64,000 nt of DNA from Candidatus Nitrospira nitrosa. Lineage in GTDB: Bacteria > Nitrospirota > Nitrospiria > Nitrospirales > Nitrospiraceae. The stretch is from assembly GCF_001458735.1 (NCBI RefSeq), contig NZ_CZQA01000008.1, forward strand, positions 620,001-684,000, given 5' to 3'. The notes beneath the pieces were generated by a model, which saw only the letters and a list, made by a program, of their open reading frames with translations, searched no databases and was not told the origin of the DNA. Positions 1 to 64,000 of the stretch are shown piece after piece; position 1 is the first letter of the stretch; every line of letters starts with the position of its first letter. A program made the translations under genes and the position numbers.

Positions 1-155
1 CGTTCGTGTAACGCCCACAAAATTTGCCCCCGCTCGGCCTCTTCCCGCATCGGCGCAGAATTGAGAGCAAGACGAGTATCTGTCTGCAGTTCACCAATAA
101 TGTCTTCAAACCCGTGCTTGAGGCGGAGGTCCTCTTCCAGGTAAAGTTTCTCTTT
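1..155 (-). pseudogene. Internally deleted sigma-54 activator remnant
   Basis: Read leftward from 155, the translation gives YLEEDLRLKHGFEDIIGE. This closely resembles the linker and first AAA+ residues of FhlA/NtrC-type sigma-54 activators. It then jumps within about 15 residues to REEAERGQILWALHER, which resembles the start of the C-terminal Fis-like helix-turn-helix region of the same proteins. The Walker A, GAFTGA and Walker B segments are missing, so the AAA+ core has been deleted. There is no start codon: an in-frame stop lies just upstream (about 174-176), and the recognisable homology ends at an inverted repeat. It runs off the left edge. Non-functional remnant by inspection. Confidence 0.5.
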
Positions 156-157
156 TG

Positions 158-347
158 TTAGTGTAGTGTTTCTTTAGTCCTTTGACATTGGCCGTTCGCA
201 CTGAGCTTGTCGAAGGGCAAGCGCTTTCAACTGATTCCGTTCATGCGGTGCGACGAGCTCACCCCAGAGTTCAACGGGTCGTTCCCGAGACAATCGAAAG
301 ACTCACCACGAACGGAAGGTGAATGAATTTATGAGACACTACACTAG
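158..347. repeat. Segment bounded by 15-bp imperfect inverted repeats
   Basis: TTAGTGTAGTGTTTC at 158-172 and GAGACACTACACTAG at 333-347 are inverted copies matching at 13 of 15 positions. They enclose about 160 bases with no convincing gene. The left repeat starts where homology of the adjacent sigma-54 remnant stops, so the segment may be a MITE-like or IS-derived insertion. No transposase is visible and no target-site duplication was confirmed. Confidence 0.4.
192..215 (+). repeat. Dispersed repeat, copy 1
   Basis: A 24-base sequence with the core CTGAGCTTGTCGAAG. It matches, in inverted orientation, 22 of 24 bases of the sequence at 14602-14625. Both copies are intergenic. Similar sequences are common as dispersed intergenic repeats in many bacterial genomes (established knowledge); the function is unknown. 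Confidence 0.55.
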
Positions 348-355
348 CTGTGCCT

Positions 356-592
356 TCACAGCGTCTGGTGTGTCCCGTCGCAGTACGGGGGTGTCTTGGT
401 CCGCTTACATTGGCACAACGCCACTTCTTTCGTTTCGTCGACCGTAAATTCCATCGGCTCGAACCCAGTCCCTTCGTGCGACCCATCACAGAACGGTTGA
501 TCCCTCGATCGTCCACATGTACACCAGTAATAGGTACCTGCTTCCAGGGTCAGGACTGACGGCTCTTTTGCTGCCATGCGCGGTTGTCCCAT
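356..592 (-). CDS. CDGSH-type iron-sulfur protein
   Basis: A 78-residue soluble protein with two tandem CDGSH motifs. The first has C24, C26, C35 and H39 ([16 protein letters not shown]); the second has C60, C62, C71 and H75 ([16 protein letters not shown]). Each C-x-C-x8-C-x3-H set is the classical 3Cys-1His ligand group for a redox-active [2Fe-2S] cluster, so the protein should bind two clusters. Two-motif CDGSH proteins are usual in bacteria and probably act in electron transfer or in iron or redox sensing. The start at 592 is backed by GGAGG seven bases upstream; an in-frame ATG at 577 lacks this. It stands alone between the repeat region and a divergent antiporter gene. Confidence 0.9.
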
Positions 593-765
593 GAGTACAC
601 CTCCCTCTGAATGGTTGAGACTGGCTTGCGCCGCCGAGTATATCGTTTCAGGACTAACTTCGCACGTCCTCTTGAACTATTCCCTTGTGCCTGGGCCTCT
701 CTGGACCATCCCCTCCGGACGAGAACCTCCCCCTGACAGAACGATTAATTCATCAGGGCAACGCC

Positions 766-843
766 ATGTTTCACTCTTTTTATGGTATGTACGTGGCTCC
801 GTATCAGCCATGGGACAGCCCATATCGGGTGCCTGTTCCTTAA
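766..843 (+). CDS. Possible 25-residue aromatic-rich small ORF/leader
   Basis: The ORF starts with ATG at 766, seven bases after AGGG, and ends with TAA at 841-843. The stop touches the AAGGAAGGG ribosome-binding site of the antiporter at 856. The peptide begins MFHSFYGMYVAPYQPW and is unusually rich in Tyr, Phe, Trp and Pro. It could be a translated leader controlling the antiporter or an independent micro-protein. Its length makes chance occurrence possible, and nothing but the spacing and composition supports it. Confidence 0.3.
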   Translation: MFHSFYGMYVAPYQPWDSPYRVPVP

Positions 844-855
844 GGAAGGGTCACC

Positions 856-2556
856 GTGCAACCCAATCCCGTCTTCTTTGACGACCTTGCCATCGTGTTT
901 CTGGCCGCCGTTGTGGGCGGCATACTCGCTCGGATTGCTCGACAACCGCTCATTCTCGGCTATGTCCTGGGTGGTATCGCCATTGGTCCCTTTACCCCGG
1001 GGCCGACCATCTCGGAACCCCACGCCTTTGAGCTGTTCGCAGACATCGGTGTCATTCTCTTGATGTTCTCGATCGGACTTGAGTTTTCCGTCCAGGACCT
1101 CGTGCGCGTCAAATGGGTGGCCCTTGCAGGCGGCCTCCTCGGCATTCTTTTGTCGATCGGGTCAGCTCTCGTGATGGGCAACCTGCTCGGGTGGCCGACC
1201 ACTCAAAGCATCATCATCGGAGCCGTCACGTCCATTGCGAGCACCATGATCCTTGTCCGTCTCCTGATCGATCGAGGAGAACTTCGTTCCATGCATGGAC
1301 GGGTGATGATCGGCATCGTTCTGGTTGAAGACGTCGCCGTTGTGGCAATGACCGTGCTGATACCGGCCCTCGGAGAGTTTGACTCCGGACGGCTGTTGTT
1401 AATCGCTCAGGCGTTGGCAAAGGCCGTGCTCATTTTAGTGCCACTGGGCTACCTGGGTGCTAAGGTTATTCCTCACATCCTGACGCATGTGGCCAGAACC
1501 CAGAACCAAGAACTCTTCCTGTTGGTCACCCTGGCCATCAGCCTTGGAACCGCCGCCGTCACGCAGATGGTCGGACTCTCCCTCGCCTTGGGTGCCTTCC
1601 TGGCCGGCTTGATCATCAGCGCGTCCGAGTACGCGCATGAAACCTTGGCTCGATTGCTCTCGCTCCGTGACGCGTTCGTCGCACTCTTCTTCGTGACCAT
1701 CGGCATTCTGATCGACCCACGCATCATCGTCGACAATCTTTCCCTCCTGGTTACGATGATTGGCTTGATCGTCATTGGGAAGTTTTTGACTCGCACCGTC
1801 GTCGTAAGGCTGTGCGGGTACCCATGGACGACCTCAACCCTGGTCGGGATCGGCCTCACACAAATCGGCGAATTCTCGTTCGTGTTGATCCAGACCGCAC
1901 GATCGGCAGGTCAAATCGGCAGTGACGTATACAATGCCACGCTGGCCGCCTCTCTCATCACCATTCTGATCAATGCAGCACTCGTTCGATATGTTCCTCG
2001 TTGGATCGGTCGGAGACGTTTGGCCCATGCCCAGCTTGACGCGGCGCCCTGGCCCCCGGAAGGTGACACGCTTCACCAGCATGTCATCCTGTGCGGATTT
2101 GGACGGGTGGGCAGCTCACTTGGGAAAGCGTTGGAAGCGTTCAATCTTCCCTATGTCGTCATCGATCAAAATCCAGATGCGATCCGCCGGCTACAGATAA
2201 GAGGCACCCCCTGCCTCTATGGCGACTCCTCGCATCGCGAATTGCTGATCAAGGCCGGAACGGCGGACTCGTCTCTGATTATCGTGGCCTTACCTGACAT
2301 TGAATCCTCTGCCCTCGCGGTGGCCCGCATACGCGATCTCAACGCCAGCGTTCCCATCTTGGCTCGTGTACACGGCCCGGCAGAAGCAGAACGGCTCACC
2401 GCTCTGGGAGTGAGTGAGATCATTCAGCCTGAGATTGAGACGTCGGCGACTCTCATCCGACATGCCTTGGCTTGGTTTGGAGTACCGAAGGACCGTATTC
2501 TGGACTATGTGGAGCGGTACAGGCAGCCTGTGGAAACCACGAGGCACCCGAGCTAA
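856..2556 (+). CDS. CPA2-family cation:proton antiporter with RCK domain
   Basis: A 566-residue inner-membrane antiporter of the KefB/YbaL group. Residues 5-395 form about 12 hydrophobic segments of the Na_H_Exchanger fold. The family signature near the start (RQPLILGYVLGGIAIGP, then IGVILLMFSIGLEF) is clear. From about residue 405 there is a TrkA-N/RCK nucleotide-binding domain: VILCGFGRVGSSLGKALE is the Rossmann loop and VVIDQNP the acidic residue at the end of beta-2. Such proteins exchange K+ or Na+ for protons under nucleotide or redox control. The GTG start at 856 is chosen for AAGGAAGGG six bases upstream. Which cation moves cannot be told from sequence. The next gene downstream is on the other strand. 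Confidence 0.9.
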   Translation: MQPNPVFFDDLAIVFLAAVVGGILARIARQPLILGYVLGGIAIGPFTPGPTISEPHAFELFADIGVILLMFSIGLEFSVQDLVRVKWVALAGGLLGILLSIGSALVMGNLLGWPTTQSIIIGAVTSIASTMILVRLLIDRGELRSMHGRVMIGIVLVEDVAVVAMTVLIPALGEFDSGRLLLIAQALAKAVLILVPLGYLGAKVIPHILTHVARTQNQELFLLVTLAISLGTAAVTQMVGLSLALGAFLAGLIISASEYAHETLARLLSLRDAFVALFFVTIGILIDPRIIVDNLSLLVTMIGLIVIGKFLTRTVVVRLCGYPWTTSTLVGIGLTQIGEFSFVLIQTARSAGQIGSDVYNATLAASLITILINAALVRYVPRWIGRRRLAHAQLDAAPWPPEGDTLHQHVILCGFGRVGSSLGKALEAFNLPYVVIDQNPDAIRRLQIRGTPCLYGDSSHRELLIKAGTADSSLIIVALPDIESSALAVARIRDLNASVPILARVHGPAEAERLTALGVSEIIQPEIETSATLIRHALAWFGVPKDRILDYVERYRQPVETTRHPS

Positions 2557-2706
2557 CCGGGCAAAATGCTCATGACTCGACACAAGTATGGTCGCCATGG
2601 AGGTACGCGTCAAACCCTGGCCTAGCCACCCATCTCACCCTCACAAGACAGGTCTGCGGTCCAACGTTCCCCGATACCCTGTCGTTCAATCTTGATACCA
2701 GCCCCC

Positions 2707-2910
2707 CTATCCCGCAGGCTTACTGTTGAGTTTGTGTCCTACCCGGACAATAGCCTCGATGGCGAGGTGTCACTTCTCCGCCAAGATCAGTCAAGGCATA
2801 TTCGACAGTGGGCGGAGAGGTGGCCATCACCTGCCGCGTGAGAATGCCGCCCCGCTCCAGTCGCTTCATGAGTGTGGCACAAAGCCTCAGAAGCGAGTCG
2901 GCAGCACACG
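2707..2910 (-). pseudogene. HxlR-family regulator fragment
   Basis: Minus-strand translation gives LMKRLERGGILTRQVMATS followed by PPTVEYALTDLG. This is the wing region and following strand of HxlR/MarR-type winged helices (typically LRELERDGLVTR...VPPRVEYxLTxLG). After TDLGGEV the sequence continues in another frame as HLAIEAIVRVGHKLN and stops at 2707-2709, so a frameshift near 2770 is likely. The N-terminal part of the DNA-binding domain and any start codon are missing. It lies immediately downstream of wrbA on the same strand. HxlR regulators often control quinone-reductase genes, so this may be the remains of a local regulator (inference). Confidence 0.45.
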
Positions 2911-2932
2911 AAGTGGACCGTTTAGTAGGCTG

Positions 2933-3532
2933 CTAGCCGAACAGTTTTGCTGCGACTTCGGCGATGCGCCGCCCCTGATAGCGTGCACCTTCCAGGTCGA
3001 TCTCACTCGGCTGGCGACTGCCATCGGGTCCGGCAATAGTGGTCGCACCGTACGGGGCTCCGCCCACGATATCCTTGTCGTTCATTTGGCCGGCATGCCC
3101 ATAGTCGAGTCCGACAATCGTCATGCCGAAATGCAGCAGATTGGCAATGATTGAGAAGAGCGTGGTTTCCTGCCCGCCATGCTGAGTCCCTGTCGAGGTA
3201 AAAGCCCCGCCCACTTTGCCGTTCAGGGCACCACGCGCCCACAATCCGCCCCCCTGGTCCAGGAACGCCGCCATCTGCGACGAGATGCGACCGAAGCGCG
3301 TGCCGGTGCCTACGATGATGGCGTCATAGTGCTCCAACTCGGCGATGGTCGCGATCGGAGCCTTCTGATCTAGTTTGTAATGCGCCTTCTGGGCGACGGC
3401 TTCCGGGACAGTTTCGGGCACCCGTTTGATGTCCACGTCTGCGCCTGCTGAACGAGCGCCCTCGGCAATGGCATGCGCCATGGTCTCAATGTGGCCGTAG
3501 GATGAATAATAGAGAACGAGAATCTTGGGCAT
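2933..3532 (-). CDS. wrbA: WrbA-type NAD(P)H:quinone oxidoreductase
   Basis: A 199-residue flavodoxin-fold protein of normal WrbA length. The FMN phosphate loop is at the N-terminus ([15 protein letters not shown]). Further WrbA signatures are [39 protein letters not shown] and GLDYGHAGQ. The family reduces quinones by two electrons using NAD(P)H and so avoids semiquinone radicals; it acts as a soluble tetramer. AAGGAG in the RC of 3537-3543 (gagtaacc context) precedes the ATG at 3532. It is flanked downstream by a decayed HxlR fragment. Start and family are secure; the physiological quinone is not known. Confidence 0.95.
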
Positions 3533-3867
3533 GGTTACTCCTTGAGTGCAATGCGGCGGGATCTGCGAAGCCCCGCCTGCAGGATTACAAGATAATGATC
3601 AAACCACCTGACGAAGCAGGTGGACATAGTCTCGGCCAGCGATGTTCTTATCGCCATGGGCATGAACATGCTGAATATGGGGACCGTGGTGATGGTGCTT
3701 CTGCTGTCCGTTCATTTTTCCCAATGCTCGACGAACACGAATCAGCCCGGCGCCCCAGGATCCTCAAACAGGTCATAGCTGATGTTCACCGAGCTCGCGA
3801 CGCGACGGCTCAACTAAGGCGGCAAGGTCGCGCTTGAGGAACCGGCCCCACCGCTACCTCTGGTGCA
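3533..3867. other. Intergenic region with a 7-bp hairpin
   Basis: This 335-base stretch has no convincing gene. A perfect hairpin lies at 3604-3623 (CCACCTG, loop ACGAAG, CAGGTGG), about 70 bases upstream of wrbA on the minus strand. It lacks a following T-run, so it is not a clear intrinsic terminator and could be a leader structure or a repeat end. Confidence 0.35.
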
Positions 3868-4206
3868 TCATTCCACTTCAATCCTCACTGTCGCTTCGGT
3901 ATTCAGCGCGTCATGATCTTGGCTCGCCGCCACAAGCTTGATCTCGTGTGAGCCACGCGCGAGTCCCTTGACCACCCCTTTAAACCCCTTTTGATACTCT
4001 CCATCCACATAACAATGGATGTGCGTTGCTTGAACGCCCTTCGACAGCCTATATCGCACTTCAACGGAATCTCCTTTTATCACCGAGCCCTGCGCCGGGC
4101 TCACGATCGTGAGTTGGCCGCGGTCGTCATCGGCCGTCCAACCGATCGTGCCGCCTCCTAATGACAACAGGCCGATCAGCACTGACATCACAACAACACG
4201 AATCAT
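3868..4206 (-). CDS. Secreted Ig-like/beta-sandwich protein of unknown function
   Basis: A protein of 112 residues with a signal peptide (MIRVVVMSVLIGLLSLGGG, cleavage likely near TIGWTA). The mature part of about 85 residues has the strand pattern of a small beta-sandwich: VIKGDSVEVRYRLSKGV, HCYVDGEYQKGF, GSHEIKLVAAS and ATVRIEVE. It resembles periplasmic Ig-like domains that bind ligands or other proteins, but I do not recognise a named family. A longer reading up to 4380 is rejected because the signal peptide begins at 4206 with GAGGTG upstream. It overlaps the preceding phosphatase remnant by ATGA, so the two were probably cotranscribed. Confidence 0.75.
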   Translation of the reverse strand: MIRVVVMSVLIGLLSLGGGTIGWTADDDRGQLTIVSPAQGSVIKGDSVEVRYRLSKGVQATHIHCYVDGEYQKGFKGVVKGLARGSHEIKLVAASQDHDALNTEATVRIEVE

Positions 4207-4430
4207 TTTGCACCTCGTTGAATGATGATTGATTCCTGACTTCGCGTGATCGTATTGCTCCAGCGCACCATAACAAACCTCCGTTCTGCCGACATTCCTC
4301 CCAACAGGGTCGCCTGGCGCTCGGCTGTCGGAGTCAGCCCGATGTCGGTCCGGCCCGTGTGCCGCATGGACGCACTCCATTCCATCTCACGATGACGAAT
4401 CAGCTGGATTTGCTGAGTTGGCTCACTCAT
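4203..4430 (-). pseudogene. Truncated histidine-phosphatase-family gene
   Basis: 75 codons. The N-terminus IQLIRHREMEWSASMRHTGR followed by TDIGLTPTAERQATLLGG is unmistakably the start of a phosphoglycerate-mutase/SixA-like histidine phosphatase (family pattern LIRHGETEWS...HTGRTDxxLTxxGExQA). Two things are wrong: the catalytic RHG is RHR, and homology breaks off after RRFVMV, whereas the family needs about 180-200 residues including a second His. An internal deletion is the simplest explanation. The reading frame ends by ATGA overlap with the next gene. It lies downstream of the GH15 gene. Activity is very unlikely. Confidence 0.6.
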
Positions 4431-4524
4431 GTCCTAAATCCCACCCCTCATTCCATCCTCCGCTTCCAATGCCTGCCCTTCCAGCAGATTCTGCCGGTCA
4501 TCTATCGCGTACTAGCCACCGCCG

Positions 4525-6357
4525 TCACGACACCTTCATCGCCAAGGCCTGATCAAGGTTGACGGCGGCGCTGATGAAGGACAAGTGAGTAAACGCCTGT
4601 GGAAAGTTGCCGAGCGCATCACCGCATGGGCCGATCTCCTCCGAATACAGCCCGAGGTGGTTGGCGTGACCCAACATGCGCTCAAACAACAGCCGCGCCT
4701 CTCTCAGTTTGGCGCGATCGACGCGCCCCGCTCGGGTCAATGCTTCGACCAGCCAAAACGAGCATATGGTGAACGAGCCCTCTTCCCCGGTGAGGCCGTC
4801 CTCTCCCGTTCCGCTGTCGTAGCGGTAGACCAACCCGTCCGACACGAGGCCTCCGTGTTTCGGCGAACGGTTGATGGCGTCCAGCGTTTTCAGCATTCTC
4901 GGATCGTTCGGGGACAGGAAAAACATGAGCGGCATGATGAGATTTGAGGCATCCAGCGCCTCACTGCCGTAGTATTGCACAAAGGCCTGCCTCGTGGAAC
5001 TCCAGCCCTTCACCATGATCTCCTCGTAGATTTGGTCTCTGACCTGAAGCCAGCGCGCGCGATCCGCAGGAAACGACCGCTTATCGGCCAATCGAAGGCC
5101 TCGATCCATCGCAACCCAGCACATCAATTTCGAATACACGAAATGCCGACGGCCGCCGCGCACCTCCCAGATGCCTTCGTCCGGCTGCTGCCAGTTCTCA
5201 CAGAGCCAATCAAGCTGGTTCCGGATGCGCGTCCACAGTTCATATCCGATCGGCATCACATGTTTGTTGTACAAATACACTGCGTCGAGGAGCTCACCGT
5301 AGATGTCCAGCTGTAGTTGGTTGTATGCGCCGTTGCCGATTCGCACCGGTCGGGATCCTCGATAGCCGTCCAAATGATCGAGCGTCTGTTCCGTCAGATC
5401 GCGGCGTCCGTCGATGCCGTAAGCGATTTGCAACGATCCATCTGACTCCGCCGCTCGCGCCTCTAGCCATCGCATAAAGCTGACCGCTTCGTCGGTAAAG
5501 CCGATCCGCAAGAGACTGTAGAGTGTAAACGCGGCATCCCGAATCCATGTATAGCGATAATCCCAGTTTCGGCCTCCGCCGACGGTCTCCGGCAAGCTGC
5601 ACGTCGGGGCGGCAATGATGGCACCGGTCGGTTCGAACGTCAGGAGTTTCAGTGTCAGTGCTGAGCGGTACACCATTTCCCGCCAACGACCGGTATAGGT
5701 GCATTTGGACAACCAACGGCGCCAATAGTTTACCGTCTGCTCAAAGAGTTCATCGGCTTCACCCGCTGAAGGACAGGGACCTTGGTCTTTGTCGGATTGC
5801 ATGCCCCCGAGCACGAACACCGCCGCCTGCTCCTCATGTAGGACAAAGACTGCCGCCGCCCCGCGATCATCTGCCGTGAGCGGAATATCCGTCGTAAGCC
5901 TCAAGCTAAGATCGGCAGAATGGAAACTCGCGCCTTGTGCGGTAATGATCGTGCGATGAGCTTCCCGCGCATAATCAAAGGCGGGATGACATCGCAGGCG
6001 AAACTCCATGCTGCCCTGCCTCACTCTCACCCGACGAATCAGTGAGTGCCGCCAGGCGGAACCGCTCGACAAGCCGGGCGGCATGAAATCTTCGACCTCG
6101 GCGATTCCACCCGCCGCGTAGAAGCGGGTCATCAAGATATTCGTATCCGGCCAGTAGAACTGCTTGGTCCTGACCCCCTCGTGCGTGGAGGCAATCTCAA
6201 ATCGGCCGCCTTTGTCATGATCGAGAACGGCTGCGAACACGCTCGGAGAGTCAAAGTGGGGAAAACAGAACCAGTCGATCGAGCCCCCCATGCTGACGAG
6301 CGCCGCCGTGCGCATGTTCCCGATGATGCCGTAATTCTGAATAGGGTGATACGTCAT
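4525..6357 (-). CDS. Glycoside hydrolase family 15 (glucoamylase/trehalase-like)
   Basis: A 610-residue soluble enzyme. The start ([20 protein letters not shown], then [19 protein letters not shown]) is the beta-sandwich N-domain typical of bacterial GH15 proteins. The (alpha/alpha)6 barrel follows: [20 protein letters not shown] contains the first catalytic acid region, and [17 protein letters not shown] near residue 545 the second. Members hydrolyse alpha-glucosides, many of them trehalose or alpha-1,4/1,6-glucans. Substrate cannot be assigned. ATG at 6357 is preferred over GTG at 6366 because AGGAGG sits eight bases before the ATG but abuts the GTG. Length is normal for the family. Confidence 0.93.
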
Positions 6358-6488
6358 CGGCCGCACCTCCTCTGCGTAGGGCCCCGGTGAATCGACGAAG
6401 TCCGAACCGACCCTCGAAGAACGGCTTCACGAGCATGGGCAGATGCCACCCATCGAACACGGTGGAGACGGTCGATGCGCTGTTTCAT
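6354..6488 (-). CDS. Possible 44-residue ORF coupled to the GH15 gene
   Basis: It starts ATG at 6488 after GGGAG and ends in an ATGA overlap with the GH15 start codon. It encodes a basic peptide beginning [20 protein letters not shown]. The overlap geometry suggests translational coupling or a leader peptide. There is no recognisable family, and a chance ORF cannot be excluded. Confidence 0.25.
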
Positions 6489-6505
6489 GTGAACATCTCC
6501 CGCCG

Positions 6506-6967
6506 CTACAAGCGCTTTTCTTCCAGATCGTACACATCAAACCATACGTAGACCGGACGATGGTTGGGCACGAACTTGGGAATATATTCCTCCAGGTACT
6601 GCTGTGCTTGGAGGTTCATGTCGCTGAGTCTCATATCACGCAACCGGTTGTTCCATTTCAGCACTTCGTCCGGATCCTTCACCTTGGACCGTTCGGTGAT
6701 CCATTGAGCGATATCGTCGTCTGTCGCGCCGGTGGCGACCACATCTTTGAATTGCTCCGGCGTGATGCCGGTGAATGCAAACCATTGACTTGCCAAAGAA
6801 CAGGGCCAATAACTGTACTCGCCGTGCATGTCCAGGAGGAACGCTCGACACTTATCGACGCACCGCGCCGCAATGATATAGCCACCCAGCTTTTCACGAG
6901 GGCTGCGCGGGTAGTCTACGCGGAGATCCTTGGCCAACTGTCTCACTTTTTCAAGATTGTCATTCAT
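6506..6967 (-). CDS. DUF5069 domain protein
   Basis: A 153-residue soluble protein. It matches the DUF5069 pattern: DLRVDYPRSPREKLGGYIIA, ARCVDKCRAFL, then GEYSYWPC, and a helix containing GITPEQFKDVVATGATDDDI. No enzymatic role is established for this family, and no catalytic motif is obvious. The C-terminal quarter (YLEEYIPKFVPNHRPVYVWF) is conserved in longer members. The start ATG at 6967 is preceded by GGAGGA at eight bases. It lies between GH15 and a disrupted antiporter, all on the minus strand with gaps of about 140-200 bases. Confidence 0.85.
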   Translation of the reverse strand: MNDNLEKVRQLAKDLRVDYPRSPREKLGGYIIAARCVDKCRAFLLDMHGEYSYWPCSLASQWFAFTGITPEQFKDVVATGATDDDIAQWITERSKVKDPDEVLKWNNRLRDMRLSDMNLQAQQYLEEYIPKFVPNHRPVYVWFDVYDLEEKRL

Positions 6968-7161
6968 TGCAGTAATCCTCCTATCGATGTCACTCCTGAA
7001 CCGACCAACGCCCTGACCTGAGCATGTGCCACACCCGCCTCACGCACCTGTTGCGACACATCGTGATACGACCAAGCAAATCCTTCGCCCATCTCCGATG
7101 AGGCCAGCAGCCTCCGCCTTGAATCCCTCACGCCAGACCAATCCTTGTTTGAATCTGCCTG

Positions 7162-8767
7162 TCACCCGGTGACGCGCCGTTCCCCTATGCCGAGGCGAAG
7201 CGCCTCGATATCCAGTTCGTGTTCCAGGCGGTGCAAGACTTCGTCGCTGATCGCGCCGTCGTCACGGAGCCGAATCAAGGCTGATCGTTCAGCCGCTAAC
7301 GCGGCTTCTCTGAGCCGAAGCAGCACATCACGGGTCTCTTGTGTACACTCGGTGGCAACGGTCCCATTCGGCGCGAATCGCTCCAGCCGCCGGTCATAAT
7401 GGACCCGCAATTGATCGAGATGGTCGGGCTTCGGCCAGGTTTCGTTCTTCAATTCGCTGAGCCGCGACAGGGCTGCATCGGCGGCATGCCGACGTGCATG
7501 CCGCTCCTCTTGTTCTCCTTCCACCCCTTCCGTGATGCCGAGTCTTCGGATGAGCGGCGCCAAGGTTAATCCTTGCAGCACCAACGTGGCCAAAATCACG
7601 GAGAAACTCAGCAGAATAATTTCAGCGCGAAAGGGAAACGGAGCCCCTGAGCTGGTCGACATCGGTAAGGCCATCGCGCCGGCAAGCGTGACGATGCCCC
7701 TCATGCCTGTCCATGACACCAGAAAGAGAGCCGGCCACGGCGGCATCGGATCACGCGCACGAAGCGACGCGCTGAGCCAACGAGGAATCATCGCGGCCAA
7801 CGGCACCCAGCCCAGCCGCACCAGGATAGCTGTCACGCTGATCAGTACACCACCAAGAATAAGGGATCCCACGCGATCAGTTGGAACGGCCGCCCGCAAC
7901 GCGCCAAGCTGGAGTCCGATCAGGATGAAGATCACACCGTTGAACAAAAATACGAGCACATTCCAGACCGCTCGTCCCTGAAGCCTCGTCGACGGAGCCA
8001 CGATCCGGCTGATGTGCTGCCGCAAATATAAACCTCCCGTCACACATGACAACACTGCGGACGCATGAATGGATTCACCGAGGACCCACGCCACATAGGG
8101 TGCCAGCAACGTGACCGCGATCTCGGTGGAACTTTCGCCGATGACTTGGAGCGCCCATCGCGTGACCAACCCGACCAGCAACCCGACGGCGATACCTGCC
8201 ACGGCGGCATACAGGAATTGTAAGAGCGTGTCTCCGAAGACAAACGATCCGCTGACGGCTGCTGCCACAGCGGCCCGATAGAGCACGAGGGCCGTGGCAT
8301 CATTGACCAGACTTTCGCCTTCCAGGATGGTCACGATGCGACGCGGCATATTCAGCCGTTTCCCGATCGCCGTCGCAGAGACGGCATCCGGTGGAGACAC
8401 AATGGCCCCGAGCGCAACCGCCTCGGCCCATCCGAATCCCAACAGAGCATGAGCCGCTGCAGCAACCGCCGCAGTGGTAGCCAACACAAGCCCCACGGCT
8501 AAGAGCGAGATCGGCCGAATGTTGTCGCGAAAATCCCGGAGCGACGTAAAGTAGGCGGCTGCCCACAGAATGGGCGGCAAAAATACCAGAAAGACCAGAT
8601 CCGGGTTCAGCGTGACCGTCGGGATGCCTGGCACCATGGCCAGCACCAGTCCGCCGATGACGAGTAAAATTTGGATAGGGGATGAGAATGCGGCGTGCAA
8701 TCGTCGTCAGCGCGAGCACAACGGCGAGCAGCAGAATGATGAGTTCCAGTTGATGTAGACTCTCCAT
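7162..8767 (-). pseudogene. CPA1-family Na+/H+ antiporter with N-terminal frameshift
   Basis: The main frame (7162-8700) gives about 12 membrane segments and CPA1 signatures: TLNPDLVFLVFLPPILWAAA, AIVSPPDAVSATAIGKRLN, and ILEGESLVNDATALVLYRAA with the conserved ND pair. A cytoplasmic tail of about 120 residues ends the protein. The first membrane helix lies in a different frame starting at 8767 (MESLHQLELIILLLAVVLAL). The two frames join perfectly as ...RILIPYP-ILLVIGG... if one A is removed from the AAAATTT run at 8666-8672. So the gene is about 535 codons with a single-base insertion, either a real mutation or a sequencing or assembly error in the run. If real, an internal start at 8700 would lose the first helix. 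Confidence 0.8.
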
Positions 8768-8846
8768 CTATTGCAACAGACAGTACATTCAATTGATTGC
8801 GGGCAGTGACTCTCAGACGATTCGTCGTCGTCTTCTTTCAGCTTCC

Positions 8847-9293
8847 TCAGAGGCGCAACGGTTTGATCGGCGACACGACCGCTGTCGGATCATTCTTCCA
8901 AATCGACTCGTCGGCATCCACGTAGACTTCAACTTCGTTCCCATCCGGATCTTTGAGATAGAGACTTTGACTCACCGTATGGTCGCTCATGCCGTCAATG
9001 GAAATCCCGGCTTGTTCCAACTCCTGCTTGGCCTGACGCAGCTCCTCAAGACTATCCCCAACCTTGACCCCGATATGGTAGAGCCCTCTGCGACACCCTG
9101 TCGGAGGCCCTGGAGCATCCCCGACTTGGATCAACAACAGTTCATGATGTGTGCGCCCAGATGTCAAGGCAACGGCAGTTCCGTTAAAAATTCTTCCAAC
9201 CTCTTTGAACCCTAGCAAACCTTGATAGAAGCCGAGAGACTGTTTCAAATCTTTCACATAGAACACAACGTGGCCAAGGTAATGGGCTTTCAT
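8847..9293 (-). CDS. VOC-family (glyoxalase-like) metalloprotein
   Basis: About 148 residues in two beta-alpha-beta-beta-beta modules. LGHVVFYVKDLKQSLGFYQG carries the first metal-ligand His, and YHIGVKVGD and YLKDPDGNEVEVYVD complete the fold with further candidate ligands (His in YHIG, Glu in NEVEVY). VOC proteins include glyoxalases, extradiol dioxygenases and resistance proteins; single-chain members like this are often dioxygenases or isomerases of quinones or small electrophiles. The start at 9293 is favoured by AGAGG eight bases upstream; GTG at 9302 overlaps the stop of the preceding gene. It is the last gene of the detoxification operon. Confidence 0.85.
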   Translation of the reverse strand: MKAHYLGHVVFYVKDLKQSLGFYQGLLGFKEVGRIFNGTAVALTSGRTHHELLLIQVGDAPGPPTGCRRGLYHIGVKVGDSLEELRQAKQELEQAGISIDGMSDHTVSQSLYLKDPDGNEVEVYVDADESIWKNDPTAVVSPIKPLRL

Positions 9294-9298
9294 CAGAC

Positions 9299-9712
9299 TC
9301 ACCTCTTGCTGGAAATAGATTGACCCAACAGCGCTTTAACCGAAGCATGTGCCAGCACGACATCGGGGCTCCGCTGCAGCGCATCGTAATATTGCCGAGC
9401 GAACCCCTCCCCTTCTTCGGCCGGAGTGAGAAGCGCCTGTACAGACTTCAACAGGTCCCGAAATATCTCACCGTCTGAGACTGCATCCGACTCGCTGAGT
9501 TCATCAAGCTCGGCGATGGACTGGGAAAGCGGACGCAACCAGGCGAACCACGCATCGTTCAACGCGAGTTGCAAAAACTCGCCGTTCGATGGAATGCGCC
9601 CGTGCACACGCTCATACGCCACTCGCTCATCGTCGAGCAAGGCTTTGTGCAGGCGAAGTAACTCCCTACAAATACTATCCAAAGAGGCGTCCCTGCTTCT
9701 TTGCTTCCACAT
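9299..9712 (-). CDS. Conserved hypothetical protein, all-helical
   Basis: 137 residues, predicted mostly alpha-helical, with no signal peptide or membrane segment. The pattern LLRLHKALLDDERVAYERVHG, GEFLQLALNDAWFAWLRPLS and SIAELDE recalls uncharacterised soluble proteins found beside stress and redox genes in proteobacteria (memory-based, not verified). No catalytic or metal-binding motif is apparent. The stop abuts the VOC gene start, and upstream it follows the SnoaL-like gene after about 30 bases, so it belongs to the same operon. GAAGGG precedes ATG 9712. Confidence 0.7.
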   Translation of the reverse strand: MWKQRSRDASLDSICRELLRLHKALLDDERVAYERVHGRIPSNGEFLQLALNDAWFAWLRPLSQSIAELDELSESDAVSDGEIFRDLLKSVQALLTPAEEGEGFARQYYDALQRSPDVVLAHASVKALLGQSISSKR

Positions 9713-9741
9713 GACAACCCTTCAGAGCCTGGAACAGTCCA

Positions 9742-10308
9742 TCATTGCCGGGCCAGTCCTAACTGCTTCATGAACGTCTGGTTGTCCCAGAATAGCCACT
9801 CCTCAGCCATCGTGGTGCCCTCCCAACGGCCGATGGTGACCATGTCCAGCTTGAAAGATTTTCCCGTCGGTGCGATGGTCTTCCCACCCCCACTAGGCAT
9901 CGGCCGTGTGAAGGTGCCCGTCATGGTACCCATCACTGCAGTCCAATTGCCTGATGCGATGCGGATCGGGTGATCGACAATCTTGTGATCGGGTGCAAAC
10001 ACGAACAGGGGCTTGAGCGCTTCGATGTGAGGATCCAACCCCTTGGTGGTGCTGCCGTCAGGATAGTGAACGATGATGTCCTTCGCATGGCTCCTTCCGA
10101 GTTGGTCCCACTTTTGACCGCTGTATACGTTGAAATCAAGGTCATCAAAGTTCGCCAGGTTTGCAGTTTCAACCTGTCGTTGTCGCTGAACCTCGGCGAG
10201 TTGCTGCTGCAGCAGCTCAATATCGGCATTCGATTGTGCCAGGACGATGCGTGGAGAATCAGCCAGCAGGACAAGGCCGAGCGCGGCAAAATACATCCGT
10301 AGCTTCAT
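9742..10308 (-). CDS. Exported SnoaL/NTF2-like protein
   Basis: 188 residues. The N-terminus MKLRMYFAALGLVLLADSPR is a signal peptide, probably cut after VLAQ. A short coiled segment rich in Gln (LLQQQLAEVQRQRQ) leads into an NTF2-like cone: DIIVHYPDGSTTKGLDPHIE, KIVDHPIRIASGNWTAVMGT, and TIGRWEGTTMAEEWLFWDN. This resembles SnoaL-like ester-cyclase proteins; its substrate is unknown. ATG 10308 is chosen because it gives the signal peptide and an ATGA overlap with the VOC gene upstream; a longer frame to 10386 lies inside that gene. Confidence 0.8.
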   Translation of the reverse strand: MKLRMYFAALGLVLLADSPRIVLAQSNADIELLQQQLAEVQRQRQVETANLANFDDLDFNVYSGQKWDQLGRSHAKDIIVHYPDGSTTKGLDPHIEALKPLFVFAPDHKIVDHPIRIASGNWTAVMGTMTGTFTRPMPSGGGKTIAPTGKSFKLDMVTIGRWEGTTMAEEWLFWDNQTFMKQLGLARQ

Positions 10309-10742
10309 GAGAGATACCCTTTTCCTCTCCTTTTCGGGGCGAACATAATCCCCGCTTTTTGCACTTCCTGATACGGAAGCAGCCACACCAACGATTCATC
10401 GCTGAGATCTCCGACTTGAATGCGGTTGCCCCATGGATCACGAAAGTCACAGCGGAAGTCCGGATGCAGCTTTAACTTATACTTCTTCGTCAGCTTCTGC
10501 CGAACTTGTTTGATTTGTTCCGCATCGCGGACCATGAGCCCAAAATGTTTCGTTCGATCCGGCTGCAACGTCTCGACTTCAAAAATCGCCATAAACTGAT
10601 GCTCGCCGAGCTTGCACCAGACCGCGCCTTCCCCCCCGCGCAGCATCTTCAGCCCAAATACATCCTGATAAAACTTCGCCGCTTTCTTGGCATCCGTCAC
10701 TTCGATCACGACGTGGTTGCAGCCATAGACCTGAACGGCCAT
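10305..10742 (-). CDS. VOC-family protein (second copy)
   Basis: 145 residues. NHVVIEVTDAKKAAKFYQDV and FGLKMLRGGEGAVWCKLGE are the first half; HFGLMVRDAEQIKQVRQKL and RCDFRDPWGNRIQVGDLSDE the second. One expected C-terminal ligand (Glu) appears as Gln in RIQVGD, so metal binding may be altered. It shares only the fold with the VOC gene at 8847. The start codon overlaps the upstream DsbA-like stop as TAATG, and the stop overlaps the downstream gene as ATGA, indicating tight translational coupling. Confidence 0.85.
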   Translation of the reverse strand: MAVQVYGCNHVVIEVTDAKKAAKFYQDVFGLKMLRGGEGAVWCKLGEHQFMAIFEVETLQPDRTKHFGLMVRDAEQIKQVRQKLTKKYKLKLHPDFRCDFRDPWGNRIQVGDLSDESLVWLLPYQEVQKAGIMFAPKRRGKGYLS

Positions 10743-11407
10743 TACCCACCGGCCTTTCCCACCGCCGAGCCTGCGGCACTCTCTCTGAAAGCCGCCACCA
10801 ACTGTTCAGGAGGCTGTGCCCCGGAAAGAGCAGAGGTTCCGTTGATCACGAAATAGGGAACGCCTCGAATGCCCAACCGATGCCCTGTCGATTCCTCCAC
10901 TTTCACCTCTTCGACACCCTCATCGCCCGCCAGAAATGTTGCGGCGATGGCTCGATCGAATCCCGCATCAGCAGCGGCTTGTGACAAAGTGTCGATATGC
11001 CCGATATCTCCGCCCTCCAGGAAATAACGGCGAAAGAGCATCTCAACCATTTCATCCTGTTTCCCTTGCCGTCCCGCCCACCAGACCAGGCGATGCGCGG
11101 TGAAGGTATTGGGCGTGCGTGTCATCCGCTCAAAGGCGAACCGGATCCCTTCGGCAGCACCAGCTATCGAAACCTGGTCATAGATCGTTCGCGCGGCGGC
11201 AGGACCCCCGAACTTCATGTCAAGATATTGTCGTCGATCCATTCCGTTGCGCGGCATGGTCGGATTCAATTGAAATGGTCGCCAACGGACGTTCACAGGC
11301 GCACCATCCCAAACCTGTAGCGCCCTCTCAAGCCGCCGCTTGCCCACATAACACCAAGGACAGATGACATCGGAATAGATATCGATACTCAGTACTCGTT
11401 CATTCAT
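10742..11407 (-). CDS. DsbA-family oxidoreductase (FrnE-like)
   Basis: 221 residues with a thioredoxin fold. The CPWC active site is in IYSDVICPWCYVGKRRLE (residues about 16-19), followed by a long helical insertion and the cis-proline loop GVPYFVINGT. The lack of a signal peptide indicates a cytoplasmic FrnE/2-hydroxychromene-isomerase-like member rather than a periplasmic DsbA. Members act as dithiol oxidoreductases or glutathione-dependent isomerases. It overlaps pirin upstream by ATGA and the VOC gene downstream by TAATG. Confidence 0.9.
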   Translation of the reverse strand: MNERVLSIDIYSDVICPWCYVGKRRLERALQVWDGAPVNVRWRPFQLNPTMPRNGMDRRQYLDMKFGGPAAARTIYDQVSIAGAAEGIRFAFERMTRTPNTFTAHRLVWWAGRQGKQDEMVEMLFRRYFLEGGDIGHIDTLSQAAADAGFDRAIAATFLAGDEGVEEVKVEESTGHRLGIRGVPYFVINGTSALSGAQPPEQLVAAFRESAAGSAVGKAGG

Positions 11408-12288
11408 GACAAATGCCCCATTTTGCCCGCCTTGTAGTCCTCGAGCGCTTGAACGAGCTCAATCTTGCTGTTCATGACAAACGGGCCGTAGCGCGCGATC
11501 GGCTCCTTGATCGGCTGGCCGCTCAAGATCAAAAGCCGGCTGTCCTCACGAGCCTCAATGACGACCGACGCCCCTGCCCGCTTGCAGACGATCAATTCCG
11601 CTTCTCCGGCATCGTTCGAGCTGTTTGCCGACACCAGTCCTCGCACGATAAAGAGGGACGTATTATGCCCATCAGACAAAAACACCTCTGCACGTCCTCC
11701 GGCGACCAACTCCAGATCATAGAGTTCAATCGGCGTCACCGTCCTGGCCGGTCCTTTGTAACCCTGGAACGCACCGGCAATGACGCGGAGACGACCTGCC
11801 CCTCCCGCTATCTCAACGGTTGGGATCTGGGCCTTCAGAATCGTCTGGTATCTGGGCACCGACATTTTCTGCGATCGGGGCAAGTTCACCCACAGTTGAA
11901 TGGCCTGAAAGATCCCACCCTTCGTCGCCCAATCAGCCTCATGCAACTCTTCGTGCACAACCCCGGACGCCGCTGTCATCCACTGCACATCGCCCGGGCC
12001 AATCACACCGGCATTTCCGGAGGAATCTCGATGCGCCACAGCCCCCTGATACATAATCGTGACGGTTTCAAAGCCTCGGTGCGGGTGTTCACCCACCCCA
12101 CGAGGATGGTCCGTCGGCTCAAACGCCTGTGGGCCCGCATAGTCCAACAGGAGAAAGGGATCGACAGCTTGGTCCAGCTCGTTGCTTGGGAAGAGATTCC
12201 GCACGGGAAATCCGTCACCGACCATATGGGCTGAGCCAGGCCGATAGACTCCGAGCACCTCTTTAGGAACCAGCGTGCTTGTCGTCAT
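11404..12288 (-). CDS. Pirin family protein
   Basis: 294 residues forming a bicupin. The metal-site motif is in DHPRGVGEHPHRGFETVTIM, where His residues and a later Glu bind the metal. QWMTAASGVVHEELH is also characteristic, and the C-terminal cupin ends with the typical RYGPFVMNSKIELVQALEDY. Bacterial pirins include quercetin 2,3-dioxygenases and proteins that bind other enzymes, for example PDH E1 in Serratia (established for that organism only). AAGGAGG precedes ATG 12288. It heads the overlapping cluster pirin-DsbA-VOC-SnoaL-hypothetical-VOC. Confidence 0.95.
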   Translation of the reverse strand: MTTSTLVPKEVLGVYRPGSAHMVGDGFPVRNLFPSNELDQAVDPFLLLDYAGPQAFEPTDHPRGVGEHPHRGFETVTIMYQGAVAHRDSSGNAGVIGPGDVQWMTAASGVVHEELHEADWATKGGIFQAIQLWVNLPRSQKMSVPRYQTILKAQIPTVEIAGGAGRLRVIAGAFQGYKGPARTVTPIELYDLELVAGGRAEVFLSDGHNTSLFIVRGLVSANSSNDAGEAELIVCKRAGASVVIEAREDSRLLILSGQPIKEPIARYGPFVMNSKIELVQALEDYKAGKMGHLS

Positions 12289-12362
12289 GATGTCCTCCTT
12301 ACCCTACATGCTTCATGAACGTGCTCGTGTAACCCTGGAGAAGCCTCTCGAATCAGCTCAAG

Positions 12363-13220
12363 CTACACCATCCCCCGTAACGCTTCGGACAAGGTGACCG
12401 TGCCTCGCACGAGCTTGGCTGGGAATTCGTATCCAACGGCACCCTTGGAGAACGCCGTGTACATTTCTTCAAACAATTTCGCCGCTTCGTCAGACAACCC
12501 AAACGACTTGAACGTCGGCACCACCGCACTCAGGGGCGCATGTTGCGCCGTGACCGGCTTACCCAGCAGCTGCCCCAGCGCAGCGGCCACCTCATTGGGG
12601 CTGTATTCTTCCGGTCCAGCCAATTCCACGATTTGTTTTCCTCGCCCACCGGCCATGAGCTGCTCTGCGGCAATTCGACCGATATCGTTGGTCGAGATCA
12701 TCGGAATCTTGACTGGAGGGGCGATGAACGTCGGTAAGTCCCCCTGGGCCTTTGCCGCTCCGATGACCGGCGCCCAATTTTCCATAAAGTAGGGCGGCCG
12801 CAGAATGGTGAGGTGCTTCACGGCACCTTCCAGTTTTCCTTCACCGTAATGGACCGCCCTGATAGGGCCTGTCCCGCTCGGCAACTGACCACCGATGGAA
12901 GAGAGATACACCACATGACTAACCGCACTTTTCTTGACCGCCTCTGCGGCTCGATCCATGCGGGCCTGTTGATCTGACAACCAGGCGGTCGCCCCATAAT
13001 TCGGGGGCACCATCAGATAGAGACCTGTGGCTCCCTCAAAGGCCTTGGTCAAGGCCGGCACATCATCTAACGATGCGACCGCAACATCTGCGCCTTTTGC
13101 CTTCCACCCAGCCCCCTTGTCAGCCGAACGGACGACAATCCGCACCGACTGCTTCTGATTCAGCAATGTTTCCACAACCGCCGATCCTGTATTCCCTGTT
13201 GCACCAAGCACGACAAACAT
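12363..13220 (-). CDS. NmrA-like NAD(P)-binding oxidoreductase
   Basis: 285 residues, atypical short-chain dehydrogenase fold. The Rossmann loop is at the N-terminus (VVLGATGNTGSAVVETLL), followed by the basic IVVRSADKG that suits NADPH. HVVYLSSIGGQLPSGTGPI and LRPPYFMENWAP are NmrA/QOR2-type signatures. Members reduce quinones or sense NADP(H). GGGAGG is seven bases before ATG 13220. It lies 74 bases upstream of pirin on the same strand, so it may be the first gene of the detoxification operon. Confidence 0.9.
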   Translation of the reverse strand: MFVVLGATGNTGSAVVETLLNQKQSVRIVVRSADKGAGWKAKGADVAVASLDDVPALTKAFEGATGLYLMVPPNYGATAWLSDQQARMDRAAEAVKKSAVSHVVYLSSIGGQLPSGTGPIRAVHYGEGKLEGAVKHLTILRPPYFMENWAPVIGAAKAQGDLPTFIAPPVKIPMISTNDIGRIAAEQLMAGGRGKQIVELAGPEEYSPNEVAAALGQLLGKPVTAQHAPLSAVVPTFKSFGLSDEAAKLFEEMYTAFSKGAVGYEFPAKLVRGTVTLSEALRGMV

Positions 13221-13423
13221 AGTGAGCCTCCCCTTCTCGTTTCGTATTAACGCAATCCTTCTGCTCTGTGCGGTAAACCTGTCAGACTACACATCACGCC
13301 TCTCACCACGACCACCGGAACAGAGTCACCATGAATCTTCACTATCGCAATAGGCATTCCAGTTTGGCTTCACCGACAAGAAGGGCTCAATCCCGTTGTA
13401 ACTCATAGTTTTTTGTCGGGTGC

Positions 13424-13438
13424 GTCCAACAATTGGAC
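13424..13438. promoter_or_regulatory. Candidate operator: 6-bp inverted repeat
   Basis: GTCCAACAATTGGAC is a perfect 6-3-6 inverted repeat. It sits in the roughly 316-base gap between the divergent NmrA operon (start 13220) and the exported OB-fold gene (start 13537), about 100 bases before the latter. Position and symmetry fit a dimeric repressor site; no regulator is encoded beside it. Nothing else was recognised in the gap. Confidence 0.3.
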
Positions 13439-13536
13439 AGAAAAGAGGATGATTACGAGTGGCGATAGACCGGCACCGTGCCGAATAGTCGGCTCCGGTC
13501 TGCTAGTCTTATCCTAGCCTTTAATGGGAGGCGCGA

Positions 13537-14028
13537 ATGACCGCTTCACATACTCGCATCGGGCTTCGATCCCTCATTCTCATCCTGCCAGTGGTGATGA
13601 CTGCTCATTCCGCATTCGCCTCAGATGAGCGCTCACTACCCTCCCGGGTCGGTTCCGTGAGAATGTCCATCTCCACGTATGAACGGATTCCGATCGCCGC
13701 ACTATTGGCGCATCCGGATCGCTATCAGATGAGGGACGTACGAATCACCGGGACCATCATCGCGCTTCAGACAGATATCGTCCCGAATCGGATGATCTGC
13801 GGAAGCCCTCACGAACGGACAACGCTGACCTTGGAGGACGAGAGCGGACAAATCGAGGTGATTGACCAAGGAGCCTGCGGGAAAAACGTGGGGGCACTGA
13901 AAGCGCCGATGGTGAAGGCAGGGGAACAGGTTGATCTGCTTGTCCAGATTATGGTGACGAAGAATCCAGAGTCCAGAGAAACACTATTGGAAACAACGAT
14001 ACGGTTCCTGGACCGTGTGCGATACTAA
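13537..14028 (+). CDS. Exported OB-fold-like hypothetical protein
   Basis: 163 residues with a signal peptide (about residues 1-28, ending HSAFA-S). The mature part reads like a small OB-fold beta-barrel: ALLAHPDRYQMRDVRITGTI, LTLEDESGQIEVIDQGACG, and QVDLLVQIMV. This resembles nucleic-acid- or ligand-binding OB domains of periplasmic proteins of unknown function. Two cysteines in the mature part (MICGS, GACG) could form a disulfide. GGGAGG six bases before ATG 13537 supports the start. Confidence 0.75.
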   Translation: MTASHTRIGLRSLILILPVVMTAHSAFASDERSLPSRVGSVRMSISTYERIPIAALLAHPDRYQMRDVRITGTIIALQTDIVPNRMICGSPHERTTLTLEDESGQIEVIDQGACGKNVGALKAPMVKAGEQVDLLVQIMVTKNPESRETLLETTIRFLDRVRY

Positions 14029-14049
14029 ATGTTTTGTCGTGGTGGATAG

Positions 14050-14484
14050 TCACTCCCAGCCACTGACTTCGTAGCCTTTGTCTTTCAAACACTTCGTGAC
14101 GGCATCCGCATAGAGAGGATCTGGTTCCAGCGGTTTGAACGTGCCACCGAGTAACCCGACTGTGAACCCGATGGCACTACCGGCGGCAGCCCCTATCGCG
14201 ATTCCAGGCAATCCTCCGACCACTCCAGCCGATGCACCGACCGCTCCTCCAAGTGTCAGACCCAACACCGCCCCTGTTGCCGCATTACTACTTTGGTTGG
14301 TCCCATGCTCCAGTCCAGAGTTGTCGGCTCGCTGCTGGCAGGAGTCGATCTCCTGCTGAGCCACCTGCCTCCCGTACATATGCAGTTGCTTATTGGATCG
14401 TAAGATAGGTTGCGGTCCGGCACAGGCAATGAGGCTGATGAGGAGCACACACACCATTAGCCATTTCCAGGCCCGGTTGATCAC
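14050..14484 (-). CDS. Glycine-zipper lipoprotein (paralogue A)
   Basis: 144 residues. A lipobox (LISLIAC) follows a short basic N-terminus, so the protein should be lipidated and outer-membrane anchored. The centre has Gly/Ala-rich helices with GxxxG spacing (AATGAVLGLTLGGAVGASAG), characteristic of glycine-zipper proteins that pack in or on membranes. The C-terminus has CLKDKGYEVSGW. It is a clear paralogue of the gene at 14811, with matching VAxQxIDxC region, zipper and C-terminal motif. The function of such lipoproteins is not established. Confidence 0.8.
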   Translation of the reverse strand: MINRAWKWLMVCVLLISLIACAGPQPILRSNKQLHMYGRQVAQQEIDSCQQRADNSGLEHGTNQSSNAATGAVLGLTLGGAVGASAGVVGGLPGIAIGAAAGSAIGFTVGLLGGTFKPLEPDPLYADAVTKCLKDKGYEVSGWE

Positions 14485-14810
14485 AACAATCCCTCCAAGG
14501 GAGTTCTACCCAGCTCCTCACTTCTCACCCTTCAAGAAAAATGTCGAGATTATTTCGATTGTGGACAGCGAGCGTCATCAGCCCGAATGACCCAGGATGT
14601 GCTTCGACAAGCTCCGTACGAACGGAAGACAGAGCGCCACATGACAAAAGAGGTTCCTGCTGCGTGCAGTGTCCGATCAGATTCCCCATTCCACTTGCTG
14701 CCCCTTCGGTCAGGCACTGAGGGTGTTCCCATTGCGCGCATCCAACGAGGGCCTTCTGAGGCCGCGCGTTGGGCGAGCACCGAAACAACCTCGGTGCCCA
14801 ATTCCTCCTC
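14485..14810. other. Intergenic region between the lipoprotein paralogues
   Basis: 326 bases with no gene I can support. It contains the inverted second copy of the dispersed repeat at 14602-14625. The sequence downstream of it (about 14626-14800) looks like non-coding repeat material by its lack of consistent frames. Confidence 0.4.
14602..14625 (-). repeat. Dispersed repeat, copy 2
   Basis: It begins CTTCGACAAGCTCCGTACG and is the reverse complement of the copy at 192-215 at 22 of 24 bases. It is intergenic between two minus-strand lipoprotein genes. Confidence 0.55.
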
Positions 14811-15245
14811 TTACTGCCATCCCGTCACGTCATATCCCTTCTCTTGCAAACACCGATTGACAAAGCCCGTGTAGGCTTGGTTGGGCTGATGCGAGGGGCC
14901 GACGATCACAGAAAATAATCCAGTCAGAAGACCCCAGACTGCACCGCTGGCCGCGCCAATCATCGATCCTCGTCCCACAGCTCCAGAGATAGCCCCACCG
15001 ACCGCCCCGCTAGCAGCACCGACACCAGCCCCGACGGCCGTCCCTGTCGCAACTCGCCCGGCTTTACCACTCCCTTCCGAAGCACCAGCTGATTCCGCTG
15101 CCTCCTTGCAGGCATCGATGTCTTGCTCGGCCACTTCCTTTCCCACGGATTGCATATGCGCGTTTGGATACAGCACCGGACGCGCACTCGAACAGGCCGT
15201 AGTCATCAGCACTGCCATCACCGCACCAATCCTGATCCCTTTCAT
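14811..15245 (-). CDS. Glycine-zipper lipoprotein (paralogue B)
   Basis: 144 residues from ATG 15245. Signal and lipobox are MKGIRIGAVMAVLMTTAC; Cys18 is the lipidation site. The N-terminal domain has AEQDIDACKEAAE, then a long Gly/Ala zipper (GAGVGAASGAVGGAISGAVG), and the end is CLQEKGYDVTGW, mirroring paralogue A. A longer reading up to 15296 is rejected because 15245 overlaps the preceding stop as ATGA and begins the signal peptide. It probably sits in the inner leaflet of the outer membrane; the role is unknown. Confidence 0.8.
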   Translation of the reverse strand: MKGIRIGAVMAVLMTTACSSARPVLYPNAHMQSVGKEVAEQDIDACKEAAESAGASEGSGKAGRVATGTAVGAGVGAASGAVGGAISGAVGRGSMIGAASGAVWGLLTGLFSVIVGPSHQPNQAYTGFVNRCLQEKGYDVTGWQ

Positions 15246-15568
15246 GCCTTCACCGGTCCTTTCTCGCCTGGTGGCATTAGTCGAGCCCATAGCCACTCCG
15301 CAGTGACTCCTTTTATATGCAGACGTTTATGCCGAGACCCTGCCCCAGCCTGAATTCGCACATGTGTGCGTGGAACGGCACAGCAGCCGGCGATAAAACG
15401 GATCAGCTCATCATTGGCATCGCCATCATGAGGAGGAGCCGCCACGCGAATCTTGATCGCGTCGCCGTGGATTCCGACACATTCAGTTCGAGCGGCCTTG
15501 GGTTGGACATGCACCATGAGGACCACCCCACCCTCACTGTCTCTCACGATGGCATGCCGGGAAGTCAC
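15242..15568 (-). CDS. DUF167/YggU family protein
   Basis: 108 residues. The family core is intact: VVLMVHVQPKAARTECVGIH, IKIRVAAPPHDGDANDELIR, and the basic tail AGAGSRHKRLHIKG. YggU-like proteins are small, soluble and of unknown function. The GTG at 15568 has no clear ribosome-binding site, but the next Met would remove the first conserved strand. It overlaps paralogue B by ATGA and starts about 14 bases after the CbbQ-like gene ends, so the three are likely cotranscribed. Confidence 0.85.
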   Translation of the reverse strand: MTSRHAIVRDSEGGVVLMVHVQPKAARTECVGIHGDAIKIRVAAPPHDGDANDELIRFIAGCCAVPRTHVRIQAGAGSRHKRLHIKGVTAEWLWARLMPPGEKGPVKA

Positions 15569-15582
15569 GGGAACGGGGACTG

Positions 15583-16398
15583 TTAAAAGATGGCTTTGAC
15601 GAGTTCGAGTATCGCCCGCTGCATATCAGCATCATCGGTAATCGGACGGGCAACAGCCACGTCACAAGCTCTCGCCGCCGGAACCCCCTGCTTGATCAAG
15701 GTCCCGGCATAGATCAAGAGTCTGGTACTGACTCCTTCTTCGAGACCATGATTTCTGAGGTTGCGGACTTTTTGACCGAGCTTGACGAGATTACCTGCAA
15801 TCGTCGGCTCCACACCGGCTTCACGCTGAATCACCCGCGCTTCAATATCCGGAGCAGGGTAGTCAAATTCGATCGCCATGAAGCGCTGCTTCGTGCTTTG
15901 CTTCAGGTCTTTGAGTACGCTTTGATACCCCGGGTTATAAGAGATCACCAGCATAAACTCGTCGGCAGCTTCCACGATCTGCCCTTTTTTCTCGATCGGG
16001 AGCACGCGCCGATCATCACTGAGGGGGTGGATGATAACCGTCGTATCCTTCCTGGCTTCGACCACTTCATCGAGATACACAATGGCCCCCTGTTTCACCC
16101 CGACCGTCAGCGGCCCGTCCATCCAGACCGTCTCTTGTCCCTTGAGAAGATACCGGCCGACCAAGTCCGAAGCCGTCAGGTCTTCATGACAGGCCACCGT
16201 GATCAAGGGTCGACCGAGCTTGTAGGCCATGTACTGAACAAACCTACTCTTCCCGCAACCGGTCGGCCCTTTGAGCATCACAGGCAGTTTGCGCTCTGCC
16301 GCGATGGTAAACAGACCTACCTCCTCACAGACTTCGGCATAAAACGGCTCCTGCCTGATCCGATACTGCGCCACATCGATTTCGCGTACCTGTTGCAT
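15583..16398 (-). CDS. CbbQ/NirQ/NorQ-type AAA+ ATPase
   Basis: 271 residues of MoxR-group AAA+. Walker A is [20 protein letters not shown] and Walker B is [24 protein letters not shown] lies near the pre-sensor loop, followed by [20 protein letters not shown] and the CbbQ C-terminal domain. These motors work with VWA-domain partners (CbbO, NorD) to activate metalloenzymes such as Rubisco, nitric oxide reductase or nitrite enzymes. No VWA partner is present here, which leaves the target open. A longer frame to 16590 adds a hydrophobic stretch that is not part of the family, so ATG 16398 is chosen. Confidence 0.9.
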
Positions 16399-16745
16399 GA
16401 CTCCACGCCCTTGTATGGAAGACGACCGGAAACCGCCAGAATCATAGCCGGTGAAATACCCATCACCATAAACGGAACAAAGTGCCAAGATCAAGCAAAG
16501 GGGAAAGATTAGGAGGTTACTCGATCTGCGTTGCCATGCAGTACGATTCACCCTTTCCACCTGTATTGCCACCGCTCGTCCTGAGTCCACCAGGCTGTTT
16601 CTATTCAGCCACAGTGAGAAATTGCCGAGCTCCTACGAAAACAGTAGAATGTGTTTGATGTGCCCACAATCAATATTGTCCCTACGCCATACGATGTAGT
16701 CGTGATCCATCATCACATCACGCAATCGGCTGGGAGGAGTGAGAT
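16399..16745. other. Divergent promoter region, CbbQ-like gene / aceE
   Basis: 347 bases between divergently transcribed genes. It should carry the promoters of both, but I could not identify a convincing -35/-10 pair or sigma-54 site. GGGAGGAG at about 16733-16740 is the aceE ribosome-binding site. Confidence 0.4.
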
Positions 16746-19460
16746 GTGTCCGATCCAGCTCCCTATCAAGAGGCCTGCATGAACGACGCGGATTGTAGTG
16801 GTCAACCACAAAGTGACATTGATCCGCAGGAAACCAGCGAATGGCTGGATTCCCTCGACTATGTCCTGGAACAGCACGGCATTGAGCGAGCGACGTATCT
16901 GTTCGAACGGCTTCGTGATCGCCTGGGCGAACGCGGAGCGCAGGTCTCCCACTCGATCAATACACCGTACGTCAATACGCTTCCGGTCTCTCAACAACCG
17001 CCCTACCCAGGCAACCTTGAGTTAGAACGCCGAATCCGCAGCCTGATCCGCTGGAATGCCATGGCCATGGTCGTGAAGGCCAACCAACAGCGGCCCGGGA
17101 TCGGCGGACACATTTCTACTTTTGCATCGGCAGCCACACTCTATGAGGTAGCACTCCATCATTTCCTCCGCGGCAAAGACAGCCCCCAAGGCGGTGACCA
17201 GGTCTATTTTCAAGGTCACGCCGCGCCGGGAATCTATGCGCGCAGCTTTGTCGAAGGACGCCTTCCGGAGGAGGCACTCCACCGCTTCCGCGCCGAGTTG
17301 AACTCGGACGGGCGAGGCTTGTCGTCCTATCCGCACCCCTGGCTGCTCCCCGACTACTGGGAGTTCCCGACCGTCTCAATGGGCTTGGGACCGATCCTGT
17401 CGATTTATCAGGCACGGTTCAACCATTACCTCCAGGATCGAGGTCTCAAAGACACGAACCAACAGCGCGTGTGGGCCTTCATCGGCGACGGTGAAACCGA
17501 TGAGCCGGAAAGTCTCGGCGCTCTCTCGCTCGCCGCCCGTGAACGACTCGACAATCTCATTTGGGTCGTCAATTGTAATCTGCAACGCCTCGACGGTCCC
17601 GTACGCGGCAACGGTAAGATCATCCAAGAGTTGGAAGCTATTTTTCGCGGCGCCGGCTGGCACGTCATCAAAGTCATCTGGGGGAGCGATTGGGATGCGC
17701 TGTTGTCGAAAGACGATGAGGGACTCCTGGTCAAACGAATGGGCGAGGTGGTGGACGGCTGGTATCAAAAGTATGTGGTGGAAGGCGGCGCGTTCGCGCG
17801 GCAACATTTCTTCGGCGCCGATCCGCGACTGCTCAAGTTGGTGGAGAACTATTCCGATGAACAAATCCACAAAATGCTACGGGGCGGACATGATCCGAGA
17901 AAACTCTACACCGCCTACAAAGCCGCTGTGGAGCACACAGGGCAACCCACCGTGATCTTGGCCAAAACAATCAAAGGGTATGGCCTCGGCGAGGCCGGCG
18001 AAGGACGCAACATCTCCCATCAGCAGAAAAAGTTGAACGAACAGGAGCTACGGGAGTTCCGGACGCGGTTCAGCGTGCCGGTACCGGACGCGCATCTGAC
18101 GTCGACCCCATTCTACCGTCCACCGACCGATAGTCCTGAAGCGGCGTACCTCGAGGAACGGATTAAGATCATGGGCGGTCCGATTCCGGCACGGCGTGTC
18201 ACCGTCGAGCCTCTCACCACACCGGCGCTCGACAGGTTCAAGGAGTTTCTCGAAGGATCGGGAGAACGCTCGGTCTCCAGCACGATGGGATTCGCGCGCA
18301 TGCTGAGCCGCCTGCTCGGCATGAAGGATATCGGGAAATATCTCGTCCCGATCATTCCCGACGAAGGCCGTACGTTCGGCCTGGAGGCGTTCTTCCGACA
18401 GTATGGCATTTACTCGCACATCGGCCAGCTGTATGAACCGGTCGACAAAAGCTCACTGTTGCACTACTTCGAAGCGAAAAACGGGCAGATTCTTGAGGAA
18501 GGCATTACCGAAGCCGGAGCCATGTCGTCCTACATCGCGGCAGGGACATCCTATGCGACGCACGGCATCAACATGATTCCGTTCTACATTTTCTATTCCA
18601 TGTTTGGCTTTCAGCGGATCGGCGATTTGATGTGGGCTGCCTGCGACATGCGCGCGCGGGGATTTCTGTTGGGTGCCACTGCGGGACGGACGACGTTGGA
18701 AGGGGAAGGGCTGCAACACCAGGACGGGCAGAGCCATCTCCTCGCCAGTGCCTACCCGACGATCGCGGCGTATGATCCGGCCTTCATGTTTGAGCTGGCG
18801 GTCATTCTCCAGGATGGACTGAAGAAGATGTACCAGGACCAACAAGACGTGTCCTACTATATCACCCTCTACAACGAATCCTATCAGATGCCGACCATGC
18901 CGCCGAACGTGGAGGAGGGTATCCGAGAGGGTGTGTACCGATTCAGACCCGCCCCGGACCGGGCCAAGCACCGGGCGCATCTCCTCGCGAGCGGTCCGTT
19001 GGTGAACGAAGCGGTGCGTGCTCAGAGTCTGCTGTTACGCTACGGCGTTGCAGCGGATGTGTGGAGCGTGACAAGCTACAAGCAGCTGCGGATGAGAACC
19101 CTCGAGACCGAGCGCTGGAATCTGCTGCACCCGGAATCGGCACCCCGTGTGAGCTTCTTGCAGCAGACCGTCGAGCAGTTTGACGGCCCTTGCGTCGCCG
19201 TCAGCGACTATGTGCGACTGGTTCCGCAACAGATCGCGCCGTGGATTCCAGGCGGCCTCCTCACGCTAGGAACTGACGGCTTTGGTCGGAGCGACACCCG
19301 CAAGGCATTACGGCGCTTCTTCGAGGTCGACGCCGAACACCTGGCGGTGGCGACGCTCTACACCTTATCTCGTCGAGGATCCGTGGCGGCGAACCTGGTC
19401 ATGCAAGCCACCCGTGATCTCGGGGTTTCACCTGATGGGGAGGCTCCGTGGCATCGATAA
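16746..19460 (+). CDS. aceE: Pyruvate dehydrogenase E1 component (homodimeric)
   Basis: 904 residues, the normal length of AceE. The TPP/Mg motif is GDGETDEPESLGALSLAARE near residue 240, with NCNLQRLDGPV after it. The pyrimidine domain includes GITEAGAMSSYIAAGTSYAT and GATAGRTTLEGEGLQHQDG, both diagnostic of AceE. It decarboxylates pyruvate and transfers the acetyl group to lipoyl-E2. The GTG start at 16746 has GGAGG eight bases upstream. It is followed after about 36 bases by aceF. The presence of NAD-linked PDH matters because a ferredoxin-dependent route is usual in related autotrophs. Confidence 0.97.
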   Translation: MSDPAPYQEACMNDADCSGQPQSDIDPQETSEWLDSLDYVLEQHGIERATYLFERLRDRLGERGAQVSHSINTPYVNTLPVSQQPPYPGNLELERRIRSLIRWNAMAMVVKANQQRPGIGGHISTFASAATLYEVALHHFLRGKDSPQGGDQVYFQGHAAPGIYARSFVEGRLPEEALHRFRAELNSDGRGLSSYPHPWLLPDYWEFPTVSMGLGPILSIYQARFNHYLQDRGLKDTNQQRVWAFIGDGETDEPESLGALSLAARERLDNLIWVVNCNLQRLDGPVRGNGKIIQELEAIFRGAGWHVIKVIWGSDWDALLSKDDEGLLVKRMGEVVDGWYQKYVVEGGAFARQHFFGADPRLLKLVENYSDEQIHKMLRGGHDPRKLYTAYKAAVEHTGQPTVILAKTIKGYGLGEAGEGRNISHQQKKLNEQELREFRTRFSVPVPDAHLTSTPFYRPPTDSPEAAYLEERIKIMGGPIPARRVTVEPLTTPALDRFKEFLEGSGERSVSSTMGFARMLSRLLGMKDIGKYLVPIIPDEGRTFGLEAFFRQYGIYSHIGQLYEPVDKSSLLHYFEAKNGQILEEGITEAGAMSSYIAAGTSYATHGINMIPFYIFYSMFGFQRIGDLMWAACDMRARGFLLGATAGRTTLEGEGLQHQDGQSHLLASAYPTIAAYDPAFMFELAVILQDGLKKMYQDQQDVSYYITLYNESYQMPTMPPNVEEGIREGVYRFRPAPDRAKHRAHLLASGPLVNEAVRAQSLLLRYGVAADVWSVTSYKQLRMRTLETERWNLLHPESAPRVSFLQQTVEQFDGPCVAVSDYVRLVPQQIAPWIPGGLLTLGTDGFGRSDTRKALRRFFEVDAEHLAVATLYTLSRRGSVAANLVMQATRDLGVSPDGEAPWHR

Positions 19461-19496
19461 CCCAAACCGGCACATCAAGAATGTTAGGAATATGAG

Positions 19497-20825
19497 ATGA
19501 ATGTCGAACTTCCATTTCTTGCAGAAGGGATCGAAGGCGGCGATGTGGTCCAAGTACTGGTGCGTGAGGGGGAGCAGGTACGCGAAGGTCAGTCATTGAT
19601 TGAACTCGAAACCGACAAAGCCACCGTGCCGGTGCCGGCGCCCGCTACGGGAACTGTCGTACGCCTACTCGTTCGGCCAGGCGATCACGTCAAGGTCGGG
19701 CAGGCGCTGATTGAGCTGAATGGATCCGAAGATGCACCGCAAAAGGCCAAGACCTTCTCGCCTGGGAAGTCGACCGCAGCACCAGCCCCGAATCCGGATC
19801 CGACCGAGAACGCAGGCCAAGCGAAGGTCATGGAGCCTCAGGAGCATGGACCGACCCATCCGATGACGCCGCTGCCGGAACCAGCACAGCCGTCCGTGGA
19901 ACCAAAGCCTCCTGCAGCCCCTCCGTCGCCCGCCGAACCGGGGATTCCCGCTCCTCCGTCGGTTCGCCGACTTGCGCGAGAATTGGGCGTGGACCTTTCA
20001 CATGTCAAGGGGTCGGAGGCCGGCGGCCGGATCACCGCCGATGACGTGAAAGCCTTTGTGCGGGAGCGGACCAAACGCGGCGCCTCCCCGAACGCCGGTA
20101 GCGGTACCTACTCCACCCCTTATGGGTCGGAACGACGGGAACCGCTGCCATCGATCCGACGGAAGATCGCCGCGAACATGACGCAGGCCTGGACCACCAT
20201 TCCGCACGTGCATCAATTCCAGGATGCCGACATCACCGATCTCATGACACTGCATAAACGGTATGCGCCGGAATTTAAGAAGAAGGGCGCCACACTGACG
20301 TTAAGCAGTCTCTTTCTGAAGGCGATCGTCCATGCGCTGAAACTGTACCCGCAACTGAATGCGACCCTCGATCTCACCAACGGTGAGGTGATCTACAAAG
20401 ACTATTACAACATCGGTGTGGCGGTCGACACACCGGACGGACTGATCGTACCGGTGGTTCATCACGTGGATCAGAAGGATCTTCTGCAAATTTCCTTGGA
20501 GCTGGCTGATCTGGCAGAGCGAACCCGCAAGCGAGCGATCAAGCTGGAAGAGCTACAGGGTGCGACATTCACACTCAGCAACATGGGAGGGATCGGCGCC
20601 GGTCCATTCCTGCCGATCATCAATCCTCCTCAAGTCGGCATTCTCGGAGTCGGCAAGGCGCGGATGACGCCGGTGTATCGCGACGGTCAATTCGTCCCGC
20701 GCCGAGTGTTGCAACTGTGCGTGGCCTACGACCATCGCCTGGTGGACGGAGCGATCGGTGCGCGCTTTACCAACGAGCTCGTCAAAGTCCTAGAAGATTT
20801 TCAGGGGATGTTTCTGGGACTGTAG
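19497..20825 (+). CDS. aceF: PDH E2, dihydrolipoamide acetyltransferase
   Basis: 442 residues. One lipoyl domain with the modification lysine in ETDKATVPVPA (K41). A long Pro/Ala-rich linker (about 85-150) follows, with a peripheral subunit-binding domain at about 152-190 (VRRLARELGVDLSHVKGSEA). The catalytic domain from about 215 ends with YDHRLVDGAIGARF (His413 region), the chloramphenicol-acetyltransferase-like active site. It makes acetyl-CoA from acetyl-lipoyl. A single lipoyl domain is at the low end; E. coli has three. It sits between aceE and lpd. Confidence 0.96.
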   Translation: MNVELPFLAEGIEGGDVVQVLVREGEQVREGQSLIELETDKATVPVPAPATGTVVRLLVRPGDHVKVGQALIELNGSEDAPQKAKTFSPGKSTAAPAPNPDPTENAGQAKVMEPQEHGPTHPMTPLPEPAQPSVEPKPPAAPPSPAEPGIPAPPSVRRLARELGVDLSHVKGSEAGGRITADDVKAFVRERTKRGASPNAGSGTYSTPYGSERREPLPSIRRKIAANMTQAWTTIPHVHQFQDADITDLMTLHKRYAPEFKKKGATLTLSSLFLKAIVHALKLYPQLNATLDLTNGEVIYKDYYNIGVAVDTPDGLIVPVVHHVDQKDLLQISLELADLAERTRKRAIKLEELQGATFTLSNMGGIGAGPFLPIINPPQVGILGVGKARMTPVYRDGQFVPRRVLQLCVAYDHRLVDGAIGARFTNELVKVLEDFQGMFLGL

Positions 20826-20879
20826 TGCGCGAAGCATCGCCCGTGAAACGTTTGGGGCAGCGAGAGAGGGAGGTGGGGT

Positions 20880-22295
20880 ATGGCTGAATCGCACTATGAC
20901 GTGGCGGTGATCGGCGCCGGTCCTGGCGGCTATGCCGCCGCGTTTCATGCAGCCGACCTGGGCTTGCGCACGGCCTTGATCGATGAGGATCCGCAACTGG
21001 GTGGTACCTGCTTATTGCGCGGTTGTATTCCGTCGAAAGCTTTGCTGCACGCAGCCCGCTTGATCACGGAGGCCGAAGAAGCGGCAGCCTGGGGCATTCA
21101 TTTCGACAAGCCACGCGTAGACCTGGAGGCATTTCGCGACCGCGTGCAGACGATCATCGGGAAACTCACAAAGGGGGTGCGAACGCTGGCGGGCAGCCGG
21201 AAAGTCGAGGTGATCCAGGGGCGGGCCATGTTGAAGGATGCGACGACCCTTCGGCTCTCCGACTCCAATACCCCGCGCGAACTCTCATTCGCTCACGCCA
21301 TCCTCGCGACCGGCTCGCAACCCCGCATTCCAGTCTCACTGCAACTCGATGACCCGCGCGTGATGGATTCCTCGAGCGCGCTCCAGTTGACGGATGTTCC
21401 TGCCCGCCTATTGGTCATCGGCGGCGGCTACATCGGCCTTGAGTTAGGCACGGTCTATCAGGCCCTCGGCTCCGCAGTGACGGTGGTCGAGGCAATGCCG
21501 CGCCTATTGAACAGCGTCGATGCAGATCTCGTGAGGCCTCTGCATCAGTGTCTGCAACGCCGATTCAAGGCGATCCGATTGAACACCACCGTGGAAAGGT
21601 TGGAAGCTCGGGCGGAAGGTCTGGCTGCAACCTTCACAGATTCTCAAGGAGCCAGCACCGAGATCTTCGATCGCGTGCTCGTTGCCGTCGGGCGCAGCCC
21701 CAGTACCGGTCGGCTTGGGCTCGAACACACACAGATCACGGTCACATCGAAGGGTTTCATCCACGTTGATCGGCAGATGCGCACGACCGAGCGGACGATT
21801 TTCGCCATCGGCGATGTGGTGGGCGAACCGATGCTCGCCCACAAGGCCACGCATGAAGGATTAGTCGCTGCCCAAGTCATCGCCGGACGACAGACAATTT
21901 TTGATGCGGCGGCGATCCCGGCTGTGGTCTTCACTGATCCGGAAATCGCCTGGTGCGGGCTGACGGAAGAAGCGGCCAAGGCATCGGGACAAGTCGTGAA
22001 GGTCGTGCGGTTTCCTTGGGCAGCGTCAGGGCGCGCCACGACCTTGGGCCGTACCGAAGGCCTCACGAAGCTCATACTCGATGCCGCATCGGGCCGCGTC
22101 CTCGGCATGGGACTATGCGGCGTCGGTGCGGGCGAGTTGATCGCCGAAGGAGTCCTGGCGATCGAGATGGGGGCGCTTGCGGAAGATGTGGCCGCTTCAA
22201 TCCATCCACACCCGACGCTGAGCGAGACGGTCATGGAAGCAGCCGAATCGTTCTCCGGATCACCGACCCATCTCTTCGTGCCGAAACGGTCATGA
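20880..22295 (+). CDS. lpdA: Dihydrolipoamide dehydrogenase (E3)
   Basis: 471 residues. FAD loop VIGAGPGGYAAAFHAADLGL; redox-active disulfide C44/C49 in GGTCLLRGCIPSKALL; NAD loop VIGGGYIGLELGTVYQALGS; and the C-terminal His-Glu pair in HPHPTLSETVMEA. It reoxidises E2-bound dihydrolipoamide with NAD+. ATG 20880 follows GGGAGGTGGGGT. It completes the E1-E2-E3 set; the stop lies one base before the lipoate ligase start. Confidence 0.97.
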   Translation: MAESHYDVAVIGAGPGGYAAAFHAADLGLRTALIDEDPQLGGTCLLRGCIPSKALLHAARLITEAEEAAAWGIHFDKPRVDLEAFRDRVQTIIGKLTKGVRTLAGSRKVEVIQGRAMLKDATTLRLSDSNTPRELSFAHAILATGSQPRIPVSLQLDDPRVMDSSSALQLTDVPARLLVIGGGYIGLELGTVYQALGSAVTVVEAMPRLLNSVDADLVRPLHQCLQRRFKAIRLNTTVERLEARAEGLAATFTDSQGASTEIFDRVLVAVGRSPSTGRLGLEHTQITVTSKGFIHVDRQMRTTERTIFAIGDVVGEPMLAHKATHEGLVAAQVIAGRQTIFDAAAIPAVVFTDPEIAWCGLTEEAAKASGQVVKVVRFPWAASGRATTLGRTEGLTKLILDAASGRVLGMGLCGVGAGELIAEGVLAIEMGALAEDVAASIHPHPTLSETVMEAAESFSGSPTHLFVPKRS

Positions 22296-22296
22296 C

Positions 22297-23028
22297 GTGG
22301 AGGCCTTTCGCTTGCTCGATCTCACCCTCCCCCGTCCAGTCGAGAATCTCGCACTGGATGAGGTATTGCTGGAAGAACTGGATGAACGGGGCGGGGCGCC
22401 GATGCTTCGGTTCTGGGAGAGCGATCGCCTATTCGTTGTCTTAGGTCGCGGCTCACGTGTGGGTGATGAGGTGGATGTCCCTGCCTGCGAAAGAGACGGC
22501 GTCCCGATCCTTCGACGCGCAAGCGGCGGGGGAACCGTCTTACAAGGGCCAGGTTGTCTCTCCTATGCCATCGTGGTGCCGTATCGGCTATATTCTGAGC
22601 TCAGAACCATTCGCACCACCAATCAATTTGTTCTTGAACGGATCGCCGCGGCGCTTCAGCGGTGGGAGCCGACGACGACCTTCCAAGGGACCAGCGACCT
22701 TGCCGTCGGCAACCTGAAGATTTCCGGCAATGCACAGCGCCGTGCCGGGAACGCGCTGCTCTTTCACGGGACCATTCTGCACTCTATGAGCGCCGATCTC
22801 GTTGCACAGTACCTCAAGCACCCCTCACGGCAGCCCGACTACCGATTGGACCGGCCTCACAGAATGTTCCTGGGGACAATCACCGCTCCCCCGCAGGCCA
22901 TCAAACAAGCCATTGCCTCCGCATGGAACGCAGTACCGCTGGAGCACGGATGGCCCATATCCCGCATGCCCCATGCCATCGCGGCTGTCCTCGCACGAAG
23001 CCGAGATGAACCGTCGAGCGCTTCTTAA
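22297..23028 (+). CDS. Lipoate-protein ligase family protein
   Basis: 243 residues of the BPL/LplA/LipB fold. LPRPVENLALDEVLLEEL, then LRFWESDRLFVVLGRGSRV, the signature RRASGGGTVLQGPGCLSYA, and TSDLAVGNLKISGNAQRR with the catalytic Lys in NLKISG. It should attach or transfer lipoyl groups to E2 (or GcvH). Its position directly after lpd points to AceF as the substrate. Whether it uses free lipoate (LplA) or octanoyl-ACP/GcvH (LipM/LipL) is not decided by the visible motifs. GTG 22297 follows the lpd stop by one base. Confidence 0.88.
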   Translation: MEAFRLLDLTLPRPVENLALDEVLLEELDERGGAPMLRFWESDRLFVVLGRGSRVGDEVDVPACERDGVPILRRASGGGTVLQGPGCLSYAIVVPYRLYSELRTIRTTNQFVLERIAAALQRWEPTTTFQGTSDLAVGNLKISGNAQRRAGNALLFHGTILHSMSADLVAQYLKHPSRQPDYRLDRPHRMFLGTITAPPQAIKQAIASAWNAVPLEHGWPISRMPHAIAAVLARSRDEPSSAS

Positions 23029-23327
23029 CCCCATCCAACCGAACAACCACTGTTAGAGATTCTTACCATCTGGGGCGATGGTTTGGCGCATCTGTTCTTC
23101 CTCGAACGGGAGACCGGCCACGTCTCAGCACGATGCAAAGTTTGCACACGTCTCCCACACATGGAGTCTAAGACCTGCGAGTCTCGTGATCGCTTGTAAT
23201 GAAGCTTCTGAAAAATCTAGCCGATATCGTGTCGATTCGCAGGGCATCCGAATTGCTTAGACAACCTTCTCGCGCAGTGAGGGCTCGACAGTTCCGGGCG
23301 GGCCTTCTTACAAACAACAGGGGAAAC
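23029..23327. other. Intergenic region, no clear gene
   Basis: 299 bases after the lipoate ligase. An open stretch in the ligase frame past its stop reads ...GHVSARCKVCTRL... and holds a CxxC, but has no start codon I can support. The upstream extension of the next gene's frame to 23199 has no ribosome-binding site. Confidence 0.35.
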
Positions 23328-23489
23328 ATGGACATAGAGCCCCCAGATAATCTGTGTGAGTCTTGCGGTTGTCCGATGCCTCGACTTGTCTTCGACGAGG
23401 TGCACAAGCTGCTTCTCTGTGGGCGATGCCTCGAAAAGCGACCATTTCGAGAAGACCGGAGCCAGCTGCCGAAATCGGAAACGTTCTAG
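23328..23489 (+). CDS. Small zinc-ribbon protein
   Basis: 53 residues from ATG 23328, preceded by AGGGGAAAC. It has two CxxC knuckles: LCESCGCPMPR and LLLCGRCLEKRP, about 20 residues apart. This is a typical four-cysteine zinc ribbon with nothing else attached. Such mini-proteins may bind nucleic acid or act as adaptors. The neighbouring 62-residue protein at 23758 has the same architecture. No named family recognised. Confidence 0.55.
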   Translation: MDIEPPDNLCESCGCPMPRLVFDEVHKLLLCGRCLEKRPFREDRSQLPKSETF

Positions 23490-23757
23490 CTCTGAGATGG
23501 GAGACTTACGCAGGGTTGCGTTTCCCAGCCCACACCGGTCCGCTACCGGCAGAGAGCCCAGGAGGATGCAAGCTCACCACATACTCTCCCCGAGAGTCGA
23601 TGGCCAGGTCGTGAATGGGAATTGCGGACCGTCATAAGTTGTCGTATCCCGATGAGAACTGGGAGGAAACGTCTTGATCGCCTAAATCATCGCTCGGAAA
23701 TCGACTACAACCAGATCGATGGTCAGTCATTAAACACAACGTAGAGGAGGTCCAATC

Positions 23758-23946
23758 GTGGAACAGTCAATCGGTGAATTACATGTTGGTCAAAGTCCCA
23801 TCGTCAGGTACTGCGATCGTTGCGCGCGGCGGGCCTCGAAGCTTCTGTGCGACGACCTGACCTGGCAGGAACTCTGTCAGGAATGTTGGGAGCAGTTGAA
23901 ACGAAAACGAGAATTGGCTAGCAGTCTCGCGATACTGAAGAAATGA
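23758..23946 (+). CDS. Small zinc-ribbon protein (second)
   Basis: 62 residues. GTG 23758 follows GGAGG at seven bases. It has knuckles YCDRCARRA and LCQECWEQL separated by about 20 residues and ends in a basic helix (KRKRELASSLAILKK). It is similar in design to the protein at 23328, but the residues between the knuckles differ. It sits between PDH and a two-component system; function unknown. The following 271 bases to 24217 hold no gene I can support. Confidence 0.65.
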   Translation: MEQSIGELHVGQSPIVRYCDRCARRASKLLCDDLTWQELCQECWEQLKRKRELASSLAILKK

Positions 23947-24217
23947 GCGGTCCGTCTGGCGGCTGACAGAATCTTCACGGTTCTTGTGCCGAGGGGAATC
24001 GGGTGTGCGACAGGTGCTGTCCCGAACGCTCTGCTGCCCTGCTCGAACCATCGACGCCCACAGTCGTTCCGCCGCCATCCGCCCATCGGCACAGTTCCCG
24101 ATTGTCAAGTTGACCGCGATCGGCTGCCGAAGTCTTCCGCAGGTTGTACTGCTCGGTGCAACGGCCGACCCGGGCGTGTTAGCATGAAAAAGATGCACAC
24201 TTCTCTCTGACGCGGCG

Positions 24218-25615
24218 ATGTTCAGGCCCATTCCAGAAGCCACGCTCTTCCGACGGATCCCCTATCGGTTGATCGTGTCCGTGCTCCTACTCCTCGCCTT
24301 GGTCGTATCCGTCATGTTGCTCGTCAGCCTCGAACGAGAAAAACTCTTGCTTCGAGGATTTACCGAGGGGTCGAAGGCTCCGACAGAACTCTTCCAGGCC
24401 CTCTGGCAATCGCGCAACGATCTGATCGTCGAGACTCTTCTCGGCTTCCTCGTCAGTGCGATCGGGATCGCGGCGGCCATGACGTTTTTTCACTATGACG
24501 CCACGAGAAGGACCCTGGAAGAAGTCAAGGAACTCGCGCGGAACATTCTCCAGGGCATCCCCACGGGTGTGCTCACGGTTAATCAGGAAGGACTCGTCAG
24601 CGCGATGAATCCGGCGGCTGAGATGGTATTGAATCGCGTCTCACCGAGCTTGCTGGGGAACAGCTATGACGCGATATTCCTCGAAGCAGATCCGATCCGA
24701 CAGGCTCTCGACGAGGCGTTGAGAGCGCACCGACATGTCAGTCAGAAGGACGTCCTCTATGAGCGCAAGGACCTCCCCCCGAAGACCATTCGCGTGAGTA
24801 CAGCGGAACTGACCGGGGACGATAAGAAGGCTGCGGGCGTGATTCTGCAGGTGCAGGACGTCACCGAATGGCTCGGTCTGGAACAGCGAGTCCGGGTCGC
24901 AGAAAAGTTAGCGGCCCTGCATACGCTGTCCGCAGGGATGGCGCATGAGCTGCGCAATCCCTTAAGTGCCATGGATCTGAATTTGCACCTGCTGGAGGAA
25001 GAACTCAAGGAGAAGGGAACGCCAGGACAACAAGGTTGGCAATACCTCCACGTCTTGAATGCGGAATGCCGCCGTCTGTCTGGGATTCTGGACAACTTTA
25101 TGAGGTTCGCGCGCCCAGGCGCGGTAGGCCTGCACGATATCAACGTCCAGGCACTGATCGAACACATCAGGGCCTTGATGCAGTTTGAGGCAGAGGAACG
25201 TCATGTTCTGCTTGACTATACTGTGGGAAAGGATTTGCCGGCAGTGTTGGGGGACGACACCCAGATCAGCCAAGTCTTGGTGAACATCATTGTGAATGCG
25301 TTTCATGCCATGCCGAACGGTGGGCGCTGTCATATCGCAGCGGTGCGCCGGGAGGCGGATGGGAAATCGTGGGTGGAAATTGCGGTGGAAGACAGCGGCG
25401 TCGGGATTCCTCAGAAGGAACTTCCCCGATTATTTGAACCTTTTTACACAACCAAGTCGAGCGGGACGGGGCTCGGTCTTGCCATCGCGTACCGGATTAT
25501 GCAGGATCATGGCGGCACGATTCAGGTATCGAGCGTACCCGGAAGTGGAACGACGGTGGTGACACGATTTCCCCTCGCGAGTGATCACCCGCACCACGTG
25601 GGTGTGGGATCATGA
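24218..25615 (+). CDS. Membrane sensor histidine kinase (NtrB-like)
   Basis: 465 residues. Two membrane helices (about 17-40 and 70-90) bracket a short periplasmic loop. A PAS domain follows (about 105-215, ILQGIPTGVLTVNQEGLVSA). The H-box is LSAGMAHELRNPLSAMDLNL (His about 246), and the ATPase domain has N-box QVLVNIIVNAFHAMPNG, G1 VEDSGVGIP and G2 GTGLGLAIAY. It should autophosphorylate and control the sigma-54 response regulator that overlaps its stop codon (ATGA). The signal is unknown. Confidence 0.93.
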   Translation: MFRPIPEATLFRRIPYRLIVSVLLLLALVVSVMLLVSLEREKLLLRGFTEGSKAPTELFQALWQSRNDLIVETLLGFLVSAIGIAAAMTFFHYDATRRTLEEVKELARNILQGIPTGVLTVNQEGLVSAMNPAAEMVLNRVSPSLLGNSYDAIFLEADPIRQALDEALRAHRHVSQKDVLYERKDLPPKTIRVSTAELTGDDKKAAGVILQVQDVTEWLGLEQRVRVAEKLAALHTLSAGMAHELRNPLSAMDLNLHLLEEELKEKGTPGQQGWQYLHVLNAECRRLSGILDNFMRFARPGAVGLHDINVQALIEHIRALMQFEAEERHVLLDYTVGKDLPAVLGDDTQISQVLVNIIVNAFHAMPNGGRCHIAAVRREADGKSWVEIAVEDSGVGIPQKELPRLFEPFYTTKSSGTGLGLAIAYRIMQDHGGTIQVSSVPGSGTTVVTRFPLASDHPHHVGVGS

Positions 25616-26970
25616 CGCAAGCCGAGCATATTCTCATCGTGGACGATGAGGTGAATATTCGGAGTGCGCTGGTAACGATGTTGGAGAAAAAAGGCTATCA
25701 CGTTGCCGGAAGAGGGACAGGGGAAGAAGCGTTGCAACATCTCGAGGAAGTCCGGGCTGATCTGGTGATCACCGACCTGAGGATGCCCGGGATCGGCGGG
25801 ATAGAATTCCTCCGTCGCGTTAAAGAGCAATGGCCCGACACGGTCGTCGTTATCATGACGGCGTATGGGTCGATCGATACGGCGGTGGAAGCAATGCGGC
25901 TGGGAGCCTATGACTATCTGACCAAACCGGTCGACCGTGAGCGGCTTCCGGTCGTGGTAGCCAAAGCGCTCGAGCACCATGCCCTGGCCTTTGAGAACAA
26001 GCGCCTCCGCGACCGTCTCGACACGCGGTCACGATTCGAGCAGATGAGCGGCGAGAGTGCGGCCATGCAACGAGTCTATAGCCTGGTGGAGATGGTGGCA
26101 GACCGCGATGTGACTGTCCTGCTCACAGGGGAAAGCGGAACCGGCAAGGAACTAGTCGCGCGCGCGATCCACCATAAGAGCCTGAGAGCCGATGGGCCGT
26201 TCATTACCGTCAATTGCGGGGCCTTACCAGAGAATCTTTTCGAGAGCGAATTGTTCGGGTATGAAAAGGGCGCGTTCACCGGCGCCATGGCAACCAAGGT
26301 GGGGCGGTTCGAACTGGCAGACGGCGGCACCCTGCTGCTGGACGAAGTCGGCGAACTCTCCCTCAAGTCGCAAGTTGACTTCCTGCGTGTACTGGAAACG
26401 AAAGAATTCAGGCGCTTGGGGGGAACGAAGTTGATCAGAGTCGATGCGAGGATCATCGCCGCCACGAATCGCAATTTGGCTGAAGCGGTGAAGCAGGGGG
26501 ATTTTCGAGAAGATCTTTATTATCGGCTGAACGTCGTGCCGCTCCATCTTCCGCCGCTCCGTGAACGAGGGGACGACATCCCGCTGCTCGTGACACGGTT
26601 TCTGGTGGAATGTTGCGCGCAACATCAACGAAAACCCAAGGAAGTTTCTCGGGAGGCCATGCGACTACTTCGATTGTATGCTTGGCCCGGCAACATTCGC
26701 CAGCTGAGAAACCTGATGGAGCGATTAGTGGTCACCGTGCCGGATACAACGCTTCACCCAATGCACCTTCCCGAAGAAATCCAGATCAGTAAGGAAGACC
26801 ACCGCACCATGATGGTGACGCTCGGAACACCGATTGAGCAGATCGAGCGAGACGTGATCAGTCGAACCTTGAAGGAAGTCACCAACCATCGGGAACAGGC
26901 CGCAAAGCTGTTAGGGATCAGCTTGAGAACCCTCCAATATAAAATCAAAGAATACGGCATTCGCGACTGA
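25612..26970 (+). CDS. NtrC-family sigma-54-dependent response regulator
   Basis: 452 residues. Receiver domain 1-120 with the acceptor Asp in VITDLRMPG; AAA+ domain about 140-370 with Walker A TGESGTGKELVARAIHHK, the sigma-54 contact loop GYEKGAFTGA, Walker B GGTLLLDEVGELS and the arginine region PLRERGDDIPLL; Fis-like helix-turn-helix at the end (EQAAKLLGISLRTLQYKIKE). All elements needed to activate sigma-54 RNA polymerase are intact. Targets are unknown; the next gene is the first of the long locus from 27300. I found no convincing -24/-12 promoter in the gap. Confidence 0.95.
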   Translation: MTQAEHILIVDDEVNIRSALVTMLEKKGYHVAGRGTGEEALQHLEEVRADLVITDLRMPGIGGIEFLRRVKEQWPDTVVVIMTAYGSIDTAVEAMRLGAYDYLTKPVDRERLPVVVAKALEHHALAFENKRLRDRLDTRSRFEQMSGESAAMQRVYSLVEMVADRDVTVLLTGESGTGKELVARAIHHKSLRADGPFITVNCGALPENLFESELFGYEKGAFTGAMATKVGRFELADGGTLLLDEVGELSLKSQVDFLRVLETKEFRRLGGTKLIRVDARIIAATNRNLAEAVKQGDFREDLYYRLNVVPLHLPPLRERGDDIPLLVTRFLVECCAQHQRKPKEVSREAMRLLRLYAWPGNIRQLRNLMERLVVTVPDTTLHPMHLPEEIQISKEDHRTMMVTLGTPIEQIERDVISRTLKEVTNHREQAAKLLGISLRTLQYKIKEYGIRD

Positions 26971-27299
26971 GGGTTCTGACCCGTAGTCTCTTCTTACTGA
27001 ACACCAACGCCCATCTGAGTAGCGATTCATTCATCCCGCATCGATATGACAGGATTCAGAACTCATGCCACAGGCGCAAGAACTGCACCCCTAATCGCCC
27101 TAGAACAGCTTAACTCTGCAATTCTTGCACGAAGGAGTTTTCGGCAAGAGAGATGATGTCCCCACTCTTCATCACGAAAACCATAACCCCTCGATAGATT
27201 ACATGTCCGAGTAATAATCCTGTGCCTGTTCCACAACGGCATTATCCCTGCAAGAGCTTCGATGTGTGGAGGTCATGTGGCGATAAGAATGGCTTCGGC
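26971..27299. other. Intergenic region upstream of the 27.3-40.8 kb locus
   Basis: 329 bases without a gene. It should contain the promoter for the downstream locus. No clear sigma-70 or sigma-54 site was recognised by eye. A frame open from 27222 is treated as an artefactual extension of the lipoprotein at 27300. Confidence 0.35.
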
Positions 27300-27932
27300 A
27301 TGAAGTGGAGAGGCTTCCGTCAGCTTCCCATCCCATTCGTGGCAACGGCCCTCATGGGGGCGCTCACCGGTTGTGCGCAACCGCCTATCGAACAACTTGC
27401 GGCCGCCAAGAAAGCGGTGGAGTCGGCGCAGGCCGCCGGGGCAGCAGAGTATGCAAGTGAGAGCCTTGCCAAACTGGAACGAGAATTCGCGTTGGCGAAA
27501 GAGGAATTTACAGGACAAGAACACGTCTTCTCAATAGTTCAATCCTTTTCCGACGCAGAGGAATTGTTGATCAAGGTGCAGGAAGATGCCAGGCAGGTTG
27601 AGGCCACTGCGGTTCACAACAAGGAAATGGCCAAAACTGCAGCTCACACCATGGAGCAAGAGGCCAAGCAGATCTTAGCCTCGGCGAAGAGATTCATGTC
27701 GCACAGACCGATTGGACCGGCACGGGCTTCAAGGACAATCATCGAGCAGAAACTCACCGGCTTAGAGAAGCGTCTTCGTGCGGTGGGTCAATTGATCGAA
27801 CACGAGGATTATCTCGATGCGGAAATGCAAGCCAGGGTATTGAAGGAGAACGGTATGGCGGTTTCCGAGCAAATCCAACAGCTCTCCCCAAAGGCCACGG
27901 GTGCATTGGGCCAAGTGAGGCAGAGATCGTGA
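27300..27932 (+). CDS. Coiled-coil lipoprotein, DUF4398-like
   Basis: 210 residues. The lipobox MGALTGC follows a signal sequence beginning MKWRGFRQLPIPF. The mature part is long, Ala/Glu/Lys-rich and helical (EQLAAAKKAVESAQAAGAAE, YASESLAKLEREFALAKEEF), the pattern of DUF4398-like envelope lipoproteins, and continues as coiled coil. It is probably anchored to the outer membrane facing the periplasm. It is the first gene of the plus-strand locus; ten bases separate it from the next. ATG 27300 is chosen for the signal peptide. Confidence 0.75.
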   Translation: MKWRGFRQLPIPFVATALMGALTGCAQPPIEQLAAAKKAVESAQAAGAAEYASESLAKLEREFALAKEEFTGQEHVFSIVQSFSDAEELLIKVQEDARQVEATAVHNKEMAKTAAHTMEQEAKQILASAKRFMSHRPIGPARASRTIIEQKLTGLEKRLRAVGQLIEHEDYLDAEMQARVLKENGMAVSEQIQQLSPKATGALGQVRQRS

Positions 27933-27942
27933 CAAGGGAAAA

Positions 27943-28335
27943 ATGAAAGAGCCGGGAACCATGTCCCAAGTTCGTGAGCAGCAGATCTGGTTGTTGAACG
28001 TGCTCGAGTCTCTGGCGGCGGTGCTTGTTGTAGTCGGAGCTATCGCCTGGGGCTGGTATCGGACTCTCCTGGTTGCCTTCAGCCTAACCGTTTTGCCCTA
28101 TGCCGTGTGGCGCACAATACGAAACCTCGAACAAGAACCCGATCCGTCTCGTCATCCTGAGGAACGACTTGCGAAAGAAGGATCAACCGCGCCAGGGCTG
28201 ATCTCCTGCTGGCCGGTGGATTCAGAAATGAAACACGGTCGTACGAACCGAGTCAATCAACCAATGATCCAAACAGCCACAGCCATGGAACAGAAAGGAA
28301 CGCTACATGAATCCATTGCATGCCGTCACGCGTGA
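27943..28335 (+). CDS. Small two-helix membrane protein
   Basis: 130 residues. Two adjacent hydrophobic segments (about residues 20-55: SLAAVLVVVGAIAWGWY and TLLVAFSLTVLPYAVW) are followed by a polar tail. The last ten codons overlap the start of the next gene (28307), so translation is probably coupled or the tail is not conserved. No family recognised. ATG 27943 has AAGGGA upstream; ATG 27961 is an alternative. It could tether other products of the locus to the membrane (inference). Confidence 0.55.
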   Translation: MKEPGTMSQVREQQIWLLNVLESLAAVLVVVGAIAWGWYRTLLVAFSLTVLPYAVWRTIRNLEQEPDPSRHPEERLAKEGSTAPGLISCWPVDSEMKHGRTNRVNQPMIQTATAMEQKGTLHESIACRHA

Positions 28336-28999
28336 ACGTGTGATCGATGTCGGTCCGGCCGGATTTCATCCTCCCTCGGCGATGGAATTGGGGGTGACCC
28401 ATCCTGACTCCGGGTTCGGGTTGTGCTACGGCCAGCATGCGCCGGCCGATGAGGTCATTGCCGAATCAGCGCGGCAATTATATACGCGAAAGAATCCCAC
28501 GATCTTTCCTGGCCCCTTGTATCTCTGGGCTTGGAATCCCGACTGGATCGCTAAAGGACAGGCCCTGTTGCGGCTCGCCGCCGAAATTCCGAATGTGATG
28601 ATCATTCCGATGCCGGACTATCGGCCGAAGTATCCCAAGATCGATCCGGAGGAAGGGATCAACCCCAATCATCCAAACCTCACGATCTGGCACAACAAGA
28701 TCGAGGTTGCCCTGTTCATCGGCATTCATTGCCACTATGCCAACTTGGCGCTGCGCATGATACGAGCCGGAACGAATTGCCTCACGATCGCTTTTTGCCA
28801 CGACATTCATGAAGACGCGATGCTCAGCCTCCAGGATCTCGATGTGACCTACATGAATCACGTCATCGAGATTTTTCGAGCCGTGCGCAAGGAGCTGGGC
28901 GTCGAAATGCCGCCGGACGGGAAGACCGTACGCTTGACCGGCACGCAGATGCGCGCCAACCACGGGGTGGAGTGCGTGCATCCGTGTCCAGGAGCCTGA
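28307..28999 (+). CDS. PorE/ForE-like protein 1 (CODH beta subunit-family annotation)
   Basis: 230 residues, soluble. Shared with the second copy at 31561 are NPTIFPGP, LWAWN, DYRPKYPKI, NPNHPNLTIW-NKI, G-HCH--N-AL and IR-GT-C-TIA. To my knowledge proteins of this type accompany five-subunit pyruvate or 2-oxoglutarate:ferredoxin oxidoreductases in Nitrospira and Hydrogenobacter as small subunits and are listed in databases as CODH beta subunit-family; this assignment is from memory. A TPP- or ThDP-like role is not implied. The conserved His and Cys (HCH, TNC, FCH) could bind metal. AAAGGA seven bases upstream supports ATG 28307. Confidence 0.7.
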   Translation: MNPLHAVTRERVIDVGPAGFHPPSAMELGVTHPDSGFGLCYGQHAPADEVIAESARQLYTRKNPTIFPGPLYLWAWNPDWIAKGQALLRLAAEIPNVMIIPMPDYRPKYPKIDPEEGINPNHPNLTIWHNKIEVALFIGIHCHYANLALRMIRAGTNCLTIAFCHDIHEDAMLSLQDLDVTYMNHVIEIFRAVRKELGVEMPPDGKTVRLTGTQMRANHGVECVHPCPGA

Positions 29000-29040
29000 G
29001 CGGATTGGGGGAAAGGGGTAGAAAGAAGAGGACTCGAAGG

Positions 29041-29331
29041 ATGTCGGGACCGGAGAGAAACTCACGCGAACCGCGACGCAGGACGGACCCGTTTGGGAGC
29101 GAGGACTGGTTGGCACAGCTCATCCGACTTCAGGACGCGCTGACCCTGTGTCCCACAGACATCACCTCGCGCTGTGAGTTGGCGGCATTGCTCGAAGCAC
29201 TCGGGCAGCCAGAGGAAGCCTTCGTCAATTGGAAAGCAGTTTTGAGCACCGATCCCAACAATCTCACGGCACGAGAGGGAATGGCGCGTTGTCACCGGAA
29301 GGTGGGACGGCCGCTTCAATCCAGCCTGTGA
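29041..29331 (+). CDS. Small TPR-like protein
   Basis: 96 residues from ATG 29041 (GAAGG upstream). The middle reads as about two tetratricopeptide helices pairs: DALTLCPTDITSRCELAALL and EALGQPEEAFVNWKAVLSTD, then PNNLTAREGMARCHRKVG. TPRs mediate protein contacts, so this may be an assembly or adaptor factor for the neighbouring oxidoreductase-like proteins (inference). A longer frame from 28972 overlaps the preceding gene and lacks a ribosome-binding site. Confidence 0.65.
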   Translation: MSGPERNSREPRRRTDPFGSEDWLAQLIRLQDALTLCPTDITSRCELAALLEALGQPEEAFVNWKAVLSTDPNNLTAREGMARCHRKVGRPLQSSL

Positions 29332-29344
29332 GAGGAGCACGGTG

Positions 29345-29554
29345 ATGCCGGCGATCCGGGGCACAGTCGACCGAGTCGATACCAGTACCAGCTGTGTGCA
29401 GGTGAAGGCTCCCCTGTCCGAAAGCACGACGATTCGTGGCCGAGTCTTCGTGACAGCACACATGCGGATCGTCCGAGACATTGAGCGGATCGATCTTTCC
29501 AGTCTCTGTGTGAGGGAATCGGCGGAGATTAGCTACCATCATGGATGCAAGTGA
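29345..29554 (+). CDS. Small hypothetical protein, beta-rich
   Basis: 69 residues. It looks beta-rich at first (AIRGTVDRVDTSTSCVQVKA), as in small barrel or SH3-like folds, followed by a longer VFVTAHMRIVRDIERIDLSS. GTG 29342 and ATG 29345 are adjacent possible starts behind GAGAGGAG. Only 13 bases separate it from the TPR-like gene. Family unknown. Confidence 0.5.
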   Translation: MPAIRGTVDRVDTSTSCVQVKAPLSESTTIRGRVFVTAHMRIVRDIERIDLSSLCVRESAEISYHHGCK

Positions 29555-29690
29555 ATCATAGAAGCGGAGATGATTTCGATTCGATCCGACAGTGCGATCT
29601 GGCTGTTTCAGAGCGCCCCAGGGAAAAGTTCGTGCTCAGCCTTCGTAAGAAGTTGAGACGATCTCCGAATCACAACTGAGGAGGTAGCCC

Positions 29691-29774
29691 ATGGCGACGA
29701 AACGGAAGGCACCGGCGAAAACGTCTATACGAACAACAGCCAGCAAGAAGAAGAGGAAAGGGAAAAAGCAATAG
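29691..29774 (+). CDS. 27-residue Lys/Arg-rich peptide
   Basis: ATG 29691 sits after a strong GAGGAGG. The peptide begins MATKRKAPAKTSIRTTASKK and ends in a Lys/Arg run; 12 of 27 residues are Lys or Arg. It resembles the basic tails of histone-like proteins. The excellent ribosome-binding site and complete frame argue that it is translated. Role unknown; it could bind nucleic acid or acidic partners. Confidence 0.55.
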   Translation: MATKRKAPAKTSIRTTASKKKRKGKKQ

Positions 29775-29798
29775 CCCGTTGAGAGGAGGGGTCTCACG

Positions 29799-30077
29799 AT
29801 GTCAGGACATGCCGATATCGTTCTGGTGCAATATCCACGGGGCGCCACCGCTCTGGTGTGGGTCGATTTAAGCACAGGGCGGGTGATGACCAACCATGCC
29901 GGATTACAGGTCACGTTACGCCGAGGCGTGAAGAACTGGGCTGGCCAGGTTCTCCGTCCGCACGACGGCGCGCTCTTTCTCTCCGCCGTCTACGACCACT
30001 TTTTTCTCAGCGGGTATCCGGTCCACTGGCTTGGCGTTTCTGGGTTGAAGGGAGTGCAGAACACCTATCGTGTATAG
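29799..30077 (+). CDS. Hypothetical protein
   Basis: 92 residues, soluble, apparently beta-rich (IVLVQYPRGATALVWVDLST, GLQVTLRRGVKNWAGQVL). GAGGAGGGG precedes ATG 29799. Its stop at 30075-30077 lies just before the start of the gamma-alpha fusion. I do not recognise a family. By position it belongs to the same transcript as the PorE-like genes. Confidence 0.6.
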   Translation: MSGHADIVLVQYPRGATALVWVDLSTGRVMTNHAGLQVTLRRGVKNWAGQVLRPHDGALFLSAVYDHFFLSGYPVHWLGVSGLKGVQNTYRV

Positions 30078-30078
30078 G

Positions 30079-31521
30079 ATGAACGCGATCGACATGGCTC
30101 CCTTCACCGCATGGCTGCCGGCTCGGCCCGATCAAGAGGTGGATCTCATCGTCAAAATCGTGGGGCCTACCGCCTCGGTGCTTGTGAAAGACTGGGCGGT
30201 CATCGCCCAATTCCTTATTCAGAAAGGTCTCTCGGTTATCCTCCAGAGTAGCCGAGTCGATGATGACCGTAGCCCATTCGCCCTCACGATTCGTTTGGCC
30301 ACAAAACCCTTCTCTTCCATGGGATCCGGGTGCGATGTGCTGGTCGATCTCACTGGGACGGATCCGGAATGGCGACGGAAGGGACTTCAACCGGGCAGTG
30401 TACTGATCTGGGAACCTTCGCCGAATGAGCAGGCGCAGCGCTTCCTCTCTCAAGGGGTGGTGGCCTATCCGATTCCACTTAAGGAGTTGTCCAGCAGGCA
30501 GGGCGAGGGCGTTCACGGAAGGGCTTTTACTGCGTTAGGAGTACTCCTCCATCTGCTCGGCGTATCGGAAACCACGCTCTGTCGGTGGGCACCTTCTCTT
30601 TCTGCCCCCCGATCGTTTACTGCCGGGCATGACTATGCGCGGCAGTTTGTCGAGAAACGCGATGTCTATGCCCTTCCATCTCGCTCGGTCGCTCCACAGC
30701 GTGGCATGCTGCTCAGTGCGGAGAAGGCGATCTTGTTGGGGTTCGCAGAGAACGCTTGCGAAAATCGAAACGCTTGTGCGACTGAACTGATGACCACCCC
30801 TTGGCAGTGGGTCGCCCACCATCTCGACCGTGCCCAATCGATCGTATCGGTACTGAAAAGCGAGTGGTATCCGGGTGTGCAGACCTATCGAGCGCCAAAC
30901 GGAAAGGTCATGGTCCTTTCCCGAGCGGACGCTTCTGCTATCGGCTCCTGCCTCAATGGCCTCAAGGCATCTCACATCTTCGTCGCCGCAGATATCGCGG
31001 ATGCGCTGAGGCTGACAATGCTGGGACAGGATCTCATTCGTACCGGCGCCAGCGACGGAGTGGGGATCCTCGTGGAAGACACCATCGTCCTTCAGCAGCA
31101 GACGGTGGAGATTCGCTCTTTGGTCGAGATGATTCGTCGTCGACGTCTCGACGACAGCTGTGCACCTGACGAAAGCCTCGCACTCTGCGAGCAAGATGGA
31201 GACGGCAACGCCGAGGTGGGGTACATCGCCTGGGGTGCGGCGCAGGGCGTGGTGCGGGATGCGGTGAGACTCTGCCGAAGTGTTGGTCTGCGAGTGGCTG
31301 GATTCTATCCCAAACTGATCAGACCGTTTCAGCACCAGGCCATGGAGGCCTTCGCGAGAACCGTCGATCGGGTCGTCCTCGTCGAGTCTGATACGGCTCA
31401 GGGTTATTGGAATGAACTGCACGCAGGCTTCTCGTTCGAGCATTCGCTGCTCACGCCGCCAGCGGGCCAATCACTCACACCGATGGATATTTTTCTCAGA
31501 GAAGGGTTGGGAACCGAGTGA
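30079..31521 (+). CDS. Gamma-alpha fused, degenerate 2-oxoacid oxidoreductase protein
   Basis: 480 residues. Residues about 18-165 resemble the gamma domain of 2-oxoacid:acceptor oxidoreductases (VDLIVKIVG... then VLVDLTGTDPEWRRKGLQPG, VVAYPIPLKEL). About 210-250 is a poor version of the alpha-subunit domain I (LLSAEKAILLGFAENACEN, with TTPWQWV where TPS motifs are expected). Residues about 376-470 match alpha domain II well (VGYIAWGAAQGVVRDAVRL, VAGFYPKLIRPF, RVVLVESD). No beta (TPP-binding) subunit is encoded nearby, and the key alpha motifs are degraded, so classical oxidoreductase activity is doubtful. It may be a scaffold or have a new activity. Start ATG 30079 is uncertain; GTG 30070 overlaps the previous gene. 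Confidence 0.65.
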   Translation: MNAIDMAPFTAWLPARPDQEVDLIVKIVGPTASVLVKDWAVIAQFLIQKGLSVILQSSRVDDDRSPFALTIRLATKPFSSMGSGCDVLVDLTGTDPEWRRKGLQPGSVLIWEPSPNEQAQRFLSQGVVAYPIPLKELSSRQGEGVHGRAFTALGVLLHLLGVSETTLCRWAPSLSAPRSFTAGHDYARQFVEKRDVYALPSRSVAPQRGMLLSAEKAILLGFAENACENRNACATELMTTPWQWVAHHLDRAQSIVSVLKSEWYPGVQTYRAPNGKVMVLSRADASAIGSCLNGLKASHIFVAADIADALRLTMLGQDLIRTGASDGVGILVEDTIVLQQQTVEIRSLVEMIRRRRLDDSCAPDESLALCEQDGDGNAEVGYIAWGAAQGVVRDAVRLCRSVGLRVAGFYPKLIRPFQHQAMEAFARTVDRVVLVESDTAQGYWNELHAGFSFEHSLLTPPAGQSLTPMDIFLREGLGTE

Positions 31522-31560
31522 CATCATACTGCATTCACATCGTAGAAAGGAGTCGCCAGA

Positions 31561-32139
31561 ATGAAACCGTATGAAATGACATTGGGGCCGGAAGGATATC
31601 TCCCGCCATCCGTCTCGGAACGAGGTGTCGTAGGCCCCTCGAAGGACGAGGGGCTTGTGATGGGGAAACGGGTCCCTGAACAACAGGCCATCGATGAAGC
31701 GGCGCGTCGGCTCTTTCAAGCCAGGAATCCCACGATCTTTCCAGGACCGTTGGTGCTTTGGGCCTGGAACCAGCGGGCCATCCGCGAGTCCGAGGTGGTA
31801 CGGGCGTTGGCCGAAGCGGTTCCGGCCAAGCTCATCCCGATGGCGGATTACCGACCGAAATATCCGAAGATCGTTGCCGAAAAGGAGATCAATCCGAACC
31901 ACCCCAATCTGACGATTTGGAAAAATAAGATTGATGTCTGTCTCTTCGTCGGTGTCCACTGCCATCAATCCAATATCGCGCTCAAGATCATTCGTGGAGG
32001 CACGGATTGTTTCACAATTGCGCTGTGTACCTTCAGTGGAGACGATGAAGCCCACATCACGATCAGAGATTTGACCGCCGACACGATTCAGCGCATCGTC
32101 GATTCCGTGTACCGGCAGAAGCGACAGCGGCCTTCCTAG
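31561..32139 (+). CDS. PorE/ForE-like protein 2
   Basis: 192 residues, a close paralogue of the product at 28307; they agree at most positions through the core (AARxLFxxRNPTIFPGP, MADYRPKYPKI, EINPNHPNLTIW, KIIRGGTDCFTIALC). It lacks the C-terminal 30-40 residues of copy 1. The HCH-QSN segment and the two Cys (TDC, ALC) are kept. GAAAGGAG precedes ATG 31561. Two such genes flanking a gamma-alpha fusion suggest distinct subunits of one complex (inference). Confidence 0.7.
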   Translation: MKPYEMTLGPEGYLPPSVSERGVVGPSKDEGLVMGKRVPEQQAIDEAARRLFQARNPTIFPGPLVLWAWNQRAIRESEVVRALAEAVPAKLIPMADYRPKYPKIVAEKEINPNHPNLTIWKNKIDVCLFVGVHCHQSNIALKIIRGGTDCFTIALCTFSGDDEAHITIRDLTADTIQRIVDSVYRQKRQRPS

Positions 32140-32188
32140 ATACCGAGGGCGCTCGATAGTCTCAACACTCATGACGCGAGGTCTTGCG

Positions 32189-33121
32189 ATGCGATACGTT
32201 GTACTTCTGGGGCTGATCGGGGTGACGACCGCAATGGGCTCCTCCGCCTGGCCTTATACTGAAGCAATCGTCACGGATGGTGGGCAAGTGAGTGGGACCG
32301 TCCGGCTCGAGGGCCACGTTCCAAAACCGAAAGGGTATAACCTCACGACCCTGCCGGATCCGTTCTACTGCGGTCGCATTTCCGATGGGCAAGGCTGGCG
32401 CATCTTGCAGCCGTTCAATGTGGGGCCGGCCGGTGCATTCCGAGAGGTCGTCGTCTATCTTGAAGGGGTTGAGAAAGGTAAACCGTTTCACGAGGCGGGC
32501 ACTCCTCAAATCGAGGCGAAGGATTGTCTGTTCCTCCCATTCACGACGGTAGTGCGAGACGACCAATCGGTGACGGTCGTCAACATGGATCCCGTCATGC
32601 ACGATATTCAGGCCTATGAAACGTCGCACCTGGGCGCACGGGTGTTATTCAACGTGCCGCTCCCGATGAATCCGCAGCACCCCCGCAACTTTAAGGACCA
32701 TAGCGAGGCGGCGCTGTACCACAAACATATGGCCGGTGCGCCGACGAAGCAATTGGTCAACCTCAGTAAAGGGCGTCGGATCTTCGTCATGCAGTGCGGG
32801 TTTCATGCCTACATGGAGAGTTGGGGGGTGGCCGTCACGAATCCCTACTTTGCGAAGACGGACGAACAGGGGCGGTTCATGATTACGGATGTCCCGCCTG
32901 GGGCGTATAAATTAGTCGTCTGGCATCCTTACATTCGGACGGTACATGAGCAGACCGTCACCATCACCCCGAACGGAAGCGTGGAAACAACCATCGTGGT
33001 GCAAGCACCGACGGGGAGGCTGTATGCCAACGAGGTATTGGATCATGACTATGTCCGGTACAGCGTGACGGCGGAGCAGAAAAATGAGATCGAGCCGATG
33101 ATTCATAAACAGGAGCACTAA
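32189..33121 (+). CDS. Exported cupredoxin-like / carboxypeptidase-regulatory-like protein
   Basis: 310 residues with a signal peptide (MRYVVLLGLIGVTTAMGSSA). After a beta region the protein has VVNMDPVMHDIQAYE and MQCGFHAYMESWGVAVTNPY, a layout resembling cupredoxin or methylamine-utilisation-type proteins where His and Cys bind type 1 copper. A CarboxypepD_reg/transthyretin-like strand set closes it (GRFMITDVPPGAYKLVVWHP). Copper binding would need His, Cys and a second His/Met, which are present (MHD, QCGFH). It may be a periplasmic electron carrier linked to the locus (inference). Start 32189 is chosen for GCGAGGT seven bases upstream and the signal peptide. Confidence 0.75.
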   Translation: MRYVVLLGLIGVTTAMGSSAWPYTEAIVTDGGQVSGTVRLEGHVPKPKGYNLTTLPDPFYCGRISDGQGWRILQPFNVGPAGAFREVVVYLEGVEKGKPFHEAGTPQIEAKDCLFLPFTTVVRDDQSVTVVNMDPVMHDIQAYETSHLGARVLFNVPLPMNPQHPRNFKDHSEAALYHKHMAGAPTKQLVNLSKGRRIFVMQCGFHAYMESWGVAVTNPYFAKTDEQGRFMITDVPPGAYKLVVWHPYIRTVHEQTVTITPNGSVETTIVVQAPTGRLYANEVLDHDYVRYSVTAEQKNEIEPMIHKQEH

Positions 33122-33170
33122 GAAGCAGGTCGTGTGTTGGAGGCGGAATGCGGAGCGGAGGGTCGACCGA

Positions 33171-33320
33171 ATGACGTCTGACCTCTGGTTCAAGGTCAAC
33201 AGGAGGCTGATTGTGAACGACGACGATACACGGGCATGGCAAGCTTGGAAGATCACGTGCGGGACGGTGTTGGTCATTGCGCTGTTGTTAACTGTCGTAC
33301 ATCTCGTGATGGGACGTTGA
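33171..33320 (+). CDS. Small single-helix membrane protein
   Basis: 49 residues. GGAGGG precedes ATG 33171. The N-terminal half is polar (MTSDLWFKVNRRLIVNDDD), and one membrane helix follows near the end (TVLVIALLLTVVHLVM). Tiny one-helix proteins often stabilise membrane complexes; the Hyf-like complex begins 150 bases downstream. Family unknown. Confidence 0.6.
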   Translation: MTSDLWFKVNRRLIVNDDDTRAWQAWKITCGTVLVIALLLTVVHLVMGR

Positions 33321-33472
33321 AATAGAGAGTGTGTGCCCCGATGAGCGGTGGCATGCGCACACGGAAAAGCAATGATTTCTCTATCCTCATCTAATACTTT
33401 TTAAGGTTGAATCGCATTATCCTATAGACCCTGAGATAATGTGACACGAAGCTGGGGGGTTCAAATGGTCGC

Positions 33473-35500
33473 ATGTTGAATCTGTTATGGATTCTTCTCG
33501 GCGGGTATGGGGCCGGGATACTACTTCCCATCTGCCTGCGGGAACGGCCAGAGTCTCAACGTCTCGCGACCAGTGTCGCCGCCATCGTAGCCACCAGTGC
33601 TGGTATCGTTTTGGGGCTCCTTGGCCTCATGTCTTCGGAACCCGTCATAGCCTCTTTCTCCTCCACCATCCCTCTGCTCACCGTAGCCATTCGACTCGAC
33701 CCACTCTCTGCATTCTTCGTCTTGACGATCTCCCTGGTCGGTTTCGCCACGTCGATCTATGCCATCGGATATCTTCGGCATTTAGAGCGGTTTGCATCGA
33801 CTTCCACGCTCGGAGCGCTCTTTAACGCCTATCTCCTCTGTATGACGTTCGTCGTCCTGGCGGACAACGGATTCTTCTTTTTGCTCATCTGGGAACTGAT
33901 GTCGCTGTTGTCCTATTTTCTCGTGGTCACTGAGCACGAGAAGGCGGAGGTGCGGTACGCGGGATTGTTCTATGTGATCATGACGCATATCGGAACTGCG
34001 TTCATTGTCGTAGCGTTCCTGATCTTCTATCAGAGTGCCGGATCATTCTCCTTTGAAGCCTTCCGGCATCCGGAGCGCCCTTTACCCGAAGGTATGCGAA
34101 CGCTCGTGTTTCTCTTGATGTTGATCGGGTTCGGCACAAAGGCCGGCATCGTGCCGCTCCATGTGTGGTTGCCCTATGCGCATCCGGTGGCACCGTCTCA
34201 TGTCTCAGCCGTGATGTCCGGTGTCATGATTAAGACCGCGATCTATGGTCTGATCCGAGTGTATTTTGATTTCTTCGGTGGGCAGTTCCCGTGGTGGTGG
34301 GGGTTTGTTGTCCTGTTCCTCGGGGCGACATCTGCGTTACTCGGCGTGATGTACGCGTTGATGGAACATGACCTCAAGAGGCTCCTCGCATTTCATAGTG
34401 TGGAAAACATCGGCATCATCCTGTTGGGTATCGGAGCCGGTATGATCTTTCAGTCCTACGGATTGAAAGCACTGGCCGCTCTTGGAGTCCTGGCAGGGCT
34501 CTACCATACGATTAATCACGCCCTGTTCAAGGCCTTACTGTTCTTAGGAGCCGGCTCACTGCTCTATGCCACCCATACGCGCAATATGGAAGAGTACGGC
34601 GGATTACTTCGGCGTATGCCTTGGACAGGTGGCTTCTTCTTGATCGGGGCTGTATCGATCTCGGCTCTGCCTCCAACAAATGGGTTCGTGAGCGAATGGC
34701 TGGTATTCCAAAGTCTCTTTCTGAGCTTTCAAATTCCGACGGTGTTTCTCAAGCTGATGCTGCCGATTGCGGCAACGATCTTGGCCCTCACCGGCGTCCT
34801 GGCCCTGGCCTGCTTTGCAAAGGCGTTCGGCATTGCGTTTCTTGCACAGCCACGAAGTACGCACGCCCGTCATGCTGAGGAAGTTCCAATTCCGATGCGC
34901 ATTGGGATGGGTATCCTGGCCACCCTTTGCGTAGCGTTGGGCATTGCCCCGATGGTGGTGGTGCCGCTGTTGGATCGCGTTGTCGCCCCTCTGACAGGGA
35001 TATCGATCACAAGCAAGGTCTTGGCGATCGATGGATGGGCGCTGGCCCCGGTGAATGTCGAATTCTCAAGCCTGTCCACGCCGGTACTTGCGTTGATGCT
35101 TATCGTGCTGGCGATGTTGGGGTTAGGACTCGCCGTCGCACTCGGAGGTCGTCTGCAAAAACGGCATTCTAAGACGTGGGGCTGTGGGATTAACCTTACA
35201 CCTCGGATGGAATATACCGCGACCGGTTTCGTCCAGCCGATCAAACGAGTATTCAGTACGATCTATCAGCCGACGGTGAAACTCGAAACGGAGTTTCTTG
35301 CCGAGTCACGATACTTCGCCAAACGGCGACACTTTGAATTCCACATTGAACCGATCTTCGAGAAATATCTTTACGAACCCTTAGTGGCATTCTTTGCGAC
35401 GCTGGCCGACCGCCTGAAAGTCATCCAGGCAGGCGGTCTCCATCTCTACCTGACCTATATATTCGTGACCTTGATCGCCTTGCTGTTGCTCGCGGTGTAG
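33473..35500 (+). CDS. hyfB: HyfB-like membrane subunit (NuoL/antiporter-type)
   Basis: 675 residues, about 16 membrane helices. The Proton_antipo_M core has WELMSLLSYFLVVTEHEKAE, FGTKAGIVPLHVWLPYAHPV and the Lys/Glu/His chain needed for ion movement (TLxx-HDLKRLLAFHSVENIGI). A C-terminal extension (about 600-675) with amphipathic RYFAKRRHFEFHIEPIFEKY and a last helix is typical of HyfB/HycC. Three bases separate it from hyfC. It would be an ion-translocating module in the complex. The start at 33473 is supported only by context. Confidence 0.9.
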   Translation: MLNLLWILLGGYGAGILLPICLRERPESQRLATSVAAIVATSAGIVLGLLGLMSSEPVIASFSSTIPLLTVAIRLDPLSAFFVLTISLVGFATSIYAIGYLRHLERFASTSTLGALFNAYLLCMTFVVLADNGFFFLLIWELMSLLSYFLVVTEHEKAEVRYAGLFYVIMTHIGTAFIVVAFLIFYQSAGSFSFEAFRHPERPLPEGMRTLVFLLMLIGFGTKAGIVPLHVWLPYAHPVAPSHVSAVMSGVMIKTAIYGLIRVYFDFFGGQFPWWWGFVVLFLGATSALLGVMYALMEHDLKRLLAFHSVENIGIILLGIGAGMIFQSYGLKALAALGVLAGLYHTINHALFKALLFLGAGSLLYATHTRNMEEYGGLLRRMPWTGGFFLIGAVSISALPPTNGFVSEWLVFQSLFLSFQIPTVFLKLMLPIAATILALTGVLALACFAKAFGIAFLAQPRSTHARHAEEVPIPMRIGMGILATLCVALGIAPMVVVPLLDRVVAPLTGISITSKVLAIDGWALAPVNVEFSSLSTPVLALMLIVLAMLGLGLAVALGGRLQKRHSKTWGCGINLTPRMEYTATGFVQPIKRVFSTIYQPTVKLETEFLAESRYFAKRRHFEFHIEPIFEKYLYEPLVAFFATLADRLKVIQAGGLHLYLTYIFVTLIALLLLAV

Positions 35501-35503
35501 CCG

Positions 35504-36454
35504 ATGCTTCAATTGATCATCCTCCTCGTGGCTCAAACAACAGTCTTATTGGCCATCTCCCCGTTTCTCGTGGGGCTCATTCGGAAGGTCAAAGCACGAT
35601 TGCAATTGCGGCGGGGCGCCAGCCTCTTCCAGCCGTACGCCGATTTGGCGAAGCTCTTCCACAAGCAGCCGGTGATCTCGACCACCACCTCATGGATCTT
35701 CACGGCGACGCCGTATATCGTATTTGCCTCAATTTTGACTGCGGGTCTGCTGGTCCCGACGTTCACCTCGCAGACGCCCATGAATTTTGCGGGAAATATC
35801 ATTGCGCTGGTGTATCTCCTGGCGGTGGGCACGTTTTTCTTGATTCTCGCGGGACTCGATGCTGGGTCGGCCTTTGGCGGGATGGGAAGCAGCCGGGAAG
35901 CGATCGTGGCATCGCTGACCGAGCCGGCTATGATGCTCGCGATCTTTGCCATTGCTCTGACGAATGGGTCCACAAATGTGAGCACCATCGTCCATAAAAC
36001 CGCGCTGTTGGAAGGTATCGTCACGGACCCGTCACCGCATCTCATGGCGTTGGCCGCCCTCTTCATCGTGGCACTCGCCGAGACAGGACGGGTGCCGGTC
36101 GACAATCCTGCGACACACCTGGAACTCACCATGATTCATGAAGCAATGCTCCTTGAATACTCAGGGCGCTATCTCGCCTTACTCGAATGGGCAGCCGGGC
36201 TGAAACTGGCAGTGTTCCTCTCTTTGATCGCCAACGTCTTCGCGCCATGGGGCATCGCGACGACCGTCACCCCCGCCGCGATGGGAATCGGGCTCCTGGT
36301 GTACGTGGTGAAAACCGCGGCACTTGCGGTGGTCATCGGAGTCATCGAATGCATGTTCTCCAAATTGCGGTTATTTCGGGTGACGGATCTGCTGGGCGTG
36401 GCGTTCATCCTCGCGCTGCTCGGGTTGCTGTTCTTCTATATTCTTCGGAGCTGA
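35504..36454 (+). CDS. hyfC: HyfC-like subunit (NuoH type)
   Basis: 316 residues, about eight helices. NuoH-family hallmarks: LIRKVKARLQLRRGASLFQP, YADLAKLFHKQPV, AETGRVPVDNPATHLELTMI and EAMLLEYSGRYLALLEWAA. In complex I and Hyf this subunit joins the membrane arm to the redox arm and forms the quinone-chamber region. The conserved Glu/Asp loop is intact, so coupling may be functional. It lies between hyfB and hyfE with spacing under 6 bases. Confidence 0.93.
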   Translation: MLQLIILLVAQTTVLLAISPFLVGLIRKVKARLQLRRGASLFQPYADLAKLFHKQPVISTTTSWIFTATPYIVFASILTAGLLVPTFTSQTPMNFAGNIIALVYLLAVGTFFLILAGLDAGSAFGGMGSSREAIVASLTEPAMMLAIFAIALTNGSTNVSTIVHKTALLEGIVTDPSPHLMALAALFIVALAETGRVPVDNPATHLELTMIHEAMLLEYSGRYLALLEWAAGLKLAVFLSLIANVFAPWGIATTVTPAAMGIGLLVYVVKTAALAVVIGVIECMFSKLRLFRVTDLLGVAFILALLGLLFFYILRS

Positions 36455-36458
36455 ACGG

Positions 36459-37124
36459 ATGCAGGGGCTTTCGTCTATTGGATTACAACTGGTCGACCTA
36501 TGCTCGGCCTTGCTCTTGCTGACCTGTTTCGCGATTGTGGCGCAACGGCGGCTCTCGGCCTGTGTCGACCTGTTCGCCCTGCAGTCGGCCTTTCTCGTCG
36601 TCACCGCAGCGCTGGTCGCCTATCTGACGGGAAACCAACACATCTACATTGCGGCGGGACTGACCGGCATCATTAAAGTGATCGTCATTCCTCGAGTCCT
36701 CAAGAAAGTCATTGATCGCCTCAACGTCAAACGGGAACTGGTGATGCACGTGAACGTGCCGACCGGTCTATTGATTTGCGGTGGACTGGTCATGTTGGCA
36801 TTTTTCATCGCGCAGCCGATCATTCCGCTGGGATCACTCCTCACGCGAGATTCTTTAGCCATCGCCCTCGCGATCGTACTCATCGGATTGTTTACGATGA
36901 TCGCGAGACAAAAGGCGGTCTCCCAACTGATCGGCTTCCTCGTCCTGGAAAACGGGCTGTTTTTGGGTGCCACCGCCGCCACCCATGGCATGCCGTTGGT
37001 CGTCGAATTGGGCGTGTTCTTTGATGTGCTCATTGCGACATTGATCGCGGGAATCTATACGAATCGCTTACAAGATGCATTCGACAGTGTGGATACGGAC
37101 CGACTCACCGTCCTGAAAGAATAG
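36459..37124 (+). CDS. hyfE: HyfE-like subunit (NuoK type)
   Basis: 221 residues, about seven helices. HyfE/NuoK features are AFLVVTAALVAYLTGNQHIY, KVIVIPRVLKKVIDRLNVK and KAVSQLIGFLVLENGLFLGA, with the conserved membrane Glu (LENG). It extends the ion path. A 16-base gap separates it from the next gene. Confidence 0.9.
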   Translation: MQGLSSIGLQLVDLCSALLLLTCFAIVAQRRLSACVDLFALQSAFLVVTAALVAYLTGNQHIYIAAGLTGIIKVIVIPRVLKKVIDRLNVKRELVMHVNVPTGLLICGGLVMLAFFIAQPIIPLGSLLTRDSLAIALAIVLIGLFTMIARQKAVSQLIGFLVLENGLFLGATAATHGMPLVVELGVFFDVLIATLIAGIYTNRLQDAFDSVDTDRLTVLKE

Positions 37125-37139
37125 ACGAGGCTTTCCTTG

Positions 37140-38675
37140 ATGATCGCAGTCATGGTCTTGTTGATCGCTCCGCTTTTCGCGGGAGGACTAAGCCTGGTCG
37201 TCCACCGCTCTACATGGCTTCATGGGATCAATCTCGCAAGTATGGGTGCGCTCGTCACGGCAGAAGTGGTGATCACCCAAACCGTGCTGAGGAACGGTCC
37301 CGTGACGGCATTGGGCCAGTTGGTCTATCTCGACGCATTGTCGACCTTCATTCTATTCATTATTGGAGTGGTCGGACTGGCCTGTTCGTTCTATATGCGT
37401 TCGTACATGGACGAACAAGTCGTGCGGGGCGTGATCGCGCCCGGACGTCTCAACCTGTTCTTTTTTCTCTTCCATATGTTTCTCCTTGCCATGGTGGTTG
37501 CGACCATTGCGAACAGCGTCGGGGTCCAGTGGGTGGCCATCGAGGCGACGACGCTCGCGACCACCTTTCTGATTGCGTTTTGGAGGCGACGAGAGTCGCT
37601 GGAAGCCGGATGGAAATACCTCATTTTATGTTCGGTCGGCATTTCGCTCGCCTTGTTCGGCGTCGTGCTGTTGTATTACTCATCACTCCATGTGCTGAGC
37701 GATGCGAGTCAAGGGTTGAACGTGACGGAGCTACTTCCTGTGGCTGATCGGCTCAATCCCCAGGTGCTCAAGTTGGCCTTCATCTTCATCCTGGTTGGGT
37801 ATGGCACCAAGGTGGGACTCGTCCCGATGCATAGTTGGCTGCCGGATGCCTACACAGAGGCCCCGGCGCCGGTCGTCGCCATGCTCGCCGGTGTTCTCGA
37901 AGTGGTTGCAGCCTATGCCATCCTACGGGTAAGAGTCATCGTTGACCACGCCGTTCCGTTTGCCTTTGCTGGTGGACTGTTGGCATTGCTTGGCTTTGCT
38001 TCATTTGTGACGGCGGCGTTCTTCATCCTCATCCAGCACAACTATAAGCGGCTGTTTGCCTATTCCAGCATCGAGCATATGGGTATTGCCATGATTGGGT
38101 TTGGGGTCGGAGGTGCGCTGGGAACCTTCGGAGGTCTGTTTCATCTCTTGAATCACGCCTTGGCGAAATCGATGGCTTTTTTTGCTGCGGGTAACATTCA
38201 CCGTCGCTTTCACACCGTGGAAATCGCCGAGGTACAAGGGTTGGCCATGGCGCAACCTTGGACGGCCATGGCACTGATGATATCGGGATTGGCCTTATCG
38301 GCGCTTCCACCGTTTGCGGCATTTGGCAGCGAAGTCCAGATTCTCACGGCTTTGGCTTCGCAGGGGGTTCCGGGAACGGAGTTTGCCGGCACCGAGGGCA
38401 TGGTAACGGTGACCTTATCGGATCAATTCGTTCGGATCGCACTCGCTTCAGTCTTTCTGGTCTCCGCGGTTCTTTCGTTCGGCGGACTACTGTATCGCAT
38501 CACCGGAATGGTGTGGGGGACACCGCCTGAGGGAATTGTCCGGGGAGAAATCTGGACACTCGGCCATCTACCGATCATTCTGCTTACCGGAGCGCTTATT
38601 GGATTCAGCGTGTTTCTGCCCCAGCCCATACAACAACTCTTGGAACAAGCGACCAGAATTCTGGTGGTTCAATAG
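37140..38675 (+). CDS. hyfF: HyfF-like membrane subunit (NuoN/M type)
   Basis: 511 residues, about 14 helices, antiporter-like. VGYGTKVGLVPMHSWLPDAY, TEAPAPVVAMLAGVLEVV, IQHNYKRLFAYSSIEHMGIA and the Lys of the discontinuous helix are present, as in proton-pumping NuoM/N homologues. ATG 37140 is chosen over TTG 37137 as the standard start. Together with HyfB it gives two antiporter modules. Followed by the catalytic-arm subunit hyfG after 12 bases. Confidence 0.9.
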   Translation: MIAVMVLLIAPLFAGGLSLVVHRSTWLHGINLASMGALVTAEVVITQTVLRNGPVTALGQLVYLDALSTFILFIIGVVGLACSFYMRSYMDEQVVRGVIAPGRLNLFFFLFHMFLLAMVVATIANSVGVQWVAIEATTLATTFLIAFWRRRESLEAGWKYLILCSVGISLALFGVVLLYYSSLHVLSDASQGLNVTELLPVADRLNPQVLKLAFIFILVGYGTKVGLVPMHSWLPDAYTEAPAPVVAMLAGVLEVVAAYAILRVRVIVDHAVPFAFAGGLLALLGFASFVTAAFFILIQHNYKRLFAYSSIEHMGIAMIGFGVGGALGTFGGLFHLLNHALAKSMAFFAAGNIHRRFHTVEIAEVQGLAMAQPWTAMALMISGLALSALPPFAAFGSEVQILTALASQGVPGTEFAGTEGMVTVTLSDQFVRIALASVFLVSAVLSFGGLLYRITGMVWGTPPEGIVRGEIWTLGHLPIILLTGALIGFSVFLPQPIQQLLEQATRILVVQ

Positions 38676-38687
38676 GAGAGGTTGAGC

Positions 38688-40280
38688 ATGACCAAGACCG
38701 AGTTCTCTGACGATCTGCTCACAACTGCGTTCCCGAGTATTCTGAAGAATCGCCCGATCTGTGCGCAGTCTTCACATTTCGCGGTCCCCAAGGACCTTGT
38801 GCCGGCGATCACCCACTACATTCATACCCAACCGAGCTTGCGTGGCCGTTTGACGCTCCTATGGGCCTGTGATTATCGCCCCGTTCGTGAGACCTATGGG
38901 CTCTACTACTTGTTCACGCTAGAGCGTTCTCACCACTGGGTGGTATTGTCCACCGAAACGGCAGGCACCGATCGACTGTTTCCGTCTATTACCCCCCATC
39001 TTCATGCCGCGCAGTGGTATGAGCGAGAGATCCGCGACATGTTCGGGTTGATTCCCCAAGGGCACCCTGATCTGCGGCGTCTGGTACGTCATGAACATTG
39101 GCGAAAAGGGACACACCCGCTCAGAAAAGACTTCTCCTGGGACGCCACGCTGGGTCGACAGCAGGGTGAACATCACTTCCGCCATATTGAAGGAGAAGGG
39201 GTATTTGAAGTGCCGGTGGGACCCATCCATGCCGGGATCATTGAGTCGGGACATTTTCGGTTTTCCGTGGCCGGTGAACCGATTATGCAACTCGAGCTAC
39301 GTCATTTTTGGAAACACCGTGGTGTGGAGAAACTTTTTGAGCAACAGCTGCTGATTGATGCGGTGCCGCTGGCGGAACGCGTGTCCGGAGATACGACAGT
39401 CGGGCACGCACTCGCCTATTGCCAGGCCGTAGAAGCACTCCTACACCTTGAAGTACCTCGGCGCGCCAAGTACCTCCGCGCGCTCTTTTTAGAACTCGAA
39501 CGACTGTACAATCATCTCGGCGACATTGGAGCCATGTGCAATGACACAGCCTATGCGCTCGCTCACGCCCATTGTGGCCGTATGAAGGAACAGATTATGC
39601 AGCTCAATGATCGGTTGACAGGGTCTCGGTTCCTTCGAGGCGTCATCCAAGTGGGAGGAGTGACCCGGGACATAGAGAACACCCAACTCGCCAAGATTGT
39701 CGAGGAACTGACCCGAATCCAGTCCGACTTCTCCGAAGTGGGGGCCATCATTTTTGCGAACGCCTCCCTCACCGATCGGTTGGAGACGACAGGGATTCTC
39801 AATGAGCAAACGGCATGGGATCATGCAGTGATCGGCATCGTAGGCCGGGCATCGGGCATGAATTATGATCTCAGGCGTGATCGGCCGTTCGCCGCATATG
39901 ACGAACTACCCGTAAATGTGGCCCTCTATCGCTACGGTGACGCGAGGGCCAGGTTACGCGTTCGCGGCGATGAGATCCATGAATCCATTCGGCTCATTCG
40001 CGAAATGCGCGATAAGATTCCGGACGGTCCGATTGCCGGTCAACCCAGTTCTTCGCCGAATCCCGGCGACTGGACACTGGCAGCGGTTGAAGGGTGGCGC
40101 GGCGAGATTCTGTATATGGTGATGGCAGGGGAAGACGGCCGGATTCATCGGTGCAAGGTCCGCGACCCGTCCTTTGTGAACTGGCCTGCTATTCAATGGG
40201 CGGTACTGGGCAATATTATCCCGGACTTTCCACTCATCAACAAGAGCTTCAACCTCTCATACGCCGGGAATGATCTGTAG
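38688..40280 (+). CDS. hyfG: HyfG-like large subunit lacking NiFe ligands (Ehr type)
   Basis: 530 residues, fusion of a NuoC-like domain (about 1-165, REIRDMFGLIPQGHPDLRRL) and a NuoD/large-subunit domain. In NiFe hydrogenases the first ligand motif is RVCGxC; here it is ERVSGDTTVGHALAYCQAVE. The second motif, DPCxxC near the end, is SFNLSYAGNDL. All four cysteines are therefore missing, which is the hallmark of energy-converting hydrogenase-related (Ehr) complexes. It cannot bind a NiFe site in the usual way; the NuoD-like fold may bind another substrate. AGGAGAGG precedes ATG 38688. Confidence 0.88.
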   Translation: MTKTEFSDDLLTTAFPSILKNRPICAQSSHFAVPKDLVPAITHYIHTQPSLRGRLTLLWACDYRPVRETYGLYYLFTLERSHHWVVLSTETAGTDRLFPSITPHLHAAQWYEREIRDMFGLIPQGHPDLRRLVRHEHWRKGTHPLRKDFSWDATLGRQQGEHHFRHIEGEGVFEVPVGPIHAGIIESGHFRFSVAGEPIMQLELRHFWKHRGVEKLFEQQLLIDAVPLAERVSGDTTVGHALAYCQAVEALLHLEVPRRAKYLRALFLELERLYNHLGDIGAMCNDTAYALAHAHCGRMKEQIMQLNDRLTGSRFLRGVIQVGGVTRDIENTQLAKIVEELTRIQSDFSEVGAIIFANASLTDRLETTGILNEQTAWDHAVIGIVGRASGMNYDLRRDRPFAAYDELPVNVALYRYGDARARLRVRGDEIHESIRLIREMRDKIPDGPIAGQPSSSPNPGDWTLAAVEGWRGEILYMVMAGEDGRIHRCKVRDPSFVNWPAIQWAVLGNIIPDFPLINKSFNLSYAGNDL

Positions 40281-40291
40281 GGAGACCGAAC

Positions 40292-40807
40292 ATGTTCCGT
40301 ATCATCAAAAAGAGTCTGAAGATCGGAGTCGTGACGGGTCGTTATCAAAAAGCTGATAGGGCTGCTGTACCAGTGCCCCCTGAAGCGAAGGACAAGACAA
40401 GACCCTTCAAACGATCCCTCGCGATCCGTGAAGTGGATACCGGATCCTGCAACGCCTGTGAAATGGAAATGAACGCGCTCTTGAACCCCGTGTACGATGC
40501 TGAACGGTTCGGTATTCACATCGCCGCGTCGCCACGTCATGCGGATGCGTTGGTCGTCACGGGACCCGTCACTGTCAACATGGAGCGGGCGTTGAAAGAT
40601 GTGCACAGGCAAACGCCTGATCCGAAGATCGTCATTGCGCTCGGCGACTGTGCAATCAACTGCGGCCTATTCAAAGGCAGCTATGCGGTTACGGGTCCGG
40701 TCGATCGTCATATTCCCGTCGATGTCAGAATTTCTGGTTGCCCGCCGCGTCCAGCAGAAATTCTTGAGGCATTGTCGGAATTGCGAGGAAATGGCCAGAA
40801 GGCGTAG
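40292..40807 (+). CDS. hyfI: HyfI-like small subunit (NuoB type)
   Basis: 171 residues. The N2-type [4Fe-4S] cysteines are conserved: CNACEME (two), GDCAIN-C and GCPPRPAEI. The cluster nearest the active site therefore remains. The N-terminal 45 residues are basic and extended. It follows hyfG by about 11 bases; no HyfH/HyfA-type ferredoxin subunit follows. Electrons would need an outside donor. Confidence 0.92.
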   Translation: MFRIIKKSLKIGVVTGRYQKADRAAVPVPPEAKDKTRPFKRSLAIREVDTGSCNACEMEMNALLNPVYDAERFGIHIAASPRHADALVVTGPVTVNMERALKDVHRQTPDPKIVIALGDCAINCGLFKGSYAVTGPVDRHIPVDVRISGCPPRPAEILEALSELRGNGQKA

Positions 40808-40908
40808 CGGTGAAAAGTCTGGCATCGATCTGACGGGCCACGGTCGGTATAGGACCTGCGACAGGGTTGAACGTTAAGGAGTACGGGCACAGTTTTTTCA
40901 ACAGCCCA

Positions 40909-43221
40909 CTACGTCACCTTCTTGCCGTCAAGCACTTCTCGAACTTTCTGGGTGAGCACATTCGGCGTAAACGGTTTATGGAGAAAGGCGGTGTCCCGCC
41001 TGACCCCTCCCTGGTCGAACACCGGATGGTCAGGGTATCCCGACATGTAGAGAACCTTGAGCTCAGGCCGCACGACCGTCAACTTCTCCGCCACCTCCGG
41101 CCCACTCATCTGTGGCATCGCCACGTCGGTCAAGAGCAGATGGATCTGCCCCAAATGCTTGGCGCCCGTCAGAAGCGCCTCAATGCCGTGACGCGCGACC
41201 AACACCTCATACCCACTGAGGCGCAGGGTCTCCTGCACAAGGCCTCGAACCGATGGATCATCCTCGACCACCAGAATCGTCTCTCGTCCGGTCGCTCGAC
41301 TGATCGATCCTCCGACGGTCGGAGCCGTCTGAACGGCCTCGTTCACTTTTGGAAAGAAAATCTTGCAGACAGTTCCCTGCCCCATCTTGCTCTCGATCGC
41401 GATCGTCCCCCCGCTTTGCTTCACGATCCCGTACACCGTCGACAACCCAAGCCCCGTCCCCTTCCCCTTTTCTTTCGTGGTAAAAAACGGCTCAAACAGA
41501 TGTGATTGCGTTTCTTCACTCATGCCATGACCCGTATCCCGCATCTCAAGGAGCACGTAGGGACCTGGCTCAAGCATCACCGCATGACGGCGACTGCCCT
41601 TCCCGATGGTCACGTTCTTCGTCTGGATGGTCAGCTTCCCTCCCGTCGGCATGGCATCCCGGGCATTGACCGCCAGATTCATAATCACCTGCTCGATTTG
41701 TCCTGGATCCGCCTTAATGGCCCAGAGCTTCTGATCCAGATCTTCGGAAAGTTCGACGACGTCCTCTCCCAGAAGTCGTCTCAACATCTGATCCATATTC
41801 ATGACCAGTGCATTCAAGTCCAGGACCTTCGCCGCCACAAATTGGCGCCGGCTGAACGCCAGTAGCTGGCTGGTCAAGCCTGCCGCCCGATCCGCAGCCT
41901 TCTTCACTTCATCCATCTCCCGTCGTGCCGGATCCCCTGGTGCCAAGCGACTCAAAATCAACTCGCTATAGCCGCGAATGACCGTCAATAAGTTATTAAA
42001 ATCATGGGCCACACCACCGGCGAGCCGCCCGACGGCCTCCATCTTTTGGGCTTGCCGGAGTTGCGCCTCAGTCTGGCGTAAGGCCTCCTCGGCTCTCGTC
42101 CGCTCCCCGAATTGCCCGATCTTCAACCCGACATCGGCGATCATGCTGATTAACTCATTGTCCGACTCACGGACCTGATGGCTGAAAAACTCGATCACCC
42201 CCTCGATGTCCCCGCCGATACGGATCGGAAAACCGAAGGCGCTCCGCACACCCGTCTTAGCAGCCAGATCAGCCCGAATAAAGGCGGGCTCCGTCGTCAC
42301 ATCTCTGACCCAGACAGGACTTCCGCTCTCGAGAATCCTACCTGGTAATCCCACTCCCGGCTTGAAGACTTGAGACTGTACCCCGGTAATGAAAGCATCG
42401 GTCACACCCGTTTCGACTTGCCAATGATTGAGACAGCGCAAGGTCCCCGACTGTTTTTCCAGTCTCCAAAAGACCCCCAGGTCCCATTCCAGACTCTCAC
42501 CGACTGCTTGGATAATTTTCGGAACCGCTTGCTCCAGTGTGATCGATTCCGAAAGCACCCGCGTCACCGCATATTGGGAAGCCAGACGTCGTTCAGCTTG
42601 ACGGCGATCCGTGATATCGCGGACAAACGCACTGAAGATATAGGTTTCCCCGATCCGTGCCGGAGAGACGGCCAGCTCGACCGGAAACTCATGACCGTCC
42701 CGATGCCGTGCCGCAATCTCGATCCGCCGATTCAGCACCGGGCCGACACCGGTCTTGAGATACTCTCGGATCCCACCGGCATGGGCCTCCCGGTCACGTT
42801 CCGGAATAATGGTCTCGGACAGCAATCTCCCCATCGCCTCTTCTCTCGCCCATCCAAAAATGGCCGTGGCCTGCGCATTCCACTCCGTCACGATACCGGC
42901 CGCATCGATCGTAATCACCCCATCAAGAGCCGTATCGACGATGGCCCGATTCCGTTCCTGGCTCTGCAGCAACGCCGCTTCCGCGGCACGAGCCCACGCA
43001 CTTTCTTGCTGGGCTTGCCGATATTCTGCCCGTAATCGACTGGTCGACCAGAGTAATAACACCAGAAGGGGAAGCCAGACGGCGGCAACGATGCCCCGCT
43101 CCACACGGGCGAGCATGAACGTCCCCACCCCAAGCGTAGTCAGCGTGAGAAGAACCATCACAAAGGTGATCCATTCATAGCGCCGAGTCGTTGAGGCTGT
43201 TCGCTCTTCCGAATGCGTCAT
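40909..43221 (-). CDS. Hybrid sensor histidine kinase (PAS-GAF-HK-REC)
   Basis: 770 residues. Two N-terminal membrane helices (about 17-60); PAS (about 95-205, ALDGVITIDAAGIVTEWNAQ); GAF (about 225-370, with FPIRIGGDIEGVIEFFSH); H-box GGVAHDFNNLLTVIRGYSEL; ATPase domain with ARDAMPTGGKLTIQTKN, MRDTGHGMSE and GTGLGLSTVYGIVKQSGG; and a C-terminal receiver with the acceptor Asp in LLLTDVAMPQMSG. No DNA-binding output is attached, so it probably signals by phosphorelay. ATGA overlaps the preceding gene at 43218, implying coexpression with the YkgJ fusion. Confidence 0.93.
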   Translation of the reverse strand: MTHSEERTASTTRRYEWITFVMVLLTLTTLGVGTFMLARVERGIVAAVWLPLLVLLLWSTSRLRAEYRQAQQESAWARAAEAALLQSQERNRAIVDTALDGVITIDAAGIVTEWNAQATAIFGWAREEAMGRLLSETIIPERDREAHAGGIREYLKTGVGPVLNRRIEIAARHRDGHEFPVELAVSPARIGETYIFSAFVRDITDRRQAERRLASQYAVTRVLSESITLEQAVPKIIQAVGESLEWDLGVFWRLEKQSGTLRCLNHWQVETGVTDAFITGVQSQVFKPGVGLPGRILESGSPVWVRDVTTEPAFIRADLAAKTGVRSAFGFPIRIGGDIEGVIEFFSHQVRESDNELISMIADVGLKIGQFGERTRAEEALRQTEAQLRQAQKMEAVGRLAGGVAHDFNNLLTVIRGYSELILSRLAPGDPARREMDEVKKAADRAAGLTSQLLAFSRRQFVAAKVLDLNALVMNMDQMLRRLLGEDVVELSEDLDQKLWAIKADPGQIEQVIMNLAVNARDAMPTGGKLTIQTKNVTIGKGSRRHAVMLEPGPYVLLEMRDTGHGMSEETQSHLFEPFFTTKEKGKGTGLGLSTVYGIVKQSGGTIAIESKMGQGTVCKIFFPKVNEAVQTAPTVGGSISRATGRETILVVEDDPSVRGLVQETLRLSGYEVLVARHGIEALLTGAKHLGQIHLLLTDVAMPQMSGPEVAEKLTVVRPELKVLYMSGYPDHPVFDQGGVRRDTAFLHKPFTPNVLTQKVREVLDGKKVT

Positions 43222-44708
43222 GCGGCCTCCCTTGTTACGATCCAGGTCGCCAAGACCGAGGTTGGGTGATAGGCTGACTTTGCCGCACGCAGCCCTGGAA
43301 GCCCGGCATCATCCATGGCATTGATCCACACCGCTCCTTGCGCCGACGCCATGCGACAGGTTTCTCGGAAGACCCATTGGGCGAGACCGGGGATGGTGCG
43401 GTCCGCCACTTCAAAAAGAATGCACCAGGTGTGTGGCGTCAACCAGTACCCAAACGTGTACGCCGCGAGATCGTTATTAACCTTGCCCACGGTGCCCGAC
43501 AGACCAATCTGGTCATATTCTTGAAAGACACGAGCATGGGCGGATTCCGCATCCTCCAAAAGCAACATCCCCATCTGATCGAGCTGCCCTCGGCGCTTCT
43601 GGTCAGCCCACCGTCGATGCAATGCCATACAGGCCTCACGATGTTCACTCCGGTACGGCTCGATCGTGATCGTCTGTTCCCGCGCTGCTCGATTGCAGAG
43701 CGCGCGCTGAGATTTATAGGAATCGCCCGCCAGAGTGGCCAGCGTCGATGCAGAATACAGGTAGTCACCGTCTTTCTTGTAGAATTGACATCCCTCGATA
43801 CTCAATAGCTGTCGTTGCGCATCCGTCACATTTTCAATCCGACTCACCGGTGACGGTCCGTTCCATCGACGCATCAGCCCGAAGGCGTCATCCACGGATT
43901 GATCCAAGGGCCCTGGCCCGATCGGCGGCAGCGGCATGAACCATCCATCAGGAGATTGGGCAAAGAGAAACAAGGTATCAGCCCTGTCCAACCACCAACA
44001 GGGCAGCAATGAGGTCCAGATGTAATGATAGGGAAAGGCAAAAGCCGCCGGCGTGTCGTCCCGAAGTACCTGCGCTTGTTCAAGCGCCTTTGCCATATGC
44101 GATGCATTTAACAGAGTAAGTGGCTGGAGCCGCGGATCGATTTGTGCCGCTCGAATGCGTACCGTCACTTTCGGCAGTGGCTTCAGCACCACCACGTCAT
44201 CCTGAAATCGTCCGATCAGTCGAGGATTCGCAGCCAGCTGTTCGATCATCGCGTCGCTCTGCAATACCTGGTCAACCTGTTCGGCATAGCCCTGAATCGA
44301 ACGAGAAGGCTCGTCCCGCATGAACGGGCATTTCGTGTCCCAACCAAGGAGCACCTCTTGGCCGGATGCATCCCACATCAAGGCCAGTGGATACAGCTGA
44401 CAGTCCAAGGGCCGGGCGTTGTAGATTCCACACTGACCAGACGCTGCATCAAAAGCCGGACAGAGATACCCTTCGCCATGTGGGTGCTTGACGAGATCGA
44501 TTTGTGAACCAGACTTGTCTGGAAAGAGCGAATGCGGTACGCCGTGCGCCACGGCTTTAGTGATTTCTTGTCTCGTAAAGTAGGGACGAAGAAAACTATC
44601 CGCTTCTGGGAAACGGCAACAGACATCGCAGCGAAAACAGGTCGAGCCAGGTACGAGTTGTGGTAGGGGTTTTGTCAATTGTTTGGAATCCGTCGCGATG
44701 AGATCCAT
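43218..44708 (-). CDS. YkgJ cysteine-cluster / lysyltransferase-like fusion
   Basis: 496 residues. The N-terminal 130 residues are a YkgJ-type cluster domain: C24, C27, C30, C31 in CFRCDVCCRFPEAD, then GYLCPAFDAASGQCGIYNAR-PLDC, which binds Zn or FeS. The C-terminal half (about 200-495) resembles the acyltransferase domain of phosphatidylglycerol lysyltransferase-like DUF2156 proteins (YSASTLATLAGDSYKSQRAL, NNDLAAYTFGYWL, GLPGLRAAKSAYHP). The two domains are not usually joined, in my experience. Role unknown. It overlaps the hybrid kinase by ATGA. Confidence 0.75.
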   Translation of the reverse strand: MDLIATDSKQLTKPLPQLVPGSTCFRCDVCCRFPEADSFLRPYFTRQEITKAVAHGVPHSLFPDKSGSQIDLVKHPHGEGYLCPAFDAASGQCGIYNARPLDCQLYPLALMWDASGQEVLLGWDTKCPFMRDEPSRSIQGYAEQVDQVLQSDAMIEQLAANPRLIGRFQDDVVVLKPLPKVTVRIRAAQIDPRLQPLTLLNASHMAKALEQAQVLRDDTPAAFAFPYHYIWTSLLPCWWLDRADTLFLFAQSPDGWFMPLPPIGPGPLDQSVDDAFGLMRRWNGPSPVSRIENVTDAQRQLLSIEGCQFYKKDGDYLYSASTLATLAGDSYKSQRALCNRAAREQTITIEPYRSEHREACMALHRRWADQKRRGQLDQMGMLLLEDAESAHARVFQEYDQIGLSGTVGKVNNDLAAYTFGYWLTPHTWCILFEVADRTIPGLAQWVFRETCRMASAQGAVWINAMDDAGLPGLRAAKSAYHPTSVLATWIVTREAA

Positions 44709-44896
44709 CGGGTCCCAATCATACGACGCATGCCCAAAGGTAGCAAGGAAGGGGTGCTTCCGAATCTATGGAGGCTGTACCTTTCTTGTCGCCTTACGAA
44801 CCTCTTGTCGGGCATGGCACTGCGTGTTAGCATCTGGCTTCTCGCGGATTACCACAGTGTGTCCCGTATCTCGGACAAGAGGAAAGGATCCGTTCA

Positions 44897-46327
44897 TTGG
44901 CACAAGCTGAGTCCGTCTGTCCCGGGCTTTCGACTGAAACGGCACTCGACCGCTGCGAAGCCATTCGGACACAACTCCAGAGCGCCAATCTGTTCGGCTC
45001 AGCTCCGTCATGGCGAGTCAGCCCCTGCCCGTTTTACCTGTCTACCGATCAATTGCAGTTCTTCACCGAGCTGGGGCCACATCTGCTCGCGTTCTATCGA
45101 GGGATGAATCGGCTTTACCAGGAGAGCGTCAAAGGAGCTCAACCGACATGGGTCGCCAAGTACCTCGACCAAGGGAAACCGGAAGCGCTCATACAGTATA
45201 GCCGGATGAAGCGGTTTCGCGATGCGCTGCCCGCCGTCATCAGGCCGGACATCATTCCGACGCAGGATGGTATGGTGATCACCGAGCTCGATTCGGTGCC
45301 TGGAGGCATTGGACTCACAGCCTGCCTGACTCAGCTCTATCACGACCTTGAGCCCAATCAATCCAGCCTCGTCGGAGGACGGAATGGGATGGCCCATGGG
45401 TTTGCCAGGATGCTGAAAACCATTCAACAGCAACGCGAAGGGTGCATTGCTATCCTCGTTTCAGAAGAATCCAAGGACTATCGTCCGGAAATGTCTTGGC
45501 TGGCTGCTCAGCTCCGAAACGAAGGAGTTCCCACCTGGTGCATTGAACCTCGTGAGGTGATCTTTACAGAAGAAGGTCTTCGGTGTCGTCCCGACGGCAA
45601 GGAGCACACGATTGCTGTCCTCTATCGGTTTTATGAGCTATTCGACTTGTTGAATATTCCCAAGGCCGAGCTCATCCAATACGCCGGGAAAAAAGATCGA
45701 GTCTCTATTACCCCTCCCTATAAACCGGCCCTTGAGGAGAAATCGGCTTTTGCGCTTCTCCATCACCCTATCTTGAGACCGTTCTGGGAACACGCACTGG
45801 GCTCCGACTGTTTGCGACATCTGCAAACGACTATGCCCAAGACTTGGCTGCTCGACCCAACTCCCCTCCCGGCCATCGCAACGATTCCAGACCTGTCCGT
45901 GGGAGGGCACTCGGTAGCACAATGGACAGCACTCGAAGGGGCGACACAAAAAGAACGCCATTTTGTCATCAAACCATCAGGATTTTCTGAGCTCGCGTGG
46001 GGAAGCCGAGGTGTCTCGATCGGACATGATCTTTCTCAGACCGAATGGAACCAGGCGCTTCGCACCGCACTCGCCGCCTTCCCGACGACGCCTTACATCC
46101 TGCAGGAATTCCATAAGGGTCGATTGTTTGACATGGATTTCATGGATGATGCCTCTCAGACCATGGTCCGCATGTCGGGTCGCGCTCGACTTTCCCCCTA
46201 TTATTTTGTGTCCGATGGAACGGTTGAACTCGCCGGTATTCTGGCTACCGTCTGTCCGTCCGATAAAAAGATTCTTCATGGGATGAAGGACGCCATTATG
46301 GTCCCCTGTGCCGTTCGACCGGAGTAA
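44897..46327 (+). CDS. ATP-grasp-like protein of unknown function
   Basis: 476 residues. The C-terminal part reads like an ATP-grasp module: RHFVIKPSGFSELAWGSRGV is the nucleotide loop, YILQEFHKGRLFDMDFMD the metal-ligand strand, and GRARLSPYYFVSDGTVEL a further strand. The central part has ELDSVPGGIGLTACLTQ. It resembles glutathionylspermidine-synthase or circularly permuted ATP-grasp ligases, which couple carboxylates and amines. Start TTG 44897 follows GAGGAAAGGA at a long spacing, so it is uncertain. It is followed by a glutaredoxin-like gene and kamA. Product unknown. Confidence 0.65.
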   Translation: MAQAESVCPGLSTETALDRCEAIRTQLQSANLFGSAPSWRVSPCPFYLSTDQLQFFTELGPHLLAFYRGMNRLYQESVKGAQPTWVAKYLDQGKPEALIQYSRMKRFRDALPAVIRPDIIPTQDGMVITELDSVPGGIGLTACLTQLYHDLEPNQSSLVGGRNGMAHGFARMLKTIQQQREGCIAILVSEESKDYRPEMSWLAAQLRNEGVPTWCIEPREVIFTEEGLRCRPDGKEHTIAVLYRFYELFDLLNIPKAELIQYAGKKDRVSITPPYKPALEEKSAFALLHHPILRPFWEHALGSDCLRHLQTTMPKTWLLDPTPLPAIATIPDLSVGGHSVAQWTALEGATQKERHFVIKPSGFSELAWGSRGVSIGHDLSQTEWNQALRTALAAFPTTPYILQEFHKGRLFDMDFMDDASQTMVRMSGRARLSPYYFVSDGTVELAGILATVCPSDKKILHGMKDAIMVPCAVRPE

Positions 46328-46397
46328 TACACGCCTTGTCTTCTCCCATAAATTGACCGTTTCACTTTCTCACTTTTCCTGGTAGCCTTATGCGAAC

Positions 46398-46736
46398 ATG
46401 GCCATGACGCTCTTTCATGTCGACTGGTGTCCAGACTGTCTTGTGGTTCGCCGCAAGCTGACCGACTTGGGAGTGACCTATGACGCCGTCGTTGTGCCGG
46501 ACAGCAGACGCATGCGCACGCAGGTGTATGAGGTTTCCGGTCAATACTATGTGCCCGTCCTGAAGGACGGAGATCTCGTCCTGACGGAAACCGCCGATAT
46601 TCTGACCTATCTCGACGAGCGAGCCAAAGCGGACAACACAGGAATTCCGGCATCCACACAGTTTCAATCGCAAGCCCGGACAACACCCGACGAACCAAGC
46701 CCAGACGACGAGCATCCGTCTTGCCGGATCACCTGA
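46398..46736 (+). CDS. Glutaredoxin/GST-N-like thiol protein
   Basis: 112 residues. The thioredoxin fold is recognisable: MTLFHVDWCPDCLVVRRKL has the CxxC active site (WCPDC), and VPVLKDGDLVLTETADILTY is the cis-Pro region of GST N-terminal domains. The last 30 residues are polar and disordered (PDEPSPDDEHPS). It may bind glutathione or reduce disulfides. Start 46398 is ambiguous with 46404. Its 3' end reaches about 18 bases before kamA ATG. Confidence 0.8.
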   Translation: MAMTLFHVDWCPDCLVVRRKLTDLGVTYDAVVVPDSRRMRTQVYEVSGQYYVPVLKDGDLVLTETADILTYLDERAKADNTGIPASTQFQSQARTTPDEPSPDDEHPSCRIT

Positions 46737-46753
46737 TCACCCAAGGACCTTTT

Positions 46754-47947
46754 ATGGAAGACTGGCAGAAAGTCCTGGCAAAGAGCATCGTGAAGCCCAA
46801 AGACCTGGCCAAGCGGTTCGGCCTGGATGAACAAGAGATCGAAGCCATTGTCGGTCCCTACCCCATGCGCATTACGCCGACTGTCCTCGAGACAATCAAG
46901 TCGAAGGATGACGCGATCTGGAAACAGGTGGTTCCAGATATCACGGAATTAGACGACATCGCGGCGGACGACGATCCGCTCGAAGAAGACCTCATGAGCC
47001 CGGTGCCCCACCTGGTGCATCGCTACCCGGATCGCGTGTTGCTCATGGTGACCAACCAATGTCCGATCTACTGTCGGTTCTGCACCAGAAAACGATTGGT
47101 CGGGAAACCCGGTTTTCTGAAAAAGGGTGAGCTGGACCGTGCGATTCAGTACCTGCGTGAACATAACGAGGTCCGTGATGTCATCCTGTCGGGAGGGGAC
47201 CCCCTCCTGCTGCCCGATCATCTCCTTGATCGAATCCTGAAAGCGCTTCGGACAATTCCCCACTTGGAGCTCATACGGATCGGCTCACGAGTCCCCGGCA
47301 GTTTACCTCAGCGCATCACGTCTCGACTCTGTGAAATCGTCAAACAGTACCACCCGATCTACATGAATCTGCATTTCAACCATCCCGATGAGCTGACACC
47401 GGACGTGAAGGCTGCCTGTGGTCGTCTCGCTGATGCCGGCGTTCCACTCGGCTCCCAAACCGTCCTCCTCAAAGGCGTGAATGACGATCCGGAGATTATG
47501 AAGCAACTGGTCCATCAGCTTCTTCTTGCGCGAGTGAAACCCTATTATCTCTATCAGGCTGACTTGACCAAGGGAACGAACCATTTCCGCACAACGGTCG
47601 AAACGGGACTCAGGATCATCAAGGCGCTGCAAGGGCATACCAGCGGCATGGCCGTCCCTCACTTTGTGATTGATGCGCCGGGAGGAGGAGGCAAGATTCC
47701 TTTGTTGCCCGACAACTACCTGGTGCATCTGGATGAGGACGGGGCCGTTCTCCGCAACTACGAGAACAAGACCTTCCACTACCCCCAACCAAAGGCAGAC
47801 GGTCGACGGGAACTCCCCATGGTTGGTGTAGGTTCCGCTGTCGACCAGACCGAAGAAGCCTATGCGACTTGCGGGGACAGCTATCCCGATCGCGACGGCT
47901 ACGCCATGTGGGGAAACAGCTGCGGCGGAGATGCGGACGAGCTGTGA
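46754..47947 (+). CDS. kamA: KamA-family radical SAM aminomutase
   Basis: 397 residues. Radical SAM cluster CPIYCRFCTRKRLVG (CxxxCxxC), followed by LSGGDPLLLPDHLLDRIL, RIGSRVPGSLPQRIT and the PLP-binding C-terminal region with VPHFVIDAPGGGGKIPLLPD. It belongs to the lysine/glutamate 2,3-aminomutase family, which moves an alpha-amino group to the beta position. ATG 46754 is preferred over TTG 46721 because AAGGA lies six bases before it. Its neighbour is a dCTP-deaminase-like gene that overlaps its stop as GTGA; no beta-lysine acetyltransferase (AblB) is seen. Confidence 0.92.
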   Translation: MEDWQKVLAKSIVKPKDLAKRFGLDEQEIEAIVGPYPMRITPTVLETIKSKDDAIWKQVVPDITELDDIAADDDPLEEDLMSPVPHLVHRYPDRVLLMVTNQCPIYCRFCTRKRLVGKPGFLKKGELDRAIQYLREHNEVRDVILSGGDPLLLPDHLLDRILKALRTIPHLELIRIGSRVPGSLPQRITSRLCEIVKQYHPIYMNLHFNHPDELTPDVKAACGRLADAGVPLGSQTVLLKGVNDDPEIMKQLVHQLLLARVKPYYLYQADLTKGTNHFRTTVETGLRIIKALQGHTSGMAVPHFVIDAPGGGGKIPLLPDNYLVHLDEDGAVLRNYENKTFHYPQPKADGRRELPMVGVGSAVDQTEEAYATCGDSYPDRDGYAMWGNSCGGDADEL

Positions 47948-49101
47948 CGACTCATTCACCCCGATCCGGGATTTTTCCCTATCAAGACATCAGGCGGTTG
48001 ATCGCCAGCGGCGCCATCAGTGCCGCTCCAGCGATTGAAGACCGACAGATTCAACCAGCCAGTCTCGACCTCCGTCTCGGCCGCAAAGCCTACCGATTGA
48101 TCAGCAGTTTCTTGCCGGAACTATCGGCGATCTCCTCCCGCTTGAATGTCATGGATTTCTATCAGTCGGATCTCGTGATGTACGAAATGGATCTGAGCGA
48201 CGGCGCCATTCTCGAAAAAGGCCACGTCTATCTTGTTCCATTACTGGAAGAATTGGCGCTCCCTAAAACGATCCGTGCACGGGCGAATCCGAAGAGCACA
48301 ACCGGTCGCCTGGATGTGTTCACCCGCGTGGTGACGGATCTCACTTCGGGATTCGATGAAATCCGAGCAGGCTATCAAGGGCAACTATTCCTCGAAGTAG
48401 TTCCCCGCTCATTTGCCATCAAAGTTCGTACCGGACAGTCGCTGAACCAAGTCCGATTTGTGCGTGGCGAGGCGACGGTTTCAGACCGGTCCCTTCATGC
48501 CCTCCACCGGACGACGCCGTTGCTGTATCACAACGTGGCGCCCACGAAGCGCATAGGCAATCAAGATGTTCGTGCTGAACGGGGTCTGTTCCTTCGCATT
48601 GATCTCACCGGTGGGGATCAGCGAGATTCCCGCGTGATCGGATACCGGGCGAAGAAGAATAGTCATGTCATTGACCTCGCCAAAGTGGGACATTATGCTG
48701 CAGCTGACTTCTGGGAGCCGCTCTACCGGCATCGTCACGACAGCTTGCTATTGGAGCCGGAAGAGTTTTATATCCTTGTGTCTAAAGAGCGCATCCGAGT
48801 GCCTCCCGGCTATGCCGCGGAAATGGTGGCGTACGAAGCAGCCTGTGGTGAGCTCCGGACCCACTATGCAGGGTTTTTCGACCCGGGCTTTGGGTATGGG
48901 TCAAAAGGTGAGATCAAAGGCACACAGGTCGTCTTGGAGGTTCGTCCGCACGACGTGCCGTTTTTGATCCACGATGGACAAACGTTTTTTAAAGTTCTCT
49001 ATGAAGCCATGATGACGAACCCGATACAGCTCTATGGATCAGGCTTAGGCTCTTCCTATCAACGGCAGGCCCTCACGCTCAGCAAACATTTCAAGATCTA
49101 A
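47944..49101 (+). CDS. 2'-deoxycytidine 5'-triphosphate deaminase-like protein
   Basis: 385 residues from GTG 47944, which overlaps the kamA stop as GTGA; a longer frame to 47869 lies inside kamA. The dUTPase-like fold is seen in IQPASLDLRLGRKAYRL, RARANPKSTTGRLDVFTRVV and SGFDEIRAGYQGQLFLEVVP, repeated in the second half (AGFFDPGFGYGSKGE). This is the duplicated version of Dcd used in many bacteria. It supplies dUMP for thymidylate synthesis. Confidence 0.85.
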   Translation: MTTHSPRSGIFPYQDIRRLIASGAISAAPAIEDRQIQPASLDLRLGRKAYRLISSFLPELSAISSRLNVMDFYQSDLVMYEMDLSDGAILEKGHVYLVPLLEELALPKTIRARANPKSTTGRLDVFTRVVTDLTSGFDEIRAGYQGQLFLEVVPRSFAIKVRTGQSLNQVRFVRGEATVSDRSLHALHRTTPLLYHNVAPTKRIGNQDVRAERGLFLRIDLTGGDQRDSRVIGYRAKKNSHVIDLAKVGHYAAADFWEPLYRHRHDSLLLEPEEFYILVSKERIRVPPGYAAEMVAYEAACGELRTHYAGFFDPGFGYGSKGEIKGTQVVLEVRPHDVPFLIHDGQTFFKVLYEAMMTNPIQLYGSGLGSSYQRQALTLSKHFKI

Positions 49102-49104
49102 CCT

Positions 49105-49518
49105 ATGGCGCCATCCGATTTCCCTTCTCATCATGAGGCCCCCGAACGTTCGTCGCCATCCACCGAACCGGAGGAGCCACCCGAAAACTCCGAACACCAA
49201 GTCCACGTCATCGGGCTGATGGTCGGCACCGCACTGATGTTTATCGGATTTCTCAATGTGTTTCTTTCCATCAGCGGCGGGTTTGAGATCAACATCGTGC
49301 CGTTTCTGATCTATTTTGGCGGCCTCGCGGTCTGGGCCAATGCAGCCGTTGAAACACCGGCCATTCGGTACGGTGTCATGGCGACGGCTGTCGCATTGGC
49401 CCTGGGACTCTTTCAGTACGGCGAAGTCCTCTTTTGGCACAAGCAACTGCTGTTCTGGATTACCATCATCATCGTCATGTATTTCATGTTCGTTGAGCCC
49501 AAGAAGCCGGCCGCGTGA
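49105..49518 (+). CDS. Multi-helix membrane protein
   Basis: 137 residues, with an acidic Pro/Glu-rich N-terminus (EPEEPPENSEH) and then about four hydrophobic helices (VIGLMVGTALMFIGFLNVF, IVPFLIYFGGLAVWANAAVE, LLFWITIIIVMYFMF). No family recognised. It follows the Dcd-like stop by three bases and ends 19 bases before the arsenosugar-type gene. Confidence 0.65.
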   Translation: MAPSDFPSHHEAPERSSPSTEPEEPPENSEHQVHVIGLMVGTALMFIGFLNVFLSISGGFEINIVPFLIYFGGLAVWANAAVETPAIRYGVMATAVALALGLFQYGEVLFWHKQLLFWITIIIVMYFMFVEPKKPAA

Positions 49519-49537
49519 GCATGATGAGTTCTAGAGG

Positions 49538-50233
49538 ATGACGACGATCTCCGTCATCATTCCCACTCTGAATGAAGAACAGGCCCTTGGGCAGACACTG
49601 GCCAACCTTCCATCATCTCTCGTCCTTGAAATCATCCTTGTTGACGGAGGCAGCACTGATCACACGCAGACAGTGGCGAACGCCTTTTGCACCGCAACGC
49701 CCAATGCTCGTATCATAAGAGCGCCGACCGGACGAGCACGGCAGATGAACGAGGGAGCGAAAGCCAGCCGCGGAGCAGTTCTACTTTTCTTGCATGCCGA
49801 TACACAGGTGCCGAACGACGCTCCTCGGATCATTGAGTCGGCGCTCACGGACCCGGCACTTGTGGGAGGGCGATTCGATGTCCGATTCGATACTTATTCC
49901 GGCTGGGGACGCCTCATCAGCACATTCATGAACTGGCGTTCTCGCACCAGCGGCATCGCCACAGGCGATCAGGGCATCTTTGTCCGTCGCCACACTTTCG
50001 AACAACTTGGCGGATTTGCTGACATCCCGTTGATGGAAGACATCGACTTCAGCCGGAGACTCAAACGAGCCGGATCGACTGTGGCACTCCGCCAAACAGT
50101 CAGAACCTCATTTCGCCGCTGGGAGCAGCAAGGCCCGCTGCAAACCATCCTCCTGATGTGGACCCTACGATTTCTCTATTGGGTTGGCGTCACCCCACAT
50201 CAGCTCGCAAACTGGTATCAGACCGTGAGGTAA
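49538..50233 (+). CDS. TIGR04283-type arsenosugar biosynthesis glycosyltransferase
   Basis: 231 residues of GT2 fold. ISVIIPTLNEEQALGQTLAN and VDGGSTDHT are the nucleotide-sugar motifs; GRARQMNEGAKASRGAVLLF and LHADTQVP carry the DxD-like site, and ERLGGF-like loop FEQLGGFADIPLMEDIDF is typical. The family is linked to arsenosugar or related lipid biosynthesis. It pairs with the TIGR04282-type gene directly downstream (4-base gap), the pairing usual for this pathway. Confidence 0.85.
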   Translation: MTTISVIIPTLNEEQALGQTLANLPSSLVLEIILVDGGSTDHTQTVANAFCTATPNARIIRAPTGRARQMNEGAKASRGAVLLFLHADTQVPNDAPRIIESALTDPALVGGRFDVRFDTYSGWGRLISTFMNWRSRTSGIATGDQGIFVRRHTFEQLGGFADIPLMEDIDFSRRLKRAGSTVALRQTVRTSFRRWEQQGPLQTILLMWTLRFLYWVGVTPHQLANWYQTVR

Positions 50234-50236
50234 CAC

Positions 50237-50983
50237 GTGGCAACTCCTCGCCCTCAACCCTCACCCCTCAACCCTGCATTAATTGTCTTCGCCAAAGCGC
50301 CTATCCCAGGCCAGGTGAAGACGCGCCTCTGCCCACCTCTGACTCCAGACGAAGCCGCCACGCTCCATGGCAGTTTTGTCATCGATACGCTTGAACGAAC
50401 AAAACTCGCTGCGACACAACTCAAATTACAGTTTGATCGTTACCTGGCCTGTGCACCGTCTTCCACGCACGTATTTTTCAAAATTATGGAAGAGAGACAT
50501 GGCGTGAAGGTCATCGATCAAGTCGGCGATGACCTTGGTGCACGTATGAATCAGGCCTTCGACGTACTATTCAAAAAGGGATACCGACAAGTTCTGATCA
50601 TTGGAACCGATGTGCCGACCCTTCCTCTTAATTACTTCAAACAAACGCTTGCCCTGCTGGACAGCCATGATCTCGTGCTGGGCCCGGCCCTTGATGGCGG
50701 TTATTACCTGATTGGCCTCAAGCGGATGGCTCCGGAACTTTTCGCCGACATTCCGTGGTCGACTGATCACGTCCTGAAACGCACACAAGAGAACGCTGTC
50801 ACCCTCGGACTGAAAGCGGCGTTGCTTGAACCCTGGCGTGATGTGGATAGGTTGGAAGATCTGCAGGCCCTCATTGATGCCAATATTGCCGATAGCAAGA
50901 AGCCAAAGAACGACCGAACGTTTTCAAGTCGTACCGCTGGAGTGCTGGAAACACTCGCCAAGCGGCTTCGTTCAAGGGCATAA
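50237..50983 (+). CDS. TIGR04282-type arsenosugar biosynthesis glycosyltransferase
   Basis: 248 residues. LIVFAKAPIPGQVKTRLCPP is the signature start; GDDLGARMNQAFDVLFKKG and IIGTDVPTLPLNYFKQTLAL give the nucleotide site, with DLVLGPALDGGYYLIGLK after. It is a nucleotidyltransferase-like member normally beside TIGR04283. GTG 50237 is four bases after the upstream stop. Confidence 0.85.
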   Translation: MATPRPQPSPLNPALIVFAKAPIPGQVKTRLCPPLTPDEAATLHGSFVIDTLERTKLAATQLKLQFDRYLACAPSSTHVFFKIMEERHGVKVIDQVGDDLGARMNQAFDVLFKKGYRQVLIIGTDVPTLPLNYFKQTLALLDSHDLVLGPALDGGYYLIGLKRMAPELFADIPWSTDHVLKRTQENAVTLGLKAALLEPWRDVDRLEDLQALIDANIADSKKPKNDRTFSSRTAGVLETLAKRLRSRA

Positions 50984-51010
50984 TGAAGCAGACACAACTG
51001 TAGAGGGTAG

Positions 51011-51745
51011 ATGGATCAACAGGTCGCACTCATTACGGGCGGAGCAAAGGGCATCGGCAGGGGAATCGCGCTTGATTTAGCCGCCCGACGGTGGAAGATC
51101 GCCCTTTGCTATCGAAACAGCGAGGCCGAAGCCAACGCGACTGCGCAGGACATCATGACACAAGGAGGACGATCACTGGCTATCCGTTGTGATGTCTCCG
51201 ACCCAGTGGCTGCGAAAAGTCTGATTGCCAGGGTTGAACAAGAATGGGGCCGAATCGATGTCCTGATCAATGGTGCTGGCCCCTATCACCGCATTAACTT
51301 GTTCGATGAAACTGTCGAAGGCTGGAACGAGATGTTCGACGGTAACCTACACCCTATTTTTTACCTAGCACAGGCTGTTGCACCCGGCATGAAGGCCCGC
51401 AAAACCGGACGGATCATCAACTTCAGCATGGCCAACGCCGATCAATTGGCGGCTCAACCCGATGTGACCGGCCACTACATCGCCAAGGCCGGTGTCCTGA
51501 TCCTGACCCGCACGCTCGCGAAGTTGCTGGCGCCCTACGGCGTCACCGTCAACGCCATCTCTCCCGGGTTCATCGATTCGGGAAGTGCTCCCCCTCAAGA
51601 GCTTGCCGCCATGACCAAACGTATTCCTGCCGGATACATTGGGACGGTGGATGACACTGTCGCAGCCGTCCGTTATTTGCTCAGCGACGACGCGCGCTAT
51701 GTGAACGGCGCCAACATTCAAATCAGCGGAGGCTGGGGCATTTAA
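51011..51745 (+). CDS. Short-chain dehydrogenase/reductase
   Basis: 244 residues. Rossmann loop ALITGGAKGIGRGIALDLAA; NAG-type motif INGAGPYHRINLFDE; the SDR catalytic Ser, Tyr and Lys appear in IINFSMANADQ, VTGHYIAKAGVLI, then LAKLLAPYGVTVNAISPGFID. It is a FabG-like NAD(P)H oxidoreductase with normal length. Substrate unknown. Start ATG 51011 after GAGGG. Confidence 0.9.
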   Translation: MDQQVALITGGAKGIGRGIALDLAARRWKIALCYRNSEAEANATAQDIMTQGGRSLAIRCDVSDPVAAKSLIARVEQEWGRIDVLINGAGPYHRINLFDETVEGWNEMFDGNLHPIFYLAQAVAPGMKARKTGRIINFSMANADQLAAQPDVTGHYIAKAGVLILTRTLAKLLAPYGVTVNAISPGFIDSGSAPPQELAAMTKRIPAGYIGTVDDTVAAVRYLLSDDARYVNGANIQISGGWGI

Positions 51746-51765
51746 AACGAGAGGAGTCCCGCATC

Positions 51766-52170
51766 ATGCGATCAGCGCAGGAACGAGAGAGTCATCGGCG
51801 ATTCGTCCAGGCCCTTCAGCATGAACATGTGACCTGCGTGCAACCTGGCTGTGGCGGAGCGATGGACCTGGCCGATCACACTCCGCATAGTGCTCGCATC
51901 AAAACCTACGAAGCCACCTGCGAACGTTGTCACACCGTTGAGAAGATCACCGGCAAGGAGGAACACCATCCTTCCTGGGACGTGGCCTCCATCACTTTAA
52001 TGGCGGAAACACACCTCCTGCATGACCAACCCACCTGTCCGTACGACGACACACCCATCACCTTCATCTCGCTACCCAACCCTCGTCGTAAAGCTCGGTA
52101 TCGCCTCCAGTGCTACTACTGCGGCCGACACACGGAAATGAACTGGCCACCACCAGAGGCGAAACGGTAA
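51766..52170 (+). CDS. Hypothetical cysteine-rich (zinc-ribbon-like) protein
   Basis: 134 residues, no membrane segments. Metal-binding pairs: CVQPGC, CERCHTVEK, CPYD and LQCYYCGRHTE. Together they suggest two zinc ribbons. GAGGAG precedes ATG 51766. No named family recognised; it ends the plus-strand run before the opposite-strand polyketide cluster. Confidence 0.7.
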   Translation: MRSAQERESHRRFVQALQHEHVTCVQPGCGGAMDLADHTPHSARIKTYEATCERCHTVEKITGKEEHHPSWDVASITLMAETHLLHDQPTCPYDDTPITFISLPNPRRKARYRLQCYYCGRHTEMNWPPPEAKR

Positions 52171-52387
52171 CGTCGTAAAGCCATCGCCTGAAAACATGTC
52201 ACTCTTCAGTAGGTAAAATAGCCTTCTGAATAAACTCACCGATGCATCGGAAATAGGCGCCGTCTCCCACAAGATAGGCATTATTATGGTTGACCCTTTC
52301 GATCAGGCACCATTCCTTTAGTGGCTTGGCTACGTCGAAAACCTGGCGTCCCAGGATCGATTGGAATGATCTGGGGGGGCATTGTTA

Positions 52388-53965
52388 CTACTTCCCTTCA
52401 GGTTGCACCACTACAGGCATGAGATTCTTTCCAAGAATAGCCGAAGCTGCGATGATGCCACCAAAAAGGGCTCCGCTTACACCAGGCGCCACCACATCCT
52501 GGCCCGTGAGAAAGAGGTTCTTGATCGAGGTATGTGCTCTCAATGCCTGCAAACAAAAACGTTCGGGCGTCGCCGCAAGCCCATAGGCCTCACCGCGCTC
52601 GTGTTTCATGAAGTGTTTTGCACTTAAAGGTGTCGAGAGCTCCACGTAATCCACCTTTCCCCGGATTGCGGGAACATACCGTTCCAATCTCTCCTGTATT
52701 CTCGTTGCAAGTTCCTGTTTAAGACGTCCATAATCGTCGCCACGCTTCATCCACCGTGTATGTTCCCACGCCGAAAAAGAATCGTAGGCCACTGGCACAA
52801 CCGCCTCAATCGTTGCGCGATCCGGAAAGTGCCGTCCGAATTCTGGATCCTTCGCCGATGGGAAGGAAATGTAGAGCACTGGGAACTCTTCAGAAAGATC
52901 GCTATAGAATCGTTTCTCGTTACCATCGTGGTCAAAGGATGGACAGATCATGAGGTTTGTACCATCCAGCCCAAGCGCAGCGTCACTCTGCTTGATACCG
53001 ACGTAGAGCGTCATGTATGCCATCGACCTCGCGATCTTATTCAATTCATTGCAAATCGGTTGTGGCTGCCTGACGAGACGACCAAACGTATTATGTGCGC
53101 CTGCATCACTCACGACTAAAGGAGCTTGCAGAATGCGTCCATCCTTCATACGCACTCCGACTGCCTTGGTGCTCTCAACGAGAATTTCATCGACCTCAGC
53201 ATTGATAATCACCTGTCCACCGCATTGTGCAATCGTCGGGAGAAGCGCTTCAACGATACGTGAAGACCCTCCAACGGGATAACTTCCACCGTTGACATAG
53301 TGACTCACAAGATTGGCATGAATCGCAAAACTGCTTTGCGCTGGAGGAAGGCCGTAGTCAAACCACTGTGCGGTCAGAACGCCGACAAGCTCCTCATTCT
53401 GAGTACACTCACGTAATACCTGTAATGTCGTACGGTTCGCCCATCGCACAAACGGAGCTCGCATTGCTTGCTCAACCTTTTTGGATATGGCACTCGGAAG
53501 CGTCTGATCTGCCATATACCCTCGAGTAGCCAATCGCGCGCTATTCACGGCTCGAAAATAGCTGTCGATTCCTTGCTCCTCTTGAGGAAAGCTGCTTAGC
53601 AAGTTTCTTTTCAACGCTGCCTGGCCCGCCGGAAAGTCATACGTTTTTCCGGCAATAATAGCGCGGTCATAGACCTCAGGCATCGGATGCCATTGCAGTC
53701 GAGAGTCCGTCAGATAATCAAAGCCTGCACGCACCGCAGAACTCGGACCTTCACATTCGCCGACATAGTGAACTCCGACGTCCCACGCATACCCCGGCCG
53801 GGTGAACATATGGGTATACCCGCCAGCTCTGTAGTGCTGCTCCAAGATCAGAACTTTTTTTCCGGCTACCTTCGCCAACAACCCACCTGTTGTGAGGCCA
53901 CCAACACCCGACCCGATAATAATTGCATCCCATCGGTCATCTTTGAGTTGATGATATGGACGCAT
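52388..53965 (-). CDS. CrtI/retinol-saturase-like FAD oxidoreductase
   Basis: 525 residues. FAD loop AIIIGSGVGGLTTGGLLAKV followed by ILEQHYRAGGYTHMFTRPGY; the C-terminal FAD motif LTGQDVVAPGVSGALFGGII. This is the phytoene desaturase/retinol 13,14-reductase superfamily, which adds or removes C=C bonds in isoprenoid or polyene chains. GGAGG eight bases before ATG 53965 supports the start. Its location beside a PKS cluster suggests it could modify the polyketide chain, though a separate role is possible. Confidence 0.85.
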   Translation of the reverse strand: MRPYHQLKDDRWDAIIIGSGVGGLTTGGLLAKVAGKKVLILEQHYRAGGYTHMFTRPGYAWDVGVHYVGECEGPSSAVRAGFDYLTDSRLQWHPMPEVYDRAIIAGKTYDFPAGQAALKRNLLSSFPQEEQGIDSYFRAVNSARLATRGYMADQTLPSAISKKVEQAMRAPFVRWANRTTLQVLRECTQNEELVGVLTAQWFDYGLPPAQSSFAIHANLVSHYVNGGSYPVGGSSRIVEALLPTIAQCGGQVIINAEVDEILVESTKAVGVRMKDGRILQAPLVVSDAGAHNTFGRLVRQPQPICNELNKIARSMAYMTLYVGIKQSDAALGLDGTNLMICPSFDHDGNEKRFYSDLSEEFPVLYISFPSAKDPEFGRHFPDRATIEAVVPVAYDSFSAWEHTRWMKRGDDYGRLKQELATRIQERLERYVPAIRGKVDYVELSTPLSAKHFMKHERGEAYGLAATPERFCLQALRAHTSIKNLFLTGQDVVAPGVSGALFGGIIAASAILGKNLMPVVVQPEGK

Positions 53966-54177
53966 CAGGGAACCTCCAATGTGGACGACGTCATAATTCG
54001 CTATGGACCGTACCGGTTAATTCCTTATGAATATGACCAAACACACCCACCGTCTTTTACAAGGTGCGTAGAACCCCTCTCCCGTACCCACAGTGTCCAC
54101 GTCGCGCCGTGCCTCAAGACCGCTTAGTCATCATGATACACACCGCTTGTTCGATGTATTCCCAGCAAGCCTCTGTG

Positions 54178-55395
54178 CTAAAAGAATCGTACTAACCGCA
54201 CCTGCACGTAATCGTCTCGGCTCGGACCAATCAAAATATCCGATTGAGGAATGTTAAAAAACGCCAAGGATTCCACCTCAATCTTCCAATTGTCCCCCAG
54301 CCGACGACTTCCTTTGATACTTGTAATCGTTGCCCTCGTATCGATGTCCACGGTGACCCCAAACAACACCTGGGAATCTTGTTCATCGTTGAGCGCGAGG
54401 CGCATACCGGCAAAGATGTCATTGTTATTGGGCGTCGGTAGGGTATTCGTGAGTGATGTTCTCGAGAGTTTCTCACGGCCATCATACTGATACTCAAGCA
54501 GGAGCCCCAGATCAACCCCACTCCCCCACACACCTGACTCGGTATATTCCAGCCCGGCAACGGCCGCCGCAAAACGTTTCCCCGGGGCATCACGAGTCAT
54601 GGCTTCCAACTTGAACAGCCATTTCCCCACTGCGCCCTGGATATCCACACCGACCTGGTTAATAAGCTCGTAGATGGGAATCAACGCCGTCGGCCGTATC
54701 AATGAATTCGGCACGAGGCGTGGCTCCCTGGAAATACCGCTAAAATACGAGATCCCAACATCCCATCGCCCAAACGTATGGCTCCACCGTAGGGCCCAAT
54801 CCGGATGCCAATGGTTGGCACCCCGGATTTGCGCATGCTCTGTATCCACTGGTAGCTCAAACCGCAATCGCCCTTTTACAGAGGGGTAGGTGCGTTCACG
54901 GAAGTAGGGAAGATACAACAGATTCAGATTTCCATACCGAGTCGCTACATTCAGATTCACCATCGGCTGCCCAAGCTTGTCTTCTCCTCGAATACTTTCT
55001 ACCTCATCGGTTTGGTTAACGATATCAATCAAGTGCCTCGACTCTGTGACTCCCCAGAACACTTTCCCGACACCGGATTGAATAGTCCATCCATCACCTT
55101 TATGGAGCCAATTCGCTTCTCGCAAATCAAAATGCGATCTATGGCTGTCGAGACTGTCGTACCGCCCGAACGGAATCACCGTGGCACGATGGGCACCATT
55201 GCTCCACTCCTGGCGCAGTTCAGGCTGTATCCATACCGATGGATTCACCAGTCGAGCATTTTGTGCCGGAGATGCGACAGATTCTGTAAACCCTCGCAGA
55301 TCCACCGCTGCAAAACCAGACAGATCTACTGCATACCCATTACATGTTGTAAGGAGTGTCGCACTAACCACGGCCGCAATGAGGTATCTCTTCAT
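54178..55395 (-). CDS. Outer-membrane beta-barrel protein
   Basis: 405 residues. The signal peptide (MKRYLIAAVVSATLLTTCNG) is followed by many alternating aromatic/polar strands (ATVIPFGRYDSLDSHRSHFD, LRWSHTFGRWDVGISYFSG, GVDLGLLLEYQYDGREKLSR), and the protein ends in a terminal Phe (VQVRLVRFF), the outer-membrane insertion signal. It resembles DUF1302-like or porin-like barrels; cargo unknown. A longer frame to 55422 lacks a ribosome-binding site. A palindrome lies just upstream. It probably passes the product of the cluster (inference). Confidence 0.75.
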   Translation of the reverse strand: MKRYLIAAVVSATLLTTCNGYAVDLSGFAAVDLRGFTESVASPAQNARLVNPSVWIQPELRQEWSNGAHRATVIPFGRYDSLDSHRSHFDLREANWLHKGDGWTIQSGVGKVFWGVTESRHLIDIVNQTDEVESIRGEDKLGQPMVNLNVATRYGNLNLLYLPYFRERTYPSVKGRLRFELPVDTEHAQIRGANHWHPDWALRWSHTFGRWDVGISYFSGISREPRLVPNSLIRPTALIPIYELINQVGVDIQGAVGKWLFKLEAMTRDAPGKRFAAAVAGLEYTESGVWGSGVDLGLLLEYQYDGREKLSRTSLTNTLPTPNNNDIFAGMRLALNDEQDSQVLFGVTVDIDTRATITSIKGSRRLGDNWKIEVESLAFFNIPQSDILIGPSRDDYVQVRLVRFF

Positions 55396-55757
55396 GACAA
55401 AACATCGCACTGGAGTGATCACTCAAGCGACCGCTCACTGCTTTCATTCAACCGTATACCCTTATGAAGTCGGACGGCTCACCTCCAGCCAGCTCACGAC
55501 GCAACACGACCACGGATGGGAGCCCGGTGGTGTCCCATCTAATCTCAAATCCACCACTCACATGATTCGGCTAATGACTATAGCTAAGGATCACGGCCTC
55601 GATGGAATATGAGCGGCTCTGAAGATCACGACATTCACGTTTCATCAAAGTGGCATGCGGGACCAAGCACACGCCCCCACTTCCCCTTCCACACTTCTGA
55701 GTAGTACCCACTCCTGCATAATGCGGTGCCACTCCCATACCACTCCGGCAAGCCTTA
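55396..55757. other. Promoter region of the outer-membrane gene
   Basis: 362 bases without a supported gene. It holds the palindrome at 55413-55424 and should carry the promoter of the barrel gene. The lower-GC composition of the cluster is visible here too. Confidence 0.35.
55413..55424. promoter_or_regulatory. Perfect 12-bp palindrome, candidate operator
   Basis: GAGTGATCACTC is perfectly palindromic and lies 17 bases upstream of the start codon (55395) of the barrel gene, in a position suited to a repressor or to translation-initiation control. No regulator gene adjoins it. Confidence 0.35.
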
Positions 55758-56540
55758 TCATTGCACGGACTTCAATGCGCTCTCTGAGAAATCACTATCC
55801 TTAAACCCATTCCGAAACTTGTAGTTCTTACGTGCCAACGTCGAACTTTTCCCATTCTGGTGATTGACCATCTCCAATCGGCTTGCCCGCCAATATTGGT
55901 TGATGTACTGCTGATAGTCATGAAACGTAAGCGTCTTGAATAAGGCATTTTTCCTGTCATAAAACTCGATCTTTCTTGGCTGATAGATGGTTTTATCAAC
56001 CCATTCAATCTGCTTGGAGTAACCAGAGTATTCGTAGGCAGGAATATTTTCGACAACGAAGCAGTCATTCCCATCCACAACATCATCACGCAGGTACCGG
56101 TACTTATATTTATCCAATTCCCAGGAAGCAATATCTTCAAATGCGAATTCGCTGCCCACAAACGGCCCCGACTTATTAACTGAAGAAATCCTTTTAATAC
56201 GTTTCAATTCCGGTAAAAACAGCCACTGGTCGTCCTGCTTCAGACCATGTGAGAATGTCAGTACCGCCGTCCCTCTCACATCGGCTGGCCTATGAAAAAA
56301 TGCCATTTCTTTATCACCGTCTCCAGGCATCTCTAACGTTTTCATAGACAACTCCCGAATACTTTCTTCCCCTTGAGCATTGCGCAGTATGAATGTTGCA
56401 TCGTTTGAACTATCGCCAAATCCCGAGTCGCGTTTGTCGGTTTCTTTGGAAATGGCGTAGCCCTTTTCTTCGGGCGTTTCTGCGTAAACTATAGGTGAGA
56501 GCAGGGCACAGACGATCAGACTAAGTCCAAGTCGGTTCAT
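55758..56540 (-). CDS. LolA-like outer-membrane lipoprotein-sorting protein
   Basis: 260 residues. Signal peptide (MNRLGLSLIVCALLSPIVYA) then the beta-layer family pattern: IRELSMKTLEMPGDGDKEMA, FFHRPADVRGTAVLTFSHGL, DDQWLFLPELKRIKRISSV, and FEDIASWELDKYKYRYLRDD. Such LolA/LppX-like proteins carry lipids across the periplasm and often pair with MMPL exporters. ATG 56540 follows GGAGACAAC. Visibly AT-rich (two 60-base lines at 56101-56220 are about 38% GC). It lies 11 bases after the RND exporter gene. Confidence 0.88.
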   Translation of the reverse strand: MNRLGLSLIVCALLSPIVYAETPEEKGYAISKETDKRDSGFGDSSNDATFILRNAQGEESIRELSMKTLEMPGDGDKEMAFFHRPADVRGTAVLTFSHGLKQDDQWLFLPELKRIKRISSVNKSGPFVGSEFAFEDIASWELDKYKYRYLRDDVVDGNDCFVVENIPAYEYSGYSKQIEWVDKTIYQPRKIEFYDRKNALFKTLTFHDYQQYINQYWRASRLEMVNHQNGKSSTLARKNYKFRNGFKDSDFSESALKSVQ

Positions 56541-56551
56541 GTTGTCTCCTT

Positions 56552-58903
56552 TCACGATTGGATGACCGGCACAGGCTTGGATAACCAGCTTCGCAAGACA
56601 CGCTTACCATCATGGGCGATAAGAATAATCAACGGCAACAAGAGAAACTCCGCAAATAGCCCAAGTGCAAAAATAATTGAGGTTAATAACCCCGTTTCGA
56701 AATTGATTCGAAACGGTGACAACGTGAGCAAGGAAAACCCTGCAATTAACACCGCAGATGTCACCCACAAGGCGTGCCCCACAGTCACAAAGGCATAGGA
56801 CAATGCCTCTTGAGGCTCACAGTGCATCTCTCGCCTGGCATGTTGATACTTACTGAGAAAATGCACGGTATCGTCGACGAGAATCCCTAAGGTCATTGCT
56901 GCCACCACGGACGACGCCATCCCCACCTGTCCCACCATCAATCCCCAAATCCCGAACGCCATACCGGCCGGGAGCAAATTGGGAACCAGGCTCAATAATC
57001 CCAGGCTAACCGACCGCAACACTACAATCATGATGAGCGACACAATCACGATCGATATCAGCTCACCGCTGATCATGCTCACAATGTTGCGTTGTCCAAT
57101 ATGGGCAAAGAGGACGGTCGTACCAGTTCCATCTGCTCGTTTGATGAGCGGAGCATTCCCGGCCAACCACCCCTGTGCCCGTGTCTCCAAATCAATTATC
57201 TCCTGACTAGTGAGACTGCGCAGAGTCACCGTCATGCGCGTTGCGGAGTTGCTCACATTGACACGATTGCTCAAATCCAACCCGTACGGCAATGACATCT
57301 CAAACAACAGCATGTACTGCGCGGCCAACTCCCGGCTTTCAGGCAGACGATACCAGGCCGGGTCATCTCCATGCATGTTTTGATTCAGTCGTTTCAGAAT
57401 ATCGTTCAGGACATACACGTGGAGAACTTCTGGCTGCTGCCGAAACCATTGTGCGAACCGTTCTATCTGTTCAAGAAACGCTGGTTCATGAATCCCCCCA
57501 TGCGCTCCCTGTTCAATGGAGTAATCGATGTTGTACATGCCCGTTAAATTTTTGGTGATGTAATCCGTATCGCTCCGGAAGGCAATGGATTCGTCGAAAT
57601 ACTGCACATAGAGATCATCGAGGCGATTCAGAGGAATACAGGCGAGAACCACGCCCATGAGCGTAGGCACGACGGCGGCCAAGACATAACGATGTTTGGC
57701 AATCATGCCGGCGAATCCCTCAAAGGTTGTGGCAACAGAAGGAGCCACCTGGCCCCGCTTCGCCGGCAACACCATCATCAGCGCAGGTAAAAAGGTAATG
57801 GTCAACACATAAGCCACACCAACTCCCATCGCCGTGATATTGCCCAAATCTCGAAATGGTGGAGCATCGCTGTAATTCATCGACCAGAACCCAACCGCCG
57901 TAGTGAGATTCGTGAAAAAGATCGCTTTGAAATTAACCTGGAGGCTTTCCCTCATCGCAGCCTGCTGAGTCAATCCTCGATTAAGGCCGGCATAATAACC
58001 CGTCAGGATATGGACCGAGTCGGCCACAGCCAACGTCAGCAGAATCGTCGGAGCAGGAATACTCGATGGCGAAAAGACAATCCCCAACCATCCCGCTAAG
58101 CCGATCGCACAAATCACCGAGAGGGTCATCATCGTCGCAGCCGCCGCCATGCCAATGAACGATCGGAGGAACCACCAGAGCCCCACGACAATAATTCCCA
58201 ACATCGTAGGCGTCAGTGTTTTCGCGTCTCGCTCCGATGATTCCGCAAATGCGGTGTCAATCATGAGCGCACCGGTTAAGTGGAACGAGAGCTCAGGATG
58301 CGCCTGTTGCACCTCGTTCACGAGCTCACGAACAAACGTCACGGCATCCTTTGTTTCTGCATTCTGGTCCTTCCCAGGTCGCCGCACGATCAGGTTAAAT
58401 CCCATCACACGACCGTCCGGCGACACCAGGCGATTACGTAACAACGGACTATTCACCGCGACCTGTTGGATTCGCACAAGTTCAGCGGGACTGAGTCGAT
58501 CAGCCCCGTGAACTAAGTCACCTACGAATAAGTCGTCGCCTTGGGCCGTGCTATGTTGAAAGTTTGTGATCGAGTCTACTCGTGTCGCATAGGGTGTCTG
58601 CCAGAGATGTTGGGTGATGTATTCCGCAATGGCCAGATTCTTTGAAGTGAACACATTCCCATCTTGTGGGGTCACCACAAGGAGAATATTGTCATCTCGT
58701 GTATAGGTTTTCTCCAGCGCCTCAAACGCCCGCAACTGTGGATTGTCTTCGCTAAAAAACATTCGATAGTCATTCTTGAACTCGACATATCGCACCCCGT
58801 AAGCTGCTGTCGTCGCTATGACCACAGTCATGAGGATAATCAGCCAGGGCCATCGCACGATCGAATCGGCATACTTATTCAACACAGGTTCACGTCCTCT
58901 CAT
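56552..58903 (-). CDS. RND/MMPL-family lipid exporter
   Basis: 783 residues, about 12 helices in two halves, each with a large periplasmic domain. YVEFKNDYRMFFSEDNPQLR begins the first soluble domain; SSIPAPTILLTLAVADSVHI is an RND helix and GILVDDTVHFLSKYQHARRE another, in the second half, with a conserved Asp pair. It resembles HpnN/MmpL lipid exporters rather than multidrug pumps. The start ATG 58903 is weak; GTG 58885 is an alternative. It sits between AONS and LolA-like genes, a logical export route for the cluster's lipid. Confidence 0.9.
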   Translation of the reverse strand: MRGREPVLNKYADSIVRWPWLIILMTVVIATTAAYGVRYVEFKNDYRMFFSEDNPQLRAFEALEKTYTRDDNILLVVTPQDGNVFTSKNLAIAEYITQHLWQTPYATRVDSITNFQHSTAQGDDLFVGDLVHGADRLSPAELVRIQQVAVNSPLLRNRLVSPDGRVMGFNLIVRRPGKDQNAETKDAVTFVRELVNEVQQAHPELSFHLTGALMIDTAFAESSERDAKTLTPTMLGIIVVGLWWFLRSFIGMAAAATMMTLSVICAIGLAGWLGIVFSPSSIPAPTILLTLAVADSVHILTGYYAGLNRGLTQQAAMRESLQVNFKAIFFTNLTTAVGFWSMNYSDAPPFRDLGNITAMGVGVAYVLTITFLPALMMVLPAKRGQVAPSVATTFEGFAGMIAKHRYVLAAVVPTLMGVVLACIPLNRLDDLYVQYFDESIAFRSDTDYITKNLTGMYNIDYSIEQGAHGGIHEPAFLEQIERFAQWFRQQPEVLHVYVLNDILKRLNQNMHGDDPAWYRLPESRELAAQYMLLFEMSLPYGLDLSNRVNVSNSATRMTVTLRSLTSQEIIDLETRAQGWLAGNAPLIKRADGTGTTVLFAHIGQRNIVSMISGELISIVIVSLIMIVVLRSVSLGLLSLVPNLLPAGMAFGIWGLMVGQVGMASSVVAAMTLGILVDDTVHFLSKYQHARREMHCEPQEALSYAFVTVGHALWVTSAVLIAGFSLLTLSPFRINFETGLLTSIIFALGLFAEFLLLPLIILIAHDGKRVLRSWLSKPVPVIQS

Positions 58904-58924
58904 GTCAATGGCAAATAGGTTTGC

Positions 58925-60259
58925 TCAGCCTTGCTTCAAGGCTGCGAGCTCCTCGGCCAACGTATCCACCGTGTACACCACCTCGGCCTCGGTCAGATTA
59001 CTTGTAATAAAAAATCGCAACCGCGACGCGGCTTCTGACACCGCCGGATACATAATGGGATGCACATTGATCCCGGCGCGCATCAGGCGTTGATTCAGCT
59101 GCAAGCACCGCATTGAGTTACCGACAATCACAGGCACGACACCGGTGCCTCCTGCTAAACCTGTATCCAATCCACGGTGCTTCGCACGCTCGAGAAACAA
59201 CGAAGATCTGGCTCGCAAGCGTTCGGCGCGTTCTGGCTCGCGCATCATGATCTTGGCTGCAGTCAAAGCCGCACCGGCGTTCGCTGGAGAAATCCCCACG
59301 CTAAACAACACCGCACCGGGCGCATTGTATTTAATGTTATCAATCAATGCCTTTGACCCGCAGATATAGCCCCCGCAACTCGCAAACGACTTGCTTAACG
59401 TGCCCATCCAAATCTCTACGTCCCCGGCATTGACCCCAAAATGATCATGAGAACCAAACCCCCGAGGCCCAATCACGCCGGCGGCATGAGCTTCGTCAAC
59501 CATCAACATGCACTTATGCCTTTCCTTCACTTCTATAAACCGCGGTAAATCTGGGATATCGCCGTCCATGCTGTACACACCCTCAATAATGATCAACACA
59601 CGTTCGTGCCGACCACGGTGCTGTTTGAGCAGTGTATCCAGCACGTTCCAGTCGTTGTGCGGGAAGGCCAACCGCTTAGCACCGGAGAGCTGACAACCGG
59701 TAATAATGCTGTTATGGATCAACATGTCGTGCACGAGCAAATCTTGAGGCCCGAACAAATGCCCAATGACGGCCACATTCGTTGAGTACCCACTGACCAA
59801 CGCCACCGCATCTTCTGTGTTATGGATACAAGCCAAGGCTGTTTCTAGCTCACGGTGAAGAGGAATTTCTCCGGACACAATGCGACTGGCGGAAACAGAC
59901 GTCCCGTACTGATCGATGGCTTTCTTCGCCCCTGCGGACACTTCAGGGTGCCCCGATAAGCCCAGATAGTTATAGCCTGAAAAATTGATGTACTCTTTGC
60001 CACAGATCATGGTGAGATGATCGCTGATTCCATCATGTGCACTAAAATATGGATTCTCTACCGCCAGTGCCTTGAACATTTCCCCGGTTTCGGTTAACAG
60101 ACGACATCCTGGAAACTTTTCTACACGGCACCACTCCTCCGAAATCTCTCCATTGACACCCTCTCGGCTCTTCTCATTCTCCTTACGAAGCCAGAGCTCC
60201 TTCAGCAAGGCCCGTTTTTGAGCCTCCGTCATCGCTGACACATCTGTTGTCTGTTTCAT
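58925..60259 (-). CDS. Alpha-oxoamine synthase (AONS/ALAS/SPT-like)
   Basis: 444 residues, PLP fold type I. YNYLGLSGHPEVSAGAKKAI, then LVDEAHAAGVIGPRGFGSHD, and the PLP lysine in MGTLSKSFASCGGYICG. The family condenses an amino acid with an acyl thioester and releases CO2. Position directly after the PKS ACP, with start overlapping the PKS stop as TAATG, implies chain release from the ACP to give an alpha-amino ketone, as in sphingolipid or prodigiosin-type pathways (inference). Amino acid unknown. Confidence 0.9.
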   Translation of the reverse strand: MKQTTDVSAMTEAQKRALLKELWLRKENEKSREGVNGEISEEWCRVEKFPGCRLLTETGEMFKALAVENPYFSAHDGISDHLTMICGKEYINFSGYNYLGLSGHPEVSAGAKKAIDQYGTSVSASRIVSGEIPLHRELETALACIHNTEDAVALVSGYSTNVAVIGHLFGPQDLLVHDMLIHNSIITGCQLSGAKRLAFPHNDWNVLDTLLKQHRGRHERVLIIIEGVYSMDGDIPDLPRFIEVKERHKCMLMVDEAHAAGVIGPRGFGSHDHFGVNAGDVEIWMGTLSKSFASCGGYICGSKALIDNIKYNAPGAVLFSVGISPANAGAALTAAKIMMREPERAERLRARSSLFLERAKHRGLDTGLAGGTGVVPVIVGNSMRCLQLNQRLMRAGINVHPIMYPAVSEAASRLRFFITSNLTEAEVVYTVDTLAEELAALKQG

Positions 60260-63200
60260 TATGCAGTTTCCTTTTCCTGCAACATTTTGTCGAGAAGGAT
60301 GTCGATATCCAAGGCCGACATCCGATCAATGATCGATGGATCCTCGGTCTGCGGATCAACACTCTTGTTCGTTACAGCCTGAATTGTGCGCTCCATTAAT
60401 AACTCCGCAAGATGAAGCAGGTTCTTGCTTCTCATGAGTTCCAATGTTGAAATCCGCACGCCAAACACCTGGTCGATCGCCGCCTGCAACTCGACGGACA
60501 TCAGGGAATCCACTCCCATTTGCGCCAGTGAATGCTGTAGGTCGACCTGGGACAAGGGCATGCGCAGCACCCGTGCAACCTGCTCCGCAACGGCTTGCCC
60601 CATCGCAGCCGCACGCTCATGCACCGGCAGTTCGCTGATAGCCTGACAGCGCTCAGTCATTGAGTTGCTGTTCTCACCTCCACCTGTGAGCGTGGAAAAC
60701 CTTGGTGCATTCCCGCCAGTCGGCTCGAATTCTCTCCAGCGTGGCCAACTACAATTCATGATCCCAACTTGCGGGAGATCGTTCTCACGCAGATGGGCCC
60801 ACCCCTCTAAGGCCTGTTCGGCAGTAATGGCCGACATCCCCATCAATTCCAGATGCTTTACGACGTCATCGTTCTCAGTCGCCATCCCTGTTGCGATGGC
60901 CCCCCAATTCACAGAAACACCAGCCAAGCCCGCAGCAGAGCGATGATGCGCTAAGGCATCTAGGAAGGTATTCGCCGCTACGTAGCTCGCTTGCCGTGCA
61001 TTGCCAATGAGCGAAGAGACCGATGAGAAGAGCACAAAATGATCAAGTTGAGACTTAAGCGTATGCGTATGCAAGTACCACGCGCTCAGGGCTTTCGCCT
61101 TCATGACTGTGGCGATACGATCTGGATTCAGCTCTGCGATTGGCGCATCATCCAAGATGCCTGCCGCATGAAACACACCCTTGAGGGGAGGGAACTGATT
61201 AGCTACTTGTGCCAACGTCTCCTCCACCTGCCTTTCGTCCGACATGTCCGCCGCAATTGCCAACACGTTGACCCCCTGTGACTCCAGGGACTGAACTGCG
61301 GCTTTGGCATGTTCCGCTGCGGCCCCACGCCGCCCCACCAAGGCCAGATACCTCGCACCACGTTTCGCCAACCACGTCGCCGTCTCCAGACCAAAGCCTC
61401 CAAACCCACCGGTGATCAAATATGTGCCGTCGGTTTTGAAGAATGGAGTGACGCGATCATCAACGACCTCAATCGACGCTCGATCAATGAGTGAGACGAT
61501 AGCTTCGCTGCTTCCCCTTTTCTCATTCTCTCTAGATGGTCCGCTAAGCCCCTCTTCCACTGAGACAATCTGCGACACCGAGGGCGATCCAACTTGATGA
61601 GTAAGTATCTGTCCAACTTTGCCAAACAATTCCCCAAAAAGTTGAGGGGCCGTCAATGCCAGTTTCACCGCATCGATGATCGTACAGCTGCCCAGACCTC
61701 CCATTACTGACCCTCTGGTCGCCCCATCCGCAAAGATAAGTTCCTGTGTATCTGGTGACAGAGAATTGGCAATCAGCGTGTGCTCTTTGGTATGGATCCC
61801 ATGGACCCATGCGCGGATATGTTGGAGTTGCCTAATACCCTCCGACCATGACGCACTGTCAGGTTTGTTGAACAAGAGCATCACAGGTTCGCCGTTTAAG
61901 CCTTCGAGCCCCTCCGTGGTAGTGTAGAGATAGGGTTTGGCACCCAACCAACGGGCAATTCGGTGAGTTGCGATGGCACGAGCTCCCAATGCGGCATCGA
62001 TCAGCACGGTCTCCCCGGGAATAAGACGAGCAATCGCCTGCAGCGCATAGTACGCAGAGAAGAACGTCGTGGGAACTGCAGCCGTTTCTGAATCGTCAAA
62101 CCCCCGGTAGAGATCGACTGAAAAGACCCGATCAATGGGACAGACGACATGCGACGCCGGTCGCCCTTCCGCAGCGATCAATACCTTGTCTCCAATCTTC
62201 CACTTGCCGACTGCTTCCCCGACGGCCGTAACCGTTCCCGTGGCAAAATACCCTCGCACCTCCTCTGTGGTTGCACCGGCCTCGAGCTGAACACTGCTGC
62301 TGTTGATGTATTCGAGCCCCACCACGACTTCACCGACTTGCGGGATCGGTATTGGCATCGCCTGAAATGTGGGACGCCCCGTTCCATGAAGGCGGAACGC
62401 CTCTACCGCATCCGCCATTACCGTCCTCCGGTCGGATACCGCTGCATCGACCGCCAACCGTTCCAGACGATGCACATACCGTCCATCGTCACGAAGCACC
62501 ACGTCATCCTCCCGATCATCGGCAAGTATTTCGTGCGCTAATGCCCTGACATTGGGATCCATTGCCGCCACATCCACCAAGGTGCAGCGGAGAGCAGGAT
62601 GCTCATTGAACGTCACTCGCGCAAGTCCCACCAACGAGGTCTGCGCCAGACCATGAATCCTCTCAGTCGGTGGGACGACCTGCGCCCCTTGCGTCACGAT
62701 GTACAATCGTGGAGATCGTTCCTCAAACATACTGGTCAAGAGCTGAATGACTTGTACGGCAAGTCCGGTCCGAGCAATGCCGGCTGGATCATCGGTATCG
62801 GCAGGGTCCTGCGTTCCCCAGCAGTACACAACGCCATCAAGATGCCGCTCTTGAGCTTGCTGCAATACACTGCGTAACCGCTCGATCTCTCGTGATCCGA
62901 AGCTCGGGATCTCTTCACCTTCGTGCTCCGCATACGTGGGGTACGGCACACGGATTACCGTATTCTCAACATGTGTTTCCAGCGCATCGCACAGCGCATC
63001 ACCAAGCCCGATCCTATCGGTAAGAACGATCCAGGTGCCTGTTTTTGCCTGACTAGGCGGTAGTGGTTGCGAGTTCCATTCCCAGGCATAGGCCCATTGC
63101 TTCAGCTGCTCAATCGGATTCCCATGTTGCGCGGCAAGCCCACGACAGCGCAGTCCCTCGACTGATACCCATACCTTGCCGGTATCATCGAAGAGCTGCA

Positions 63201-64000
63201 GTTCACCAACGAGGTCTTCGTCGGTAACAGTGGTAAGCTGGCCATGGCACCACAATGCCTTCCCCGGTTTGCCGTAATACGTCAGCCGCTTAATCCCTAC
63301 AGGCATGTAGAATTTGTCGCTTCCCTCCAGCGTCACGATCAATGACTGGAAGCAGCCATCCAGGAGACTCGGGTATAAGTGATATGCGGCCTCGTCCCCG
63401 CTGAATTCCTGGCTCAACTCAATTCGGGCCAGCACTTCACCCTGCCCGCGTTGCAGCCCTCGAATGGTTCGGAACGAGGGTCCATACCACAAGCCGCGCT
63501 CGGCTAACCCCTCATACAACTTCTCAATATTCACGCTTTCGCCGCAGCGGCCAGTAATGGCATCCTTATCGATCACCAGGCTTTCCGTCTCCTGAATGGC
63601 AAAGATATTCCCCGACGCATTGAGTTGCCAGTTCTGTTGCTCGGTACTTTCATGGCTGTAAAATCCATACTCCCCACTGGTCTGATCAAGCTCCACATGC
63701 ACAATCTGATCAGCCCCACCGGCATTTGGCATCAAGGCTTGATGAAACTGTAGTTGGACCAATGCGCATCGAGCATCCCCCGTGACCTGCTGAAATGCGG
63801 CCAACCCGGCCTCAACATAGGCGGCACCGGGCATCACGACTAATCCATCCACCTGATGATCATTGAGATAGGGGAGAATTTGCCCATTGACTGCGGCCTC
63901 CCACATTGGTCGTGGGTTTGGCACACGACGGTCCAGCAATGGATGAAGCGATTCGCCGATGCGATCTACTTGTGACTCCGCGTCCTCACTCCAATACACT
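60259..64000 (-). CDS. Type I polyketide synthase, C-terminal part (DH-ER-KR-ACP), partial
   Basis: 1,246 residues seen, N-terminal part beyond the right edge. DH at about 15-300: catalytic His48 in LNDHQVDGLVVMPGAAYVE and Asp214 in SLLDGCFQS. ER-like region about 545-830 where the NADPH loop expected as GGVGxAA reads AALGARAIATHRI. KR about 855-1035 with TGGFGGFGLETATWL, an LDD motif (B-type stereo) and catalytic FSSVSSLIG and SYVAANTFLD. ACP with attachment Ser in GVDSLMSVELQ (about 1162). No thioesterase follows; the downstream AONS is a likely release enzyme. KS and AT should lie to the right of the window. Confidence 0.92.
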   Translation of the reverse strand, partial: VYWSEDAESQVDRIGESLHPLLDRRVPNPRPMWEAAVNGQILPYLNDHQVDGLVVMPGAAYVEAGLAAFQQVTGDARCALVQLQFHQALMPNAGGADQIVHVELDQTSGEYGFYSHESTEQQNWQLNASGNIFAIQETESLVIDKDAITGRCGESVNIEKLYEGLAERGLWYGPSFRTIRGLQRGQGEVLARIELSQEFSGDEAAYHLYPSLLDGCFQSLIVTLEGSDKFYMPVGIKRLTYYGKPGKALWCHGQLTTVTDEDLVGELQLFDDTGKVWVSVEGLRCRGLAAQHGNPIEQLKQWAYAWEWNSQPLPPSQAKTGTWIVLTDRIGLGDALCDALETHVENTVIRVPYPTYAEHEGEEIPSFGSREIERLRSVLQQAQERHLDGVVYCWGTQDPADTDDPAGIARTGLAVQVIQLLTSMFEERSPRLYIVTQGAQVVPPTERIHGLAQTSLVGLARVTFNEHPALRCTLVDVAAMDPNVRALAHEILADDREDDVVLRDDGRYVHRLERLAVDAAVSDRRTVMADAVEAFRLHGTGRPTFQAMPIPIPQVGEVVVGLEYINSSSVQLEAGATTEEVRGYFATGTVTAVGEAVGKWKIGDKVLIAAEGRPASHVVCPIDRVFSVDLYRGFDDSETAAVPTTFFSAYYALQAIARLIPGETVLIDAALGARAIATHRIARWLGAKPYLYTTTEGLEGLNGEPVMLLFNKPDSASWSEGIRQLQHIRAWVHGIHTKEHTLIANSLSPDTQELIFADGATRGSVMGGLGSCTIIDAVKLALTAPQLFGELFGKVGQILTHQVGSPSVSQIVSVEEGLSGPSRENEKRGSSEAIVSLIDRASIEVVDDRVTPFFKTDGTYLITGGFGGFGLETATWLAKRGARYLALVGRRGAAAEHAKAAVQSLESQGVNVLAIAADMSDERQVEETLAQVANQFPPLKGVFHAAGILDDAPIAELNPDRIATVMKAKALSAWYLHTHTLKSQLDHFVLFSSVSSLIGNARQASYVAANTFLDALAHHRSAAGLAGVSVNWGAIATGMATENDDVVKHLELMGMSAITAEQALEGWAHLRENDLPQVGIMNCSWPRWREFEPTGGNAPRFSTLTGGGENSNSMTERCQAISELPVHERAAAMGQAVAEQVARVLRMPLSQVDLQHSLAQMGVDSLMSVELQAAIDQVFGVRISTLELMRSKNLLHLAELLMERTIQAVTNKSVDPQTEDPSIIDRMSALDIDILLDKMLQEKETA

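Follow-up and report, generated by a model that had tools for sequence, protein, structure and literature searches.

A degenerate gamma-alpha oxidoreductase flanked by two PorE/ForE-type proteins is encoded next to the Ehr operon in Candidatus Nitrospira nitrosa and related bacteria

Introduction

Gamma-alpha 2-oxoacid oxidoreductases (OFORs) of the TIGR03710 family, such as the Magnetococcus marinus OGOR (PDB 6n2n), carry a gamma domain followed by alpha domains I and II in a single chain. The five-subunit Por/For enzymes, described in Nitrospira (PMC8115632, PMC10579370) and known also from Hydrogenobacter thermophilus, consist of separate alpha, beta, gamma, and ferredoxin-like subunits and one E subunit. 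PorE/ForE proteins are the E subunits of these enzymes.

The Ehr complex is carried by about half of the Nitrospirales genomes (PMC12342949), and its function has been described as unknown (PMC12342949, PMC10284858). Elsewhere, Ehr has been proposed to form a complex with formate dehydrogenase (FDH-Ehr; PMC6349859). For Ca. N. nitrosa, a CODH adjacent to hyf has been reported (Camejo et al. 2017; PMC5596200). Here, we analyze the genes located between a two-component regulatory pair and the Ehr operon of this organism and compare them with these systems.

Results

The window (the whole stretch of DNA analyzed, 64,000 nucleotides; G000:C8:620001-684000, strand +) comes from a genome whose 15 contigs add up to 4,422,398 bases. 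This genome contains two AMO (PF02461) genes and is therefore that of a comammox Nitrospira. The relevant features are as follows.

24218-25615, + strand: PAS histidine kinase (Pfam), conserved 5' of the module and of Ehr (synteny)
25612-26970, + strand: sigma-54-dependent response regulator (Pfam), conserved 5' of the module and of Ehr (synteny)
28307-28999, + strand: E1, PorE/ForE-type protein (PF02552, E = 4.9e-36) of the type with a long C-terminal tail, in a clade with E1 of the intact f9 loci
28972-29331, + strand: small TPR protein (TPR_17, E = 4e-7), found at the majority of GA and Ehr loci; the ORF begins within the 3' part of E1, and its true start is uncertain
29799-30077, + strand: X92, conserved 92-aa protein assigned to no Pfam family, conserved beside GA; the fourth member of the module
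about 30079-31521, + strand: GA, a chain of three domains (gamma, degenerate alpha I, and alpha II); predicted pseudoenzyme (profiles, AF2 model, alignment)
31561-32139, + strand: E2, PorE/ForE-type protein (PF02552, E = 4.8e-39) of the short type, in a clade with E2 of the intact OFOR-Ehr loci
32171-33121, + strand: exported protein with a carboxypeptidase-regulatory-like domain (PF13620, E = 3.3e-8)
33473-40807, + strand: Ehr operon hyfB, C, E, F, G, and I (complex I/group 4 hydrogenase-like, without a NiFe site; profiles, motif check of HyfG and HyfI)

The likely start of GA is the ATG at 30079, given that the homologs open with M-x-AIDMAP; the ORF caller chose the GTG at 30070. Scans with sigma-70 and sigma-54 consensus sequences gave matches near or below chance. 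The initial annotation described two close paralogs bracketing a single protein. E1 and E2 indeed flank GA, but the TPR protein and X92 are also encoded, between E1 and GA. No beta subunit or ferredoxin gene was found within the GA locus, in agreement with the annotation.

GA had been annotated as a fusion of a gamma-like domain with an alpha subunit whose TPP-related motifs have decayed, and this description is borne out. GA matches TIGR03710 with 70.2 bits, short of the curated cut-off of 482.75, and passes PFOR_II; no POR_N match was found in the profile search. The AF2 model of GA (pLDDT 80, pTM 0.82) superposes on 6n2n_A, the gamma-alpha chain of the Magnetococcus 2-oxoglutarate:ferredoxin oxidoreductase, over 411 residues (Z-score = 24.4, rmsd 3.8), and the GA-family profile matches the same chain at 7e-44. 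Judging by the model, the overall gamma-alpha fold is retained, with the domain order of TIGR03710 proteins. In an alignment with seven intact gamma-alpha proteins, all of which retain the elements in question, YPITP, the ED..GAS stretch, GTSGPG, the DVQR-GPS segment (33 columns), and the linker preceding domain II are absent or deleted in every GA, so that TPP and substrate cannot be bound in the known mode. These losses, together with that of beta, set GA apart from TIGR03710 enzymes.

Four cysteines (C88, C230, C236, and C402) are invariant in all 19 of the 19 aligned GA members. C230 is inherited, unlike the other three, which are almost absent in intact gamma-alpha proteins: these have V, L, or F in place of C88, the tyrosine of YPITP in place of C236, and mostly F or L (one C) in place of C402. 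Conservation within GA is lowest in the degenerate domain I region, and profile searches detected no cofactor motif of any known family. Reading frames are open in all full-length GA copies. Pairwise dN/dS values are 0.17-0.40 for GA, 0.07-0.18 for E1, and 0.03-0.17 for E2; therefore, all three are under purifying selection, which is weakest on GA.

A beta subunit encoded elsewhere that could pair with GA in a standard oxidoreductase, a possibility raised at the outset, was sought across the genome. Each of the three true OFOR betas belongs to another operon, where it lies beside its own alpha, and GA lacks the elements for binding TPP. The only additional candidate (C1:1730402) was rejected: it resembles a phosphonopyruvate/sulfopyruvate decarboxylase-type pair and adjoins an aminotransferase-like gene.

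The assignment of E1 and E2 to the PorE/ForE type holds. They group with the E subunits of Por/For operons and, as members of the E families of five-subunit Por/For, have the same invariant residues (H141, C142, H143, C158, and C164 in all 68 E sequences, E1 and E2 included). E1 and E2 are about 46% identical, and in the tree, where housekeeping E sequences from other genomes were labeled by similarity and the gene-by-gene operon check covered L009 and L010, E1 lies beside one housekeeping E type (L010-type) and E2 beside the other, so they are not sister paralogs. E2 proteins of GA loci and of intact OFOR-Ehr loci form one clade, and E1 proteins likewise join those of f9. GA, a core that by its sequence appears dead, lies between two helper proteins whose conserved residues are intact.

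The genome encodes four PF02552 members. Besides E1 and E2, two OFOR operons contribute one each, with the gene orders E, alpha, beta, gamma, ferredoxin-like (L009) and gamma, ferredoxin-like, E, alpha, with beta immediately upstream (L010). Both operons agree with the five-subunit Por/For layout reported for Nitrospira, from which the GA locus differs in having two E genes and a fused, apparently dead gamma-alpha; it encodes no beta, no ferredoxin, and no functional alpha. Genomes with GA carry E1 and E2 in addition to the housekeeping E genes, whereas GA-less genomes (G024, G001, G113, and G055) have only two E genes. No sequence relatives of E1 were found in the PDB. X92 has no Pfam match, and its AF2 model (pLDDT 82) gave no useful PDB fold match; it is conserved next to GA in all loci examined, and in the intact f9 loci, its homolog sits between E2 and HyfB.

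About 20 GA homologs were identified in 18 other genomes, all of a single taxonomic order. A scan of genome contigs with the family alignment yielded 14 loci, a scan with the single sequence yielding no match. Among the 396 genomes of the phylum, GA was found in 14 (the window's genome counted), all from the window's family. Further GA loci come from related assemblies, including one from another family within the same taxonomic order. Identity to the window proteins is 34-58% for GA, 72-87% for E1, and 80-92% for E2. Nearly every sufficiently long locus has the order E1, TPR, X92, GA, E2, usually followed 3' of E2 by the exported protein and hyfBCEFGI, with the histidine kinase and the sigma-54 regulator upstream; this arrangement recurs in many genomes and is therefore far beyond chance. 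The exceptions are G194, which lacks E1, and L070, in which E1 is only a fragment. The exported protein, conserved between E2 and Ehr, is also retained in some GA-less genomes. A comammox-specific role was considered and rejected, as AMO (PF02461) matches are missing from most of the GA genomes tested and the AMO-bearing G024 and G032 lack GA.

HyfG of the NiFe-less type occurs in 107 of the 247 genomes of the class, and most Ehr-bearing genomes lack the E1-X92-GA-E2 module. The GA alignment search also retrieved complete gamma-alpha proteins. They belong to an intact E/gamma-alpha/beta/E gene set that, in two further families of the class (f5 and f9), is located directly 5' of the same Ehr operon, in the order E, gamma-alpha, beta, E, HyfBCEF... 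(L084 and L085) or gamma-alpha, beta, E1, E2, HyfBCEF... (L086 and L155, where an X92-like frame separates E2 from HyfB). The L084 and L085 gamma-alphas pass TIGR03710 (594 and 590 bits), POR, and POR_N. The betas of these relatives retain cysteine motifs, which we take to be those expected for a [4Fe-4S] cluster. In the window, HyfG is devoid of both NiFe CxxC motifs and HyfI retains four cysteines; in the OFOR-Ehr relatives, too, the motifs are missing from HyfG and the HyfI cysteines are conserved. Only a 160-aa alpha domain II lies between E1 and E2 in a third family (f6).

In the gamma-alpha tree, GA and the OFOR-Ehr gamma-alphas are separated from those of other operons with a branch support of 100/100. 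GA forms a clade apart from the intact proteins (also 100/100), as the phylogenetic check proposed with the initial annotation called for; the GA branches are long, and the exact sister group is unsure. The intact OFOR set lies at the same place in the relatives, and GA is therefore best described as a putative beta-less OFOR pseudoenzyme derived from the OFOR-Ehr set. Accordingly, the annotated view of the layout as unlike that of any known OFOR applies to the dead, beta-less form, but not to its origin: the gene set is a derived one, with an intact version in relatives.

Discussion

Descent from an OFOR-Ehr gene set and loss of OFOR catalysis are, at the level of sequence, well supported. 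The locus resembles the proposed FDH-Ehr (PMC6349859), in which hyfBCEFGI without NiFe ligands likewise lie beside genes for soluble oxidoreductases; the partner here, however, is an OFOR (intact in f5 and f9, apparently dead in Nitrospirales) rather than formate dehydrogenase. No description of an OFOR-Ehr pairing was found in the literature searched, which was largely open-access.

On balance, and with moderate confidence, we favor the view that E1-X92-GA-E2 descends from an OFOR encoded in front of Ehr, has been conserved despite the loss of catalysis, and now has a non-catalytic role in docking or electron transfer. Points against it are the many Ehr-bearing genomes without the module, the E1 defects of G194 and L070, and G159, which has the module but no Ehr HyfG. 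The operon structure suggests that in the ancestor, the OFOR would have oxidized (or made) a 2-oxoacid, and electrons would have been exchanged between the FeS cluster of beta and HyfI. This exchange is proposed to have been ferredoxin-free because no ferredoxin gene is present. Since then, the beta partner has been lost and GA has shed its TPP and substrate elements. Today, GA could serve as a scaffold for E1 and E2, the assembly being a docking or electron-transfer piece, on the Ehr arm in most genomes, and the TPP site might have given way to a new site (metal, FeS, or disulfide) formed by the four invariant cysteines. This present role is not supported to the same degree as the descent. 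The annotated notion of a repurposed complex is compatible with the purifying selection, the separate clade, the new cysteines, and the synteny; the suggested new 2-oxoacid substrate is unlikely.

A less probable alternative is that the module is a relic in decay: OFOR function would have been lost in the ancestor of Nitrospirales, followed by lineage-by-lineage deletion that left little or no function. The sporadic presence across the phylum is consistent with such decay, and so are the individual losses. In G001, an in-frame GA-E2 fusion remnant of 115 aa persists and E1 is gone; G264 has a gamma-alpha/E1 fusion; in G032 and G220, both lacking GA, X92 is interrupted by stops; and f6 retains alpha domain II alone. 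Some of these recorded losses could be assembly artifacts of draft genomes. Against decay, the frames of full-length GA copies remain open with dN/dS well below 1, new cysteines have become invariant, and E1 and E2 are 72-92% identical across genera.

The module could also be an accessory of the housekeeping Por/For enzymes, with E1 and E2 docking these two CO2-fixing five-subunit oxidoreductases or exchanging with them, and with Ehr as a mere genomic neighbor. The positions of E1 and E2 next to different housekeeping E lineages agree with this. So does G159 (98% complete), in which E1-X92-GA-E2 and two further E genes are present and the Ehr HyfG was not found; the module is therefore not Ehr-dependent everywhere. 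The long-standing location 5' of Ehr, shared by the intact form, and the absence of the module from most Nitrospira, for which Por/For have been described (PMC10579370), make this scenario unlikely.

That GA is a new enzyme, with the four cysteines as an active site (FeS, Zn, or thiol) acting on a new substrate, appears least plausible, for although these cysteines are invariant and one replaces the YPITP tyrosine, GA evolves fast outside them, least constrained in the domain I region, and shows no cofactor motif of known families.

The module also bears on the reported CODH. E1 and E2 match PF02552, the feature that they share with the CODH/ACS epsilon subunit. The genome, searched for CooS/CdhA-type catalytic subunits (PF03063, prismane), has no match, and E1 and E2 group with OFOR E subunits; hence, we reject the CODH reading of these proteins. 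As E1 and E2 occupy the hyf-adjacent position and a prismane/CooS-type subunit is missing, the published "CODH adjacent to hyf" very probably refers to them, named from the Pfam label CO_dh.

If the favored docking or electron-transfer reading is extended, the OFOR-core pseudoenzyme, with its new cysteine site and two E proteins, might be a peripheral arm through which Por/For swap low-potential electrons directly with the ion-translocating Ehr, and the intact OFOR-Ehr ancestor might be an undescribed membrane-bound energy-converting oxidoreductase. We regard this extension as speculative and rather improbable.

The intact enzyme beside Ehr in distant relatives hints at the original role of Ehr: it provides a concrete candidate partner for this complex and opens the question to experimental test. 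Unusually, a large oxidoreductase core is kept in Nitrospirales as an apparent pseudoenzyme with newly fixed cysteines, in organisms for which the provision of electrons to CO2 fixation is a standing problem. The published suggestion that Ca. N. nitrosa may live on CO is very probably removed.

Variants of the module

The 92-aa protein X92, which has no known family, is retained alongside the gamma-alpha 2-oxoacid oxidoreductase (OFOR) fusion GA. In two genomes from which GA has disappeared, the X92 frame is interrupted by stops.

window 29799-30077, X92
L145:8884-9156, X92
L147:8970-9235, X92

Genomes G008 (contigs C84 and C61; loci L034 and L035) and G253 (C16 and C113; L092 and L091) each carry two divergent module copies, which are either real paralogues or a product of mixed bins.

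A deletion scar is present in G001, where a frame of 115 aa starts with the N-terminal residues of GA and finishes with the C-terminal end of E2, one of the two PorE/ForE-type (E) proteins of the module. Despite this join and the loss of the other, E1, the genome still has X92, the exported protein, and the Ehr membrane complex.

L015:1312-1659, minus strand, GA-E2 frame
L037:15172-15477, same G001 deletion

In G264 (L154, about 12514-13038, minus strand), the gamma-alpha N-terminus continues into the middle of E1 and beta is lost; this is either a deletion that arose independently or an artefact of the assembly.

Far end of the window

A polyketide-synthase-like ORF (60259-63999) continues past the window end. 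Its neighbors are an aminotransferase-like gene, a large transporter, and an oxidoreductase, with minus-strand genes upstream from 52388; region 52388-63999 resembles a gene cluster for making a lipid or polyketide.

Related loci

In family f6, only an alpha domain II remnant (160 aa or similar) lies between both E genes, a separate, more advanced reduction of the same enzyme.

L093:9838-11642, E genes with remnant
L094:9944-11909, E genes with remnant

Two housekeeping-type E genes immediately precede HyfB at L153 (G300, contig C16), and no alpha, beta, or gamma was detected near this pair.

L153:7196-8657, E pair 5' of HyfB

Other families of the class encode intact OFOR sets (two E, gamma-alpha, beta) immediately 5' of Ehr.

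L084:11135-15481, intact set
L085:8166-12406, intact set
L086:6854-10880, intact set
L155:12280-16263, intact set

Together with Ehr, these sets possibly represent an undescribed, 2-oxoacid-linked energy-converting complex.

Follow-up and report, generated by a model that had tools for sequence, protein, structure and literature searches.

The window, a stretch of 64,000 nucleotides corresponding to bases 620001–684000 of contig 8 in the 4.42 Mb genome of 'Candidatus Nitrospira nitrosa', contains at its right end a run of minus-strand genes that encode, in this order, a type I polyketide synthase (PKS), an alpha-oxoamine synthase (AONS), an MMPL-type transporter, a LolA-like carrier, a predicted outer-membrane beta-barrel and a CrtI-like oxidoreductase (Table 1). 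The PKS stop and AONS start overlap as TAATG at 60261–60257, with one shared A, as the preliminary description of this DNA had read them, and the MMPL and LolA-like ORFs overlap by 4 bases. The exporter, carrier and barrel that it had named all lie downstream of the AONS, and the oxidoreductase is likewise present. Scans for promoters and terminators gave no excess over shuffled sequence.

Table 1 Features of the cluster and its surroundings (positions of the window; features beyond 64000 lie past its right edge).
Feature	Coordinates	Strand	Basis or remark
Direct repeat, 89 bases, 90% identical	52266..52354		copies 3' part of alpha/beta-hydrolase gene, 69460-69548, across the insert
CrtI/CRTISO-like FAD oxidoreductase, accessory	52388..53965	-	cluster-linked in 4/22 loci
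Outer-membrane beta-barrel, 414 aa, terminal Phe	54178..55422	-	predicted; no Pfam family
LolA-like periplasmic carrier, 265 aa	55758..56555	-	PF17131, 202.9 bits (cut-off 30)
MMPL/HAE3-like RND inner-membrane transporter, 783 aa	56552..58903	-	profile matches
AONS, 444 aa	58925..60259	-	start overlaps PKS stop
Type I PKS, window part	60259..64000	-	Pfam and motifs; ORF continues to 66669
PKS C-terminal ACP, residues 2025-2091	60397..60597	-	Pfam; motif GVDSL
PKS KR domain, residues 1748-1926	60892..61428	-	Pfam KR, 217 bits, and motifs
PKS degenerate ER domain, residues 1425-1745	61435..62397	-	ER fold; NADPH glycine motif lost
PKS DH domain, residues 909-1182	63124..63945	-	Pfam PS-DH and PKS_DH_N; HxxxGxxxxP and DxxxQ present
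FMO gene	67802-69259		diverges from PKS; cluster-linked in 7/22 loci

Read from the genome, the PKS ORF is complete beyond the right edge of the window (60259–66669, minus strand) and encodes a 2136-aa protein with the architecture KS-AT-DH-pseudoER-KR-ACP. Pfam recognises the KS, AT, DH, KR and ACP domains; the KS and AT, which the preliminary description had proposed to look for past the edge, both lie there, and the protein terminates in an ACP as it had stated. The motifs of these five domains are intact and only that of the ER is lost, so the possibility it had raised of an inactive PKS fails. AT domains carry HAFH when they select malonyl units and YASH when they select methylmalonyl units; the motif here, VPYHS, matches neither.

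The NADPH glycine motif (GGVG or GGIG) is present in the ER of all 40 capsule/Sga-type PKSs that served as alignment controls, and is also kept in an S. meliloti PKS and a Pseudomonas plasmid PKS. Judged from motifs, it has been lost in 18 of 20 PKSs linked to an MMPL gene; a part of it survives in Thiomargarita (EGVGLAA), and in the Rhodocyclaceae protein it is changed. The 40 controls share 162 conserved ER columns, of which the tight clade (nine proteins aligned) keeps 20–27%, Thiomargarita 59% and Rhodocyclaceae 30%. The same nine PKSs keep 78–81% of control-conserved columns in the KS, 74–78% in the AT, 82–88% in the KR, 56–65% in the DH and 52–62% in the ACP. The ER domain was modelled with good confidence (pLDDT 81) and has the CurK enoylreductase as its top structural match. 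Because the glycine motif is lost yet the model matches an ER, the domain has retained its fold and probably lost its cofactor binding.

The AONS has H182, D255, H258, K290 and R415, which are kept in all 85 aligned AONS, BioF and KBL sequences and which we take, from their known roles in the family, to be PLP-binding and catalytic residues. It falls under the NCBIfam cut-offs of the bacterial serine palmitoyltransferase equivalogs (279 bits against 640, 232 against 500 and 187 against 670). The preliminary description had offered biotin synthesis as its alternative, and BioF is indeed the best NCBIfam model. However, the score of 336 bits is below the cut-off of 426, a separate BioF that exceeds it (477 bits) is encoded at C9:65369, there are no bio genes among the ORFs listed around the insert, and the PKS is intact outside its ER; we reject the assignment as a biotin enzyme and give a biotin-type AONS beside an inactive PKS a negligible probability. 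A role in threonine metabolism was also rejected; a further family member, at C8:495422, adjoins a threonine-dehydrogenase-like gene and reads by eye as KBL.

Against the HAE3 model TIGR00921 the MMPL protein scores 165.6 bits (cut-off 351.9), and it is distantly related to HpnN and MmpL4/5. The nearest solved chain to the LolA-like protein is 3bk5 (285 bits). For the barrel, whose model has a pLDDT of 71 (moderate confidence), the structural matches are AlgE and porins, at TM scores of about 0.4–0.6. Because the MMPL protein lies below the HAE3 cut-off and no Pfam family covers the barrel, it is synteny and fold that suggest export to the outer membrane by these three proteins.

Relatives were taken as the best 80 of 264 from a scan of 84,980 species. 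The AONS occurs at identities of at least 78% in 4 of 175 Nitrospiraceae, at least 69% in 12 of the 125 Nitrosomonas-family genomes and at least 75% in 4 of the 237 Methylobacter-family genomes. We compared 22 loci, one per genome, from 4 Nitrospira, 4 methanotrophs, 12 Nitrosomonadaceae, Thiomargarita and a Rhodocyclaceae MAG, leaving out L039, L041, L047 and L049 as second copies of the same loci. Behind the AONS, every one of the 22 has the MMPL, LolA-like and barrel genes in one fixed order, and the five-gene core that includes the PKS is found in 21 (all 22 if the PKS is disregarded). Some of the 21 PKS genes are broken or run off the end of the stretch, and that of L186 is on the opposite strand; the locus of Nitrosovibrio Nv17 (L081) has the AONS and exporter and no PKS in the 5.3 kb upstream. 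Because the same genes in the same arrangement are found at 22 loci of several lineages, the operon is more than a chance assembly: it is a real, complete, mobile and conserved unit. AONS relatives are also carried on 14 plasmid records, all at less than 60% identity. The preliminary description knew of no Nitrospira product for such a cluster. The operon is not peculiar to Nitrospira, being common to ammonia- and methane-oxidising Proteobacteria.

Three kinds of accessory gene accompany part of this set. Four of the 22 loci have a cluster-linked CrtI-like gene, which the other three Nitrospira loci lack; homologues of 46–48% identity lie between PKS and AONS in three Nitrosomonadaceae, and we therefore rejected the idea that it is a peculiarity of the window genome. 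The cluster linkage of the FMO gene likewise rules against a mere flanking gene, and all seven cluster FMOs contain the motif FxGxxxHxxxY, which we take to indicate N- or S-oxygenation. FMO relatives (E 1e-150) are present in 3 of 79 Nitrospira genomes, all among the four cluster holders (Fisher p 5e-5). Across 190 loci, a set mostly centred on AONS genes rather than genome-wide, relatives of the FMO and CrtI-like genes (E 1e-10) are confined to MMPL-type clusters. An Sfp-type phosphopantetheinyl transferase is linked to the cluster in 11 of the 22 loci; the window genome has two such genes outside the cluster.

In an AONS tree of 85 rows, where ORFs of at least 1100 aa were labelled as PKSs and broken or contig-cut ones counted as absent, 14 MMPL-linked AONSs form a single clade (support 97/82) that adjoins a Cyanobacteria/Planctomycetes clade and the capsule/Sga-type clade. 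The Cyanobacteria/Planctomycetes enzymes are FAAL/ACP-linked in the two loci checked, and the position of these sister AONSs downstream of FAAL and ACP genes is a pointer to ACP-bound substrates. A second tree unites the 22 loci (100/99) against nine outgroup rows and groups the four Nitrospira rows with three methanotroph rows (97/96), which shows transfer between phyla. An SDR gene that is core to the genus (76 of 79 genomes) adjoins all four Nitrospira copies. The corresponding site was examined in five genomes that lack the cluster: in four the two flanks adjoin directly or share up to about 145 bases, and in one (G116) they are 1.4 kb apart. The sequence evidence is that Nitrospira gained the operon horizontally, into one chromosomal site. 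The partial hydrolase copy of 89 bases to the left of the insert is found, among the four Nitrospira holders, in the window genome only, and no tRNA attachment site was detected in the four stretches scanned. Another Nitrospira locus is ~97% identical to the window in its flanks.

Since the window genome carries two AmoA genes, the host is probably a complete ammonia oxidiser. AmoA/PmoA (PF02461) is encoded by three of the four Nitrospira holders (it was not found in G083) and, among the 10 other holder genomes searched, by 5, namely the five tight-clade genomes not titled MAG; it was not found in three Methylobacter/Nitrosomonas MAGs, Thiomargarita or the Rhodocyclaceae MAG. Within the genus Nitrospira there is no sign of a link to ammonia oxidation, with AmoA in 49 of 79 genomes and in three of the four holders. 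The tie of the cluster to ammonia and methane oxidisers is thus strong by taxonomy, with AmoA/PmoA shown in part of the holder genomes, and a common habitat might by itself account for it.

A PKS gene followed by an AONS gene is also found in RkpA/RkpG/RkpH of Sinorhizobium and in WcbR/WcbT of Burkholderia, WcbT presumably being the AONS partner of the capsule lipid pair. The S. meliloti (Rkp-type) AONS is 46% identical to that of the window, but its locus also holds an SDR and a capsule gene, and the ER motif of its PKS is intact; the wcb comparison is drawn from the literature (PMC3908369). No capsule biosynthesis or export genes were recognised by eye among the ORFs listed around the insert. 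PfSgaAB of Pseudomonas fluorescens MYb115 is a PKS–AOS pair shown in 2025 to make sphinganines, a precedent that the preliminary description does not mention; in the part of that report available, PfSgaB condenses acyl thioesters with serine almost exclusively and the cluster yields C24–C28 sphinganines (PMC12134224). The window genes share with PfSgaAB a mono-modular type I PKS adjacent to an alpha-oxoamine synthase and with SgaAB-type clusters the PLP/catalytic residues, and against the pair of P. putida 31753 (L114), a stand-in for MYb115, the PKS is 37% identical (1184 residues) and the AONS 53%. They differ from PfSgaAB(C) in the dead ER, the lack of a KDSR-type reductase and of capsule genes, the possession of their own RND–LolA–barrel genes, and their hosts.

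For the transport genes the nearest worked example is AmeABCD, a monoterpene efflux system that, in the part of the source available, likewise combines an inner-membrane RND pump, there of HAE3 type, a LolA-family periplasmic protein and an outer-membrane protein (PMC6394551). Its substrate is different, its AmeA is a DUF1302 protein, for which the window set has no match, and no AmeC-like fourth gene belongs to the set conserved in the 22 loci. The FAAL–ACP–AONS genes of Cyanobacteria and Planctomycetes resemble the cluster in having an AONS of the neighbouring clade and an acyl chain on an ACP, but use fatty acyl-AMP-ligase-like loading and have neither such a PKS nor the MMPL–LolA–barrel set. 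'Ca. Nitrospira nitrosa' is given as the sole Nitrospira species with polyketide clusters in the available part of PMC9765116, which does not describe those clusters, and the available parts of PMC5767232 and PMC3870968 contain nothing on this operon. Our literature search found no description of it; the chemistry class has been known since 2025, and this PKS–AONS branch and its coupling to export are apparently undescribed in the literature searched.

A KR followed by a DH without an ER leaves a trans-2-enoyl chain, and AONS chemistry couples an acyl chain to an amino acid, releasing CO2. These activities, together with the analogy to PfSgaB, point to a product of 3-ketosphingosine-like or polyene type. 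The mono-modular PKS would extend an acyl chain and, with KR and DH active and the ER dead, introduce one trans double bond per extension. The AONS would release the chain from the C-terminal ACP, condensing it under decarboxylation with an amino acid, most likely serine as for PfSgaB, so that an alpha,beta-unsaturated alpha-amino ketone results. If a ready-made fatty acyl chain serves as starter and is extended once, this would be a 3-ketosphingosine-like base; if the PKS iterates, several extensions would make it a polyenyl amino ketone. Transfer of this lipid from the inner to the outer membrane would fall to the RND/MMPL pump, the LolA-like carrier and the barrel, and the FMO and CrtI-like enzymes may tailor it in some hosts. 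The horizontally acquired operon would be self-contained for this task. The cluster contains neither a head-group enzyme nor a dedicated ketone reductase: none of the 14 MMPL-type loci tested has an SgaC/RkpH-like (KDSR-type) reductase, save for weak matches to the Nitrospira flank SDR, a candidate that we rejected as a core gene of the genus. We consider it probable, at somewhat better than even chances, that the ER-dead PKS and the AONS make an unsaturated amino-ketone lipid that is moved to the outer membrane by the RND/LolA-like/barrel proteins. The amino-ketone polyketide lipid of the preliminary description is thus partly supported and stands as the best-supported reading, the PKS motifs being intact outside the ER and the AONS not being BioF. 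What the sequences show is gene content, conservation, motifs, ER decay and transfer; what we infer is the product, its amino acid, its tailoring and which way it is transported.

An ordinary saturated sphinganine, as made by PfSgaAB, would require enoyl reduction in trans, by FabI or by a CrtI/retinol-saturase-like FAD enzyme. Related enzymes do produce saturated sphinganines, according to the available part of PMC12134224, and an FAD oxidoreductase is linked to some of the clusters. Nevertheless, the cis ER decays while the remaining PKS domains are kept, 18 of the 22 loci lack the CrtI-like gene and offer no other candidate for a trans-acting ER within the conserved set, and the only SgaC/RkpH-like reductase found in the loci tested is the genus-wide Nitrospira SDR, which makes this product unlikely. 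AONS-family enzymes also make diffusible alpha-amino-ketone signals of the CAI-1/LAI-1 kind, which the export genes might secrete. The window AONS does register 153 bits against the CqsA-type model NF005526, but this is far under the cut-off of 428 and a LolA-like carrier and barrel would better suit a water-insoluble lipid, so that we think a signal improbable.

We give similarly little weight to the view that the MMPL–LolA–barrel genes are a separate cassette for lipid or hydrocarbon transport, possibly inward, that merely travels with the PKS and AONS. Similar pump, LolA-family and outer-membrane sets accompany hydrocarbon metabolism, as in the part of the AmeABCD report available (PMC6394551), and Nv17 has the exporter and AONS without the PKS. 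However, the transport genes of Nv17 stay with the AONS, and their order behind it is invariant across the 22 loci even after transfer between phyla.

Relative to the PKS-made bacterial sphingolipids reported in 2025 (PMC12134224), the cluster represents a separate lineage: enoyl reduction has been lost, a putative envelope route of its own has been added, and its hosts are mainly organisms that carry out the initial steps of nitrification and of methane oxidation. A further-reaching picture is possible, though we hold it only tentatively: a distinct class of outer-membrane lipids, amino ketones that the ER-less PKS and the AONS make either as sphingosine-like bases with a native delta-4 double bond or as polyenyl chains. 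The RND–LolA–barrel proteins would export them, the FMO would N-oxygenate them in some hosts, and the operon, passed horizontally between oxidisers of ammonia and methane, comammox Nitrospira among them, would serve a function tied to the oxidative lifestyle. Because named hosts other than MAGs exist (Methylobacter luteus and Nitrosomonas oligotropha Nm75), these proposals are directly testable. If they are correct, ammonia and methane oxidisers would have an unsuspected outer-membrane lipid that may serve as a biomarker, and the operon would provide a complete, co-inherited candidate gene set for moving a sphingoid lipid across the Gram-negative envelope.

From its AONS through its barrel, the window cluster shares 76–82% identity with the corresponding locus of another genome, G058 (L034), whereas most of the PKS and the flanks are ~97% identical, a mosaic of sequence identity that suggests allele replacement. 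Within the PKS, identity falls to 80–86% near 62400–63600. The GC content of the LolA-like gene is 44.9%, and that of neighbouring genes 51–57%.

Another Nitrospira, G075, carries a capsule-type AONS adjoining capsule-export genes, which is a separate acquisition. An AONS with 50–55% identity, where capsule/Sga-type sequences fall, occurs in 32 of 237 Methylobacter-family genomes. A further family member, G311 (L193), has an AONS at 61% identity, with a partial PKS but no MMPL found within the stretch examined.

SDR genes are common to the Rkp-type and Pseudomonas PKS–AONS loci (L134, L135 and L114), and L134 and L135 also share capsule genes. A gene of the LTA-synthase family, also in L135, is a candidate for the phosphoglycerol transferase behind the PG-sphingolipids reported from Pseudomonas fluorescens MYb115.

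In the window genome, an Sfp-type transferase (L137) adjoins frames judged by eye to be thioesterase-like and TauD-like, perhaps marking another biosynthetic cluster. AMP-ligase, ACP and AONS are fused in a single protein in Planctomycetes and encoded by adjacent genes in Planktothrix, apparently constituting a separate acyl-ACP amino-ketone pathway.

Positions of the features compared
Feature	Locus	Position	Source
AONS to barrel	window	54000-60600	G000
PKS segment of lower identity	window	near 62400-63600	G000
LolA-like gene	window	55758-56555	G000
Capsule-type AONS	L038	8708-10084	Nitrospira G075
AMP-ligase-ACP-AONS	L104	7820-11281	Planctomycetes
AMP-ligase-ACP-AONS	L066	5279-11305	Planktothrix
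Sfp-type transferase	L137	C9:381247	G000
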